Origin: Branchiostoma floridae
Lineage: Eukaryota; Chordata; Leptocardii; Amphioxiformes; Branchiostomatidae
Reading direction: 5' to 3'
NCBI RefSeq assembly: GCF_000003815.2
Contig: NC_049983.1
Location: 22,593,552-22,657,551 of the forward strand
DNA length: 64,000 bases
The notes under the pieces are model-generated. The model was not told the origin of the DNA and did no database searches. It saw only the letters and a list, made by a program, of their open reading frames with translations. The position numbers were made by a program, and so were the translations under genes. Positions 1 to 64,000 of the stretch are shown here, in pieces. How positions within the stretch are numbered: the first letter of the stretch is position 1; each line of letters opens with the position of its first letter.

Positions 1-1459
1 TGTTATAGGTAAGAGGTTTACATAAAGGGAAAATAAAGAAAGATCGCATCAAGATTAAGAACACCATAAGCTTGGACTTGGCTGTGTGTACGCATGTCAG
101 GCCAAAACTACATGTACTTGTGACAAGGCCTCACACAAGGTGACACAGGCTGCCCTCTCTGTTGTAGGTACATGTAATACATAAAGAGAAATAGAGATCT
201 ATTATTCAGGGCTCGAATTAACCACTTGCGCACCCCCTCCGCGCAAGTAGTTTTCTCTGTGTGCAAGTTGTTCAGAAAGTCAGGTTGCTCACGGAGCAAC
301 TTGATTTTTTGGGTAAACAAAACGATCCTTAAGTTACAGGCCCTTTACTAAAAAGATATCAGAAAATGTACACCCTGTTTTGGGAATAAATGCCTTTGGT
401 AAGCCTTAATTTTCCGCTGGAAACTTCGCTCAAAGTTCAAAATTTGCGGATTTCGGCCGCTATAGAGCCGCCATTTTAAACTTGTATACCTTCAAGTCTC
501 GCGCAAAATCTCGCACTAACTCACATCTCGTGAATCGCGAGAATCATACCCCATTGGCCATTTCGGCGTGACGTAGCGCGCCTGGGCGCTGCTATTGGTG
601 GAATATCTGATGACCCAATGCTGTGTTCACAGGAAAAATCACCCAGCAAGGCATGAAACTTTGACAATGTAAATACGAAAACTCATCGACTACCTAACGT
701 CCTTGCCGATAAGTACATGTATAGGCTTATTTTGAAGGGTTTTTTTTTGCTTGTTTGGGACAATACTGTCTATGGAATGCGGGAAAAACAACAGCTAGTG
801 TGACGATGACTATACTGGGGAGGGGCGCACGGTCGGCACTATTCAACGGAGGTCACGATTTTTTCACGGTTCTTTGAGATATTATTTTTGTTGCAGTCTT
901 TATTTTCAAAAGATCGATAAATGGATGTTGTTTATTGAGAAAAGTGCGCTAATTTGCCCTGCATCTTTTTTTGTGTGCTATATTTCTTCAACTGAAATCA
1001 ACTGTTTTTACAGATAATGATAAGTAGCTAATTTGGAGAAAGTAACAACTTAGAAGTGGCGCAACCTGAAATGCTGATGGCGCAAGTTGGTTTTTGACTC
1101 AGGTTGCCGCCTGCGCAACATGGCTAAAAAAAGTATTTCGAGGCCTGATTGTTGTCATTATGTTGTATTCGGACTAGGTGTTCTTCAAGCTAACTAATTT
1201 ATATGTAGTCATACTTCAATTTCTTATCTGTTTTCAAATTTAAATTAGATTTCAAATATTCATAGACTTGAAGAGTATCTTCTACTTGGTAAACTTTCCC
1301 AGCCAGGCCACCTGAGATGTGATCTGCACAGCTATGTCTTGAGCATACTGTAGAAATTGTAGTCCATAGTTTACATTATCCGGATTTATACTGGTAGGGC
1401 CTGGTCATTATAGTTTTACTGAACAGGATCTTTTAAGTAATACTGTGTCATTGTTACAG
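1..1459. other. Intron of the L1-type adhesion gene (no exon seen)
   Basis: No exon with family-consistent coding was seen here. The stretch is the intron preceding the first visible FN3 exon, and most of it (207-1147) is occupied by a putative non-autonomous TIR element. The short open frames in it have no recognisable protein content. Confidence 0.5.
207..1147. mobile_element. Putative hAT-like non-autonomous element with TIR CAGG(G/C)CTCGAA
   Basis: The left end reads CAGGGCTCGAA and the right end TTCGAGGCCTG, which are inverted copies with one mismatch. Both subterminal regions are rich in GCGCAAG/CTTGCGC words. No transposase frame is visible. An exact target duplication was not found. 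Termini starting CAG with a CTCGAA core are shared with the shorter element at 57035-57373, so the two may be one family. The hAT assignment is inference from the CAGGG-like ends. Confidence 0.35.
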
Positions 1460-1600
1460 ATGTTCCGGAGCCTCCAATGAACCTTCAGCTGTCCAACCAG
1501 GCCGACTCGTCCGTCACTCTGAGCTGGAACGTGGGCAGCGACAACAACTCACCCATCGAGGGCTACACCATCCAGTATGAAGAGAACAGGATGATGCCAG
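1460..1600 (+). CDS. L1-type exon: FN3-1, first half
   Basis: The exon is bounded by a TTGTTACAG acceptor and an AG|GTCTGG donor. With a G from the upstream exon it reads [14 protein letters not shown]... and contains the SVTLSW core and [15 protein letters not shown]. This matches the FN3-1 pattern of L1 proteins, where the NSPI and (F/Y)EE signature is typical. Entry and exit are both phase 1. Confidence 0.85.
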
Positions 1601-4600
1601 GTCTGGTCATTGTTGTCTGTATACTGTAGGTCCTGTCATCAGTATGAGATTGAATGAGTTCGATTTTGTGATGCTGGTTACGTACATGTATGCATGTGTT
1701 TGCGTAGGGGCACCTAGTTTATTCATTTACTTAATTTTAATTATACACATTTAGTCTTGGTGCCATCTTACGTTTCCATGGCTTATATACTTGCATTTAA
1801 GGTAGTTGGGGGTGGGGTGGGAGAGTTCGCAGTAGCGCCATATACTGTAAATGCAGAAATGTTCGCGGTGGATTAATGTTCGCGTTTTTCGCGGTGACCA
1901 CTTCACCGCGAACTTAAAACCACCGCGAACATTTTTCTATCATAGTTTTAGACTGCAGTCTATGGTGTTACCGCAAAATTAAATCCACCGCGAAAAGCCC
2001 CTTTTCCCGCTACCGCGAAATTAAATCCCCGCGAACTTAAATGCATTTACAGTACTGTAGCCTCATACTGTAATGGAAAAATGTTCATGTTGGTTTTGAG
2101 TTCACTGTGAAGTGGTCACAGTGAAAACCGCAAACATAAAACCATCACAGACATGTCTGCATTTACAGTATTCATTAATAAGCTTAAACTTTTGAACGCC
2201 TGTGAGAGAATCATTAGATGATTTGTTGAAAGTTGACCCTGAATGACCTTAGTTTGTTTCTGTATTTCAGGAGAGTGGCAGGAAATGAAGGTCATTGATG
2301 GCAAGGACATATTGACTGCCGACCTTGACCTGAACCCGTGGCTGACCTACCAGTTCAGGGTCACTGCTAGGAACAAGGTCGGGGAGAGCGAACCCAGCGA
2401 CGCCACAGAAGGGTATACCACTCCTGCTGCAGGTAAGAGATAGAGTTGTTATTTGATAAGTTTAGTCAACTTATGGAGGCAATGCATGACAAAATGTACA
2501 ATCCCACCCTCAACACGTAAGGAGGCCTACATAATGAACTGTCCAGCATTTGGGACCTGGCGCTTCCACCCCTGCAAGACAACTTAACCTCTTGTACTCA
2601 AACAACAGGAGCCAATTGACTCATTTGCTCACCTTGTCTTGACTTTGTGTTACTTTTCCTATTGGACTATCTAAAATTTGTTTTCATCTCCTCCATAATT
2701 CAAAGCTGCTCTTTAACAGACCTGCTTTGTGTCACTGTCAAAAGGTACCGGCTACTACCTGAAACGTCTGACCATTTCCAAAATCATTTCCAGCTGCTTG
2801 AGTAATTGCTATCTGGTTTAGTTAGAAAGTGTCCTGCATATGCTAACTTAAAGGTTTTGTTCTTATATATATATATGTAAATATAACTTAGTATTCTGTG
2901 TACAATGCGGCATTGCCCAACTCTGGTGTATACTAAATCTTACCAATAATAGATTTTGTTTACACTATTCTAATTTTCCTTTTCCTCTATCCTCCAGCTC
3001 CAAGTTCTGTCCCAGGTGGCATCAAGGGGGAGGGCACCGAGCCCACCAACATGGTCATCAGCTGGGAGGTAAGAATTGCTTGAACAGGAGGTTAAATGGA
3101 GGTCGGGTTTGAGGAGAGACAGGTTTAAGAACCCACCGCACTTATCAAAAAGAGTAGGGGTCCTTCCTGGTGTGAGTGGTCAAAACCTGTAGTCCTATGC
3201 CGACATGTTTCTTGAGCCCACACCAATTTGACTTGTTGGTTTTCTGATTTAGAAAGGACAGGTTCAGATGGTATTTTGAAATGTTCTTGGGATGTTTGTG
3301 TTCCTTCCAGCCTCTGCCAGGCCTTCAGCAGAATGGCCCCGGCCTGAAGTACGAGGTTCGCTACCGCCAACAGCCGGAGGCGAGGAAGCGGCGCCAAGCA
3401 GACTCCGACTGGACCACGGAAACCGTGAACGACCCCAACGGGAACGAGTTCATCGTGGAGGACACGCCAACGTACACCGCGTACGAGATCACGGTGCAGG
3501 CCAAGAACGATTTCGGCGATGGCCCGTTGTCGGATGTCGTCGTTGGTTACTCGGGAGAGGACTGTAAGTGGTTTTGTGGACCATTAAAGTAGCTGTATGT
3601 GAATGTGAATGAAACATAACAGTTTGATAGAATATGCATGTGCCTAGACGTAGAATGTATATCAGAAGTATAGCATTTATATATCATATGTATATCATAT
3701 CTGCAATCATAGCATGTTTTGAAAATAAGTCTTCTGTGTTTTGAGTCCTTAAGACAGTCAGGTTTCTCTATAGCATCCACACAAGTGTAACCTTTTCAGG
3801 ATGTGTTTAAATACCAGCATAATGTAGACTAAAGCCCATCAAGTCCTTGTAGACAGGTGGCCACTATTGGCGCAGGAATCTTAATGCTTCAGTAGTCAGC
3901 AGAAAAAAATGATTTAAAGAAAGAAAAAGAACAAAAAATGGACAGTGCCCCTGACATCTCTTTGTTTCTGCCCTACACAGTCCCTGCAGCTGCAGTAGAG
4001 AATACTGCAGTCAGGGACGTCCAGCCGAGGAGCGTGAGGCTTGACTGGGACCCCGTTGATGAGGAGTCTGTCAACGGTGACCTGAAGGGATACAAGGTTT
4101 GTTTGTTTTAATTGGATCACCATTTTGTGTTAACATTTAGTATTGTTCCACTCTTCTTCCTGGGAACGGGTTTTCTGCGCGTGGAGAATATGCGCGTGCG
4201 CGTGAAAAATTTGCGCGTGAAAAATAAAGTTCCTGAAATATGTCAGAAAATGTGCAGCAAGGAATTCTAAGGCAGAAAAATTTGAACCTATGATATAATT
4301 TCCCATCTGTTACCTGAATTTTGGGTTTGAAAAAACCCTAATTTTTAGATCCCTTGGGAATAGGTTAATTTGCATATTTTGAACATTTCAAAATCACCTA
4401 AATTTGACAGAAATACATGGAAAAATTACTCATATGAGGTTTTATATTGTAAAATGTAACAATTTGAGGCTTTTCTCCATTTTAGAAGCTTCATTTTCTC
4501 TTTTTTGAAGAAGATTGTTTCACGCGCAAATTTCAAACTTTTTTTGCGCGTGAAAACTTAACATTTAAAAATCACTTTAAAATCACTCAGATCGAGATTT

Positions 4601-7600
4601 TGTACTCAGTAATGCAACAACATGATACTTAATTCCATTTTGTGCCATCTTGTTTGAGCTTTTAAGTATAAAACTGCAGAAACTTTTTTTAATCCCTTGG
4701 GAATCAGCTAATTTGCATATTGTCACGCGCAAATTTTTCACGCGCAACTTTTCACGCGCAACTTTTTCACGCGCACAAAACCCCATCCCTTCTTCCTGGA
4801 GTCTGTAACAATACATGTACAATAAAATGTCAAAAACAAAACCTGGACAATTTATAAACAGAAAATATAACAGAAATAACTGAGTACGTTTATGAAGGTT
4901 AGACATCCAGGTAAGCAATATTCAAATACAATTCAATCTCTACAACTGGATAAAAAAACGGATATTTACTTCCNNNNNNNNNNNNNNNNNNNNNNNNNNN
5001 NNNNNNNNNNNNNNNNNNNNNNNNNNNNNNNNNNNNNNNNNNNNNNNNNNNNNNNNNNNNNNNNNNNNNNNNNTCCATTTTTTTATCCAGTTGTAGAGAT
5101 TGAATTGTATTTGAAAAATAACTGAGGTAACTTAAACGTGAGCGATAAGAGGTCAATATAGAATAATGGAACCATAATCTGGTCCATAAGGTAAAAGTAA
5201 GGACCGTCCTGCAGTTGTGAAAAATGAGAATGTTCTGATAGCTCTTGAAGACTATCTGCATATGCTGGTTAGGTACTATGTAAAGCCTAGATGTATCTGT
5301 AACTGCTATGAATAGTAGTATCCAAAAGGCCTTTATAAGCTTCCCTCTTGCATGTGGTGTATGATGGAAAAATTAACAATTTTTGTGGTCAAATGTGTTC
5401 ATAATTTTCAGCATTACCTGCACCTCTGCAGATATACAGAAAAAAAATATTCTGTATGTAGAAAAAGTATGTTGAACCCTGGTTCTGATCATTGTCTGAA
5501 TGGCCCAAGGTTAGAGCATCTCTCCCTTATGCTGAATGACAGCTGTAGGGAAGTAGCTGTCCTTGGTGCTGAATGTTCTGGTGTGATGCGTAACAGCTTT
5601 CCAATGGATATCCACTTTCCAGCATGTTATTTGCCTCATCAATCTCTTTCAAATGAAAGTAATCTCGGAGAGTCAACCCTTATCAGTTCCCATCTATCCT
5701 GATGCTGAATAACACTCGTAGTGAATTAGCTGTCCTTGGTGCTGAATGCTACTGGTATATAGTGATGGTCCTTGTCGGGCTTGAAGGTTTTCCGATGGGT
5801 ATCCACTTTCCAGCATGTTATTTGCCTCATCATTCTCTTTGAAAATATCTTTGGAGAGTCAACCCATATCACCCCACTTGTTTGTTCCTCCGTAGGTGCG
5901 TTACTGGTCCGACGACGACCCTGACAATGTCATGGAGAAGACATTCGAGGGTGATGAACCCACAGCTCTGATCGACGGACTCACGCCTTTCAAGAACTAC
6001 AACTTTACTGTAAATATTTTTCAAATATCTATTTTTCATCAAATATGTTTTTATTACAAACATACTTGTGCTAGCATTAACAAGGGTTAGGATTTTGTCT
6101 ATGTAAATCACATGTGCACATTCATAGTTACCTTGACTGATCCTTGCTTTACAGTATATAAAAGACGTGAAAGCCAATGAATCATAAGAAAAATCTTGTA
6201 CAGGAAACCTAAATTTTGTGATCTGAACTTTCAGGTTAATATCTAATGTATATTACAGCTTGGATGTCTCACTTAAACTTTTAAAGGCATTGTATTAGTG
6301 CAGAGTAAGGAGGGCATATGTAAGGCATCAGTATCTACAGATAAAATGATATCTCTGCATTTGTTCAGAACTAGAGTATGTCCCTTTGTATGGTAATGCA
6401 GCAATTGTGGTTTTTCCAGGTTGTTCCTTACAATGGGAAGGGAGACGGACCACCCAGCAGTCCTCCAGTGAAGGCCTCCACTCCTGAGTCAAGTGAGTCA
6501 TGATTTTACAACTTATTTAGTAAATGGAATGGCATGGAGATTCTTTACTCTTGTAAATTCATCACTAGGAAGAGAATGGTTGGTTCTGCCAAACCTACAT
6601 GCCGTTCAAACCAGTTGCAGTAGTTAGATTGGGACAGAAGGGACGTAAAATGGGGGTCCTGTGTTCAAGGCAGTGCCTCAAAAATGTTAAATAAAAGGGC
6701 TAGCAACTCAAAACTAAAAATAGACCCTGCGGCCCTTGAGCCACTAGAGTCTGCAAAGCTCTGAACTGAACAAACACATTATCAGAACAATGAAAGTTCA
6801 GCTGCTCAGTAAATAAATGGGTTCCAGACACATTTTCATGACATTTCCTTTTCCATGACAGCCCCTGGAGCACCTGGTGCCTTGAGGGCCAACGTTGTGG
6901 ACAGCAAGACCCTGGATGTGCAGTGGGAGGCCCCTCTGGAGCCCAACGGTGCCATCACAGGCTACCTCCTCACCTACAGAACAAGTATGTAAAGTCTGAG
7001 TCAATATTAAAGCCTACCAGCCTGGGTAACATCCTTGTAAGACACGATGCAAAGGCTGCTGAAGCAACTAGATAAGTTTTGTCAATGCTGGTACGTTTCA
7101 GAGAGCATCCGCTTTCTTTCATCAGTGACTGCACCTGCTAGCCCCATTGGGGTTTTCTTTCTTTTCCTGCTGTGTACTTGCTCAATTATCTTTTTAATTG
7201 TAAAAGATATTCTGAATGAAAATGATTGATCTTCTAAACATGCTTTTGTGACTTTGTTTAGAAAGGATAGATTTAAATCTTATTCAAATTTCTTTGATCT
7301 TTTAAGACACTTATATTATAATTAGAACTACTATGTCTTTTTCGAACTTTGTGAATATTTGCTTTGCAATATTCTACTTACAGCATTGGAAATGCTAACT
7401 GTGCTCTGTGTGTGTGTCTTTCTTGTGGATTACGTTTTCTCTTCCTACGATCTGTCCTTTCTTTCTGTCACTCTCTTCACACTTCCCTCCTTCCTGCCGT
7501 CTGCCCTGCTGTCCTTTTTCGTTCTTGTTTCATGCCTTCACGTTTTTGCCTAGTGCCAGGACCAGGTGTTCCGGAAGGGCGGTTGGGAACCCCTGTGGAG

Positions 7601-10600
7601 GAAGTTTTCGACGATCCCGCCAAGACCAGCGTGAGGCTGGAAGAGCTGGACGAACAGACGTGGTACCGAATCGAGCTGCGGGCCAAGACGAAGATCGGGC
7701 CGGGCGATGTGAAGGAACTGGAGACCTCCACTTCCGACCCAGCACGTATGTGATGTTGTCGTTATTTGTTTACACCTTTTTGCTTCTAACAACAGTGTAA
7801 GCTTTTCAAAGCTCTAAATGCTTTCAACACATTTAAACTTGATAATACTTAACCAGCAGCTCAACAGTGGCCATCAGGTGACAATGCTCACAGCTATCGC
7901 TATGATGCACAGGCAACTGAGTTTGTGCATATAAAAACATATCTCAACTTGACTCTGCTTTTACTCTGAAATTATGCTAGTACTGTTCAAATTAGCCTTT
8001 TGTTATTACAATCTGAATAGTTATTGACACAAAAGCCAACAAATGATTTTTAAACCTAAAGTATAACAAAACAGGGCAGTCCTGAGTTATCAAGCTATGC
8101 TTGCACGTAGGCAAAATACACTTGTAAAAGCAGCTACTAACTGCTAGCATCCAAGTAGAACCCAGTAGAATAATTTCTGCACATGCTTAAAGAACTCTAG
8201 GCTTTAACGATAGGCCAACTCTAGCATGTGCTGTAACTGTGCTGATAGTGTGCTGGTCTTACTCGGCAAAATCTCTCATGTACACTGCTATAGTAGCATC
8301 ACTGCCGCCCAAAGCACAACACCCTCCACTAGCTTTCATCTTCTTCAATCTCCATACTGTCTTCTCATTGCCTTAACTGCCAAGGGAACCTTGCTCCGAA
8401 GGTCGATTGAAAAAAAAAACTAAATCAATGAAATTTGAAATTTTCTTTAAAAAAGCTTAAAACAGAAAATCAAAATTCTTGCCATTGTCTTACAGTCATG
8501 AAAGTGTGAGTTAACACTGAAGTACCTTGGCAGTCACTCCTCTCTAACCTCTAACTTTTAACCTTTCTGACCTTTAACCTCTTGACCCTTCTTACATTCT
8601 GAAGGGGAAACCCTGAACTTCGCGTTACCACCACAAGGTGTGTTCATGTGACCTTGACTTTCTCATCTCTTACACATCATCGCACCTACTCATAACCTTG
8701 TACTCACATTTAGTTTCAACACCCTGTTTAGTCGAAACTAGACGGATTGAAAAGTCACATCATTATAATTTGAATCATGTAACAATTTCTCAAGCAATAT
8801 TTTGCAAATGATCAGACGTTATTGGATGCAACCTGAAGCTTCTGACCGTTTCAAAGATCTGTCTAGTTGCTTGAGTAACTGTTAACATGAACACATTGTA
8901 TTCTATTACATGGATGTCTAACCTTCATTTTTGCATGATACATACTACATATAAATAACATTCAGCATCTTACTACAAACGACGAAGAAGACAATTGAGG
9001 TGTAGCTGTCGCTTGTCCTAGTTAGTTAGATCCGTATTGACGTTTATGTAACACCCTAGAGTTTCAAGCTGGAATCCTGCAAACTTCCAAAGCAAGTTCC
9101 TCCCTATCAAGTGAAATGGAAATTTTCATGATCTTTCAGTGCATCTGACTTTGCTACAAAGGGGTATAATGTTGGTGTTTGTTTTTGGTCAAATTGGATG
9201 TGGAAATTCCACACAAGTTGTCCAAAAACATTGTTGATACCAGGAACATTTCAGCAGATTCCAACGTACATATAGGGGTTGGTTGTTTGTCTTATGTTTA
9301 CCTTGCCAAATTCAGCTGAGACTACCACTGTCATGACAACCACTGACATGGCAACCACAGAAGGGGCGGTTCCCCTAATTCCACTAGTCCCTGACGGTGA
9401 AGGAGAGTTGCCAGATTCAAGCAAAGGTTAGGGGGGCTGTCTTCCCCGGCTTGTCTACGGTTTGCAAAACTTCTGGCTGAATGTTGCCATGTTGGTCTGA
9501 AGAAATATCCTGTGCATTGGACTGGCCAGTAAATAAAATAAAGAGGGCTTATGGTTTGAAGATTTGAAGATGGAACAAAGCATTGACCTAGCAGCATTTT
9601 GCAAGCAGATGTCACGGTATATGACTTTGTATGAAATGGCCTTTTGGTACGTGCAAGCGAAGTGGATTTGCTGCTTTGAAATTTGAAGTAATGCCAGTTC
9701 ACCTTTATCTGCAAGGTAACCTATATCCATTGTTTTTAAAAACAAGGTTTTTAGGGATGCCAAGTTGACGAAAGATTGCAATCTTTTTGAAACCAACATC
9801 CGTTAACTTGATATCCCTAAATACTCTGCTTTCTTAAAGATAACGGATATAGGAAAACCCTGCAGATAAGGGTGAAGTAGCGTTACAAACTTTCTGTAAA
9901 CTTAGTCATGGTATTAAGCGCTAAACAAGCGTGCACTTACATGATATTGGAGCAGAAGTGCACAAAAAAGAAAAGTGCTCCATCTGCGCAAAGCTATGCG
10001 CAACTGTGTGAGGCATGGCTGTGTGTTCCGAATTTGAGGAGAATCATGCACTGTTTTGCTCCAGCAAAGCTACTCTCTGGGTGTTATATAAATGGTATGC
10101 AGCAGTAGTAGTGCTGATATAGCACTGTCTTGTATCCGATTCAACTGCAAGTTTTCTGCACAGAGCATGATCAGGATAATTTGATATACACAAATAACAC
10201 AACAGGTACTATAGAATGTAGCTTTAGTAGACTGCTAAATGTTTGGATAATTTAGAGAGGATTGTAGAAGGAGATGTGTGAAAATGTTTAGACTAGAGTA
10301 AAAATGCCTAAGAAATTAACAAAATAAGTTAAGCTTTACTCTTTACTGTATACTGTAAAACTTAAGGAATTGGCCATGTCCCTCAAAATGGCAGATTATG
10401 CTCCCCACACAATCCTTTTCTGGTCTGTTCCTTCTAACAATTCTTAGCCATGAACAAATATAAATTTAAACATATAGTACATGTAGTTGTGTGATAGTTC
10501 ATTGATTGTTGAAATATCCAGGCATGCAGAAAAGGTTTGTCTTTCTTTCCTTGCACCTGTGTCCCATGTCTCAAATTAACACTGTGACTGAAGGTAACAA

Positions 10601-13600
10601 TGTTTTTAGTTGTTCCTGTTTACTAACCTCTTTTGGAGAGTTATCCTAAAGGGTTTCTGTAGTTTCGGTCTTTAATTACCTTCCTTTTTTAAACCAGATG
10701 AAATTGTCAATGTGTACATTGCTGGGAGATAATATTTATCAATTCAGTGAAAAGTTAAGACAGTCCTGGCCCTCAAAGTTCTTTGTACATATCCAAGTGT
10801 TTATCCCTAGCCAACAAAGGGCGACTATCTGTGCCCTTCCTCAGGGCAATGTAGACTGGTTCTACTTTACACAACAGTAACGTGTTGCTGCTGGAATGTA
10901 ATTAAGTATGTGGTCCCAAACATGATGGTGTACCGGTACAAAACCATTTTTCTTGTTGGACTGGTCCCCCAAAAAGGGACCTGATAAAAATCATTGAAAC
11001 GGATTTTGGACCAAATAGAAAATGAACATATTATATTGGCCGGCGTTCACATGTTTCGGGGCTTACCTGTCCAATGAAATGAATTAGCATTTAACAAAAG
11101 AGAAGTAGAGTTTATAGTAATTTCTACCTAATTTCCAGAGTCAAAGTTGGTCTCAAGACAACCATTTTCAGTCCACCCCAAAATTTTCAGACGAGGTCAT
11201 GTCATTCATGGTCAAAATAGTACCAGTCAGTAAGTGCCCAGAGGAGAGGAAGATAATAGACTGTCAACCAAACGTTGGCTAGGTATAAATACTTGGCTGT
11301 GTATGCAGAAATTATCATCCATTGAACCTTCAACCAGAGGAAACTATTTACAGAAGTCCTGGCCCTCCTTTCATCCATTTTCCCTTCTTTTTGCAGCTCC
11401 GCTGAAGCCGGAGACTGTTGAGATCCTGGACACGGGAGAGGACTTCATCAACGTGTCCTGGGTGCCGGCCAAGGTCGGACCACGACCGTCCCAGTTCTAC
11501 GTGGAATACAGGGAGAGAGGTAAGAACTAAAGTGGAATTTCAAGTGCAGGCAATTGCAAACTTATACAAGTGAAGACCTCTACATAAGGGCCACCCGGAC
11601 ATGGCACTAGGTACAACAAACCTGTACAACTATTCCTCTACATAAGGACCATCTTGTCATGGTGGTAGATTTGATGATTTCCCCCCATTTACACAATCAT
11701 TGAGAATGCTGTTTACAGGGGCCACCTGTGCTCAAATGCCAGGTTATATTGGTCCCGAGTGGCTTTCTTGGGTAGTTTTGACTAGTTGTTAAGACATTGA
11801 TCGGTCACCTATAGTTGAAAGTAGCATTTTTTTGTTCAGGCCAGACTTATATTTTAGTTTATATTACTTTCTCTGTATGTCTGTTTACAATGTTATGACA
11901 CAGACAGTTCTGTTTTTCTTCAAATTTGTTTGCTGCATGTCTGCAGTGATACGCTTTTGCTTCATTCTCTACATTCTTTTGTGCACTTAACATTGTGTGT
12001 CAAGTGTTCAAAACTAATCAGTTGTCTTTTCATACAGTTTGTTTATTGTTTTCATATTTGCTTTGGCCAAGATTTATCCTCAGTTTTGTGTTTCTTTTCC
12101 AGACCTGCATGCAGACGATGTTGTTGTCAATGGTAAAGAACAATCACTAACTGCATGTCATTTATATTAACCATCTCTCTCATATTCATTCAAGCTGTAA
12201 CAACAATGCATGGATTTTGCTTGTAACTTCCTGCCTGCAAATGGTGTCTGCTCCAAGATTTGGGGCCATACCAATTTATATTCTTGGTCAAGTACATTAG
12301 TAACTGAAAGAGGTCAAAATGAAAACAGAGGGACTTGAATCTATTAGTTCCCAGAAATTGTGTTTGCCTTACTTTCATCCATATTTTTTGTTGCGCCTTT
12401 GCAGTTGTCCATTTCATAAATGGTTGTCCGTCTCATAAGAGGCGATGACCGTTTAGGAGAGGGAAGATAGCTGCGATTCAGTTCAACCATTTTTTTCATT
12501 TCTTCGAAGAACCAACAGACTAAACTGGTGTGGCCTAATGGTTGTGAGGCTTCAGTGGGGTTTGTTCTCTCTGAGGTTGTCCTTCAGCAATAACCAGCAT
12601 AACTTTTTGTACTAACATTCATTATTGTACTGACCGTACTATATTATACCATACTTCTTTCATGGTGGTGGAGTCACCTGGCTTTAACCAAGGGTGAAAA
12701 GGTGTTAGTCAAGCTGTATGCCTTGTTGGCAAAGGTGTGCCACTTGGGACACCCATATGTTCCAACACCACTATGTTCTTTGACAGCTATGTTCTAAATA
12801 TTCTATGTTCCAACATCCCTATGTTACAATTTTGTAAGCTCTAACACCTTAACTATGTTCTGACCACACTATGTTAGAATGCCCCTATGTTCTGACACCC
12901 CTATCATAGGGTTATGGTTATTGGAACAAAGCGGTTTTGGAACATTGGACTATTGGAACATATGAGTGTTCAAACATAGGGTCGTTCAGAACGTAGGATT
13001 GTCGTAACATGGCGTCATAACATGAGGCTGTCGGAACATAAGGGTGTTCAAACATAGGGGTGTTGGAACGTAGAATTGTCATATTAAAACATTGGGCTGT
13101 CGGAATATAGGGCTGTGGGAATATAGAAGTGTGTAACCGTGCTCATGCCACCCCCCTCCCTCTCCCCAGGCACGAACTCAGAGCAGATGTGGCTTCAGAC
13201 GGAGAGTGTGGATCCTGACCCTTACTCCGAGACCCTACAGAAGACCATCGACGGCCTCAACCCAGGAACCAGGTACCAGCTTCGGGTTGTCGCCTCAAAC
13301 AACTTCGGAAAGGGCTGGACCGACATCAAGGAGACGACGACTGATGGAGATTGTAAGTTTCACACTCATTCTATATGTTCATTTGCCGCATTATTAGCAT
13401 GTATAGCCAGGGTTACCAACTACAGGTACATGTACATGTAACCTCAACTGTCATAAACCTTGCTTTGTTCAAAACGTCTTGTTTCTTAAGTATGAGCTAG
13501 GGCTATATGAACGCCATGTTTGGTAAAAAGAGCTTGTGTGCATCTTGCAGTCATTGCTAAATACTTGTGTATCAATTGCTTTGATAGATAACATTGTAAA

Positions 13601-16600
13601 GAAAGTGAAAAAGACTGTTCTCTATGCATTGCTGTGTCTATGTGACTGTGAATTTTGTATTCCGAACATTGTGATCATCATGAATGCATCTTGTTCATCA
13701 ACAGGCATTACCTTGTAACATGCATCCATTGCTCCATTTACTAATGGTTTATTTTCATCATTTCTTGTGCTGTTGCAGTGTTGAATGGTGTGAATCTTCA
13801 TTATATACAAGCTGATATAACAGCCATTTCAGATTTAATCATTTAATGTTACATCGTCATGGCTGTTGTCTGTGGAGACCATGTCCTGTGAATGGGACCC
13901 AAGGCCCCCTAGGCTGTGTCCCCCACACCATGCTGACATAACTGCCATTTCAGATTTCTCATGTACATGATCGGCATGGCTACCAGCTCCTGCTGTCTGG
14001 GGTGACCCTATCCCGCAAGCAGGGTCCCAAGGCCCCCTAGGTTCTAACAGTTGAAACCAAAATTTCTCTTCCAGCTCCGCAGGCACAGGCAGCAACTCCG
14101 GTCGGCCGCCAGGGTTGGTTCATCGGTCTGATGTGCGCCATCGCTTTGCTCATCCTGATCCTCCTGATAATCTGCTTTATCAAGAAGAACAGGGGTGGAA
14201 AGTACAAGGGTCAGTCTCTACGCATTCTTTTATCTTTTAATACTTATTCCCGGCATCTTGTGTGGTTTCTGTTTCCCCCTGCAAGCTCCTCCCGCCGCCA
14301 GGATGACCCCGGTTGGTCAGCAGGGCTGGTTTATCGGACTGATGTGCGCCATCGCGTTCCTCATCCTTATCCTCTTGATCATCTGCTTTATCAAGAAGAG
14401 CAGGGGTGGAAAGTACTCGGGTCAGTCATCTCTCGGAGACGCGTTGCCACGGCAACGGCGTCTCCATAGTATGTGTGCCCAACCCCTTCCTACCTCTCGC
14501 TGAACCCGTCCGTCACCTGTCATGCTCGTAGCACTGACCCCTAGTCTACCTGTCCTGGAGAAGAGAGCCTCTGAAGTTATTCTGAGTCAGCTCCTATATC
14601 TATAAGCTAACACAGTCTATCGCATCAAATACTAAAGACTGTGTATACTGAAGAATCCTTACTGCTAACAATATGGCAAAATCTTTTAGTATCTGAGATA
14701 GAATGTTAGCAAAGTTTCTCACGTTAACAAAGTAACAGAACGATGTTCTAGGTGATCTGAAGCTTAACTGCTCAGATCTTGCAGTCTTAGAGTCATAGAA
14801 ATGTCTGTCTTTCAAAATGCATATAGTAGCTTCTATCAAAAGACTACTATAAAAACTGAAATATAAGAGTGTGTACTGTTCCTTTCGTCTACTGTACATG
14901 TACATGTAAATGCATGATTTACTGTCCTGTAAATGTGTTGAGTCTAGTTTTTATGAAACGCTCTGGTGCAAATTAGACTAGAAGTCCGCTTTGTGAAGAC
15001 TGTCAAGCCTGAGGTATTTAAAGCCCACTTGATTGTATTACCTGAGGTATACTGTATCCAGGATAGCCAGTTAGATACCCAGGACCTCCCCTTTCATTTA
15101 GACAGACTGCAGCACACCACACTGAGAGTTTCCTTTTGTCACTCCCTCATTCCATCATTTTCAAGGGAAGCCACAGAGATGTCAGCTATTTGCATGTGCA
15201 TGGTACTCTTTGTTGGCCTGTATTGATATTGCTTATAAACCACAAAACTCAAGAAAACTCTGAAAAAACTGAAAAACTTTAAAACTCGAGAAGAAAATTC
15301 TTGAGGAACACCAAGCTCAGGCCATCAAATGCCTCTATCTTACACTTGTGTTACTTTTCTTGCAGTGTCTGAGAAGGAGGATGCACTGAAGGGAGACCCA
15401 GAGACGCAGCCAATCAAGGACGACGCAGGATTCGGCGAATACCGTCCAAGGTATGAGGAACATGCAGTTTTGTAGGTTTTTTATGTGTGCAAAATTTTGC
15501 AAAAGAATTGGACTGGGGAACGTAAAGACTGTAGAGAGTATGAATCCTGGCTGTTGTTGCTTGTCACATGAAGTACAAAGTATTTGTCTAAAAGAGCAAA
15601 GATATTTTCCCATCGTTGTTCTTCTGTCGGCATCAACGATGACCAGAGACATTATGTTGTACATTGAATGTGTAGACATTTGTATTGTACTTATTGTCTG
15701 TAATGTACCCTCATCTCATCTACCTAGTCTTAGTCAAACTATTAGACTGTTGTGGCACCACAGAAGGTCTGACCAGTACCAGTTTTCTCAACCATTCTTG
15801 GCTTACAACCACAGATACACTCCCTTTTCCTGCTATTTCTGACAGAAATGTTCTATAATCTACACTCCTACAGAGAATCTCCCGACGAGGTGATGGCCAA
15901 GCCCCCGACCGGCAGCATCCCCTCTCTGACCGGCAGTGAGAAGGAGCCCGGCAGCGAGACGGACAGCATGGCGGAGTACGGCGACGCCGACCCCGGCATG
16001 TTCAACGAGGACGGATCCTTCATAGGTCGTTAGAACGGACTTTTCTGGCTTCACCACCCTCCCTCTTTCCCTTGCTACATTGTACAATCCTCAACAAATT
16101 GCTACATTGTACAATTGCTACATTGTACAATCCTTAACAAAATTGATATTTGATAGTCCATCTGTTCAACGAGGACGGATCCTTCATAGGTCGTTAGAAC
16201 GGACTTTTCTGGCTTCACCACCCTCCCTCTTTCCCTTACGCAGCTTTGGCTACAATGTGCAATCCTTCACAAAATTGATATTTACAAAATGTAACAGTCC
16301 ATCTGTTCAATGAGGACGGATCCTTCATAGGTCGTTAGAACCGACTTTTCTGGCTTCACCACCCTCCCCCTTTCCCTTATATGCAGTTCTGGCTAATCCT
16401 GGCAAGGCTGAAATACTCTGTAGAATGAGATGGAAACTTCGCAGTCCATGAGACTGGACTTTGTGGCTTCGCCCTTCCCTTTCCCTTCCACAGCTTTGGC
16501 TAACCAATATAATGTGAATGCGGCACAATAGAATTGAACTATTGAGCACAGCAAAGCAGTTTTAAGAGTTTTGATAACAGCAAAATGGATCCTCTTTCAC

Positions 16601-17257
16601 AGTCTTAGACTGGGCTATGCTGCTCCTCCTCCCTCTCCTCTCCCTAGGCAGCTTGGCTCACAACTTGAACTTTAAAAGCTAGCACAGTGCAGCAAACCCT
16701 TCATAGATTGCTAGACTAGCTGGTTTCTGCTGCTTTCCTTCTACTTCTACTTCTTAGACAGATTTTCCCATCCTTATAATGTAGCAAGGCTAGAATGGAA
16801 TGCTGTAGTGCAGCACAGCTAGGTTTACCTTTCCCTGCTTTGAAAATGGGATCAATGGTCAAAGCAAAAAATTAGAACAGTTATCTTTTACGTTATACTA
16901 TTTTTCCAGTAGTTATATATCTATTTTACATCTTAGTTTTACGTTTGTCCTTTAATGCTCCTTGATTATGCTCCATTACCTTGAGTTAAAATTTTGTGTT
17001 CTTGTTGCTGAACGAGCACTGTGTCCAAAGTACCACTAGGGCTTGGGTTCAGCACTTTCCTTCTTCGTTACCTTTCTTTCCTGATTTTCAAATAGCATTT
17101 TCTTTTGTTGTAAAAATTACTGTTTTTCTTTTGTGCTGAACTGGACACTAAAAAGACTTCTCTGCCTGGTTTTGTTTTAGGTCAATACGGAGCCGACAAG
17201 AAACAACGGCCCCCAGAGGAGCCCACGTCACCAGCGGCGTTCTCAACGTTTGTCTAG
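1460..17257 (+). CDS. L1CAM-like: L1CAM/NrCAM/neuroglian-type cell adhesion molecule, 3' part (five FN3, TM, ankyrin-binding tail)
   Basis: This is a membrane adhesion receptor of neurons and epithelia: homophilic and heterophilic binding outside, ankyrin-spectrin anchoring inside. Exons joined in phase are 1460-1600, 2271-2432, 2998-3068, 3311-3563, 3981-4096, 5896-6009, 6420-6492, 6862-6984, 7554-7745, optional 9316-9426, 11397-11519, optional 12103-12132, 13170-13352, TM exon 14075-14209 or 14286-14420, 15366-15450, 15874-16025 and 17181-17257. Domain order is FN3-1 to FN3-5, a 21-23 residue TM, then KK(N/S)RGGKY, SEKED, FGEY and [12 protein letters not shown], ending STFV. These cytoplasmic motifs are diagnostic of the L1 family (established knowledge). 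The Ig domains and start codon lie upstream of the window. The family call is very secure; exact orthology within L1/NrCAM/neurofascin is not meaningful for an invertebrate chordate. Confidence 0.93.
2271..2432 (+). CDS. L1-type exon: FN3-1, second half
   Basis: A TGTATTTCAG acceptor is followed by [11 protein letters not shown] and the FN3 strand-F signature [17 protein letters not shown]. The donor is GCAG|GTAAGA, phase 1. It continues the previous exon without frame break (P-G-E-W). Confidence 0.88.
2998..3068 (+). CDS. L1-type exon: FN3-2, first part
   Basis: A CCTCCAG acceptor leads to [18 protein letters not shown] and MVISWE, the strand A-B region of FN3-2. The donor is GAG|GTAAGA at phase 0. 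It joins the next exon to give [16 protein letters not shown], the hallmark of L1-family FN3-2. Confidence 0.88.
3311..3563 (+). CDS. L1-type exon: FN3-2, remainder
   Basis: It reads [20 protein letters not shown] and ends in the family signature GYSGED. A loop after strand C contains ARKRRQA, a basic stretch that fits a furin-type RxxR consensus. The L1-family cleavage sites known to me lie in FN3-3, so this position is unusual. The donor is GACT|GTAAGT, phase 1. Confidence 0.9.
3981..4096 (+). CDS. L1-type exon: FN3-3, first half
   Basis: A CCCTACACAG acceptor is followed by [20 protein letters not shown], then LDWDPV and LKGYK, the standard A to C strands of FN3-3. It exits at phase 0 after LKGYK, as at this position in other L1 genes. 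Confidence 0.87.
4162..4789. mobile_element. 628-bp MITE with TIRs and an exact 8-bp target duplication
   Basis: The element starts GGGAACGGGTTTT and ends as the inverted counterpart AAAACCCCATCCC. Both ends continue into GCGCGTG/CACGCGC repeats. The 8-bp word TTCTTCCT flanks it directly at 4154-4161 and 4790-4797. The interior has a second pair of related words (CCCTTGGGAAT followed by TTTGCATATT). It has no coding capacity and lies inside the intron 4097-5895. The superfamily is uncertain: an 8-bp duplication is seen in hAT and P-type elements. Confidence 0.7.
4920..5117. repeat. Inverted repeat flanking a 100-N assembly gap
   Basis: About 37 bp beginning TTCAAATACAATTCAATC at 4920 reappears in reverse complement at 5081-5117, just after a run of exactly 100 Ns at 4974-5073. 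The round gap length indicates unknown size. The arms suggest that a hairpin-forming or inverted-repeat element broke the assembly. Confidence 0.75.
5525..5875. repeat. Two-copy tandem duplication in intron
   Basis: Two units of about 180 bp share TAGCTGTCCTTGGTGCTGAA and ATCCACTTTCCAGCATGTTA, and both end with GGAGAGTCAACCC. The second unit abuts the acceptor of the next FN3-3 exon. Confidence 0.7.
5896..6009 (+). CDS. L1-type exon: FN3-3, middle
   Basis: A TCCTCCGTAG acceptor leads to [20 protein letters not shown] and the F-strand region [10 protein letters not shown]. The donor ACT|GTAAAT is at phase 0. The open frame continues 80 bp into the intron, but the family pattern and the next exon place the junction here. 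Confidence 0.83.
6420..6492 (+). CDS. L1-type exon: FN3-3, end
   Basis: After TTTTTCCAG it reads [20 protein letters not shown] and then TPES, matching the G-strand and linker of FN3-3 (NGKGEGP is typical of the family). The donor is TCAA|GTGAGT, phase 1. Confidence 0.85.
6862..6984 (+). CDS. L1-type exon: FN3-4, first half
   Basis: It reads [20 protein letters not shown] then [20 protein letters not shown], the A to C strands of FN3-4 with the conserved PNG turn. The donor is ACAA|GTATGT, phase 1. Confidence 0.9.
7554..7745 (+). CDS. L1-type exon: FN3-4, second half
   Basis: A TTTTTGCCTAG acceptor follows a strong pyrimidine tract. The exon reads [20 protein letters not shown], then [20 protein letters not shown] and [16 protein letters not shown]. 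The [10 protein letters not shown] core is the FN3 strand F. It exits at phase 1 (GCAC|GTATGT). Confidence 0.88.
9316..9426 (+). CDS. Optional Thr-rich linker exon between FN3-4 and FN3-5
   Basis: A 111-nt phase 1-1 segment has a TTCAG acceptor and an AAAG|GTTAGG donor. It encodes [20 protein letters not shown] followed by a proline/acidic stretch, a mucin-like O-glycosylatable linker. Its length is a multiple of three, so it can be skipped without a frame break. It is not a family-typical sequence, so usage needs transcript support. Confidence 0.5.
9695..9881. mobile_element. Small TIR element (GTTCACCTTTAT... family)
   Basis: The left end GTTCACCTTTATCTGCAAGG and right end CCTGCAGATAAGGGTGAAGT are inverted copies. 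The same ends occur at 36159-36384, and the left end alone is embedded in every unit of the array at 60.6-62.3 kb. No coding capacity. Confidence 0.6.
11397..11519 (+). CDS. L1-type exon: FN3-5, first half
   Basis: After TTTTTGCAG it reads [20 protein letters not shown], then [20 protein letters not shown], the A to C strands of the last FN3. The donor is GAGAG|GTAAGA, phase 1. Confidence 0.87.
12103..12132 (+). CDS. Optional 30-nt microexon in FN3-5
   Basis: A TTTCTTTTCCAG acceptor is followed by ten codons ([10 protein letters not shown]) and an AATG|GTAAAG donor, phase 1 to phase 1. Inclusion would lengthen the C-D region of FN3-5 by an acidic loop. Splice sites are good and frame is preserved in both forms, but no external evidence is available. 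Confidence 0.5.
12740..13132. repeat. Inverted minisatellite (TATGTTCCAACACCCC units)
   Basis: The left part repeats degenerate TATGTTC(C/T)(A/G)ACACCCC units. From about 12905 onward the same unit runs in reverse complement (GGGGTGTTGGAACATA). The centre reads CCCCTATCATAGGGTT. The whole block could fold into a long imperfect hairpin just upstream of the acceptor at 13170. Confidence 0.65.
13170..13352 (+). CDS. L1-type exon: FN3-5, second half
   Basis: After CTCTCCCCAG it reads [20 protein letters not shown], then [20 protein letters not shown] and [15 protein letters not shown], a complete FN3 C-terminal half. It exits at phase 1 (GATT|GTAAGT). Confidence 0.9.
14075..14209 (+). CDS. L1-type transmembrane exon A
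   Basis: It encodes a short juxtamembrane linker, [20 protein letters not shown], then [11 protein letters not shown], the conserved L1-family TM and stop-transfer sequence. Acceptor CTCTTCCAG, donor AAGG|GTCAGT, phase 1-1, 135 nt. It has a near-identical tandem partner 76 bp downstream (14286-14420), which suggests alternative or mutually exclusive use. Confidence 0.88.
14286..14420 (+). CDS. L1-type transmembrane exon B (tandem duplicate of A)
   Basis: It is the same 135-nt length and phase (1-1) as exon A, encoding [20 protein letters not shown] and [12 protein letters not shown]. Differences from A cluster in the extracellular linker, with one change in the membrane span (ALLILI to AFLILI) and N to S after the KK. 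The intron between A and B is only 76 bp. Splicing both together would stay in frame and give two hydrophobic segments. Confidence 0.85.
14435..14465. promoter_or_regulatory. Hairpin with an RFX X-box-like core next to TM exon B donor
   Basis: GGAGACGCGTTGCC and GGCAACGGCGTCTCC are inverted arms separated by two bases, with a single bulge. The core GTTGCCACGGCAAC fits the X-box pattern GTNRCC-N(0-3)-RGYAAC bound by RFX factors. It begins 15 nt after the donor of TM exon B, so an RNA-structure role in choosing between A and B is also possible. Confidence 0.45.
15366..15450 (+). CDS. L1-type exon: proximal cytoplasmic tail (SEKED, FGEY)
   Basis: After TTTTCTTGCAG it reads [20 protein letters not shown] then AGFGEYRPR. 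(V)KEKED and FGEY are signature motifs of L1-family tails. It exits at phase 2. No RSLE-like insert was seen at this position. Confidence 0.92.
15874..16025 (+). CDS. L1-type exon: distal tail to FNEDGSFIG
   Basis: It runs from [13 protein letters not shown] to [10 protein letters not shown]. The ankyrin-binding motif FIGQY is split across the next intron: the donor is ATAG|GTCGTT and QY comes from the exon at 17181. If the intron is retained the frame reads FIGR and stops at once (TAG at 16031-16033), removing the QY needed for ankyrin binding. The donor is weak, which makes such a form plausible. Confidence 0.88.
16157..16189 (+). CDS. Candidate 33-nt microexon, duplicate FNEDGSFI module 1
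   Basis: Bounded by TTTGATAG and ATAG|GTCGTT, phase 1 in and phase 1 out, it encodes [10 protein letters not shown] with no stop. It could splice between the main tail exon and the QYG exon, giving two tandem FNEDGSFI modules. The acceptor lacks a good pyrimidine tract, so it may be inert. Confidence 0.25.
   Translation, partial: SICSTRTDPS
16298..16330 (+). CDS. Candidate 33-nt microexon, duplicate FNEDGSFI module 2
   Basis: Same length, phase and peptide as the candidate at 16157, with a single synonymous change (AAC to AAT) and the acceptor AATGTAACAG. The lack of any amino-acid change is notable but the copies may simply be young. Confidence 0.25.
   Translation, partial: SICSMRTDPS
17181..17257 (+). 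CDS. L1-type last coding exon: QYG...STFV stop
   Basis: After TTTTGTTTTAG it reads [20 protein letters not shown] then FSTFV and TAG. This completes the FIGQY ankyrin-binding motif; phosphorylation of its tyrosine is known to abolish ankyrin binding. The C-terminal T-F-V fits a class I PDZ ligand, as in other L1-family members. Confidence 0.9.
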
Positions 17258-20200
17258 TTCCAAAAAAAAATGACAGACAAAATTGTCCACTAGTCGATAA
17301 TGCTAGAATCATGTAATATAGGAATTAATTGAGACAATGGTTTGTTGTGGAGCGAATCGTCCGCGGATGGACGGCAATGCTTGGCCTGACTGTTCCGATG
17401 CAAATTCAGGGAACTTCACTCATGTATTAATCTACCCACCACCTGGGAGCCCTGTCAGGCACTGGAGTGTCCTGGACCGGACAGCCCCTATCAAAACAGG
17501 CACAAGCCCAGCATGCCATGGACATCCACAGGAACACGACTCAATTTGATGATTGGCGGAGACTTCTCCCATGCAGGGCCGCGAACGGGAGATTTTGCAG
17601 CTACTCGTTACCAAGGAAACGTGTAAATGTACTGTCGTCCGAGTGAGCTGTGCAACGTAGCCTCTGTAGCAGGCTACGGGCGACGTTTCGATATTTTATT
17701 TTCTGGTAACCCACTGCAAATGCAGAGAAAGCAGCAATCATAAGAACACAGCACTTAGAAAATACTACATGATTAGCATAAAGGTGAACATGGATATCAA
17801 AACGTCGCCAGAAGCCCGCTATTAAGACTATGTGCAACATTTATATTGTTGGTAGAGGTCTAATCAGCATATTTCAATCTACCTGCCTTGTATGCAAGAT
17901 ATACATGTATGATATGGATACCTTTTTATGTTTGTGATACGGTACTAACGTGCCCGTGAAAAAAAAAATGTGCAAGACTAAGGTACTACCACTATTATAA
18001 TTATTGATTCACAAGCGTGCATGTCCGGTCTTGTGACACAGCAAAAGGTAGTGTGAAATTTGTGCTTTTATGATGTGAATTTTGGACCAGGTGCTATACT
18101 CTGATAGTTACATGTAACTTGGGGGGATACTTAATTCATCGTGTGAGGAAAAAAAAGACAACAACGAAAAACAAAATGGTGTAAAACAATTGTGTATAGG
18201 ATGTTGCAAACCCGAATACACCATATGTGTAATATTCTTGGTAGATGATTTTGCATGGAGTAACAACTCACCTTGAGACCAGGAAATTCAGCTGCCTTAC
18301 ACCACAACCATAGGGACTTTGGGGCCAGTATCGGAGCATGACGTCCCCACCTCAAAAGGCTGAACACTTCTGCGTCTTGAATTTTTAATTTTGTTACAGA
18401 ATTTTATTTATTACTTTTTTATTGCTTAGGAGACCTGAAGCTCACTTCGACGTTTGTGCTTCACAAATATTTTTTTTCTTCTTCAAGGCCACACTTTTCT
18501 AGCAAGGCTAGCATTTGTTTATAGAAAAATGACCTAGTCCAAAATTTTAAAGAGATGCTAGAACAAGGCCTTATTGTTTGTTTGTTTGTTTTTAACTGTC
18601 AGATGAAGATTGAGAAATCAGATGTTTCTATATTTTTGGCCGTTGTTGATGTATTGTAATATATTGCTTGCCAGTCTTTACAGTATAAGACTATCGTTGT
18701 GTGTTGAGACGTTTTTATTATGCAAAGCCAAAGCTTGATGCTTTAATTACTTTGAAAGATAGCTGCCTTACACATCATGTCACTTTTTGAAGTGCAAATT
18801 AAGATAGATAATTAAGATTGTAATTTTTACAATGTTGTGTTAGATTTTGGTTGATGCTACTACTACTACTAACTATCTAGGAACAACTGAAGTTGATGTA
18901 AGACACATAATTGATTTCTTAAGGAGTCCTGAAAGATTGTTACTTTTGTTGCAAGACGTTTGATTGATTATCTTGTAAAGAATTGATGTAGAGTGTGTAC
19001 AGTGTAGTTTTAACTTTATTCTAAGTTCATGAAGTAACATGATCGTCATCCATATAGTGTATAGGACTGGTACCTAGCTTTCATACGAATCTTGTCAAAT
19101 TCATTTCGTATACCATTTGGGAACGTAGAAATCGTACCAAAAATGCCCACTGCACTGTTTGGCAACATCCAAATCATGCTGAAAACGTCCAAATCATATG
19201 TCGATGATCTCTGTCTTTTGTCGCAATAGAGAAAGACAGAGATTGTATGCTTTCTGGGATTTGTATGCATGTTTCCAAACAGTAAACCATGTGTTCTTTC
19301 CACATGTATGTGTTTAACAAAATGTGCAGAATTGTAGGAAATGTTTCTGAAAAGTGTACGGAAAGCGTACAGTCCTGTATGAAGGCAACACAAGGCTTTG
19401 TGGATATGCAGTTTTACCACAGTAACTTCTCACACATTAACTGCTCAAAAACATGGCAAGAATTGTAATTGACTTGCCACGCAAAGCCACACTAAAACTT
19501 AATACCTGTGCCGGTACATATCTTCTCTATATGGCTAAAAAAAAAGTCCAGTTTTGCCTTGAGGGCAAAGTCTCAATTCACATGCCTACATGCCAGACTT
19601 TACAGGAAGCTAATTTTTGTTGGAATATATAATACAAAGGAGCAAAGCCACTTACTGTTACATACTTGACTTTTACATTCAAGGGTTTGTTGCTTGATCT
19701 TAGTTCACCAGGAAAACAAGTAGAAATCTTCTAAAAGAAGGCAAAATGAACCAGGCAGTACTGTATACGGACCATCCCTCTAGCAAAGAGACGTTGTAAC
19801 TATACAAACAAATTTTCAACCGTCATAGCACAAGTATCGAACAGTTGCATGGTTTTGTATGCTGGACTGCAAGAACAACTTGCTACATAAAGCTTCAAAG
19901 AGTTTGTTGTATCCTTTCATCTCTTCTCTTGAGTTCACATCAGGTAGAATTTCTATTGATGAATGTAATTGAATAGAGTTAACGAATGTAGCTATATTTT
20001 TACTTGTTGCTGATGTAGTGTGAAACGCAGTGATGGCCAGTATCTGTAGTCAGACTCGAGAATTTAATGCTTACGAGGGCAAAACAGCAGTTCAGTGCAG
20101 TTAGGGAAGTATAAGTGTATTTAATGAGTGCACAGCCATACATGTTGGATACGTAATGAGCGCCATTGTTGTATAAGTGCAAGTCTGCTATCTGTCACCA

Positions 20201-20640
20201 ATGAGAAAATTACATGTTCATGTGTGGAGTTTCTTGGCTTGGTCTCTTCTTGACTCTTGCGAGTTCAAATGATATGCAGAGCAGTTAGTCTACTGAAAAA
20301 TTATCCTAAAATAGAGTTCCACGAACACATCCCTTCGACAAATAACCATGCCTTTATTCAAGACTAATTCATGTATTACTAAGGAGTACCTACCCCAATA
20401 GCAAGCGACTGTATGAATGTGTGTTACTCACAAAGTCTACCATAAACATAAACTTCTTGGCGAAGGTGACGTCGACAATGAAATTTTGTACACTATTGTG
20501 ATACTTTCCAGTGCAACTTTCATAGTACTTTGTCAAAATCACGTAGTCTCTACCAGACTCTGGATTGGCCGAATAGTAAATGAATAAAAAAATGATGATG
20601 GGGGGCTTTGGCCAAGTGTCTATTGACATTTCTCTCTTTC
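17258..20640. other. Probable 3'UTR and intergenic DNA
   Basis: No coding content recognised. The 3'UTR of the adhesion gene begins at 17258, but its end is unknown. An AATAAA occurs at 20583-20588, a possible but weak polyadenylation signal because it lies 3.3 kb from the stop. Confidence 0.4.
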
Positions 20641-20689
20641 TCAGTTACATATGTGACAAGTTTGAAAGTCCTATCATGCACTGCAGTGG

Positions 20690-21995
20690 ACTAGATAGGG
20701 GTCAGGAAAACGAAGGTCGAGGTCGATAATGGGTCTCCTGGCGACTGTCTACAAAACGTGTCCTATAATGTGGTAAACATGTTTCAGCCAAAAAGAGCAA
20801 TCATTTACAAGTATGATTATACTTCACGAAAAAAAGGATCGAACGACTCAAAGGGGATACAAATGCAAGAAACAGAAGTGAGCCGAGGACTCGAACTTCC
20901 AAGTCGCCAAAAAGCCCAGGGGTCAATCTTGGATTCTGGGCCTGATACAGGCATTAACGTGCAAATATCCTGCAAATAACCCGTCGATGGACAGAAAATA
21001 ATGGTTGGCTACCATTATGTTTCCTTCTGATATTTTGTTGGTATAGGTGTCGGGAAAGCAAAGGTCTTATGTTCGATAATAGGGCTCTTAACAACTGTCT
21101 GCAAAACGTTTTCTATAATGTAGTAGACCTGTCTAAGTTAAAAAGTGCAATCCTCTACAAGCTAAGAGTCATTATACTTCATATAAATGGGTCATACACA
21201 GAAAATAAAGATAAGATAGACGCCTCTGAGGGGATACAAATGCAGGAAACAAAAGTGAGCAAAGGATTCAACTGCAAAGACGAAAAACTCAGCATTTGGG
21301 GTCTGATGCAGGCATTAACGTTTACCCTGTAAATACCCCGTCGATAACCAGACAATAATGCTTGGCTATCCACATGTTTCTTTATGATATTTGCTAAGTT
21401 GGTAGTAGGGGTCGGGAAAACTAAGGTGACGTTCGATAATGGGTCTCCTATCGACTGTTTACAACATGTTTTCTATAATGTGGTGAACATGTTTCAGCCA
21501 AAAGAGGAATCATCTACAAGTATGATTATACTTCAAGAAAAGGGGATAGAACGACTTAGGGGTGATTTCCAGTCGCCCAAAAGCCCCGGAGTCAATCCAG
21601 GATTCTGGGCCTGATGCAGGCATTAACGTTTACCCTGTAATAACCCGTCGATGGACATACAATAATGGTTGGCTATGACAATGTTTCCTTCTGATATTTT
21701 GCTGGTATAGGTGTCGGGAAAACGAAGGTCGATAATGGGGCTCCTAGTGACTGTCTGCGAAACTATTCTTATTATGTAGTTAATATGTCTCAGTCAAAAA
21801 CAGAAATCATCTACAAGTGTGGTTATACTTGATACAAATGGCTCACACGCAGAAAAGAACAATAGGATGAGCATTTTAGATGGGATACAAATGCAGGAAG
21901 CAGAAATGAGCCGAGGACTCAACCGTCATGACGCAAAATAAGCCCATGGGGTCAATCTAGGATTCTGGTTCTCCTTCGTCTGAAGCAGGAATCAA
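20690..21995. repeat. Four diverged tandem units of about 300-360 bp
   Basis: Units begin near 20701, 21051, 21411 and 21713 with GTCGGGAAAA-type sequence. They share GATAATGGG(T/G)CTCCT, a CTATAATGTGGT-like word, ACAAGTATGATTATACTTCA, GGGATACAAATGCAGGAAAC and GATTCTGGGCCTGATGCAGG. A fifth fragment lies at about 27450-27665, on the other side of the LRR gene. Confidence 0.75.
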
Positions 21996-21999
21996 CGAT

Positions 22000-22846
22000 T
22001 ACCCTGCAAGTAATCCGAAACTGGCGATCTAGTTTGGTTTTCTACATGTTAACTACTTTGTGTCAATGATTTTAAACACACAGTAAAGCGTTTAAACATA
22101 TTCCTACAAGAAAGGGTAACTTGCTAAAGTCTTAATGCACAAATCAAAATACGACGAAAGATTCTGTTTTCAGTGGGGCTTTTATGACAGACTGATTAAT
22201 CTAAAAGTCACACCAAGGAGGTTTAAAAAAGATCTCCTTGGTCACATCACGTTTTCCCTGCACCAGTTGGATTGAAAGGGTTTATCTATTCCAATCGTTT
22301 GACTGAAATCTACGATAAAAGGCAGAACAGAGCTTGGTCGGCATCACGTACACTTCTGCTCGCTTCACAGCCGGCACGGTATACCCAGTGACGTCTCGTG
22401 TTTTGCTGACAACTCGAGGCATTGCGAAAAGGGTTTCACTCGGTTGTGTTTCTTTTCATACCTCTTACAGCCAGTCAGATCCTCCAGAGAGACTGTTGGA
22501 AGTCCACAGTTAGGCGAAACGGGAAAGGTAGTCCCATAGTCTTTTTGTGGCAGTAGGGGCATTGCGCCGTTATTCACCGTGTCTAGGACATTGTATTGGA
22601 AGGCGGAGCTCAAACCTCTCCTTTCGCCACCTTTTTGCCTCCCAACCGAATTCCACGGGCCATGTACACCTTTATTTGTACACCTGGGTTAAGGAAAATC
22701 GCGTATAGGGCCTTTCCCGAGGGTACAACATCGTTAGCATATTAGGAGATTGGAACCAAGGATCTCGGACACCCTTACCGTTTCGCCAACAGGACGCCAC
22801 CACCGACTCGAGCAGAAGCTGCCGAAGACTCGACTATCGAGCGACC
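22000..22846. other. Upstream region of the LRR receptor gene
   Basis: No gene seen. The last 150 bp before the ATG (GCCAACAGGACGCCACCACC onward) are GC-rich and probably 5'UTR. No TATA box was identified with any confidence. Confidence 0.35.
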
Positions 22847-25800
22847 ATGAGGCTGACCGGCTGCTGGCTCCTGGTGATATGTAGTGTTCTCGGCAGCGCC
22901 ACGGCGACACAGCTCGAACCCTCCAGCCCCAAGTGTCTCTTAGAACCCTGGGACACGTGCGTGCCGGACGATATCAAGGTTCGTAACAAGTTTTACCGCA
23001 ACACTACTACTTGTATATGTAGTGTTTGCAATGCCGGAACTGGCTGTGCTTCACTCGGTTCCGGGTACGGGCCTTTCCCTGCTGCCCAGTGGGTCGTCCT
23101 TCGAGGCACCCCGGTCGGAAACCTGTCCTCACAAACCCTGCTGGGACCCATCCATCCTTCTTCATTGACGGTCCTTGTTCTTATAGATGCAGGCATAAGT
23201 GCGATCGAAAACGGCATATTCACAAGATTTCCACACTTGCGGTCAGTACATCTAGACCATAACACTCTGTCGCAGCTGAAACGTGCTAGCTTCTCCGGTT
23301 GGAACACTTCAGACGACTCTATTGCCGCCAAGTTGTCATTTTCCTACAACCGTATTGCTCAACTAGAACTTGGGTGTTTCGAAGAAATCTCGTATCTCTC
23401 AATGTTAGATTTGTCCCACAACTTGCTGTCGGAAGTAGCGAGCGGATGGTTCCGTGGTCTCCCATTCCTACACACACTGATTCTGACTCACAACAAGATT
23501 GAAATCATTTCCGAAAACGCCTTGAATTCCCTGAACGATCTAAGAGCCCTGAACTTAAGCCACAACCCTCTGACGTGTCTGAGCGAGAGAACACTTTCGG
23601 AGCTGTCACTCCAAATCTTCAGCGTAAGGGGAGAGCATCCCGTTTCCTGGGAGCAAGATAAGAAAATGAACTGGGGTCTTACCGTTGACAAAACTGATTT
23701 TCCTCAGAAAGAACAGAAAGTTCTCCTTCGTATTGACAACCTGGGGTTTTGCCTCACATACGTGACAGGGACGAAAGACTTCCAGCTCAGGTGGGTTCTT
23801 GTGAACCATCTTGCGTTCAAACATGTCAAGAGACAAGACCGTGAGTGTTCTTCTGCTACGTTTGGCCCCTTAAACATCCGGCCTCCGTTCGTTGTCGTAA
23901 CTGCTTTGGAGAAACCGGAAAAGAATAGGCGCTCAGCTTCCCGTAACCTGTGTTCAGAAGCTTGGACAATACGTGACGGAATGACTTTAGCTCTGAAAGG
24001 AGGCGCGGTTTTGAAGCTTGTCGGTATACACAAGACAGAAATGTCGAAAAACATGGGAAACGACGGCATTGCTCTGGTATCTAGCTACGAGGGAAGTCCT
24101 GGTTTTATGATCGGATCTGAAAGGGCACAAACTGAGTCCGGTGAGACAAACATATCCTGCTTTGTATTTTTCCATGGATCGGTAGCCGTTTTGTCACCGA
24201 CGCGTTTCCAAGGCGCTGAGGGTGGGGCCTACTCGGAATGCCCCGTTTCAAAGTTCTGTCAAGACAACCTATACACAAAGTCCGACACAACAAGTACAGA
24301 GTCTCACAGTCAATCCAATTCTGCTACTGGATACGTAGAGAAAAGCACAACCATGGTAGCAAAAGATCCCAACAAAACGCTTATTCCCCCTGTCCTATCC
24401 AGTGCCACATCACCACCTGAAAAGGGAACGGCTTCTCGTTACTTCCTATCACTGATCGGTCTGCCCGGACTTCTATTACTAGTTGCGGCAGTCGTCTGCA
24501 AGTTCAGAAGTAGCAAGAATGCTGCTCAAAATATACCCGACTCATCAAATAGCGGGACGCACCTTGTCCAGTCAAGTGTAAGTCGTGTAACAAGCCTTAG
24601 TACCACCGACCCGACATACGAAGACCCGGACCGAGACACGGCGTATGAAGACCCGGACCGAGACCCGTCGTACGAAGACCCAGACCGAGACACGGCGCAC
24701 GAAGATCCGGACCGAGACACGACATACGAAGATGCGGACCGAGACCCGGCGTACGAAGACCCGGACCGAGACCCGGCGTACGAAGACCCGGACAGAGACC
24801 CGGCGTACGAAAACCCGGACCGAGGCACGGCGTATGAAGACCCGGACCGAGACACGGCGCACGAAGACCAGGACCGAGACACGGCGTACGAAGACCCGGA
24901 CCGAGACACGACGTACGAAAACCAGGACCGAGACACGACGTACGAAGACCCGGACCGAGACACGGCGTATGAATACCCGGGCCGAGACCTGCACAGCTGT
25001 CCAAGTGGCAACGACGCAGAAGGAACGCTCGTCCGCCGCCGCCGTTCAACGGGTTCCACCCACAGTTACGAGGAGGTAAATGACCAAGACGTCTACGATC
25101 CGTCTGCAGACCACAGCTACTCAGAAATCAAGGACCAAGAGAGCAATGACCCTTCCACGCATAACGCCAGAGGCAGGAACAACGAACTGAACAGATCTTC
25201 TCAAAATGCGCAACTTACCGTCGCCCTGGTTCACCGTAGCCCTCCTTCCATCGATGTATCGCAGCTCATTGGCAATCCAATGTACGCAAAATCAAACCCA
25301 GCTTTGGCGCAACCCTCGGATGTCTCTGATCATACCGACCAAAGCCCCAACTGTGGCTCCTCCCCCATCTCCCCTGACACGTATTGTGATGTAGACGACG
25401 AGGACGTTTATGACCCGACTAGAACCCACAGCTACTCAGAAATCAAGGACGAAGAGAGCAATGACCCTTCCACGCATCGCCCAAGAGCCGGGAACAACGA
25501 ACTGAACAGTTCTGCTCAAAATGAGCAACTTGCCGTCGCCTTGGTTCACCGTAGCCACCTGTCCATCGATGTAACACAGCTTATTGGTAATCCAATGTAC
25601 ACAAAATCAAACCCAGCTTTGGCGCAACCCTTGGGTGGATCTGATCAGACCGAACAAAACTCTACTCGTATCTCCACTAACACGTACTGCGATATAGACG
25701 AAGAGGATCCTACTAAAACCCACAGCTACTCAGAAATTAAGGACGAAGAGAGCAATGACCCTGCCATGCAAGACCCAAAAGTCGGGAACAACGAACTGAA

Positions 25801-26692
25801 TAGCTCTGCTCAAAAGGAGCAACTTGCCGCCGCACTGGTACAAGGTAGCCATACGTCCATCGATGTAACGCAGCTTATTGGTAATCCAATGTATGCAAAA
25901 TCAACCCAAAATTTGGCTCAATCTTCCGACCATTCCACGCACCGCCCAAGAGCCGAGAACAACGAACTGAATAGCTCTGCTCTCGCCCTGATTTACCGTA
26001 TTCATCAGATTGATGTAACGCAGCTTACTAGCAACTCAATGGATGCAAAATCGAACCCAGCTTTAGAGCAACCCTCGGATAGTACAGAGCTGCCCGAGCA
26101 AAGCTCCCATCGGCGCTCTTCTACCGTCTCCACTAACACGTACTTTGAAATAAAGGATGAGGAAGTGTATGATCCGTCTACAGAACACAGCTACTCCGAC
26201 GAGGAGAGCAATGACGCAAGAGCCGGGAACAACGAACTGAACAGCGCTGCTCAAATTGTACCAGTAGCCACAGCTCCGGTGCAAGGTAGCCCTCCGTCCA
26301 TCGATGTAACACAGCTTATTAGTAATCCAATGTATAGAAAGTCGATCCAAGCTTTGGCTCAATCTTCGGATAGTTCTGACACAAGTGAACAAAGCCCCGC
26401 CTGTGTTTCTTCTATCCTCTCCGCTACCACGCACTGCGAGGTAAAGGGTGAGAAAGCCTACAATCCGTCTACAGAACACAGCTACTCAGAAGTTAAGGAG
26501 GAAGAAAGCAATGACTCAAAAACAGGGAACAACGAACTGAACATCGCTGCTCAAATTGTACCAGTAGCCACAGCTCCTGTGCAAGGTAGCCCTCCGTCCA
26601 TCGATGTCACGCAGCTTATTAGCAATCCCATGTATAGAAAATCGATCCAAGCTTTAGCTCAATCTTCGGATGGTACTGACAAAAGCGAATAA
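22847..26692 (+). CDS. Single-exon LRR transmembrane receptor with YxxP-repeat and NPMY-repeat cytoplasmic tail
   Basis: The 1281-residue uninterrupted frame starts at an ATG (context GCGACCATGA) followed by a clean signal peptide (residues 1-20, cleavage likely after GSATA). A Cys-rich N-cap (C30, C38, C56, C58, C61, C67) precedes about five leucine-rich repeats (roughly 106-250: SLTVLVLIDAGI, LRSVHLDHNTL, LSMLDLSHNLL, LHTLILTHNKI, LRALNLSHNPL). A 280-residue unassigned ectodomain follows, then one TM helix at about 532-554 (GLPGLLLLVAAVV) with a basic stop. The 727-residue tail has fourteen 9-residue repeats (589-714, YEDPDRD) and about six 100-residue units containing SYSE(I/V), (V)YDPS, NNELN, SIDVTQLI and NPMY(A/T/R)K. 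YxxP suits Crk-type SH2 domains and NPxY suits PTB domains, so a phosphotyrosine scaffold receptor is inferred. The family is not recognised. The frame ends at an apparent CAA-to-TAA change inside the last repeat. Confidence 0.9.
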   Translation: MRLTGCWLLVICSVLGSATATQLEPSSPKCLLEPWDTCVPDDIKVRNKFYRNTTTCICSVCNAGTGCASLGSGYGPFPAAQWVVLRGTPVGNLSSQTLLGPIHPSSLTVLVLIDAGISAIENGIFTRFPHLRSVHLDHNTLSQLKRASFSGWNTSDDSIAAKLSFSYNRIAQLELGCFEEISYLSMLDLSHNLLSEVASGWFRGLPFLHTLILTHNKIEIISENALNSLNDLRALNLSHNPLTCLSERTLSELSLQIFSVRGEHPVSWEQDKKMNWGLTVDKTDFPQKEQKVLLRIDNLGFCLTYVTGTKDFQLRWVLVNHLAFKHVKRQDRECSSATFGPLNIRPPFVVVTALEKPEKNRRSASRNLCSEAWTIRDGMTLALKGGAVLKLVGIHKTEMSKNMGNDGIALVSSYEGSPGFMIGSERAQTESGETNISCFVFFHGSVAVLSPTRFQGAEGGAYSECPVSKFCQDNLYTKSDTTSTESHSQSNSATGYVEKSTTMVAKDPNKTLIPPVLSSATSPPEKGTASRYFLSLIGLPGLLLLVAAVVCKFRSSKNAAQNIPDSSNSGTHLVQSSVSRVTSLSTTDPTYEDPDRDTAYEDPDRDPSYEDPDRDTAHEDPDRDTTYEDADRDPAYEDPDRDPAYEDPDRDPAYENPDRGTAYEDPDRDTAHEDQDRDTAYEDPDRDTTYENQDRDTTYEDPDRDTAYEYPGRDLHSCPSGNDAEGTLVRRRRSTGSTHSYEEVNDQDVYDPSADHSYSEIKDQESNDPSTHNARGRNNELNRSSQNAQLTVALVHRSPPSIDVSQLIGNPMYAKSNPALAQPSDVSDHTDQSPNCGSSPISPDTYCDVDDEDVYDPTRTHSYSEIKDEESNDPSTHRPRAGNNELNSSAQNEQLAVALVHRSHLSIDVTQLIGNPMYTKSNPALAQPLGGSDQTEQNSTRISTNTYCDIDEEDPTKTHSYSEIKDEESNDPAMQDPKVGNNELNSSAQKEQLAAALVQGSHTSIDVTQLIGNPMYAKSTQNLAQSSDHSTHRPRAENNELNSSALALIYRIHQIDVTQLTSNSMDAKSNPALEQPSDSTELPEQSSHRRSSTVSTNTYFEIKDEEVYDPSTEHSYSDEESNDARAGNNELNSAAQIVPVATAPVQGSPPSIDVTQLISNPMYRKSIQALAQSSDSSDTSEQSPACVSSILSATTHCEVKGEKAYNPSTEHSYSEVKEEESNDSKTGNNELNIAAQIVPVATAPVQGSPPSIDVTQLISNPMYRKSIQALAQSSDGTDKSE
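24611..24988 (+). repeat. 27-bp coding minisatellite: fourteen YEDPDRD(T/P)(A/T) units
   Basis: Exactly 14 units of 27 bp (378 bp) code for (P/T)(A/T/S)YEDPDRD. Twelve units keep the tyrosine (units 4 and 10 have His). Ten have proline at Y+3, the YxxP pattern. Departures include YEDA, HEDQ and YENQ. The lack of any indel keeps the frame. The array lies about 35 residues inside the membrane. Confidence 0.95.
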
Positions 26693-27135
26693 AGCCCCTC
26701 CCGTGTTTCTTCTATCCTCTCCACTAATAACACGTACTGCGAGGTAAAGGACGAGAACGTTTATGACCCGACTAGACCCGATACTTACTCCGAGATTATA
26801 AAATTAAGGACGGAGAAGTGAGCGGCATCTCTACGAAAGACGACAGGGAACTAGACAACACGTCCCAAAAACGTTTCCCGAATGTCGCCGACAGACCCCA
26901 CGGCAGCCGTCAGTTCATCAATGTCTCGGATATCACCAGAAATCCGATGTATGAAACGTCCTTGGTTCAACCAACCGATTGTTCTGGTCCAAACGAACGA
27001 AGCATCCGTCGCCACTCTCCCGCACCTTCCACACAAAGCTACTGCGAAATAAAGGACGAGAAGGTCGGTGGCCTTTCGGCGCAAACTGTGAGAGCGGACG
27101 AGAACAGAGAACAGAGTGGGCAGTACTTGGAATGA
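26693..27135 (+). pseudogene. Decayed or separated C-terminal continuation of the LRR receptor tail
   Basis: Beyond the TAA at 26690-26692 the same frame continues with SPSRVSSILST, TYCEVKDENVYDP and TYSEI, clearly another tail repeat. The stop codon replaces the CAA found in the equivalent position of the preceding unit (SEQSP). After TYSEI an apparent 8-bp insertion (ATAAAATT-like, near 26795-26805) shifts the frame. The coding then continues in the shifted frame to 27135 with ITRNPMYETS, SYCEIKDEK and a final SGQYLE. So at least one further NPMY and one SYCEI motif have been lost from the protein, unless splicing or an alternative allele restores them. Confidence 0.7.
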
Positions 27136-28795
27136 GACAATGTCGTGCGAGACGAACAAGCAGGAGATCCAGCAAGACGACGACGTTGTGCTACCAATTA
27201 GTACGCTGCACATCAGAAGTTGAACTGTGACTAACTTAAAACAAGATATAACGTTATATATCCAAGATTTAACAAAACCGGGAGATAATGTACTCAGCTG
27301 CAGACCTACACTTTACAGCACTCCTGAACTAGAAAAAGAGAGATACTAAGTATTAACGTTATAGTTTAAAATTTCGTGCTATAACGTTAACGTTATATTT
27401 GTTAAATGCGGTAGTTGTTGTCAAGAATATCTTGATCAAAGAGTACTAATATGAGCTACTGTAAATACAAAATGTATAAGCAAATATCTGCACATGAGAT
27501 TACATACCTTGTAACGTTAGAAAGGAGTAACACACACAGAAGATTGAAAGTCAGCACCTTAGAGGGATTACAAGTGCAGGAAAGACAGGTGAGCCGAGGA
27601 CTACATCACGAAGTCGCAACAAATCCTGAGGTCAATCTAGGATTTTGTTTCTGATGCAGGACAGCAGGAGCTTAACGGAATGGCCGCCGTCGATTGATCC
27701 GTCGCTGACATAAACAAGCGAAGGAAAAGAATTTCTAGCCATCTTTAGAAGTATTTCCTCTTTTGTATACTGTCTTAAAACTGTTGGCAAACAAATAGAG
27801 ACACTAGAGGTAGACAAGCTTCACATACTGATACACAAAGTCCTTGTATGATAATATGTATGGATTTTGAATCCGATTGAAAAACTGATTTTTTGTCAGA
27901 GCTTCAGTGGTTGTAACTAGTAGTGACGTACATGTGAATAAACAGTTGTTAGATCGATGTACTGGTGGCCCCGTGTTTTTTTTGTCGTGTGGTAGTCCCA
28001 ATCACATAACGATTTTGCCAGCTTATAGCAGTTAATGTTAAATATTAATGATACTGGCATAGACAAAAACGAGGATTTGTATTTTTGACTGCCTAACCCA
28101 GAAGCATGGGTTCTTTAATCCATAGTCCACGAACATGGGACCACTTGAATCACTAGGGTCACAAGGCCTAGGGCGAACTAGTATTATCCCTTATTACTGG
28201 TCTAGTCTCCAAGCAAAGGTTAGGAACGTTAACGCTTTTCTGACAGTCACTCAAAACAAGTGTCTGGTCTGGATGTCTATCTATATCTCTACTAAAACGC
28301 ATATCTTTCCACTGACTATGTCTTCATCACCATTTAAAAGTAAACTACTTGTATAACACATTCGTAGTGCAGTGTTTGGAGACGGGATCCAATCCATGGA
28401 CATGGCACCAAGATTTGACACTAACTTTTGTCCTTTAATAGGTCCACTAGTTTTCTACCGTTGGCAAGTAATGTTCATTCGACCCACTCCTCAGTTTAAA
28501 AGCCTAGGAAATTCTGGAGAAAACAAAGGAATGAAACACCAAAAACATGAAAAACACACATTTCATCTTCATGACAGTTTGATGCGCCACGCCCATCTTC
28601 GCTAACCACCTGTCGTGATGACGTCACAATGATAACCTTTGACACACATTACCCATCAAGCCCCGCGCGTAATAACACTACGATTCGAAATTCTATGGCA
28701 ACGGGAGAGGACTTTCTCTCCCAGGAATCCTCACTTTTACTGCAATTATGTGGATTTTATGGTGACTTTGGTGAATTAAGACGCTAGGGGACAAC
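27136..28795. other. Intergenic region between LRR receptor and ankyrin gene
   Basis: It contains a fragment of the tandem repeat seen at 20.7-22.0 kb (about 27450-27665), and an AATAAA at 27937-27942 that could be the polyadenylation signal of the LRR gene. The last 200 bp before 28796 are probably promoter and 5'UTR of the ankyrin gene. No clear core promoter motif was recognised. Confidence 0.45.
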
Positions 28796-29046
28796 ATGAA
28801 GAAGCTCACGAGGAAGGTGTCCAAGGTTCTGGGCCGCTCCAGCACGACTTCGATCGGCAGCGGCCCGAGCGTCGGTGGGGAGGGCGCGCACGGGTCGCGT
28901 CTGTCGCTGACCGGCTCGCTGTCCGCCTACGATGTGCGCGAGAAGGACATGGGAAAGGTGCACAAGGCGGCCTGGACGGGCGACATGAAGAAACTGCAGC
29001 AAGCCCTGAAGAAGGGAGACATCAACGCCCTGGACAAGGAAAACAG
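28796..29046 (+). CDS. ANKRD26-like exon 1: start codon, N-terminal helix, first ankyrin unit
   Basis: The ATG is preceded by GGGGACAAC and opens MKKLTRKVSKVLGRSSTTSI, then SLSAYDVREKDMGKVHKAAW and KKLQQALKKGDINALDKENR. It is GC-rich, unlike its surroundings, as expected near a promoter. The donor is AACAG|GTAGTC, phase 2. Confidence 0.9.
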
Positions 29047-32000
29047 GTAGTCTTTCTTCCCAAACAATGTTGACATAATTTAAAACATATGACATCAGCT
29101 GATCGATCAAAATTTTACACCAGGTGATCACGTACGCGCATCAGGTTTTGCTTTAGAATTTTCCCTACGAACCTGAAACTATGTTGAGTCTAAAACCTTT
29201 AAAACAGTCGTCCAAAAGCCTTGTTTTTAATTGCTATAAACATTCCTTCCTACAACCCCCTGTTGGCAGTTTAATCGTGATATCCTAACGCTTCGCAGCA
29301 CGACTTTGGAATGCCAGGAATTCAGTTCCTATCCCACATGTTGACATAAACGTCACTAGACGTCCAAAGTTCACGTTTATTTTTAGCACATCCTGCAATG
29401 AAAGATTTGTGTAAACATCCTGTACACAGTCATAACTGTGAAATGAAAATAGTGAAAGCTGCTCACAAAATATCAGTAGGAATTGTGTGCATTTACATAT
29501 GAAAGACTTTGGTTTTCAACCCATAGATAATTTGATTTAATTGCACCAAGGAGTTCCAATTTGATTGTTGCACAATAGGAAGCCTTACAATAAGATGCAT
29601 AGCTCAATCTATTGTGAGCCAATATACTTAAGATATAGCCTTCATGTATAAGACATTTTTGTAGAAGTATACATTACACTTTGCTGTCTATATTAATCCC
29701 TTCTTTGTCTCTTTACTCGTAATATGGATGAATGGGAGAAGAAACATAGGCTTTTCACACAGTGTCTGCATTACTATTATTACAAGAAAAATTCAAGATG
29801 AGAAGACAAATAGGGCATGGGATTTCATCAAATCATGCTTTTGGTGTTCAGGGTTCACCCTGTAGAGGGTATGGGAATGCTGTTACATAGCATATTTGCA
29901 TTTGAACAAAAATCCAAGAAAAAATGGCTAAGATTAAAAGTAAAATGACCTGTTACAGAACAAAATTTCTTAGTAAATTCTAATTCTCAGAAATGAATGC
30001 TATAGTATATATTACTAGTGACAGTATATTGACACCTTATCAATATCATTTACTTCCACAAACCCCCAGGGTGACTTTACCAGCCCTCCACCTGCTTGTT
30101 TTGTAACCTGATACACCTGCCTGTAGTACAGGTGCACATACACACCTTTTCATTCTCCCACCTTCAAGTTGCCATGGTTCATGGGATATGTAAAGAGTTT
30201 GTACAAAAATGGGCATTTTTTCCTCCCAAAGCCTTTTAGTGACACTTCGTCCAAAGAAATCCCAAATTCCAGGCTTTCAGAAAAAGATACAAAATTAAAA
30301 GCTTCACCTTGACCTTTAACCTGCAGTACCTGTAGATCCATGTGGAACGGAGAGTATTTGTTTGTAGAGCCACTTAAGTAGATGTAACCGTAGCATTCGT
30401 AAGTAACAATAGTGCAGAGGACTTGAATGGCTTCTCAAACCCAGATTTCAATGGATCTTCACCTTGTTGTACAGTGTGCCTTTTACATTGTAGATACCTG
30501 ACTATTCCATTAGCTTCTACCAGATCAGCATTTTTACTTCCATTGCAGTGAAAAAACAGTATTGGTAAATATGAAAGTAGATGAATCTGATTCAAGCATT
30601 CAAGCATAAGTTTTTTGATATCATTATCAGCCATTTTCCATGAACATGTATGGATGTCAGAATTGAAAGAAATTTAATTTCAATCAAATGAATTTTTAAA
30701 CAGCTTGTATTTTTGTATGAAATGTTCAACATGACCATACTGTTAAAATTTTTTTTTAGTGATCATAATGCAGTTTTTGTTGTCTATATATTGAGTAGCA
30801 TGTCTTTGACATATTCATTGACATTGACCTAACCTTGTCATACATTTGTCTCTGTTACAATCATATGCATTATACAAATTGTAATTAAATTTGTTTTGAT
30901 TTGAATTTGATGTTTATTTTCAGGACTCCCCTGCATCTAGCGTGTGCACGAGGCAACGTGGAAACTGTGCAATTCCTGTGTGAGAACAACGCCAAGCTGA
31001 ACGTGTGTGATGATGACATGAGGTCACCCCTCATGAAGGTATGATGTAGGCTCAACACTTATTTGTAGGAATATGTGCATGTGTACAGAGCTGCGGCGTT
31101 GTACAAATAAATCATTCTGATTCTGATACTCTGGAATTTGGGGTGCAGAGCTCCAATTATGGGTGTATAAAAGTGTGTATGCACCCAGTACAAATAATAT
31201 GCATTTCTCTATCTGTCAACTTTGATTGGTTGATTTTGGAGAGAACAAATCCATCAAACAATACAGTTTTTACAGCCCTCTGGTACTTAGTATATGGGCA
31301 CATCTCTCAACTCGTCAATAATTAATTCAGTCCCCCTGCATGAACCCATTGTGTTTCAGACAGGTGTGTAGCGTAAACAAAGCAATCTGTACCTATGTCT
31401 CATTCATGATTCTTCTACTGTTTACAAAATAATATATTATGATTGTTATATCTTGATCTATCAATTTCATTTTTGTTTCTACCAACAAAAATGGGATATC
31501 CATTTAATACAACGTAAACTTGTTATGGCGCAGTTGCTTTGAAATCTTATGATAGATGGCCGGATCTGTGAGGAATACTAGACAAGTATATTTTGCAGTG
31601 ATTGATAACCAGTACAACATGGGTGTGAGGGCAGTGAGAATACCTGGTTATCCAATCGACATTTAGCATATCACAGTCCACAGATGTGACACACATCATG
31701 GTAACCAAAAGGTCAACAGAGGTTGCTGCCGCTGAATGTATATGAATGTCAAGAGATGGTTTTTCCTTCACAAAATGATTTTACAGATTTGTACTGTAGC
31801 TCAACCAATCACAGTCTGTGTTGTTGGGTAGAGAAATGCACTGTAACTGAAGTGTAAGGCCTAGGAAAAAAGAAAGAAAATAGCATAAACTTTGCTAGGT
31901 ACATTGACCCTATACAACTGTACATATAGCACCTGTCCTTGCAGATCTACAAATGTAGCAATGTGGGTTAATCCGTTGTGCAATTGACTGGCTTCTACTG

Positions 32001-35000
32001 TATGTTAGGAAGACCTTATAGAGGCTAGGTATGACCATTGAAAGACGAGCTTCTCTACAATCTAAACTGGATGAGGAAACTGATTCCATTTCTCAGATAC
32101 CCCAGGTGGTGCAGTCAGTTTGAAGAGTTATGTTAGTAACTTACCCTTACTAAAGACTATATGCCAACACACCATTTTTGCCAGATTTTTCTGTATAACC
32201 TGTTATACTATCAGGAAGGCCTGGTGGAGGCTACTAGTAGGTATGACCTTTTCAACAAATTGAATGTAAACTGGATGAAGAAACTGATTCCATGTCTCCA
32301 ATACCCCAGGCCGTGCAGAGCCAGTTTGACGAGTGCACCGCCATCCTGCTTGAACACGAGGCCGACACAAACCTGGTGGATAAAGACGGGAACACCGCGC
32401 TGCACCTGTCTGCTCTCATTCCCAGCCTCCCCGCTGCAGAGGCACTGCTCAACCACGACGCAAGGATAGATACTCAGAACAAGGTAATGTTATACTTACT
32501 AAGTACTTCTTTACACAACACCTACATTGTAGTAACTACTAGTCAAGTAAGTCAAGACGTCATGATGTAGGTATCGTATAAAGAAGGAGTTTCTACAGCT
32601 GCAAAAGAAGATACAGTCTGACTCCCTGAGTTTGCTTTGGTTGAGTTTATTGTGATACTCTTCAGTCTCTTTTTGTTAATCTTCCATTACATATAATGAT
32701 ACGATTTTAAGACTTTATATCCGTTCACAAAAATAAAGCGCTTACCAACAAGCTTTCGATCAGTCCCAAGACCTAAGTCGCACTTCCGGAACGGAAGTGT
32801 GACATCAGTAAAGGGTCAAAGGTGCTTGACAGTCGGTATCGGTAAAGGGTCAAAGGTGCTTGACAGTCGGTATCGGCCCCCGTCTCGGTTGAGGGAAGGT
32901 TGATGGGCTCTGATGTAAATGGCCTCCATTAAATATTGTATACAAATCTAAAAACACAGAATATCCAAGAAATGAAATAGCAAATTTAAAAAGTGCATAC
33001 AAAATACATCATCAAATCTAAAAGCATTTGACTATAATGATATCCATTCATCTGTGTGTGCACATGGGATACAGTCATAACATCAGTTGGTAGAGCATTC
33101 CAGATCAAATCCTTGTTGACAGTGTGTATGGAATTGAATAATTGGTTGTACATGTATGTGTGTAGATATTGTAAAAGAAGAAAAAGAAAAAAAAAATGCA
33201 CAAGTCATACATGTAGATTTTTAAAATCATCTTTTTGGGCCGTAGCCACAGATAACGCTTATTCCTTCTTCCTCCCCCCTCCCCCCAGTCTGGCAGCACC
33301 CCCCTCCATTTGGCCACCTACCAGGGTTATGACGACTTCTGTGAATTTCTGCTCAAGGAAGGGACAAATATCGATGCTCAGGATAACAAGCAAAGGTAGG
33401 TCAATCCATACAGTGCATGCTCCACATATGTACTAGTACATGTGTCTATGTTATAGGTTTTCAGGAGCCATTGAGGTAGCTATAATGTCTTTTTTTCTAG
33501 AGGTTAGTATTCCATCTCCTGGACCAAAGTTTGTTGGTTTGAATCCCGGCCTAGCCATCCTTGGTTGTATGTACATGTTTTGTGTACTATACTATGTACC
33601 TTTGAATTAATGGTACAGTCAAGCCAATAGATAGCAACCCCCCTGACGCTGGCCGGTATGCTTGGTCATGTCGGTCTGGTGAAACTTCAGTATAATAGTC
33701 TATGTGTGCAATGTATGTACACGTGAATGATAAATGGTACACCCTGTAGGACGCCCCTGATGCTGGCTGGTATGCTGGGTCATGTCGGTCTGGTGAAGCT
33801 GTTGTGTGATAGTGTAGTAATGAATGATAACCCCTGTAGGACCCCCCTGATGTGTGTGATAGTGTAGTAATGAATGATAACCCTCCCTAGAACCCCCCTG
33901 ATGCTGGCCGGTATGCTGGGTCATTTTGGTCTGGTGAAGCTGTTGTGTGATAGTGTAGTAATGAATGATAACCCCTGTAGGACCCCCCTGATGTGTGTGA
34001 TAGTGTAGTAATGAATGATAACCCCTGTAGGACTCCCCTGATGTGTGTGATAGTGTAATAATGAATGATAACCCCTGTAGGACTCCCCTGATGCTGGCCG
34101 GTATGCTGGGTCATTTTGGCCTGGTGAAGCTGTTGTGTGATAGTGTAGTAATGAATGATAACCCCTGTAGGACCCCCCTGATGTGTGTGATAGTGTAGTA
34201 ATGAATAATAACCCCTGTAGGACCCCCCTGATGTGTGTGATAGTGTAGTAATGAATAATAACCCCTGTAGGACCCCCCTGATGCTGGCCGGTATGCTGGG
34301 TCATGTCGGCCTGGTGAAGCTGTTGTGTGATAGTGTAGTAATGAATAATAACCCCTGTAGGACCCCCCTGATGTGTGTGATAGTGTAGTAATGAATGATA
34401 ACCCCTGTAGGACTCCCCTGATGTGTGTGATAGTGTAATAATGAATGATAACCCCTGTAGGACTCCCCTGATGCTGGCCGGTATGCTGGGTCATGTCGGC
34501 CTGGTGAAGCTGTTGCTGGAGAACAATGCTGACACCAACATCCGGGACAACCGTGGCTGGACAGCGGAGGACTGCGCCAGCACTGCAGGACAGCACGCGT
34601 GAGTAGTAGCGCAGTCACAGTTCTCATGCAACCTGTGTTATCACCAAGTACAGTAGGGGCATCTTCTCTGGATAGTTTCAAAGAACGCTTGCAGATAGAT
34701 GTGCAAAAGTTAGGTGTGACAGGTCATTCAGTGTAATATAGTTATAACCAGCTGCTGGTGTGTTACGCTGACGGGCGGTTATACTGGCTATATAGATACA
34801 GATACAGATACAGGTATATAGGGTGTTTGCCTTGCATTTGGGAGGTCGTAAGTTCAATCCCTGACCAAGTCATACCAAAGACTTTAAAATGGTATAGTTT
34901 TACACTGCTTTCTCTGCTAAGCACTCAACATGGTATGGTAGTTGAACACACAGACCTCTACCAGTGGACTAGTCCCCTGCTTCAGTGATTGCACCTTTCT

Positions 35001-38000
35001 TTAATGTGGCCCAGGGCTACTGAAACGCTGAGAGTGAGATAGGCGCCACCTGATGCATCCTTCCGGAAGGAATTAAACTTTTTTTCTTAAGCACAGTTGT
35101 CGAAGCTCAATAATGCAAGTTTAATGCTGCTGAATTTTCAAGCAGGCTGTGACAAGGATCTGAGACAGCCTTTTCTGTAATCATGAGGCAAGTAAATCTT
35201 GCAAGCACGTCTAACCCCCAAGGGATGGGGAACAACAGACGTTAAACCAGATAGTGAGTGATAGTGAGTGATAGTGAGTGATGCCATGTGACTGGACCTT
35301 CCTCAGTAAACTTCTGTCCATTTGCATCAGTGCACTGCTGTATGGACTGAGTATGTTTGAGTATATTTGCATCAACCACATAATGACAATTTTTTACTAA
35401 TGCTGGGGGCCTCCATAAGCTTTGCCATTTTCTCTAATGCCTAGTAAACGACGGCCCCAAATCCCGTAGTTGGAAAAGTTCAAACGTCACTGTAATTCTT
35501 ACAGACAAATTGTTAATTTCATTAACTTCCATTTCTTTCTCACATGACCAGGGCTGCTCATCTGATCGTGGACCACTCTTTGAAGACTTCCAGAGGGAGG
35601 GGAGCCACAGGAAGGAAGAGCCACTCCCCCTCCATGTTCAACCCCCCGAGTCCGTCCAACGTTGACCCCCTCGGATTTGCGATTGGGGGACCGGCTGGCG
35701 ATGAAATGGATGGTAGGTTCCTGTCTTATTTTCTTTACATCTATTTTGGATGGGTTTACAGAAACATGCTTAGCAAATTTAAAGTTCTGATGCAGTAAAG
35801 TCAACAGTTGCCTCATTATCTTTCCAAACAATCCTCCTTTTTTTTCCAATTCAAGCATTTGTATGATTGTCATCTTGTACCATCCTAACAAAACAGCATG
35901 GAACCGTGGGTTTGAAACCTTTCTCTTCAACCTTACTATAATTCTACTTTGCATGTGACCAAGTCGTTTGTGGCCTGGAAAGCATCACTGCTTGTTAAAG
36001 TATTCACTTCTTCACTGAAAATTTGTAATTCCTTTTTACAGGAACATCTCTAACATGCATGTCACACTGTGCTTGGTGATGCTTTCTTGCATTACCACCA
36101 CCAAGCACACTTAAGAGAAGTAACTTCAAACTTTTCTTTGCCTTGCAGTTGTAACACTGCTTCACCTTTACCCACAGGGTAACCTACATTTTGTATATCT
36201 GTTATGTTTAAATATAGGGTATTTGGCGATATCTAGTCGACAGGCAGTGGCTTCAAACTGCAACTTTGAGAATATTTTCAGACTATTGCAATCAGAAACC
36301 AACGTCCATCGACTTGATATGCCTGAATATCCTATTTTCAAATACAACGGATATAGGTTACCCTGTGGATAAAGGTGAAGTAGCATTACTTAACTGTGTG
36401 TCTGCTCTAGACTTTGCTGTGTTTTTTCTTTCCCTCTCACAGTGGTAATGCCTGGCACTATTGTAGATACAGAGGATACATGTAGCAAGCTTAAGGGTAA
36501 CGCTTCCATTGATATCTGTGACACATGTCATCTGTAAGAATGTGACGTGACGTGTACATGGGTATTAGTCTCGCCTACATTTATAAGGATGTGTTGGATA
36601 AGTGCATCTTTTTTATTGTGATGAATTTGTTTTTGTGTCTGTTTGATGTGAAAAAATATTTGCAGAAAATGGTCATCTTGAATTAAATTTGTTTTTCTGT
36701 CCAAACCAAGAACTTGAATTTGTATATTGTGCTTTCAGATTTGCACTGTTGATTTTATTTGTAAAGTTTCAGCATACATATGTGACTTGGCTGCAAAATT
36801 TTCAGAAACCCTCAGAGCGTAATCTTTTTATTGGGTTTTCCTTTGCCATGCTTTACGCTTTTGCACAGTTTTCAGACTAACGCTACCACTAAAGCAATTC
36901 TCTTGCCTTTCAGTTCTAACTAAATATTATTTTTAGACTTTGCTGTGTTTTTTCCTTTCCCCACGCAGTTGTAGTGCCCAGCCCAATTGTAGCTAAAGAA
37001 GCTAGAACTTCTAAGGGTAACGCTTCCTTTAGTATCTTTGTCACATGTCATCCGTGGAAGTGTGATGTGATGTGAACCATGGATATCAGTTGCTGTGACA
37101 TAAAAGAGTGATGTGACGTGGGCATGGATGTCAGTTGCTATCAATGACATATTTCATCCACAGTGCATTATTGAATATTTGCCCTTTTGCATGCAGGTAT
37201 AAGACAATTCTTTGGCTGTCTAAGAGAATTTTTGTATGCATGTTCCTAATTTTGCTTGTTGGCAAATGCCATGGCATCTCTAATCAGTTGCAGGTAAAAT
37301 TGACTTTTTTTGCCTGGACCAGGAGCTTTTGTATATTGTTATTATGTACATCCTTACGTTTTGTACATATACAGTCATGTATGTGTCTTATGAAACTTTT
37401 ACTAATCAGGGAATGATTGGAAGGTTTCAGACTTTGAATATGGAGAAATTCAAAAACTTTTGAATCAATGCTTTTGTTATGTATTAGTTTTGTTTTTACA
37501 AATTGATGCTTTTGCTTAGTGCACAGACAGGTGCTTTTACCATACTCTTAGTGTAAATTACATGTACATTGTACCCTGGGTAGTAGCGTAGGATAGAGAA
37601 TATTACGCAGTCCTTGTGATGTCTTGCCTTTTCATCAGAGAGTCCAGAGGCAGAAGATCTAAGACATGAAAGAAGGAGGTTGTCCTTCGAGTCGGACCGA
37701 AGCAAGAAGGGTCGGAAGAAAACCGAAAGCCAGAACATACCAAAAGACAGTCCTAAGCGTAGGGAGTCAGATGCAAAAGGCAGAAGGCAGTCAGACGATA
37801 AGCACAAGAGGGTCCGGTTCTCAAGCTCAGATAGTGACGAAGACCGCCAGAACAGTGAGAAAAAGCGTAGAAGGCAGGTCCGGTCTGCCCCAAAACTTGA
37901 AGAAGCCAAGGCAGATGAAAAATCTTCTAGTAAGGGCAAGATGGCACAGGCAGGCCAGGTAGTTGTCAGCAAGAGATCCCGAGAATCAGTCCGCAGGAAA

Positions 38001-41000
38001 GAGATTTCCAAAGAGACAGTTAGCACTCGGTCTGACAGCGGCATAAAGCAGAAACCAGGGCACACTGTCCGAGGGGCCATCCCTTCCTCAGACATGTGCA
38101 GGCTTTTGTTTGTGAGCGAGGCATCAAGTGGTCTCAGCGAGTCCTCCCCAGAACAGGGTGCGACCGCAGGCAGGCAGGAAGAGGCAGATGTCTATAGTCT
38201 GACAACAGTTACTGATGTCGAGGTGAAGGTTAGCAGTGACACCAGCCCTTTCAGTGATGTAGGACAGGGCAAAGGTCAGAGGGCAGAGGCCACAGAGTCA
38301 AGGGTCAGCTGCAAGGTCAGCAAGGATGTAGGCACACAGGTCCCCATGCCAAGTGCAGAGGCCAAGCCCACTAGGGAGACAGTAGAAGGCAGGCTGATAG
38401 GACATAAGAATATTGGTTTTCTGTTGTGAAAAGCAGAGCAGTTTAAGCTTGTTGTTCAACTTTGCAAATAAGTTGTATTTTTTTGGATAAAGGTTTACCT
38501 GTTTTCGTGTTACACGTTTGTTCAGCGTTGTGCAGATAGGTTGTGTTTTTTGGACAGAGGTCTACCACAATCATGTCTTTTTGTCTCCTGTCAATGACAC
38601 AGGTTTTGTTGATGTTGTGCCTGTTGTTGTTCCCACTTGTGTTTGTGGGGAACTTGTTTTCTCTAGCCCTCCATCCACATTTCAATGACTTGTTTCTCAA
38701 TGTTTGATGAAATTTGAGTTTATCCTTAACCCGATTTCCAGAGATTCAGCTATCTGTCCAGTGTTCAACAGAATATTTCCCCTCAATAAGGATCTATTCA
38801 ATTTAGTGTTTCCTTGATCATCTCTTACTCTGTTGGTTTTTACTCTCACTGGTTGAACTGACTACATTTCCAGAAGTCTAAACCTAAACAATTTCTTTAT
38901 GACACATTTTTCCATGTTACATACATGTATAAGTTAATTTTATGACCGACAGTAGATCTACAAAATGTATCTCCTTCCACAGATGATGACCACCCCTATG
39001 AGGAGGTTCCTTACAGAAGAGACTCCCCACAGTCCAGGTAGGAAGCTCTTCATGCAGTATGACACAGTAAAAATTTAATAAACTAAAGAAATATTACATT
39101 CAATGATTGGGTCGAGTGGTGTAACTGCAGGGTCTTAGGCCCAGAGCCCAGGGGTCCCGGAATCATATCTGGTCATGCTACTGATCTTGTGTCCTTGGAA
39201 AAAGCACATTATACAACTTTCCTCACTCTACCTAGGTTTGAAATTTGGTTCTTGACTTTGGTTGGGGAAGTAAAAGGCAGTGGGAGGAGAGAGTTGGTCT
39301 CCAACTCCCAATACCGTGCCCTAGAGTAGGCTAGACATAGTGGATAACAACCCACTGTCTCCACGGCCTTAAAAAACAGCTATGGGACTACATACTTTTA
39401 CCAGTATTTGTAATACAGATTGGAAAGTGTCTGATGAAATTATAGCAAAGGATGAAGCAAACTCTAGAAGCCAGTTTGAATATTCCTGAAGAATTCTAAT
39501 CTTGAAAGAGTGTTCTCTTTAAAGCCTGACAGTGTGTTTATTTTGTTTTAGGTCTGATGCTGAGGACTCCTGGGCAGCATCAGAGCCCAGCGCTGCAGAA
39601 CCCAAACCGGCTCAGGTAACAACTCTCAAATTTCCATTCATTTCATGCATAACTTTGAGTTATATATCACAATATCGTGAAATTGTTGTTGCTACTGAAG
39701 TCAGACTAGAAGTCTCTATAGCTTGTAGTGCAGTGCGGATAATTTGTGCTAATTAAATCATAATGCATTGGAATCTAGGGTAAGCCAACAACGATTTCCT
39801 AATTCCATGTTTTCCAGAAGCCAAAACAAGTCCTATATTCATTTTAATGCAAAACTTTGAGTTATGTTGTGAAATTATTGTTTATACTTTATTAAAGTGT
39901 AACAATTCTGTTCCACAGCAAGTAGTGCAGTGCAGCTTCTTTTTGCTAGGAAATTGAAAATCTAGGCAACACTTTACCCTTTCCTACTGCCATGTTTTCC
40001 AGAAGCCGAAGTCTGTGCCCAAACTGACCCGGTACCTCAGCAGATCCGATGAGTCCCTCCCAGAAGGTCAGTAACATGGACATTGAGTATGTAGCACTCT
40101 TCTTTTGCCAAATAATAGTAAAAGGAACTGGATAATGATTTATTATTGTTGTCATCTCTGGGCTGACTGCATATAGAATACAACACGGTGTATTCTGTAT
40201 CACTTGAAGCACCAGCCCAATGGCGGGATGTTGGTGTTCTTGCGCAAAAAATTGTAACAACAGCAATTACAAAGTCTGAATCAGTTACACAGATTTTTTT
40301 CACTGCACCACACATGGCACAACCGGAGTGTGTGGTATTATTCAATGGAAGCCTGTGTGATGCAAGTAGAACCCCATTTTTCTCCATATCCAGAACACCC
40401 GTGTCAAACATTATCACAGCCCAGGTATCACATACTTACATTAGAAGTCCCCCTAAACAGTGAGGTGGCTTATGGAGCTGATTGCATTATGTTTATCCAG
40501 AGAGGGAGTCTGGGTCACAGAGGGGTCGTGGGCGGGAATCTCGATCCCCGCGCACCCCCCGGGATGGCGGGGACTCCTGGGCTGCCTCGGACGGAGACAG
40601 GAGCCCGTCCCCTGCTGCTGACTCCTGGGGACCCTCCGAACCAGAGAGCATCGGAGAAAAGGTTTGTTGTCTTTTATTTTACAATAATTGTTAAAACTGT
40701 GAATCAACACAATATTGTTGACTGACCAAAATCATTTGAAATTTCTGTCACATGTATCTAGTGTTATGAAATTACTAGTAACATGGTTCATGTTATGTTT
40801 TGCTATGTGTGGTTAAATTTGGAGGAGCAGAATTCTTTCTGCTGTATATCAAGTTTATGGCTTGTAGAAAAGTATGCTAGTAGTATGCTATTCCTATACA
40901 CATTTTGTGGCAAATAATGAGACTTTCATTCGGTTATTTGGTCTTACATAGATTATACACAAAGTTTTGTACATTGAACTCAGTGTACGATAATACAATG

Positions 41001-44000
41001 TAATACAATGGGGTTTTTATTTGATTACAGAAGCCTCAGGGTAAGAAGATGAACTTGGCCAAGCTCCTGAAGTTGGACAAAGATGACAAGTCACAGAAGA
41101 GTGATGGGAAAGGTGGGAATTGTTAGACTGAATTGATAAATTTATCGATCAATTAAACTGCCTTGTGGAGATCTTTGATGTTAAATTAACCAATGCAAGA
41201 AGACAGGCAACAACAGAAGATAAACTTGGTAAAAAGTAATAAACAGAGCCAGCAAGTGAATGAAACACAAATGTAGCTAAGCTCTGATCTTGGCTATCTG
41301 TTGCAGATATTGTCTAAGTCCATCTAATTCATCTAATGAATGAAAGGAAACTTCAAGCCTTTATCATCAGATTTTTTCAAACTCCACCTTCTATTCTCCC
41401 CTGTCAGAACTAGATGATGACTCCTCCTCAGACAGCCCTACATCTCCCCTTCCTAAGGACCCCCCTGGGAGTCTGCTATCCCCCACTGCTAAGGAACCCC
41501 CTGGGATAGAGTCAGTCAAAGACTCTGGGATTTCGACTGGTAAAAGTTGCTATGATCATGATATCCAAGTGGTATTTCTCACCACGCAGTCTCAATTTTG
41601 TACTTTTCTTTCAGCCTTTTTCTATTCATTTGTTTACACCAGGTTTGCACCTACAGAGCCATTGAAGTCACCCGCACCATCTAAATGCAGTTTTTCTCGT
41701 TTTACTTTTATTTTCAGCAAATACATGTATTTGGTTTCAAGCTACAAGTACATGCTTGCCAGCATAGTTAGTTCACCCTGCTCTGCAATAAAGATGATAA
41801 TGTGCTGAAAGATAAACAGTGTACACATATAGATCAAAGCAGAGGCAAATCCTGAATTCCAGATCTCACACCGCTGTTTTACAGCACTTTACTTCAGATC
41901 TCTCACCAATGTTCAAAATCAATCAATACTACTTTCCAAAATAGTCTTTAAACAGTATGTACTGTCAATAACCTTGTCACCAGATGGCGCGTCAATGACT
42001 CCAAGAGGGGAAATGTCGCCGCGAACGCAGGACTCCCAGAATTCCCCTCCCCTTTCCCCAACATCGCCCAAGGAGGACCAACCATTTGTGCCACAGAAAG
42101 AGGATAAGGTCTCCCACCAGGATACCCAGAATTCCCCTCCGCTCTCCCCCACCACACCCAAAGAACAACGGGAGTCCGAATCCCAGTGGGACTCGTCACC
42201 TGCCGTCTCTCCCTCGCCCAAACGCGGAGCAAGTTCGGACTCGTCTGACAGTGATGGTGAACCAGCAAACCTTTAATTTTTCTCTGCACCACCAAGCCAA
42301 CTGGCTGACACAGACTCCTCTCTGGTCACCCTTCTTATAAGGATAAGATTGTCACTTTGTTTGATAGAGCTCCAAGAACTCTTATTAACTTGGTTACATC
42401 ATGTATAAGATAAGATCTAACTTCATTTTTCTCACAAACATCATCACAGTCACCGGACTAACATTTCATTTTTCTGCACCACCAAGCCAACCGTCTGACA
42501 CAGACTCTTCTCTGGTCACCCCTTATAATAAAGGATAAGATTATCACTTTGATAGAGCTCCAAGAAGTTTTATAAACTTGGTTACACCATGCATAAGATA
42601 AGATCTAGCCTTGTTTTTCTCACAAATAGTGAAATACATTGTGTGTATCATCACAGTCACCTGACTAACATTGACACAATTTCTTTGCACTCTATCCGTT
42701 ACACACGTGTGTTTTAACTTTACATTATTTTGCACAGGTTAAGGGTTACTTGTATTGTGTTAGGGGGTTTAAAGAATAACAAATCCTTTTAAAGATTGTG
42801 TGTTTTCATGTTAGCTAACCTTGAACATTTCTATCTTGAAGTATCCTTTATCCAGCTAACTTATACTGATGCTTATCCATTTGTTGTGAATAGCCACAGA
42901 TAATGTAGTGAGGAATAATTTGCCAAAGTACGTCTCCAGAACAGTGATTTTTTTAAAAAGACAGTCTTAGTAGTTTCTCTTTGTGAAATCGTTTCATGCC
43001 TATTGTAAACATTAGTAGCCTGATAGCTGCAAACCATTCCATAACAAATCATGCTCTCTTTTCTCTAATTCTTACTGCCATAGCTATCGTACAAATAACA
43101 TTTTTTTCTTGTTGCTCATCAACCATCCTTGTCTCTCCCATCCCATGGAAGACTACGTAAAGAGAAAGAGCTCTCCTCGTAACCGCGTATCCCCGCTCGA
43201 CCCCCCTCCAAAAGACCCCGGAGTGAACAGTTTCCCTAGCTCAGGGGTAGACTCAGGGTCTGACTCCACACCTGTAGCTGTGGCAACACTGCAGGATGAA
43301 CTGGAAGAGGCGATGGCCAGGGGTGAATTATATAAGACTTAGTGTTTTGTCAAGTGGGGAAACTTACCTCTTTGTCAGCCTTGCGTTTGGTTGAGAGATG
43401 GTTGGGACATCTTCAAGGTGGTGGGCATCGTCTTTCAGGAGGAAAAGGAAGACTCTGTGTAAGGGAAAGGGCTCTTCTTCAAACGTGTTTTGTCAAGTGG
43501 GGAAGCTACTACTACTACAAGGGTAGTAACCTCTTTATCAGTATTGTGTTCGGTTGAGACATGACGGACATATTCAAGGTGGTGGTGGAACATCTTACAG
43601 GAAAAGGAGGACACAATGCTAAACTTTCTTCCAACACATTAAGGTATACACGGATCAAATTTTCAATGATCACTGTCGCCTTCTTCTGGAATGGTGAAGT
43701 CACTCACGAATGTGTGAGAACAGCACTGGTGTTGAGTGCAGCACTAGTGTAGGCTGCAGCACTGGTGTAGGCTGAACAATGGTCAGGAATGATTACAACA
43801 CAATGTACTAACCAGACATTTTTGATGGAGGAGGTCCAGGCATCCCTGAATCCTGCACACAACTGGTGATGGGACAGAGAGATTCAAAAGTATGGAGTTC
43901 TAAAGAAAAATGTCTTTTGTTTCTGGTTCCCTAGAGGAGTCCCCCACTTCTCCTAGAGGGCCCTCTCCTATTGTACAGGGCCCAGTAAAGTCCCCCCCTC

Positions 44001-47000
44001 TGGTGCCAAGGCTGCCGGATTTGGAGGACTCCGTGTCGGAATGGGACTCCAGCGCCCCTCCCACCCCCACACAACAGAATGGTAGCACCCATGACATGCT
44101 GGATAGGTCTGGCTCCTCTAACAGGACTCCGAGGTCAGAGGAAAAGAGGGAGTCTGGCTCGACAACACCGCCGGGCTATCAAAAGGAGCAGCGTGGGGGT
44201 AAACAAGATGGAACACCTTGCTTCACACTGCCGACTTCTTCAGTACTTTTTAAAACACTCACTGTGTACTCACTGTTTTAATAAAATTCTACATTATCCT
44301 AAACTTTAAGCATGTATGTGTTACAGGTAACCTTGTAATCCCTATTATAGCTGTGGTGTCTCTTTTGTCCCCTCTGCAGATACATGTAGAGAGAGACATG
44401 AGAAAACAAAAGAGACTTGGCAGCTATTGTAGAGATGTACATTTTGTATAACATGCCATTTCCTTTTTTGGGTGTATAAGGTGGAGGACAATGCATGTAT
44501 CACAAGTGACTAATAATTGAATGCACTTTTGTTTCTTAATCATGTACTAAATCTGATGAAGGTGTGTAACTAAATTCTCAAAATACACTCTCTCTATAAC
44601 TGACTCTCTGTTTGTGTACAGGTGGATCTTCCCATGTTGTCATGGCTGTTTACTCTCCGAGGTGTTAGAAGTAAGATCTGTACGTGTTGTGAGAAAACTT
44701 TGCTGTTGTTTGCTTTGACATTACCTGTTTCCCCCCACCCAGATGGGTCACCAGCCTCCCCCAGGGACAAGCTGTCCCCCCGAGCCCGGGGCTCCCCACC
44801 CCTCACCCCCACCCCCCGGGATAGGCAGGGGTCGGACTCGCAGTGGGACACCACGCCCCCAGCCACCCCCACCCCCAGGCAGAATGCTAAGTACAGAAAG
44901 GATAGGAACTCTCTTACATTACTTAGAGAAATATACGTCATTCAATTGGCCCCAGAAAAGTCGCCTGAAATTCAGACCATCTACAATGTTGTAATGTAAT
45001 TTATGTCATACCTGGGCTGTGATAACGTTTGATACGGGTGTTCCAGACTGGGTGATAATTTTCTGTATCACATATAGGCATCTTAGCTGTATCACACATG
45101 CTTCCATCGTTTAAATAGTACAAACTCCATGACCACTGTTGCTATTAATAAAATTACAGGTGCAAGCAAACCTATAGTTCTTTCGTTCAAATTTTTCTTG
45201 AATTGATGCTCTTAAAGAAGAAAGTTGTTGGTGCAGGTTGAGTGTCAAATTTTATCATTTTTATGAGTAGTTTGTTTTCTAAATTTTCCGACCTCAGTAT
45301 GACAACTTCTTCAACGGATCTGACCTGTGGTCGGGCTGGTACCTTGGGTGATACGGAATACATCGTGTTGTATTCTATATGTATCAAATATTCAAACTTT
45401 AAACCCAACCAAGCCGCTGGTACTGTGTAAATGTCAAAATTAATAACTGTTGGTTTAACAGGACAGTGACGACAACTGGGACACCACACCCCCAGCCACG
45501 CCCACACCTCGCCATGGCAACCTGCAGGAGGAGGTAACCATGGAAACCAGTAACCATCTCCTCCTGTCCCTCACTTCTTTCCTTCACAAAATCCACAATC
45601 AGAGATCTGAACTCTCACCTTGACCTGGTGCCATGACTGACTGTCAACGGTGTGCTATCTATCTAAAGATGAAGTGCTTCTCAAATCTCTTTCTCTGAAT
45701 TTTTCCTCTCTTTCAGTGTGATTCCTATTCCCGTATGCAGATGACACGTAGAATGACAAGAATCATCAATAAGCCATTGCTAACAAATAAGATTGATCAT
45801 GCTATATTAGGATGTGCATCCGTGCAACCTAGTATGACAGGATGATGATGGTGTTGATATTAGGATGTGAATTTTAGAAAGTATTATGCAAAATGCTGTC
45901 TTACGAATGTTTTGTGTGGTATTGTTTTGTACAGGATGACTATGAAGACGTGATACCAACAGGGAAAAGCAAGTCCAGCCCCCAGGCTAAGGCTAAGGCT
46001 CCTGCGACCCCTGACCTTCCAGAGGATGAGGAGGACAGGAAAAGAGGTGAGGTACTCTTTCATGAAGGCAGGGCATGAGGAAGCTTAGAAGTGTCACCAT
46101 TATCTTTCTCATGGGATAATGTAAAGGTTGGATGGCTCATGGCACATGTGTATGTCCCACAAAAACATTACATGATGGTACATGTACCTGCCCAATTAAT
46201 TACCAGCATTAGTATAAGATAATTATTTTGTTTTAGAAAGCAAGAAAATGAAGTTTGTTCCTGTGATCTGTCCCAGACTAATGCCATATTAATTTCAGCT
46301 GTAGCGGGACCACATTGCACTACTACATTTTGTACATGTATCTATCAAAAGCTCATCATGTTTTGTCTTCAATCTGAGATGACCACATGACCTAGTTTAC
46401 ATTTTTTTTTACAAAAAGTAACAATTGCTTAAGCCTTAAGTTAAGGTTCAAGACCTTACTTTATTTGCATTTGTTTCCCAGTACTGGCAGAGCTCGGCCT
46501 GTCAGATGTGTCCGAGGTCTCCAGTGTCAACTTTGACACCGAGAACGAAACAGACCAGGATGCTCCATCACCTTTGACCCCAAGGTATGTAGTTTGCATC
46601 AAAGGAACAATGCTATCAGAAGACTGGAAAGATGCTAGCTTGGTTTTGATGTGAATGGCGGTTATACCGACTATATACAGCGGCGCTCCCGAAATACGCG
46701 TCAACTTGCGCGAAACGTCCTCCGAAATTTCGCAGTGCGTTACGCATTCTTTCGCAGCGCGTTCCGCGAAATTTCGCAAGACGTTGCGCAGTCTTTCGCA
46801 GTGCGTTCTGCAAAATTTCGCAAGGCATTCTGCGAAGTTACGCAGCGAGTTTCGCGAAAAGCAAGAGCCTAACGCAAAGTCCTACTGCGTAATTCTGCGA
46901 AACTTCCGTAGAAACACGCCGCATTCATATGCAGACCGCCCGCGAGGTGGGCGGAGAAATATCACGGTTTGTTTACCTTTCCTTTGAAGCCGGCGCGCCA

Positions 47001-50000
47001 AAGGCAAAGTACATATACGAGTACATGTACATACCGGACGGGGTAGTCGCTTCTCACAAATCTACTAGCCTCTACCTTTTGTTGTCATGTACCAAATTCA
47101 ATGAAAGTCACACAAAATGAACAAAAATGCTATTAGTAATACTGCTATAAAATAACCACAGGCCTGTGTCCTTGGTAAAGTTACGAAAATACAACGTAAA
47201 AATGTACTTTTGGTTTGCAATGCCACCCTATTCATTATTAGCCACGCCGTCATGGTGACAAATTTTGTGCCTTAGAACTTTCCTATCTTGTCAATATCTG
47301 CGTACCAACATGTGTCAGTATTTTCCTCATATTTTACCACATAAAAGTTACGGGAAAGTTTTTTTTTTTTTTTTTTTTTTTTCTTCCATAATTTGGAACG
47401 CTCTGAGAAACAGCCGGGGAGACTTCTATATTCGGCTATCCTCGTTTCACATTCGGCGGGGGGTGATTCGCTTCATCTCGGCAAGGAGGTTGAAAAAGGA
47501 ATCGTCGTCAGCAAATGGTGTGCTTGGAGTTCTCACGAGATAAAACGATCTTCGTTGACAATGTTCGGTGTGCTTACATTTACAAGGAGGAAAGACGACG
47601 GGGGCACTTCCGTGTAAAGACGTCAAAATTAGCGTGCGAAAAACACTGTCTCGCAATCACATTCTGCTTGGTGCACCGTGATTTTTTTTATTCCCACTTC
47701 GCTGCCTGAATTTTCGCAGTGAGAACGACCCTTTACCCCACGACTAAAACCTGTATAGTAGCAAGTTTTCGAGTTGAGAACTACAATTTGTAGAGGACGC
47801 ACGTAACCCGATCCGCATGGGAAATGCCGCTATTTGTGCCGTTACCATGGCAGCAGCTATGGCGGCAGTCTTCAGATGTACGTCTTGGACAGGGCGTGCC
47901 CGATTACACTCAAGATCCAATCAACTTGTCACCAATCACAGCCAACAGCGGCGACAAAAAAAAGGCGGTAACATTTGACATACAGATTTTTGGTTCGGTT
48001 GTTCGTATTTACATTTTGTCAGTTGCAGTTTAAACTGATACTAAGTACATGATGGGACCAAGATGACATAAGGTGGAGTTTCTTCATACACCGGCACATA
48101 TTAGTGATGTACCTACCGTATTTCCAACATTTTGAAAAGATGATGGTCGATCGGGTTTTAAACGCTATATGTTGGGATATGATGTAGTATACATTTGTTG
48201 ATGTTTATATTATCAGCATTGCATTAGACTGGTCTGGTTTTAAATCTCACCACCAATAATTCTGAGACGCACCTAGTCCGATAGTGTCTAATTGATAAAC
48301 GACTCGTTTAAATTAGGGCTAGATCGTCACCGCTGCTAACAGCGTCCTTATTTTTCAAGCGGTATATTTTTTTTGCTTTTGTACTCATTCATACAATCCC
48401 CGCTCAACAGTCTTGCAGCATGAATTGGAAATACACAATTTCTCAAATATATGGACGAACTCTTTATTATTATTTCAACATTTTAAAACCAAGAGCTTAT
48501 GATAGTTATTGCCTTATATCTGTATAAGTTGTCAAACCAAGACGTCAGAAGCTAGGATCGTTGCGAGGTTGAATGTGTTCCTTGCAGTAAGGTTGCGTCG
48601 ATTGTCCGACCAGGAGCGACCGACAGTGATGTTCCGACCCAAGAGCTCCGTAACAGGTAGGTCTTCTTGGCCAAGCTGCACCCCCGATGATCAGCAATAT
48701 ACCAAGGAAACCAACGGATGGAAACCCAAATCCCATCTTATAAAAACAACTACCAATACATAGTAGAAGTACAAATGTACACGTAACGTTAGTTACGCTA
48801 ACAGAACTTTGAACAGATACGCAGACAAAACACGGTTAATAAATACATTGAAAACACATAAGGTGAATGTATACCCTAAACACATAATGTTTAATGTATG
48901 CCCTGTATTGTTTCTTTCGTTCGACTGTCCGATGACCAGGGGCTGCCGTCTGCGATGCCGTAAGAAACAGAACTCCGTAAGGAACAGGTAGGTCTCCTTG
49001 GCTAAGTTGCACCCCGATGATCAGCAGTGCGCCAAGCAAGAAACCCGAATCCCATTACGCTGGCTTACAAAATCATTATCTATCGATGCTTTACTACATA
49101 GAAGTACATGTAATATTAGTTAAACTATATGACACTAACACGTTTGAACAGATACGCAGACAAAATACAGTTAACAAATTAAAACACATAATATAATGTT
49201 GAATGAATGCCCTGTATTGTTTCCTTCGTTCGACTGTCCGGCGACCAGGAGCGGCCGTCAGCGATGTTCCTCCAAAGAGTTCCGTTAGGAACAGGTAGGT
49301 CTTGTTGGACCCCTCTGGCTCTGCACCCCCGCCGACCAGCAGCGTCATTTCAAGTGAAGCCAGACGATGAAAACCTGAATCCTAGATATCGTCTAGAAAA
49401 GTAGCTATGAATATGATATCAATACCAATAACGTTACATTGAGCATCATTCTAGCTAGAAATACAGGTTATGACCGAGCAGATATAACTTTGATATCGTT
49501 TTACATTATACATAATGTAACGTTATATTGAATATATTCAGACTTGCGAAGAAAAAGATGTCTAAATCTAGGATCGCTGCAAGGTTGAATGGATTCCCTG
49601 CAGCAAGGTTGCGCCATGTGTCCATCGTCCGACGACCAGGAGAGGCTGACATCGATGTTCCGACACAGGAGCTCGTCAGCAACCGGTAGGTTTTGTTGGC
49701 CCCTGCACCCTGGACGACCAGCAACGTCATTCCAAATCAAGTCGGCGGATGAAAACCTGAATCCTAATCCTCTAGAAAAGTAGATATCAATGCCTACTAC
49801 GAAGGAGTATAGCTTTATCTAGGAATTATGGACGGGCATTATATGGTTTTACACATGTATACAATATATAACCAATTCACGCAAATCCTGCATGTCTTAT
49901 ATTTCCACTTTCAAGAGGAAAAAATGTCACATTAACGATTATTCAACACTAGCTAACTTTAACGCCATTCCTTTCCCTTTTTTTTTCTGGTAAAATTGCA

Positions 50001-53000
50001 TAACGTTATGTCTGTTATGACATTAGCTGTCATTTATGGGCTAACATCCAAGTCAAGAATAATTACTAGTACATTGCGTTGGAAGTTGGAACATTCATAA
50101 TGCTTAACGTTCCATAACTCACAACAGCGAATGAGCTTAGAATGAGTTCAAAACTATTGCAAGAATTATTACAACATGCAACAGTTGGGTTGGAACCGTC
50201 GACTTGTAGGTCTCGGAACGCCGGCTGACCTAAACTTTCTTCAGCAACATCATTGCGTCTCTAGCATTTCGTTGTCTTCGCCATCGTATGTCTGAGTCAA
50301 AACTGACAGACATTTGCGTGGTTATCTTATCTTTTATACAGTGAGAATTGTCTGAACACGAAGCCAGCGTCAGCGCCACCATCAAAAATTTCCTTCCTAA
50401 ATCGGCTTGGGTGACTCACAACGCGAGTCACCAGCAACTTCGCTGTCTGAATGCCTCTAGCTGCCGACAAAGATTAGACCTTCAATTACTGCTGATTACA
50501 AGTTCATAGTCATTTCTAAGAATCAAATCGTCACAACAATAAAACAAGGAGCCTTGCAAAATCCTTTGTTCGCAAGGCTTGGCTTGTCTGCATGTACCAT
50601 TATGCCGAAGTGGTCCCGTGGAAAGAAAACTTTTCTCTTCAAGGCTCATTTCTTTGACCAAAGAACAACTTTGTGTAGTGTCTAATTGACAGAAATCCAT
50701 TTAATTAAAATTAATTGTTCCTATATCATAATCACTATATGATATACTATACATCAGCATACACGTTTCCATATTTTACCATATTACTTTAAAAGTGGAG
50801 TCGTCCACTGACCCCTTGTGACCTTGTTTTCCTGCTGCTGCTGCGACGGCCATCTTGAAGAAATTACGCGAAACACGATTTTCACATCAACAACAACAAT
50901 GATTGTTTTTTGTCGCGGAATACTAAAATTGGGCCTGCTAACATACATTTCAAGAACTTAAGATAATCAGATACAAGACTAGATTGTTTGCTTGTGAAAT
51001 CTGCCGTAGTTTTCCAGTCCGTCTACATAGAAATGACGATGTAACGTTAGAGTAGAGCCGATTTCGTGTCGGTTTATCCTGGGTTTACGCAAGTACGCTA
51101 TCTACGGGTCATTGACCCTTAATGTCTTGCGTTGTTCGATGTCATTTCGGTCCTCAATCAAAGAACGTGTAACAGTTTTACGTCGACTTTTCTTAACCCT
51201 TCTGTTTGTAATCTATTCGGCTACTTATTTGATGTTGTTCATGATTTGGGACCGCACCGCCACGCGGTCAGACGTTCTCCGAGTTGCGCTCCCGCCACGC
51301 TTTTCCAGCCCCCATATTATCTACAATTTATCAATGAATACGTGATAATAAGGACGATCAATTGTCATGTTGATTGCATTGTGTAATCACTGCTCATTAA
51401 CGACCAAAATTTGCGTAAGATTTCTAATACGTAGAAGGCTTTCGCATGGGTGTTTCGATTACGCAGGGGGATATTTCGCAGTGCGTTACGCAAACTTTCG
51501 CAGTGCGTTCTGCGAAATTTCGCAGTGCGTTACGCAAAATTACGGACTGCGTTCTGCGAAATTTCGGAGTGAGTTCTGCGAAATTTCGGAGTGAGTTCTG
51601 CAAAATTTCGCAACACGTTTCGCGCAAACTGACGTATATTTCGGGAGCGCCGCTGTAGATACAGATACATTTGTGGTACAGTCAAACCTGTACTGGTGAC
51701 TACGTCAGCATCCGGTCATTGTGCTCACTTTTTGGTGGCCTCTTTGTTTTTTGGCCATCGAACCCAAGCATCCCATCTGTAGTGGGTACGGGTCTAGTCT
51801 CACCCTTGACTGGTCACTATGGACAGGTTTGGCTGTACTTGTGTCTTTCATTGAACTGAATGAAGAAAACTTTCCACATGGAATTGACAAGTTGTTGAAT
51901 GGCTCTGAAGATCTGTCCTCTTCAAATTTTGTTTGTTTATTGTTCTTCTATCAACATGCGCTCACTTAGAGATTGTCTAACAAATTTAAACCTGTTTCTT
52001 TTTCTTGTTTCTTGTTATTCACAGGAATAGACCCTCCCCAAGGTCAGCTCCCAAGGTCAACCAGACCGTGTCTTTACCTGAGATGGGAAGAGCACAACAG
52101 GTGAGACCAACTTCTTAAGAAACTTTTAAGGAATGTACTGAGGGTGATGCAAAGATAATGCATACATGTATATGTATGGTGATTTTAGAAAGTCAGAAAA
52201 CAATTTGCTGATTCTCTGCACTGAGTAGTCATGTTAAAATGTAACAAAATGTAATTGTTACCACTAATTTATTTGTGCCTCCCTCTTGCTCAGAATGCTG
52301 AAAAGAAGGAGACACCAAGAAGAAGTGAGAGCCAAGATGAGTCAGGTTAGTGTCGTCACTGCTCTTTTGGAGATAATTAGATAACTAGAGTGCACAAAAC
52401 CAGCTCATAAAAAGATAAAACCCTACTGTTCTGCTATAATGATCATGAACAATTTGGGACTAAGAGCTGTCTCTATTCTTGAGTGATTTATTTAAACCCT
52501 CTAGTTTCATGGGCAGATACACTGTGATTGACCCAAGGTCTGTTTTGAAATCTTTTGATGCTGAGGTAAATCTCTGTTTTTATCCAGTACTGTTGTAGAG
52601 ATTATTGTATTAATTTTGAATATTGTTTACCTGGATGTCTAACCTTTATACAATGGAAATGTAGTCATCCCTAAGTCTTGATTTAGCCTGACTGAGAGGA
52701 TTACATAATGTTTTCTACCACTTATTTCCAGATTCTGACTGGGACTCAGACGAGGTGCTTCCCCCATCAGACTACAGCGCAGGGAAGGCAGCGGTGAAGT
52801 CTCCCTCCGCGCCTGCTGTCATGCAGAAGAGACCTCGTAAGTCAGGGTGAAGTGTGTGTGTGTGTGTGTGTGTGTTAAATATAACAGGATAGGGGGTAGT
52901 CTTATCTTAGCAATCATGAGGCAACAGCACATCCAGGCCATGCAAGGAGAGACCTACAATGTAGTAAGTCAAGGTGATTAGAGAGGGGATTGCAGTATAG

Positions 53001-56000
53001 CAACCACAATCGTCATATAGCAATCACACTATAGAGCTCAGGTTATGGCTTTTGCAGAGAAAACTTTCCAGACCCTACAGACAGGATTCACTTTAGCACC
53101 GTCATAAAATTGGAAGTACATGTTGTACGTTGTCCCTAACACATCCACTGGTAATGATAGATGCCCAATCCTTTACAGTATAATAAACTTAAGATAATCT
53201 TGATTAAATCAAACTAAATGTACTGGTGTCCAAGAGACTCTCAGTAAGAGTCATTTAACAGGTAGGTCAGTGTCTTTCATTCCTAACTCTTACGGTAACC
53301 ACCTCCTGAACAACTTATAATAACATTTTGCACAACTTTGATTTATTTACATTTTATTTACACCTTTAATATGTTAACTTTCAGTTCCTTTATATTGCAC
53401 AACTTTATTTTGTTTTTTGTTTTGTTTTGTGTCTCGTGTTCTAATCCCTAACAAAGCCTCGGCCCAAGAGTCCGAACAAGACACGTCCACATTCGGTGAC
53501 GATGAGGTCATCAGACCTGACGAGGAAGACTTCACTCAGTCTGTGTCCAAAACTCCGTCCCTCCAGGAGTCGGGACATAGAGGTACGTTGCTCCCCAGGC
53601 TCCCATCCCCCTAAAGAAGTTAGATACATTTGTACTCACCAACAAGAAAGGAATAGCTAAAAACCAGTAAACCAATTTGAAACTTAATGCCTGAGACAAT
53701 TCATGGCAAATAAAAATGTGAAGAATAAACTGGCATTTTCAGGTTTTGGAAATGAAGAGAAATAAAATGCAAGAAGTTAAAAAGAAAATCTTCAATCTCT
53801 GTAATTATGTAACCAGGTTGTTTTGTTTGACTGTACACCAAACCATTTCATCTCTATTTCTTGAACTATCAAGGCCTTACTTATGAATGAAACCTGTCAT
53901 GACTTCTGATCATTTAAGGTTAACAGTGCATCTGTGGAAACTACCAGACGACAAACCTGTTGCAGGCTGCTACAAAAAATATATATAATACATTTTTCAT
54001 GTCACATCACATCAAACAGCCAATGGCTTTTTACCCCAACCCATGTCCAGTGCTTCAAAGAATAGCTGCTTTGAAATTCTTTCCGGCATTACTTCACTGT
54101 GTTGTAAAATTTGTTTTGTATTCTTTTCTTTTCTTTGGGTGTTGACTAATGTTTTAAATGGTGTGCATTTGGTTTTGTCATTTTGTTTTGTTTTGTTTGT
54201 TATTGACTAAAGCTTTAGGTGGTGTGCATTTGTTTTGTGTTATTTTGTTTTGGTGTTTACTAAAGCTAGTACATGGTGTGCATTTGTTTTGTTTTGTTTT
54301 GGTGTTTACTAATGCTAGTAAGTGGTGTGCATGTTGCATGGTGGTTACAGTCGGTGACGAGGATTCAGAAACCTCGTCTGACTTTGGTGATGACGAAGTA
54401 CTCCCTCCCAAGGATGACCATTTTTACACCTCACCATACAGTAGTGGGAGGCCGCGTACGTATTGTACCGTGTTGTGCTTGGTAGTAGATAGTAATGTTT
54501 AGGCGTTACTAGTGTTGTAGTGTCTTCTTGTCGTTTGCTGCTGCCTTCCTTTCCCTGAATGCTGTGTCAAACTCTCTGCTGCTTTTAGAAGATAAAAAGT
54601 TTCAAGCTGCAGCAGGCCATTCTTTGCAGAATGTCCTAATATAGGATTTAAAAATACATACTGATAGAGCTCACAGATCTGCTAATGCTATGGCCAAAAG
54701 GTTGCTAGAAAGCATTTGCTCTCAGCCACAAGGGCTATCTACTGCACAAAAATCATGACCAAAGCGTATATGCTGTACAGCGAACAAGAAGTTCTGCTGT
54801 ACAGCATATCCTCTAACAAAGTTGCTAGGGGGCCAAAAATCATTTTCACAGGTCTCTTCAAAATCTACCAGGACAGTCCATCCAGGCATTCTGAAATCAT
54901 CATGTCACACACACAGACACACTACCCCAAACATAACTCTATTGGCAAAGGTAATCACAATGGTTGTTCCCTTCCCCAGCGCTGTACCGTGGTGTCTCCC
55001 AGACGATAGAGGAAGAAGATGAGGACCAGGCTTCTCAGCTCGGCAGCGCCCGATCCCGCCAGTCCGAGGTCACTGAGGAAGAGAGCGAATCCGAGTGGGA
55101 GCGGGAGAAGAAGCGAGAACGACAGGAGCGTCAGAAACGGGAGCAGGAAGAGCGAGAGAGAGGGGAGGAGGAGAGACGGAGACAACAGGAGAAGGAGAGA
55201 CAGGAACAGGAGGAACGAGAGACAAGGGAAAGGGAAGAAACGGAGAGAAGGGAAAGAGAAGAACGGGAGAGGAGAGAACAAGAGGAAAAAGAGCGCCAGG
55301 CTGAGAAGGTTAGCCCGTTTTAGTACTTTTTGATAGTGAATGAATGAACTTTATAGCGTGACAATTGTACACAGTACGATGTATGACAGAAACTTAACAT
55401 CCTAATTACTATTTATTTTGATAACAATAAGGGCTAGCATAAGTTATGATGTGGTGTTTCAATAGAATGTCAATATTTTTCTAATATTTGTAATAATTGA
55501 AAGCCTAGCAGTCATGATCATGTTGTACAAATGTAGCTACTGCTGCAGTACCTCTCACTGCCATCAGGGGGCTCTTCAATCTCTTGCCATCACCAACTGG
55601 TCAGCCAAAAGGGTTCAGGAAAGTTTCAGTTGAAAGTTAAAGCCTGTTGTTACCTGTATCATGGCTTCATAATTTTTGTCACACTTTTGCGTGATACTGA
55701 TAGAGACGTTCTCTGAAGAAAATTGATATTTCAAATGTAAATTTTCAGTGTATTTTGTATCCCATTAACTGTCCACTTTTACTAATGTTAGTTTGTGTTT
55801 TTGGTGTGTTACATTCCTTTTTACAGCACTCTGGGTTGTTAGGCATTTGTTTGTAGCCTTGACCATAAGGATTGACCTAGCACCTGTAATTGCATGACAA
55901 CAAGGCTACCAATAAAGTAAATGTTGACAAAATCCAAGAATATAAACAGTAGCGGTCATCAAACTCCAATAAATCAAACAGAGCTACATTTTTGTATACA

Positions 56001-59000
56001 GAGGCATTCTCCAGACTTAAATCCTACCTCTAAAAGTTAGTGACAAACTACTGTAACAGCAAATCTTGATCTTACTCTAGGAAACCATTTTTTGTCAGGT
56101 CGATTTGTTATGGCTTAACTTCATCTTAACGTTTACTTAGTGATATTTGAAGTTGATAACTTTCTCAGCCGTTAACGGTCGTGTTTGCACAAGTCAATCT
56201 AGTATAAATTCTGTGACAGACTCCACAAAGCATTTTATACAGTCCCCTCGGTATGTTATTGACTTTAAAAAGAGTCCCTCACACCAGAGAGCACTTTCTC
56301 CCCAACCACACTATACCGATTTGTGTACAGACTGCAAAATCGCCTCTTTCATATGCTAATGACGCTACTCTGAAACCCGAGTCCTGTGTGTTGTTACCGG
56401 GTAACGTGACACTTCAGAGTCTGGCATCAGGATGGGGGGGTTATTCTGGATTAGTGTAACTTATCCCCAGTTGTTAGCTTAAGTGACAGGCAACTGTGCA
56501 CTACACAGTTATGCTGGGCGTCATGTTTTGAGCAGTTTTCATCTGTTACACTCTGCTAGCTCTGTGACAAGTCTTTGTTAAGTTAACTCCCCATCAGTGT
56601 AGGGCTTTAGGGTAAGTTGGTTATCGATCCTTTATTGAGTTTGTCTGGCTTTTTTTCTGGTTTATGGATCTAGTATTTAGACTGTGTTCTACACAATGAA
56701 GTACGTCCGCATAGTACAGCTTCAAAACATTGGAACAAGCGTTGCCGTCGGCCCGGACCGTAGCTCATTATTTACGTAGTAATAGAGAAAATGCCTCGAC
56801 TCCTACATTGCAGGGACTTCAGTAAATGCTAAAACATACATCAAGTGGTATTGATTCCATTGCACCTGGGCAAATTTACCTCTAAATCTTTTGTACAACA
56901 GTATTTAAAGTGTGTACTACAGTCATGTATTTGTATTCTTGCCCTGGAAAAGCCCTGTGAGATTTTTATAAGATGCTAAATATAAGATTGGTATAAACGT
57001 TGCAGAATCAAAACATTTGTGAGCCTTTCTTTAACAGGGCTCGAAATGCGTTTTTCTGCATACCTGCACTGGTGCACGTAACATTGAAAATTACCTTCAA
57101 CAGACAAATTTTACCTGCACAACTATGAGTTTAGGAAGTGTGGATCATACTAAAAACTGTTCAGAAACCATTGCTATTTTTTCTTTTATATTTTAGAGAT
57201 GGTAACAGTCAATGCAGCTAATAACAATCCTTATACACCTACATATGACATTTATGTATAAAACCCAGTACATGGACCAGTACAGGTTAGGTGCAGGTTG
57301 ACACCAGAAATACCTGCACAACTCCAATTTTACCTGCACTAACCTGCATATGCAGGTGGTATTTCGAGCACTGTTGAAGCTACATGTACATTGTACTTGG
57401 TGCATTTCGTATTGTGGGCGGTAGCTATAGTGCTACTTCTGGTGCTACATTTGTATATCGTGATAGTCACATGGTTTTCAAGTTCTCAATAATTCAGACT
57501 CGTAAACTAGGATGGCAGATGCGTTTGATAAGTCCTAATTCAAATGCGTTGTTCATCGAAGCTAGCATTGTATATTTGTGTCACATATGTAAACTGTACG
57601 TGTATGTCTTCTTCTTGGTTGGTCACCCATGGTATAGTCTGGTCAAGGACAAGTGGACTTGTTTGTCCTTCATCTGGTGTCATTCCATAAATATTGACAG
57701 AATGCCTCAAAAAGTAGGTTAGGTGGTCACCAGGGCCAAAGTTCAAATGTCAGTAGCTTGCTTGTCCTGAAGGAACTGTTATCAGGACCTACAAAAGTCT
57801 CACACGTAGCCCAGACACTGCACCTCCTCTGTCTACGTGTTACAAATGTATTCCTACCAGAAAGTTTCCAGAGTATGAACTAGAACCAGGACCCACAAAA
57901 GTTGGACAAGCTTAAGGGGACATTGACATCAGTTAACTCTTCCAAATTTTCATTATAAATTTTGACGTATCAAGTAATGGTGACTCATTGTCACCAGCCC
58001 TACTTTTTTGCAGTCAATTTGTTTGGGAGCCTGTGTCAGAATTTAGAGAGAAAAACTGTAACAGTTATACTTAGCTAAATATGTTAACTTTCAACTTTTT
58101 CTGTTTTACAGAAACGCAAGGAGGAGGAAGAAGCCAGACGAAAGGAGAAACAAAGAAAGGAAGAAGAGGAAAGAAGGAAGGAAGAAGAGAGACAGCATAG
58201 GGAAGAGAAGAGAAGAAAGGAAGAAGAAAAACAGCACAGGGAGGAGGAGAAGAGAAGAAAGGACCTAGAAAGACAGGAGGAAGAAAGACGTCAGAAAGAA
58301 GAAGAGCTAAGACAGGCCAGAGAAAGGAAAGAAAGAGAAGAACAAAAGAGACGAGAAGAAGAGGAGAGAAAATCACAGGAAAGAAGAAGGAGGGAACAAG
58401 AAGAGAAGGAAAGATTCAGGAAAGAAGAAGAGAGAAGACTAGAGGAGGAAAGGGAGCAGCAGGAGAGGAAGAGAAAAGAGGAAGAACGGAAGAGAAGAGA
58501 CGAGCTAGCCCGGCAGCGTGAGGAAGAAGAACTGAGACTTGAACAAGAACAACGTGAAAAGGAGAGAAGACGCAGAGAAGAAGAAAAGGAAAGGATACGG
58601 CTAGGAGAAGAAAGGATCAGGAAGGAGAAGGCTGACGCCAAAAGGAAAGAAGAAGAACGCCGAGCTCAGCAAAGACGAGAGGAGGAAGAAAGACTTGCTG
58701 AGGAAGAGAGGAAGGAACAAGAAAGGAGGAGGGAGAGAGAGAAGGAGGAAGAGCGGAGACAAGAGGAGAAAAGGCGACAGGAAGAAGCCAGGAGGGCTGA
58801 GGAGAGGAGGATAGCAGAGGAGAAGACTCAGAAACACCTCGAGAAGCTGAGGCAGTTAGCTGAGAAACAAGCAGAGCCAGTGTAAGTAATTTTAGTTCAT
58901 GAATGCCTTTTGTTGGATATAACTCTTAGACATTTCAAGATCCATGTCCTAAAGTTTCAATGTACGCTGTGTTGTTTAACTCTTAAGGCGTGCTACATGT

Positions 59001-62000
59001 ACACGTCACCTATCCAAAGAGATGTAATTTAAAAGATGGGACTGTTCCTTTTATTTCTAAAGGTGACATGGGATAAAAGTTCCTTGGCATTCAAACTAAC
59101 ATGTATCACAGGGATGTCATTAAAGCCAGTATCTGATGTCTCTACATCGATCAAACATTCTCAGGAGGACATGGATTCAGACAGTGCATTGTTGCAGGTT
59201 GAAGCAAGATGCACAGAAGACCCCCGGTGTAATCTCTCTAATTAGTTCCTGGGCAGAATGAGGTCAAGCAATTTTAGAAATAGACTGTGTTGTGGGTTGA
59301 GTGCTATCCATCTTATTTTCGTGGCATACAATGTCATTCTTCAGGGTACAGTGGTCAAAGAAAAAAAGGGGGTTGTGGATGGAGAGATTATTATCATAGT
59401 ATTTTATTTTGAGCTCTACTCCCTAGAAGAAATTCAAGTTGTTTAACTTGTTTTCCCAGTGTATTATCTTTCATCTGCGTGTAATTTTTCTGGATACTCT
59501 GGGGTTGGTCTGAGGTTGGTGGTATAAGAAAAAAGGAGGGTTTGCAGGGAAACAGTAATTTATTTTGAGCACTGTTCTAGTAGAAGTATTGCAGGTTGTT
59601 ATGTTTCCAGTGTGTTATGTTTCATCCGTATGTAATCCTCGTGTGACTCTATATGGAAAGCACACATGCACAAATGTAATAATCAGTATCAGATTCTGTT
59701 CTGAATTTCTTTTACAGTTGCGTGTAAGTATGCCCGGTTCAAAACAGTAATTATTTCTTAATGGTGCAAATTACTATTGAAAAGTTAGAAGGTTAGCTTG
59801 TACTTTTACATGACGGTGAAAATCCCAGTGTTTTTTCTTAACACAAAAAGAGATTGCTGGCTTCAAGCAGTTTTGGTTTCAGTTTCTTGTATGTTTATTC
59901 AACAGACATGACAGCCCAAGACTGCAGTCCAGCTCTGGTGGCCTCCAGAGATCAGGCTCAATAGATAAGGAGGTATGTGGCATGTTGTTCTACCCTTCAC
60001 AAGATGTAGGACTGGGCTTTAATGGAATAAGCGCAACATGTAAATGTACATGTAGCATGTTATGTTACATTGCCTAAAATGGTAGAATGGCGCTTTTAGA
60101 TAAGAATTGAGGTCTGAAATATCTTCAACTGTTTATAAATCTATCCAGTCATTTAGGGGCACACCCCAGTTTATTTTGGGTTTCAATTCAAGGCTGCACA
60201 CCACCAAGTCTAGCGATTATCTCTTCCAGAAAATACACTGAAGCAAAAAAAAACTATGGGAATAAAGGATATCCCAAGTATATACATAAGACAACAAACA
60301 TTTTCAGTTTGTTACTTTTCAAAAGTTCAGGTACATGTACATGTAATCTTGAAGAAAGTCATACTATTACTTAATAATATTATCATTAACTATTTTATTC
60401 AACCTGTTATGTAACAATTTTCCCTCCCCCCGTCAGGACGTATTCAGCAGCCAGTCGTCCGTGGTGGAAGACGAGATTGAGGAGGACGCCCGTTCCCTGG
60501 AGCTGCGCAGGACGCGGGAGCGGGCGGAGGCAGAGCTTGCGGAAGCGAAGCAGGTGCGAAGGGAAAGGATGCTGTCTGCAGGGTCAGGCAGCTTCAGTCT
60601 CAGCGAGGACGACTTTGATGGACACCTCAGCAGGGGCAGGTGAGGAGATTAAGCTTTCTTTTCAACACTAGTTCACCTTTATATGTGGGGTAACCTGTGG
60701 GCGGAGGCTGAGCTCGCTGAAGCCAAGCAGGTTCGGCGGGAGAGGATGCTGTCTACAGGGTCAGGCAGCTTCAGTCTCAGCGAGGACGACTTTGATGGAC
60801 ACCTGGGCAGGGGCAGGTGAGGAGATAAAGCTTTCTTTTCAACTCTAGTTCACCTTTATATCTGGGGTAACCTGTGGGCGGAGGCAGAGCTCGCCGAAGC
60901 CAAGCAGGTGCGGCGCGAGAGGATGCTGTCTGCAGGGTCAGGCAGCTTCAGTCTCAGCGAGGACGACTTTGATGGACACCTCAGCAGGGGCAGGTGAGGA
61001 GATAAAGCTTTCTTTTTAACTCATTCAGTTGTAAGGCTAGTTCACCTTTATATGTGGGGTAACCTGTGGGCGGAGGCAGAACTTGCCGAAGCCAAGCAGG
61101 TGCGACGGGAGAGGATGCTGTCTGCAGGGTCAGGCAGCTTCAGTCTCAGCGAGGACGACTTCGATGGACACCTCAGCAGGGGCAGGTGAGGAGATAAAGC
61201 TTTCTTTTCAAGTCATTCAGTTGTAACACTAGTTCACCTTTATCCGTGGGGTAACCAGCGGTCGGAGGCAGAGCTCGCCGAGGCCAAGCAGGTGCGGCGC
61301 GAGAGGATGCTGTCTGCTGGGTCAGGCAGCTTCAGTCTCAGCGAGGACGACTTTGATGGACACCTCAGCAGGGGCAGGTGAGGAGATAAAGCTTTCTTTT
61401 CAACTCTAGTTCAGCTTTATCCGTGGGGTAACCTGTGGGCGGAGGCGGAGCTCGCCGAGGCCAAGCAGGTGCGGCGCGAGAGGATACTGTCTGCAGGGTC
61501 CGGCAGCTTCAGTCTCAGCGAGGACGACTTCGATGGACACCTCAGCAGGGGCAGGTGAGGAGATAAAGCTTTCTTTTTAACTCATTCAGTTGTAACGCTA
61601 GTTCACCTTTATCCGTGGGCGTAGGCAAAGGTTGCCGAAGCCAAGCAGGTACGGAGGGAGAGGATGCTGTCTGCAGGGTCAGGCAGCTTCAGTCTCAGCG
61701 AGGACGACTTTGATGGACACCTCAGCAGGGGCAGGTGAGGAGATAAAGCTTTCTTTCAACTCTAGTTCTCCTTTATATGTGGGGTAACCTGTGGGCGGAG
61801 GCTGAGCTCGCGGAGGACAAGCAGGTACGGAGGGAGAGGATGCTGTCTGCCGGGTCAGGCAGCTTCAGTCTCAGCGAGGACGACTTTGATGGACACCTCA
61901 GCAGGGGCAGGTCAGGAGATAAAGCTTTCTTTTCAACTCTAGTTCTCCTTTATATGTGGGGTAACCTGTGGGTGGAGGCAGAGCTCGCCGAAGCCAAGCA

Positions 62001-63548
62001 GGTGCGACGGGAGAGGATGCTGTCTGCAGGGTCCGGCAGCTTCAGTCTCAGTGAGGACGACTTTGATGGACACCTCGGCAGGGGCAGGTGAGGAGATAAA
62101 GCTTTCTTTCAACTCTAGTTCACCTTTATATGTGGGGTAACCTGTGGGCGGAGGCGGAGCTCACTGAGGCCAAGCAGGTACGGAGGGAGAGGATGCTGTC
62201 TGCCGGGTCAGGCAGCTTCAGTGTCAGCGAGGGCGACTTCGATGGACACCTGGGCAGGGGCAGGTCAGGGGGATTGAGCTTTCTTTTTAAGACTTTCAAC
62301 TCATTCATTCATTTGTTTGTCCATTTGTTCATTCAGACATTGATTCTAAAAAGGTTTGGTCAGGGCAGGTCAAGGGATTAATTTTAAGGCTTAGCTTTCT
62401 TTTAGCTCATTCCTTTGTTCATTGAATTTCATTCATTTGTTCATTTATTCATTCATTCATTCATTCAATGATTATTTGCTAAAGTGATGTCTGCAAAAAA
62501 AGGTTGGTCGGGACACAAAAATAGGGAAAAATTTGAGAACAAAACTAAGATTTAGTTTTTTGGGGCTCAGTTCTCTGTTAACAATATAAATGAAGCACCT
62601 GTAGGCACAATGTATATGTGGGATATACATTAAGTCTTATCTACACTTGGTGTAAACAAGCCAAATGAATGTGGCCATTACTACACATAAAGTGACATTG
62701 TGTTCCTGTACATAATGGCATGAATTGCTGTAGATTTATACATAATCCCACAAATAGTTCAGAACATACCATAGTCTACTAGTACTAAGGAAAGCTACAA
62801 TGTAGAGTACATTGTATGAATCATTAGTTGTGACGTTTGCCTCTTCTCTATATCCCATTATAATATGTATTTTGTAGCATCATTTCACAATTGATTATTA
62901 CATACAGTCCTTTGATGAGGATTTCACAGCAACAATAGCTCGAAGGCACATTTAAACCACAGCTCAATTGATACCAGCCGGCCCCTACAGCTATTTATCA
63001 TGTTTTAATAATACACTAACACGTCAGCCGGTAATACTGGTCCCTGATTGATGCACCAGCACCCTCCATTCATGCAGCACCTTACTGTTCATAAAACCCT
63101 TCATCACCATAATTCTTATGACAGCAGGCTATTGTTACACATGGCATTTCAAAGGTTTTAACCTGGGGGCATATAAATGTGGCACGTGCCACTGCGTAGT
63201 CAGGGGTGTCTGCCAAACTTGGAGACTTTTTCTAGCAATTTTGGAACTGTTTGAGAAGTTTGCAAAGCCTTAAATTCATCTGGACCTCTAGTTACATGAC
63301 ACACAAACATATACAGTGATAGCTTATGATGTGAAATATTCTTTTGTCATGTTTGAAAAATAGTCTGACATCCCTTTATCTCTAAAACAAGTTGATCTAC
63401 CCCAGAGTCCATTTGAAAAGATTGTTGTAGCTGGAATTCCTAGGAGTGGGCTTCTCTCCATGTCTAAGTGGTTTGTAGACAAAATGTAGCCAACTCCCAA
63501 CTGCTCTCGCCTGTCCAGTCCACTGTCTGTCATGAAGGAAAAGAACAG
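28796..63548 (+). CDS. ANKRD26-like: ANKRD26/POTE-type ankyrin repeat, Ser/Pro-rich and charged-helix protein (3' end outside window)
   Basis: The N-terminus MKKLTRKVSKVLGRSS... followed by YDVREKDMGKVHKAAWTGD matches the ANKRD26/POTE/ANKRD18-36 family, where (Y)xIRDKDLGKIHKAA leads into ankyrin repeats. About six ankyrin repeats are encoded by exons 1-6. Then comes a long low-complexity Ser/Pro/acidic region over some 20 exons, most with symmetrical 1-1 phase. An E/K/R-rich helix follows (exons 54980-55308 and 58112-58881), then a tail rich in Ser (SIDKE, GSGSFSLSEDDFDGHL). Vertebrate ANKRD26 acts at centriolar distal appendages with PIDD1 (established for human protein), whereas the role of this long lancelet relative is unknown. 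The last exon in the window (63519-63548) ends with a donor, so the gene continues. Confidence 0.82.
29047..30923. other. Intron 1
   Basis: AT-rich. No exon, repeat or RNA gene was recognised in it. Confidence 0.5.
30924..31038 (+). CDS. ANKRD26-like exon 2: ankyrin repeat
   Basis: It reads TPLHLACARGNVETVQFLCE, then NNAKLNVCDDDMRSPLMK. This is a canonical ankyrin helix pair, and LNVCD(N/D)xxR(T/S)xLMKAVQ is a family-specific signature. Acceptor TTTTCAG, donor AAG|GTATGA, phase 0 out. Confidence 0.92.
32030..32130 (+). pseudogene. Truncated duplicate of ankyrin exon 3 and its acceptor
   Basis: AAACTGGATGAGGAAACTGA and ATACCCCAG|G(T/C)(G/C)GTGCAG followed by CAGTTTGA match the true exon 3 border at 32270-32330. 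The coding part breaks after about ten codons with an in-frame stop (TTTGAAGAGTTATG region). It lies about 210 bp upstream of the real exon. Confidence 0.6.
32310..32483 (+). CDS. ANKRD26-like exon 3: ankyrin repeats
   Basis: It reads AVQSQFDECTAILLEHEADT, NLVDKDGNTALHLSALIPSL and AEALLNHDARIDTQNK. The AVQxQxxxCxxILLEHxADxN pattern is closely family-typical. Phase 0 to 0. Confidence 0.93.
32781..32875. repeat. Palindromic ETS-like pair and a 34-bp tandem duplicate
   Basis: CACTTCCGGAACGGAAGTG at 32781-32799 is a perfect palindrome of two CGGAAGTG ETS-type sites. It is followed by two copies of GTAAAGGGTCAAAGGTGCTT plus GACAGTCGGTATCG (32808-32875). Confidence 0.6.
33289..33395 (+). CDS. ANKRD26-like exon 4: ankyrin repeat
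   Basis: After a C-rich tract and CAG it reads SGSTPLHLATYQGYDDFCEF, then LLKEGTNIDAQDNKQ. The donor is CAAAG|GTAGGT, phase 2. Confidence 0.92.
33640..34460 (+). repeat. Minisatellite built from truncated copies of ankyrin exon 5
   Basis: Long units (about 90 bp) contain the first 14 codons of the real exon (TPLMLAGMLGHVGLVKLL), then stop (TTGTGTGATAG). Short units of 50 bp carry only CCCCTGATG plus TGTGTGATAGTGTAGTAATG. One long plus two short units form a 190-bp higher-order repeat: the ATGCTGGCC word occurs at 33901, 34091, 34281 and 34471 (the last is the true exon). Older copies start near 33643 and 33760. Every unit keeps a CCTGTAG|GAC acceptor-like border. Confidence 0.88.
34461..34598 (+). 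CDS. ANKRD26-like exon 5: ankyrin repeat
   Basis: It is the only intact member of the array and reads TPLMLAGMLGHVGLVKLLLE, then NNADTNIRDNRGWTAEDCAS and TAGQHA. Acceptor CCCTGTAG, donor CACGC|GTGAGT, phase 2 to 2. Confidence 0.9.
34768..35085 (+). repeat. Probable tRNA-derived SINE-like repeat
   Basis: It has a GATACA microsatellite at the start, a B-box-like AGTTCAATCCC near 34850, and a non-coding body. The segment CGGTTATACTGGCTATATAG also occurs at the left border of the 5-kb element at 46.65 kb, showing it is dispersed. No intact tRNA fold was found. Confidence 0.35.
35552..35712 (+). CDS. ANKRD26-like exon 6: end of ankyrin domain and Ser-rich linker
   Basis: It reads AAHLIVDHSLKTSRGRGATG, RKSHSPSMFNPPSPSNVDPL and GFAIGGPAGDEMD. 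The HLIVDHS helix closes the ankyrin stack. It exits at phase 1, the phase used by most downstream exons. Confidence 0.88.
36159..36384. mobile_element. Small TIR element, same family as 9695-9881
   Basis: The left end GCTTCACCTTTACCCACAGG and right end CCTGTGGATAAAGGTGAAGT are inverted copies. The interior shares ACTTGATAT and ACGGATATAGG words with the copy at 9.7 kb. Confidence 0.65.
36443..36496 (+). CDS. Optional exon 7a (54 nt) of the ankyrin gene
   Basis: Acceptor TTTCCCTCTCACAG, donor AAGG|GTAACG, phase 1-1. It encodes VVMPGTIVDTEDTCSKLK. It belongs to a tandem duplication of about 520 bp whose second copy holds exon 7b. Confidence 0.45.
36969..37016 (+). CDS. Optional exon 7b (48 nt) of the ankyrin gene
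   Basis: Acceptor TTTCCCCACGCAG, donor AAGG|GTAACG, phase 1-1. It encodes VVVPSPIVAKEARTSK, recognisably related to 7a (VV-P--IV--E---SK). Frame and both splice sites are preserved in the two copies. Confidence 0.45.
37639..38274 (+). CDS. ANKRD26-like exon 8: long basic, Ser-rich region
   Basis: After TTTTCATCAG it reads ESPEAEDLRHERRRLSFESD and continues with Lys/Arg-rich stretches (KKGRKKTE, EKKRRRQVR) suggestive of nuclear localisation or microtubule binding. The 3' limit is uncertain. AAAG|GTCAGA at 38274 gives the phase 1 exit needed by the next exon, but the frame stays open to a TGA at 38427-38429, so an alternative C-terminus is possible. Confidence 0.72.
38983..39037 (+). CDS. ANKRD26-like exon 9
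   Basis: A CTCCTTCCACAG acceptor leads to DDDHPYEEVPYRRDSPQS. Phase 1 in, phase 2 out (TCCAG|GTAGGA). Confidence 0.75.
39552..39615 (+). CDS. ANKRD26-like exon 10
   Basis: It reads RSDAEDSWAASEPSAAEPKP then AQ. The DSW(A/G)(A/P)S(E/D) word recurs twice in exon 12 (DSWAASDGD, DSWGPSEPE), indicating internal duplication. Phase 2 to 0. Confidence 0.78.
39640..40002. repeat. Tandem intronic duplication with decoy acceptor at 39820
   Basis: Two units of about 180 bp share CATAACTTTGAGTTAT-like, GTGAAATT(G/A)TTG, GTAGTGCAGTGC and CCATGTTTTCCAGAAGCC. The first CCAG|AAGCC is followed by a quick stop. The second is the real acceptor of the exon at 40003. Confidence 0.7.
40003..40066 (+). CDS. ANKRD26-like exon 11
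   Basis: It reads KPKSVPKLTRYLSRSDESLP. Phase 0 in, phase 1 out (GAAG|GTCAGT). Confidence 0.75.
40501..40661 (+). CDS. ANKRD26-like exon 12
   Basis: It reads ERESGSQRGRGRESRSPRTP, RDGGDSWAASDGDRSPSPAA and DSWGPSEPESIGEK, an RS-rich disordered segment. Phase 1 to 0. Confidence 0.8.
41031..41112 (+). CDS. ANKRD26-like exon 13
   Basis: It reads KPQGKKMNLAKLLKLDKDDK then SQKSDGK. A short Lys/Leu-rich amphipathic stretch (MNLAKLLKL) stands out from the disordered surroundings and may be a binding helix. Phase 0 to 1. Confidence 0.77.
41408..41539 (+). CDS. ANKRD26-like exon 14
   Basis: It reads ELDDDSSSDSPTSPLPKDPP, GSLLSPTAKEPPGIESVKDS then GIST, with an internal (S)(P)xxK(D/E)PPG repeat. 132 nt, phase 1-1, hence skippable. 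Confidence 0.8.
41984..42256 (+). CDS. ANKRD26-like exon 15
   Basis: 273 nt, phase 1-1. It contains QNSPPLSPT(S/T)PKE twice, then SQWDSSPAVSPSPKRG and an acidic SSDSSDSD end. Many SP/TP sites suggest proline-directed phosphorylation. The WDSSP word starts a motif series repeated in exons 17-19. Confidence 0.82.
42275..42685. repeat. Two-copy tandem duplication (about 195 bp) in intron
   Basis: Both copies contain CTGCACCACCAAGCCAAC, TCTGGTCACCC, GATAGAGCTCCAAGAA, AACTTGGTTACA and ATAAGATAAGATCTA. Non-coding. Confidence 0.8.
43152..43322 (+). CDS. ANKRD26-like exon 16
   Basis: It reads DYVKRKSSPRNRVSPLDPPP, KDPGVNSFPSSGVDSGSDST and PVAVATLQDELEEAMAR, 171 nt, phase 1-1. The acceptor CCATCCCATGGAAG is less pyrimidine-rich than its neighbours. 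The frame would run 21 nt past the donor to a stop. Confidence 0.65.
43341..43625. repeat. Two-copy tandem duplication (about 140 bp) in intron
   Basis: Both copies contain GTTTTGTCAAGTGGGGAA, CTCTTT(G/A)TCAG, a GGTTGAGA word and TTCAAGGTGGTGG. The stretch 43626-43934 holds nothing recognised. Confidence 0.7.
43935..44198 (+). CDS. ANKRD26-like exon 17
   Basis: It reads ESPTSPRGPSPIVQGPVKSP, DLEDSVSEWDSSAPPTPTQQ and then a Ser/Arg-rich end. 264 nt, phase 1-1. A second donor AATG|GTAGCA after PTPTQQN would also be phase 1. Confidence 0.78.
44743..44890 (+). CDS. ANKRD26-like exon 18 (3' limit uncertain)
   Basis: After CCCCCCACCCAG it reads DGSPASPRDKLSPRARGSPP, LTPTPRDRQGSDSQWDTTPP and ATPTPRQNAK. 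GC-rich and strongly Pro-biased. No donor compatible with the phase-0 start of the next exon was found, so an intervening exon or another donor is likely. Confidence 0.65.
45462..45533 (+). CDS. ANKRD26-like exon 19
   Basis: It reads DSDDNWDTTPPATPTPRHGN then LQEE. The WDTTPPATPTPR word duplicates the end of exon 18. Phase 0-0, donor GAG|GTAACC. Confidence 0.75.
45935..46046 (+). CDS. ANKRD26-like exon 20
   Basis: It reads DDYEDVIPTGKSKSSPQAKA, then KAPATPDLPEDEEDRKR. Phase 0 in, phase 1 out (AGAG|GTGAGG). Confidence 0.8.
46482..46584 (+). CDS. ANKRD26-like exon 21
   Basis: It reads VLAELGLSDVSEVSSVNFDT, then ENETDQDAPSPLTP. Phase 1 in, phase 2 out (CCAAG|GTATGT). It is followed by the 5.4-kb intron that holds the TIR-bounded element. 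Confidence 0.8.
47359..47382. repeat. Poly-T tract inside the TIR element
   Basis: 24 consecutive T residues. It lies inside the element, so it is not a tail at its end. Confidence 0.9.
47818..47967 (+). CDS. Possible first exon carried by the TIR element
   Basis: An ATG opens MGNAAICAVTMAAAMAAVFR, then CTSWTGRARLHSRSNQ, Ala- and Arg-rich with few acids, like a mitochondrial presequence. A phase 1 donor GGCG|GTAACA follows. The cassette-like exons downstream (48.6-49.7 kb) also use phase 1 donors. This is weak evidence for a gene within the element. Confidence 0.2.
48550..49790 (+). repeat. Four tandem cassette-like units inside the TIR element
   Basis: Units near 48570, 48905, 49210 and 49575 share (C/T)TGTCCGA(C)GACCAGGAG, GATGTTCC, a GTAGGT donor-like site, GACCAGCA and GAAAACCTGAATCC. 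Three of four keep an open frame reading LS(D/G)(D)QERP(T/S)xMF...TG before a phase 1 donor (ACAG or ACCG|GTAGGT). Unit 2 has stops. They look like duplicated exons of a captured gene that is decaying, or like a young lineage-specific gene. Confidence 0.5.
52025..52100 (+). CDS. ANKRD26-like exon 22
   Basis: After TTGTTATTCACAG it reads RNRPSPRSAPKVNQTVSLPE, then MGRAQQ. Phase 2 to 0 (CAG|GTGAGA). Confidence 0.78.
52294..52345 (+). CDS. ANKRD26-like exon 23
   Basis: It reads NAEKKETPRRSESQDES. Phase 0 to 1 (TCAG|GTTAGT). Confidence 0.72.
52732..52836 (+). CDS. ANKRD26-like exon 24: acidic DEVLPP exon, copy 1
   Basis: It reads DSDWDSDEVLPPSDYSAGKA then AVKSPSAPAVMQKRP, 105 nt, phase 1-1. It is the first of three related acidic exons (52732, 53457, 54351). 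Confidence 0.8.
52852..52874. repeat. (GT)n microsatellite
   Basis: About 11 GT dinucleotides immediately after the donor region of exon 24, inside the intron. Confidence 0.9.
53457..53582 (+). CDS. ANKRD26-like exon 25: acidic exon, copy 2
   Basis: It reads PSAQESEQDTSTFGDDEVIR, then PDEEDFTQSVSKTPSLQESG and HR. 126 nt, phase 1-1. FGDDEV(I/L)xP is shared with exon 26. Confidence 0.78.
54155..54345. repeat. Tandem repeat of about 60-70 bp before exon 26
   Basis: Four imperfect copies of GGTGTGCATTTGTTTTGT plus TGTTTACTAA(A/T)GCTAGTA. It gives a T-rich tract just upstream of the acceptor at 54351. Confidence 0.7.
54351..54455 (+). CDS. ANKRD26-like exon 26: acidic exon, copy 3
   Basis: It reads VGDEDSETSSDFGDDEVLPP, then KDDHFYTSPYSSGRP, 105 nt, phase 1-1. 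Upstream, an imperfect 60-70 bp TGGTGTGCATTTGTTTTGTT repeat precedes the acceptor (54155-54340). Confidence 0.8.
54980..55308 (+). CDS. ANKRD26-like exon 27: acidic start, charged E/R helix
   Basis: It opens PLYRGVSQTIEEEDEDQASQ, then passes through SEVTEEESESEWEREKKRER into almost pure Glu/Arg/Gln/Lys. The alternation of acidic and basic residues without hydrophobic heptads suggests a single alpha helix more than a classical coiled coil. Phase 1 to 0 (AAG|GTTAGC). Confidence 0.88.
55309..58111. other. Intron between the two charged-helix exons
   Basis: 2.8 kb without a recognised exon. It contains the short TIR element at 57035-57373. Confidence 0.6.
57035..57373. mobile_element. 339-bp element with CAG(G/T)GCTCGAAAT ends
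   Basis: The left end CAGGGCTCGAAAT and right end ATTTCGAGCACTG are inverted copies with one mismatch. The interior repeats TACCTGCAC words in both orientations. No clear target duplication. The ends match the larger element at 207-1147, so a shared family is likely. Confidence 0.55.
58112..58881 (+). CDS. ANKRD26-like exon 28: 256-residue charged E/K/R helix
   Basis: The frame has no ATG but is open for the whole 770 nt between CTGTTTTACAG and CCAGT|GTAAGT, phase 0 to 2. It opens KRKEEEEARRKEKQRKEEEE and ends LEKLRQLAEKQAEP. Nearly every residue is Glu, Lys, Arg or Gln, with occasional Leu/Ala only near the end. The coding strand is almost entirely purine. It should form a long stable helix joining the disordered region to the C-terminal part. 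Confidence 0.9.
59906..59972 (+). CDS. ANKRD26-like exon 29
   Basis: It completes the split valine and reads HDSPRLQSSSGGLQRSGSID then KE. Acceptor TTATTCAACAG, donor GAG|GTATGT, phase 2 to 0. Confidence 0.8.
60437..60639 (+). CDS. ANKRD26-like exon 30 (parent of the 177-bp array)
   Basis: After CCCCCCGTCAG it reads DVFSSQSSVVEDEIEEDARS, LELRRTRERAEAELAEAKQV and RRERMLSAGSGSFSLSEDDF, then DGHLSRGR. A short acidic/basic helix precedes a phospho-acceptor-like Ser-rich acidic motif. The donor is GGCAG|GTGAGG, phase 2. The 3' part of this exon plus its donor is repeated nine times downstream. Confidence 0.85.
60640..62275 (+). repeat. Tandem array: nine copies of the exon 30 3' end with donor and intron
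   Basis: The RMLSAGSGS codon block recurs at 60569 (parent), 60746, 60923, 61115, 61307, 61484, 61664, 61840, 62017 and 62193, with a period of 176-180 or 192 bp. Each copy contains about 40 codons from AEAELAEAKQVRRERM to HLSRGR, then GTGAGG (GTCAGG in copies 8 and 10), then CTCTAG and the left end of a small TIR element (TTCACCTTTATATGTGGGGT). Differences among copies fall mostly at third codon positions. A phase 2 entry through CTCTAG would hit a stop, so the copies are not obviously splice-ready. Confidence 0.88.
62281..63518. other. Intron after the exon array
   Basis: A CATT-type simple repeat occupies about 62441-62466. No exon or RNA gene recognised in the rest. Confidence 0.55.
63519..63548 (+). 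CDS. Candidate ANKRD26-like exon 31 (30 nt)
   Basis: A good pyrimidine tract and CTGTCCAG acceptor are followed by ten codons (SPLSVMKEKN plus a split R) and AACAG|GTAGGT. Phase 2 to 2 continues correctly from exon 30. The short size keeps confidence moderate. Confidence 0.5.
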
Positions 63549-64000
63549 GTAGGTGGAGGGGGGGGGGGGGGGTCATTTAAACCACCAGGGAGTTGATAGC
63601 AATGAAATAGAGAAACATCTAGTAGTACTCATTGACATGTATCATAGCAAAGAAACTGTAATTGCTACATTTTTTGTACCTCCAGTAAGGTGGTATTTGG
63701 ATCCATTTTTAGCCTCCTGATTTGTTAAGAGTCAAGACATTAAAACCCGTTTCATTTCTTACTGCATTATGAATTAAAATGACTTGAAATATTTCCAGCT
63801 TACCTGGCTGAGTGACAATGATTCCATCATCAATCAGTTCCTGTGTCCATGTGTTCCTTTTCTGATTTGTCAAGACCATAAACCTGTTTCCATTCTCGCT
63901 GCATTATGAATTAAAATCATTTGAAATATTACCAGTTTACCTGACAATGATTCCAGCATTTTATTGCCAGTCACTTATCAGTTTATGCTTTGTATTTTCC
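63549..64000. other. Intron at window end with poly-G tract
   Basis: A run of about 15 G residues at 63558-63572 follows the donor. Two diverged copies of a TTTGTTAAGAGTCAAGACAT / CATTATGAATTAAAAT segment lie at 63715-63800 and 63865-63940. No coding content seen. Confidence 0.6.

Follow-up and report, generated by a model that had tools for sequence, protein, structure and literature searches.

The nearest named receptor is BbLcLRR of the amphioxus Branchiostoma belcheri, an Lck-associated transmembrane receptor with leucine-rich repeats (LRRs); its sites DDYATV, HDYSEV and HDYDDP are phosphorylated by Lck, it associates with SHIP1, and its mRNA levels are high in gut (PMC8211107). FrLRR, from the same species, ties a lancelet LRR receptor to the phosphotyrosine adaptor Grb2 and to phagocytosis; unlike the receptor described here, it has a folate-receptor domain and a predicted GPI anchor, and lacks a cytoplasmic tail (PMC10199209). 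According to the accessible sections of PMC8092387, the single-pass receptors MEGF10, Draper and CED-1 each have one NPxY, which serves PTB adaptors (CED-6/GULP), next to another type of tyrosine motif, either an ITAM or YxxL, and are described there without repeat units or a YxxP array. In the available part of PMC12071665, the substrate domain of p130Cas carries 15 YxxP motifs that bind SH2 proteins of the Crk family when phosphorylated, and is said to bind Nck too. The accessible portion of PMC2575513 describes hybrids of the TIR, NACHT, TNFR-caspase and LRR-caspase kinds; a receptor like the present one does not appear there.

The window, that is, the whole stretch of Branchiostoma floridae DNA analyzed here (64,000 nucleotides), contains a single uninterrupted open reading frame of 1281 codons at 22847..26692 on the plus strand, the strand of all features given below, that encodes an LRR transmembrane protein with a repetitive, tyrosine-containing tail. 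With the base composition of the window, a stop-free run of this length has a chance of about 1e-34. The translation starts with a hydrophobic N-terminus, a probable signal peptide (22847..22909; residues 1 to about 21), followed by leucine-rich repeats (23123..23596; residues ~93–250) recognized by Pfam families LRR_8 (E=3.1e-21) and LRR_4 (E=1.1e-8), whose best PDB match was the acid labile subunit (7wrq), with the best stretch at residues 93–247 (E=7.1e-29). The membrane-proximal region that follows (23618..24439; residues ~258–531), probably extracellular, is an orphan: a sequence search of the PDB with 23618–24440 as query gave nothing up to E=10. A transmembrane segment is predicted at 24440..24508 (residues ~532–554), where the Kyte-Doolittle mean over 19 residues reaches its protein-wide maximum, 2.6 at residue 533, and is followed by a basic stretch. 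The remaining 727 residues (555–1281) form an acidic, probably disordered tail, also devoid of PDB matches up to E=10. N-x-S/T sites are equally numerous outside and in the tail (six each) and thus do not support this predicted topology. Over the whole protein Pfam found LRR families only, plus one tail match below its own cut-off (PF21085 CusS, E 0.049), which was taken as chance. The proposal in the earlier note that an LRR ectodomain is joined to a 727-residue tail was therefore borne out by one open frame, the LRR_8 match and the hydrophobic segment.

This layout of an LRR ectodomain with one transmembrane segment is shared by BbLcLRR (GenBank MW390887), which was compared by its published description and site motifs. 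The end of its ectodomain falls between Y451, predicted to lie outside, and Y539, a tail site; the comparable residue here is 531. One of the three Lck sites is closely matched, HDYSEV being identical at 5/6 positions to HSYSEV in our tail, a likeness equalled by 5/500 shuffled tails; HDYDDP and DDYATV match at 3/6 positions each, which is not notable. The two proteins differ in that BbLcLRR has 699 amino acids, and hence a tail of roughly 160–250 residues versus 727 here, and in that SMART assigns it LRRNT, LRRCT and WSC domains, none of which Pfam gave here, where only LRR repeat families reached the cut-off. The string NPXY is absent from the main text on BbLcLRR (PMC8211107). The present gene seems to carry an idea known from this amphioxus receptor to an unusual degree of elaboration. 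The earlier statement that no named family has such an architecture was too strong, given the partial similarity to BbLcLRR and the fact that CED-1, Draper and MEGF10 already combine NPxY with other tyrosine motifs.

The core of the tail is a series of NPMY-bearing units of about 100 residues that are under protein-level constraint. Unit U1 (25064..25378) contains YEEV, VYDP, SYSEI and NPMY; U2 (25379..25681), TYCDV, VYDP, SYSEI and NPMY; U3 (25682..25930), TYCDI, SYSEI and NPMY, having lost the VY of VYDP; U4 (25931..26137) is partial and degenerate, with NSMD where NPMY is expected; U5 (26138..26428) has TYFEI, VYDP, SYSD and NPMY; and U6 (26429..26689) has THCEV, AYNP, SYSEV and NPMY and is ended by the stop at 26690. 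The five NPMY motifs are spaced by 105, 98, 147 and 100 residues, the degenerate unit lying in the 147-residue gap, and five were reached in 0/2000 shuffles of the tail (mean 0.00), so that the claim of five NPMY in units of this length holds, with a sixth unit that is degenerate. The 'many' accompanying SYSE(I/V), TYC(D/E)(V/I) and (V)YDP sites of the earlier note are present, but their counts are limited to four SYSE (shuffle mean 0.04, 2000 shuffles), two in-frame TYC[DE][VI] and three VYDP (mean 0.01, 2000 shuffles). The broader Yxx[ILV] class is only mildly enriched (8 versus a mean of 4.13, with at least 8 in 89/2000 shuffles). dN was lower than dS in 15/15 pairs of units, with a ratio of 0.21 for the most similar pair, U5/U6; in the three pairs that were bootstrapped this inequality recurred in 300/300 (U5/U6), 299/300 (U2/U3) and 290/300 (U1/U2) replicates. 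At 5/5 sites NPMY lies in the context L-I-[GS]-N-P-M-Y, which sets an Ile at −5 from the Tyr. A hydrophobic residue in that position suits the Shc-type PTB consensus.

Conservation within the units bears on whether this is mainly the endocytic or sorting tail of a scavenger or uptake receptor, in which PTB/clathrin adaptors (Dab, ARH or CED-6) would bind NPMY without phosphorylation and the other tyrosines would be incidental. Two segments, IDV.QL, which leads up to NPMY, and NNELN, are invariant in 6/6 units, as such a role would favor, and binding of NPxY by CED-6-type PTB proteins may be independent of phosphorylation, as stated in the accessible part of PMC8092387. However, among units that retain the respective segment, the tyrosine is kept not only in NPMY (5/6) but also in SYSE (5/5), in VYDP (4/4) and, for the first tyrosine, in 4/5, and those of SYSE and VYDP would be superfluous for a role based on NPxY only. 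We regard a purely endocytic tail as possible though unlikely, and favor a tail that docks SH2 as well as PTB proteins.

Such a tail, with five NPMY and eight Yxx[ILV], would pair NPxY with a second tyrosine motif as CED-1, Draper and MEGF10 do, although those have EMI/EGF ectodomains and only LRR families were found here by Pfam. An ITAM consists of two YxxL/I spaced by 6 to 12 residues. Paired Yxx[IV] sites of the tail have Tyr-Tyr distances of 17, 17 and 14, so that 13, 13 and 10 residues separate the motifs; several have Val, and the pairs are ITAM-like at best. A strict ITIM receptor was discarded, with no [SIVL]xYxx[ILV] in the tail, as was a Toll-like receptor, with no TIR domain in Pfam.

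Upstream of the NPMY units, all ten YxxP motifs of the tail, in the form YEDP, fall within a single array of 14 units of 27 bp, or 9 residues (24608..24985; residues 588–713). The array had been described as ten YxxP in a perfect 9-residue repeat; the number and the exact period are correct, but Tyr is kept in 12 of the 14 units and YxxP in 10, so that the period is perfect and the motif is not. Ten YxxP were reached in 1/2000 shuffles of residues 559–1281. Motif loss across the array is nevertheless close to the rate expected without selection, and the array is also open in one other plus frame and in three minus frames, in which the rest of the gene is not open. The array is a 27-bp minisatellite without detectable selection for YxxP; it has the look of an expanded minisatellite, which may provide extra valency. 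Clustered YxxP are common to this tail and to p130Cas (ten in a 14-unit array versus 15, as given in the accessible part of PMC12071665). Cas, as described there, is an adaptor located in the cytoplasm that has an SH3 and further domains, whereas here a transmembrane segment is predicted, Pfam found no SH3 or Cas domain, and YEDP is repeated in an exact 9-residue minisatellite behind the membrane. The Nck SH2 consensus, given as pYDxV... in the available part of PMC2661883, is not fitted by YEDP, and Nck was set aside as its obvious reader. The earlier idea of a p130Cas-like phosphotyrosine dock stands as regards the architecture, which is real, and docking, which is the most natural reading; support is weakest for its Cas-like part.

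The repeat does not end with the open frame. It continues in the same frame past the stop (26693..26797, with TYCEV, VYDP and TYSEI) and, after a frame change near 26800, in another frame (26806..27135, with RNPMY and SYCEI) up to a stop at 27135. When the array-free tail was compared with the window by tblastn, this piece in the other frame was recovered with E=7e-9 and 2e-5. This copy therefore looks shortened. The earlier reading had overlooked the run of the repeat past the stop codon. A candidate polyadenylation signal, AATAAA, is present at 27937..27942 by pattern only, and a second at 27048.

Continuation in two frames would be expected of a truncated, decaying paralogue whose motifs are relics and whose decay first shows in the stop at 26690 and the frame change. 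The loss of NPMY in one unit (NSMD), the conversion of one TYC site to THC and the near-neutral loss of YxxP noted above point in the same direction. By contrast, the frame stays open for 1281 codons and the unit pairs, U5/U6 among them, are constrained, while damage confined to the C-terminus could equally reflect a working protein that has been shortened, an allele or an error of assembly; decay appears very unlikely. Alternatively, introns could splice out both the stop and the frame change, placing the real end of the protein elsewhere. Scoring with generic weights gave strong donor-like sites at 26448 (8.4) and 26441 (6.8), where the top 5% of GT in the window start from 5.7, but of the AG sites scored at ~26804–26990 none was a strong acceptor (best 2.8; top 5% from 6.7). 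Moreover, the stretch to be removed is still repeat-like, and its differences are most numerous at third codon positions (4,1,9 at positions 1,2,3 against U2; 6,5,10 against U6; 7,5,12 against U1). Splicing of this kind appears highly improbable.

Comparison by tblastn with the ectodomain and with the tail without the array found no paralogue in the window, the continuation past the stop being the sole match. No relative was found in phage records, queried with the ectodomain only, or in viral contigs, and 20 pattern matches in prokaryote contigs yielded none confirmed; none was expected in the viral or prokaryote contigs. Pfam assigned no family to ten other open reading frames of the window (E up to 0.01) or to eight frames (E up to 0.1; one among the ten, one being the second post-stop piece), a part of the 104 stop-to-stop frames of the window. 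No publication matched amphioxus, leucine-rich repeat and YxxP together, and among the matches listed (titles and abstract openings, with few subscription journals) none described an LRR receptor in which YxxP and NPxY are repeated.

Combined, these results point, with a probability of roughly 60%, to a lancelet-type LRR receptor that docks SH2 and PTB proteins after clustering and phosphorylation by Src-family kinases. The LRR ectodomain of this single-pass receptor would bind a ligand, most likely microbial, cell-surface or matrix, leading to receptor clustering, and a cytoplasmic Src-family kinase would phosphorylate the tail, converting it into a multivalent dock. The NPMY units, with Ile at −5, may recruit Shc-, Dab- or CED-6-like PTB proteins, and the Y-x-[ED]-[IV] and YEDP sites may recruit SH2 proteins such as Src-family kinases, Crk-type adaptors or SHIP/SHP-type phosphatases; docking would in turn drive uptake or tune immune signaling. 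Phosphorylation, partners and biological role are predictions here. In Trk neurotrophin receptors, too, the ectodomain contains LRRs and an NPxY serves as a Shc-PTB site; these receptors have Ig domains and a kinase domain of their own. Pfam found no kinase domain in the present protein, which sets aside a Trk-type receptor tyrosine kinase and makes it unlikely that the tail would be an amplifier on its own, as had been suggested. A self-contained phosphotyrosine scaffold, in which the constrained PTB/SH2 units would give a base signal, the YEDP minisatellite a length-variable gain control differing between individuals, and the C-terminal stop a further length variant, is a distinctly unlikely elaboration.

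Opposite predictions, open to testing, follow from the constraint on the NPMY units and the drift of the YxxP array. Phosphorylation of the tail, if it occurs, would show that LRR receptors of basal chordates can have a multivalent phosphotyrosine scaffold built into them, in place of separate adaptors such as Cas or LAT, and the locus would offer a natural series, in unit number and in presence or absence of the stop, with which to probe how valency relates to signal strength.

The putative receptor gene was confirmed as an uninterrupted open reading frame of 1281 amino acids at 22847–26692 on the forward strand when the window was translated, as the earlier note had claimed; at the window's base composition, the chance of such a stop-free stretch is about 1e-34. 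This frame is open upstream to 22709, and an A occupies position −3 of the ATG. The hydrophobic N-terminal leader is read as a putative signal peptide. The leucine-rich repeats (LRRs) proposed for the ectodomain were recovered at about residues 93–250 (Pfam LRR_8, E = 3.1e-21), their best solved-structure match in a PDB sequence search being the acid labile subunit of the IGF-binding complex (E = 7.1e-29). The approximately 270 residues ahead of the membrane segment showed no Pfam family and no PDB sequence match up to E = 10. Residues ca. 532–554 form the strongest hydrophobic segment of the protein; 16 cysteines precede the membrane segment and 6 follow it. N-x-S/T sites number 6 on each side, and therefore carry no information on topology.

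Behind the hydrophobic segment lie 727 residues, the tail length originally proposed. Acidic residues (138) outnumber basic ones (55) there, Tyr occurs 32 times, Phe once and Trp never, and a PDB search with this tail gave no match up to E = 10. Its N-terminal part contains, at 24608–24985, fourteen 27-bp units encoding fourteen 9-residue units (residues 588–713; TRF: 13.8 copies, score 562). The ten YxxP motifs previously described in a 9-residue array are present, but the array has 14 units, of which only 12 keep the Tyr and 10 keep YxxP. Measured against the consensus, 20 codon differences are non-synonymous and 7 synonymous; as 6 of the 27 sites in each unit are synonymous, this is roughly neutral. 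Selection-free substitution from the consensus, simulated ignoring gene conversion between units, left a mean of 10.0 YxxP units of 14 after 29 changes (at least 10 in 64% of runs) and 10.9 after 22 changes (83%). Simulation without selection reproduces the ten units observed, giving no indication of selection for YxxP across the 14 units. Ten YxxP were matched by 1 of 2000 shuffled tails, a rarity that is mainly an effect of the tandem repeat itself. Reading-frame constraint on the array is nonetheless plausible, since it contains no stop codon while 69% (29 changes) and 60% (22 changes) of the selection-free runs gained one. One other forward and three reverse frames are also open across the array, as expected for a 27-bp repeat.

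The five NPMY sites attributed to units of about 100 residues were all found, although the units are six (U1–U6, 25064–26689) and the NPMY Tyr is kept in five of them. Each unit carries up to four tyrosine sites: Y-x-[DE]-[IV], with Tyr retained in 4/5 units, VYDP (4/4, AYNP in one), SYSE[IV] (5/5, SYSD in one) and NPMY. In all 15 unit pairs dN was lower than dS (dN/dS 0.21–0.69), and a third-codon-position excess was found in four of the five pairs examined (uncorrected P < 0.05; U1/U2, P = 0.24). Segments NNELN and IDV.QL are identical in 6/6 units, exceeding tyrosine retention, and would therefore be part of what selection acts on. All five NPMY sites read L-I-[GS]-N-P-M-Y; Shc-type PTB domains prefer a hydrophobic residue five positions before the Tyr.

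Tail repeat units are also present behind the stop codon, at 26693–27135, spread over two frames. The receptor frame goes on through 26693–26797 with TYCEV, VYDP and TYSEI, and another frame is open in the later stretch, up to a stop at 27135, with RNPMY and SYCEI. The ancestral tail therefore probably had one or more additional units. Over 22 codons, the first post-stop piece differs at codon positions 1, 2 and 3 by 4, 1 and 9 from U2, 6, 5 and 10 from U6, and 7, 5 and 12 from U1, which suggests that it was coding until recently. The stop and frame change may represent an allele, an assembly error or a fixed truncation. They may also be hidden by splicing: the sites at 26448 and 26441 resemble good donors, but the stretch scored (ca. 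26804–26990) has no good acceptor.

Further downstream on the same strand, an exon-like frame at 28775–29050, with no Pfam family, matches designed ankyrin-repeat proteins of the PDB over its last ca. 35 residues (E = 9e-9 for the whole sequence; no stretch passes by itself). Possibly it is one of the first coding exons of a gene lying downstream. At 33747–34515 (+), phrases that resemble ankyrin when read by eye (TPLMLAGMLGHVGLVKLL) occur within tandem repeats of 50, 141 and 190 bp, interrupted by stops between copies; these repeats may reflect joint duplication of exon and intron within an ankyrin gene. The stretch 60519–62294 (+) holds some ten copies (9.8) of a 177-bp repeat, which in the copies inspected encodes a peptide like AEAELAEAKQVRRERMLSAGSGSFSLSEDDFDGHLSRGR and has the look of an exon duplicated in tandem. 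Two frames rich in Glu, Arg and Lys, at 54955–55323 and 58088–58885 (+), are highly charged and coiled-coil-like and have no Pfam family. Look-alike 22/44-bp tandem repeats of the ATTTCGCA...GCGTTCCGCA type lie at 46723–46860 and 51473–51612, ca. 4.6 kb apart.

The nearest published precedent is BbLcLRR, described in PMC8211107 as a 699-aa amphioxus LRR transmembrane receptor with high gut mRNA, recovered in BbLck precipitates, partnered by SHIP1 and inhibiting TCR-induced NF-kB activation in Jurkat cells. Among its phosphorylation sites given there, Y655 (HDYSEV) resembles HSYSEV of the tail at 5/6 positions, a likeness equalled by 5/500 shuffled tails, whereas Y539 (DDYATV) and Y690 (HDYDDP) reach at best 3/6, which is not notable. 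The BbLcLRR-like site would also fit a lancelet origin of the gene. In other sources, NPxY is combined with an ITAM in MEGF10 and Draper and with YxxL in CED-1 (PMC8092387), p130Cas carries 15 YxxP as ligands of Crk-family SH2 domains (PMC12071665), and the lancelet phagocytic LRR receptor FrLRR lacks a cytoplasmic tail (PMC10199209). An Lck inhibitor is also reported to have lowered immune-stimulated tyrosine phosphorylation in lancelet gut cells (PMC8211107). The receptor most likely functions in clustering-driven docking: upon clustering, its tail would be phosphorylated by a Src-family kinase and become a docking platform, whose output may be either inhibitory (SHIP/SHP) or activating/phagocytic (Crk, Shc, CED-6).
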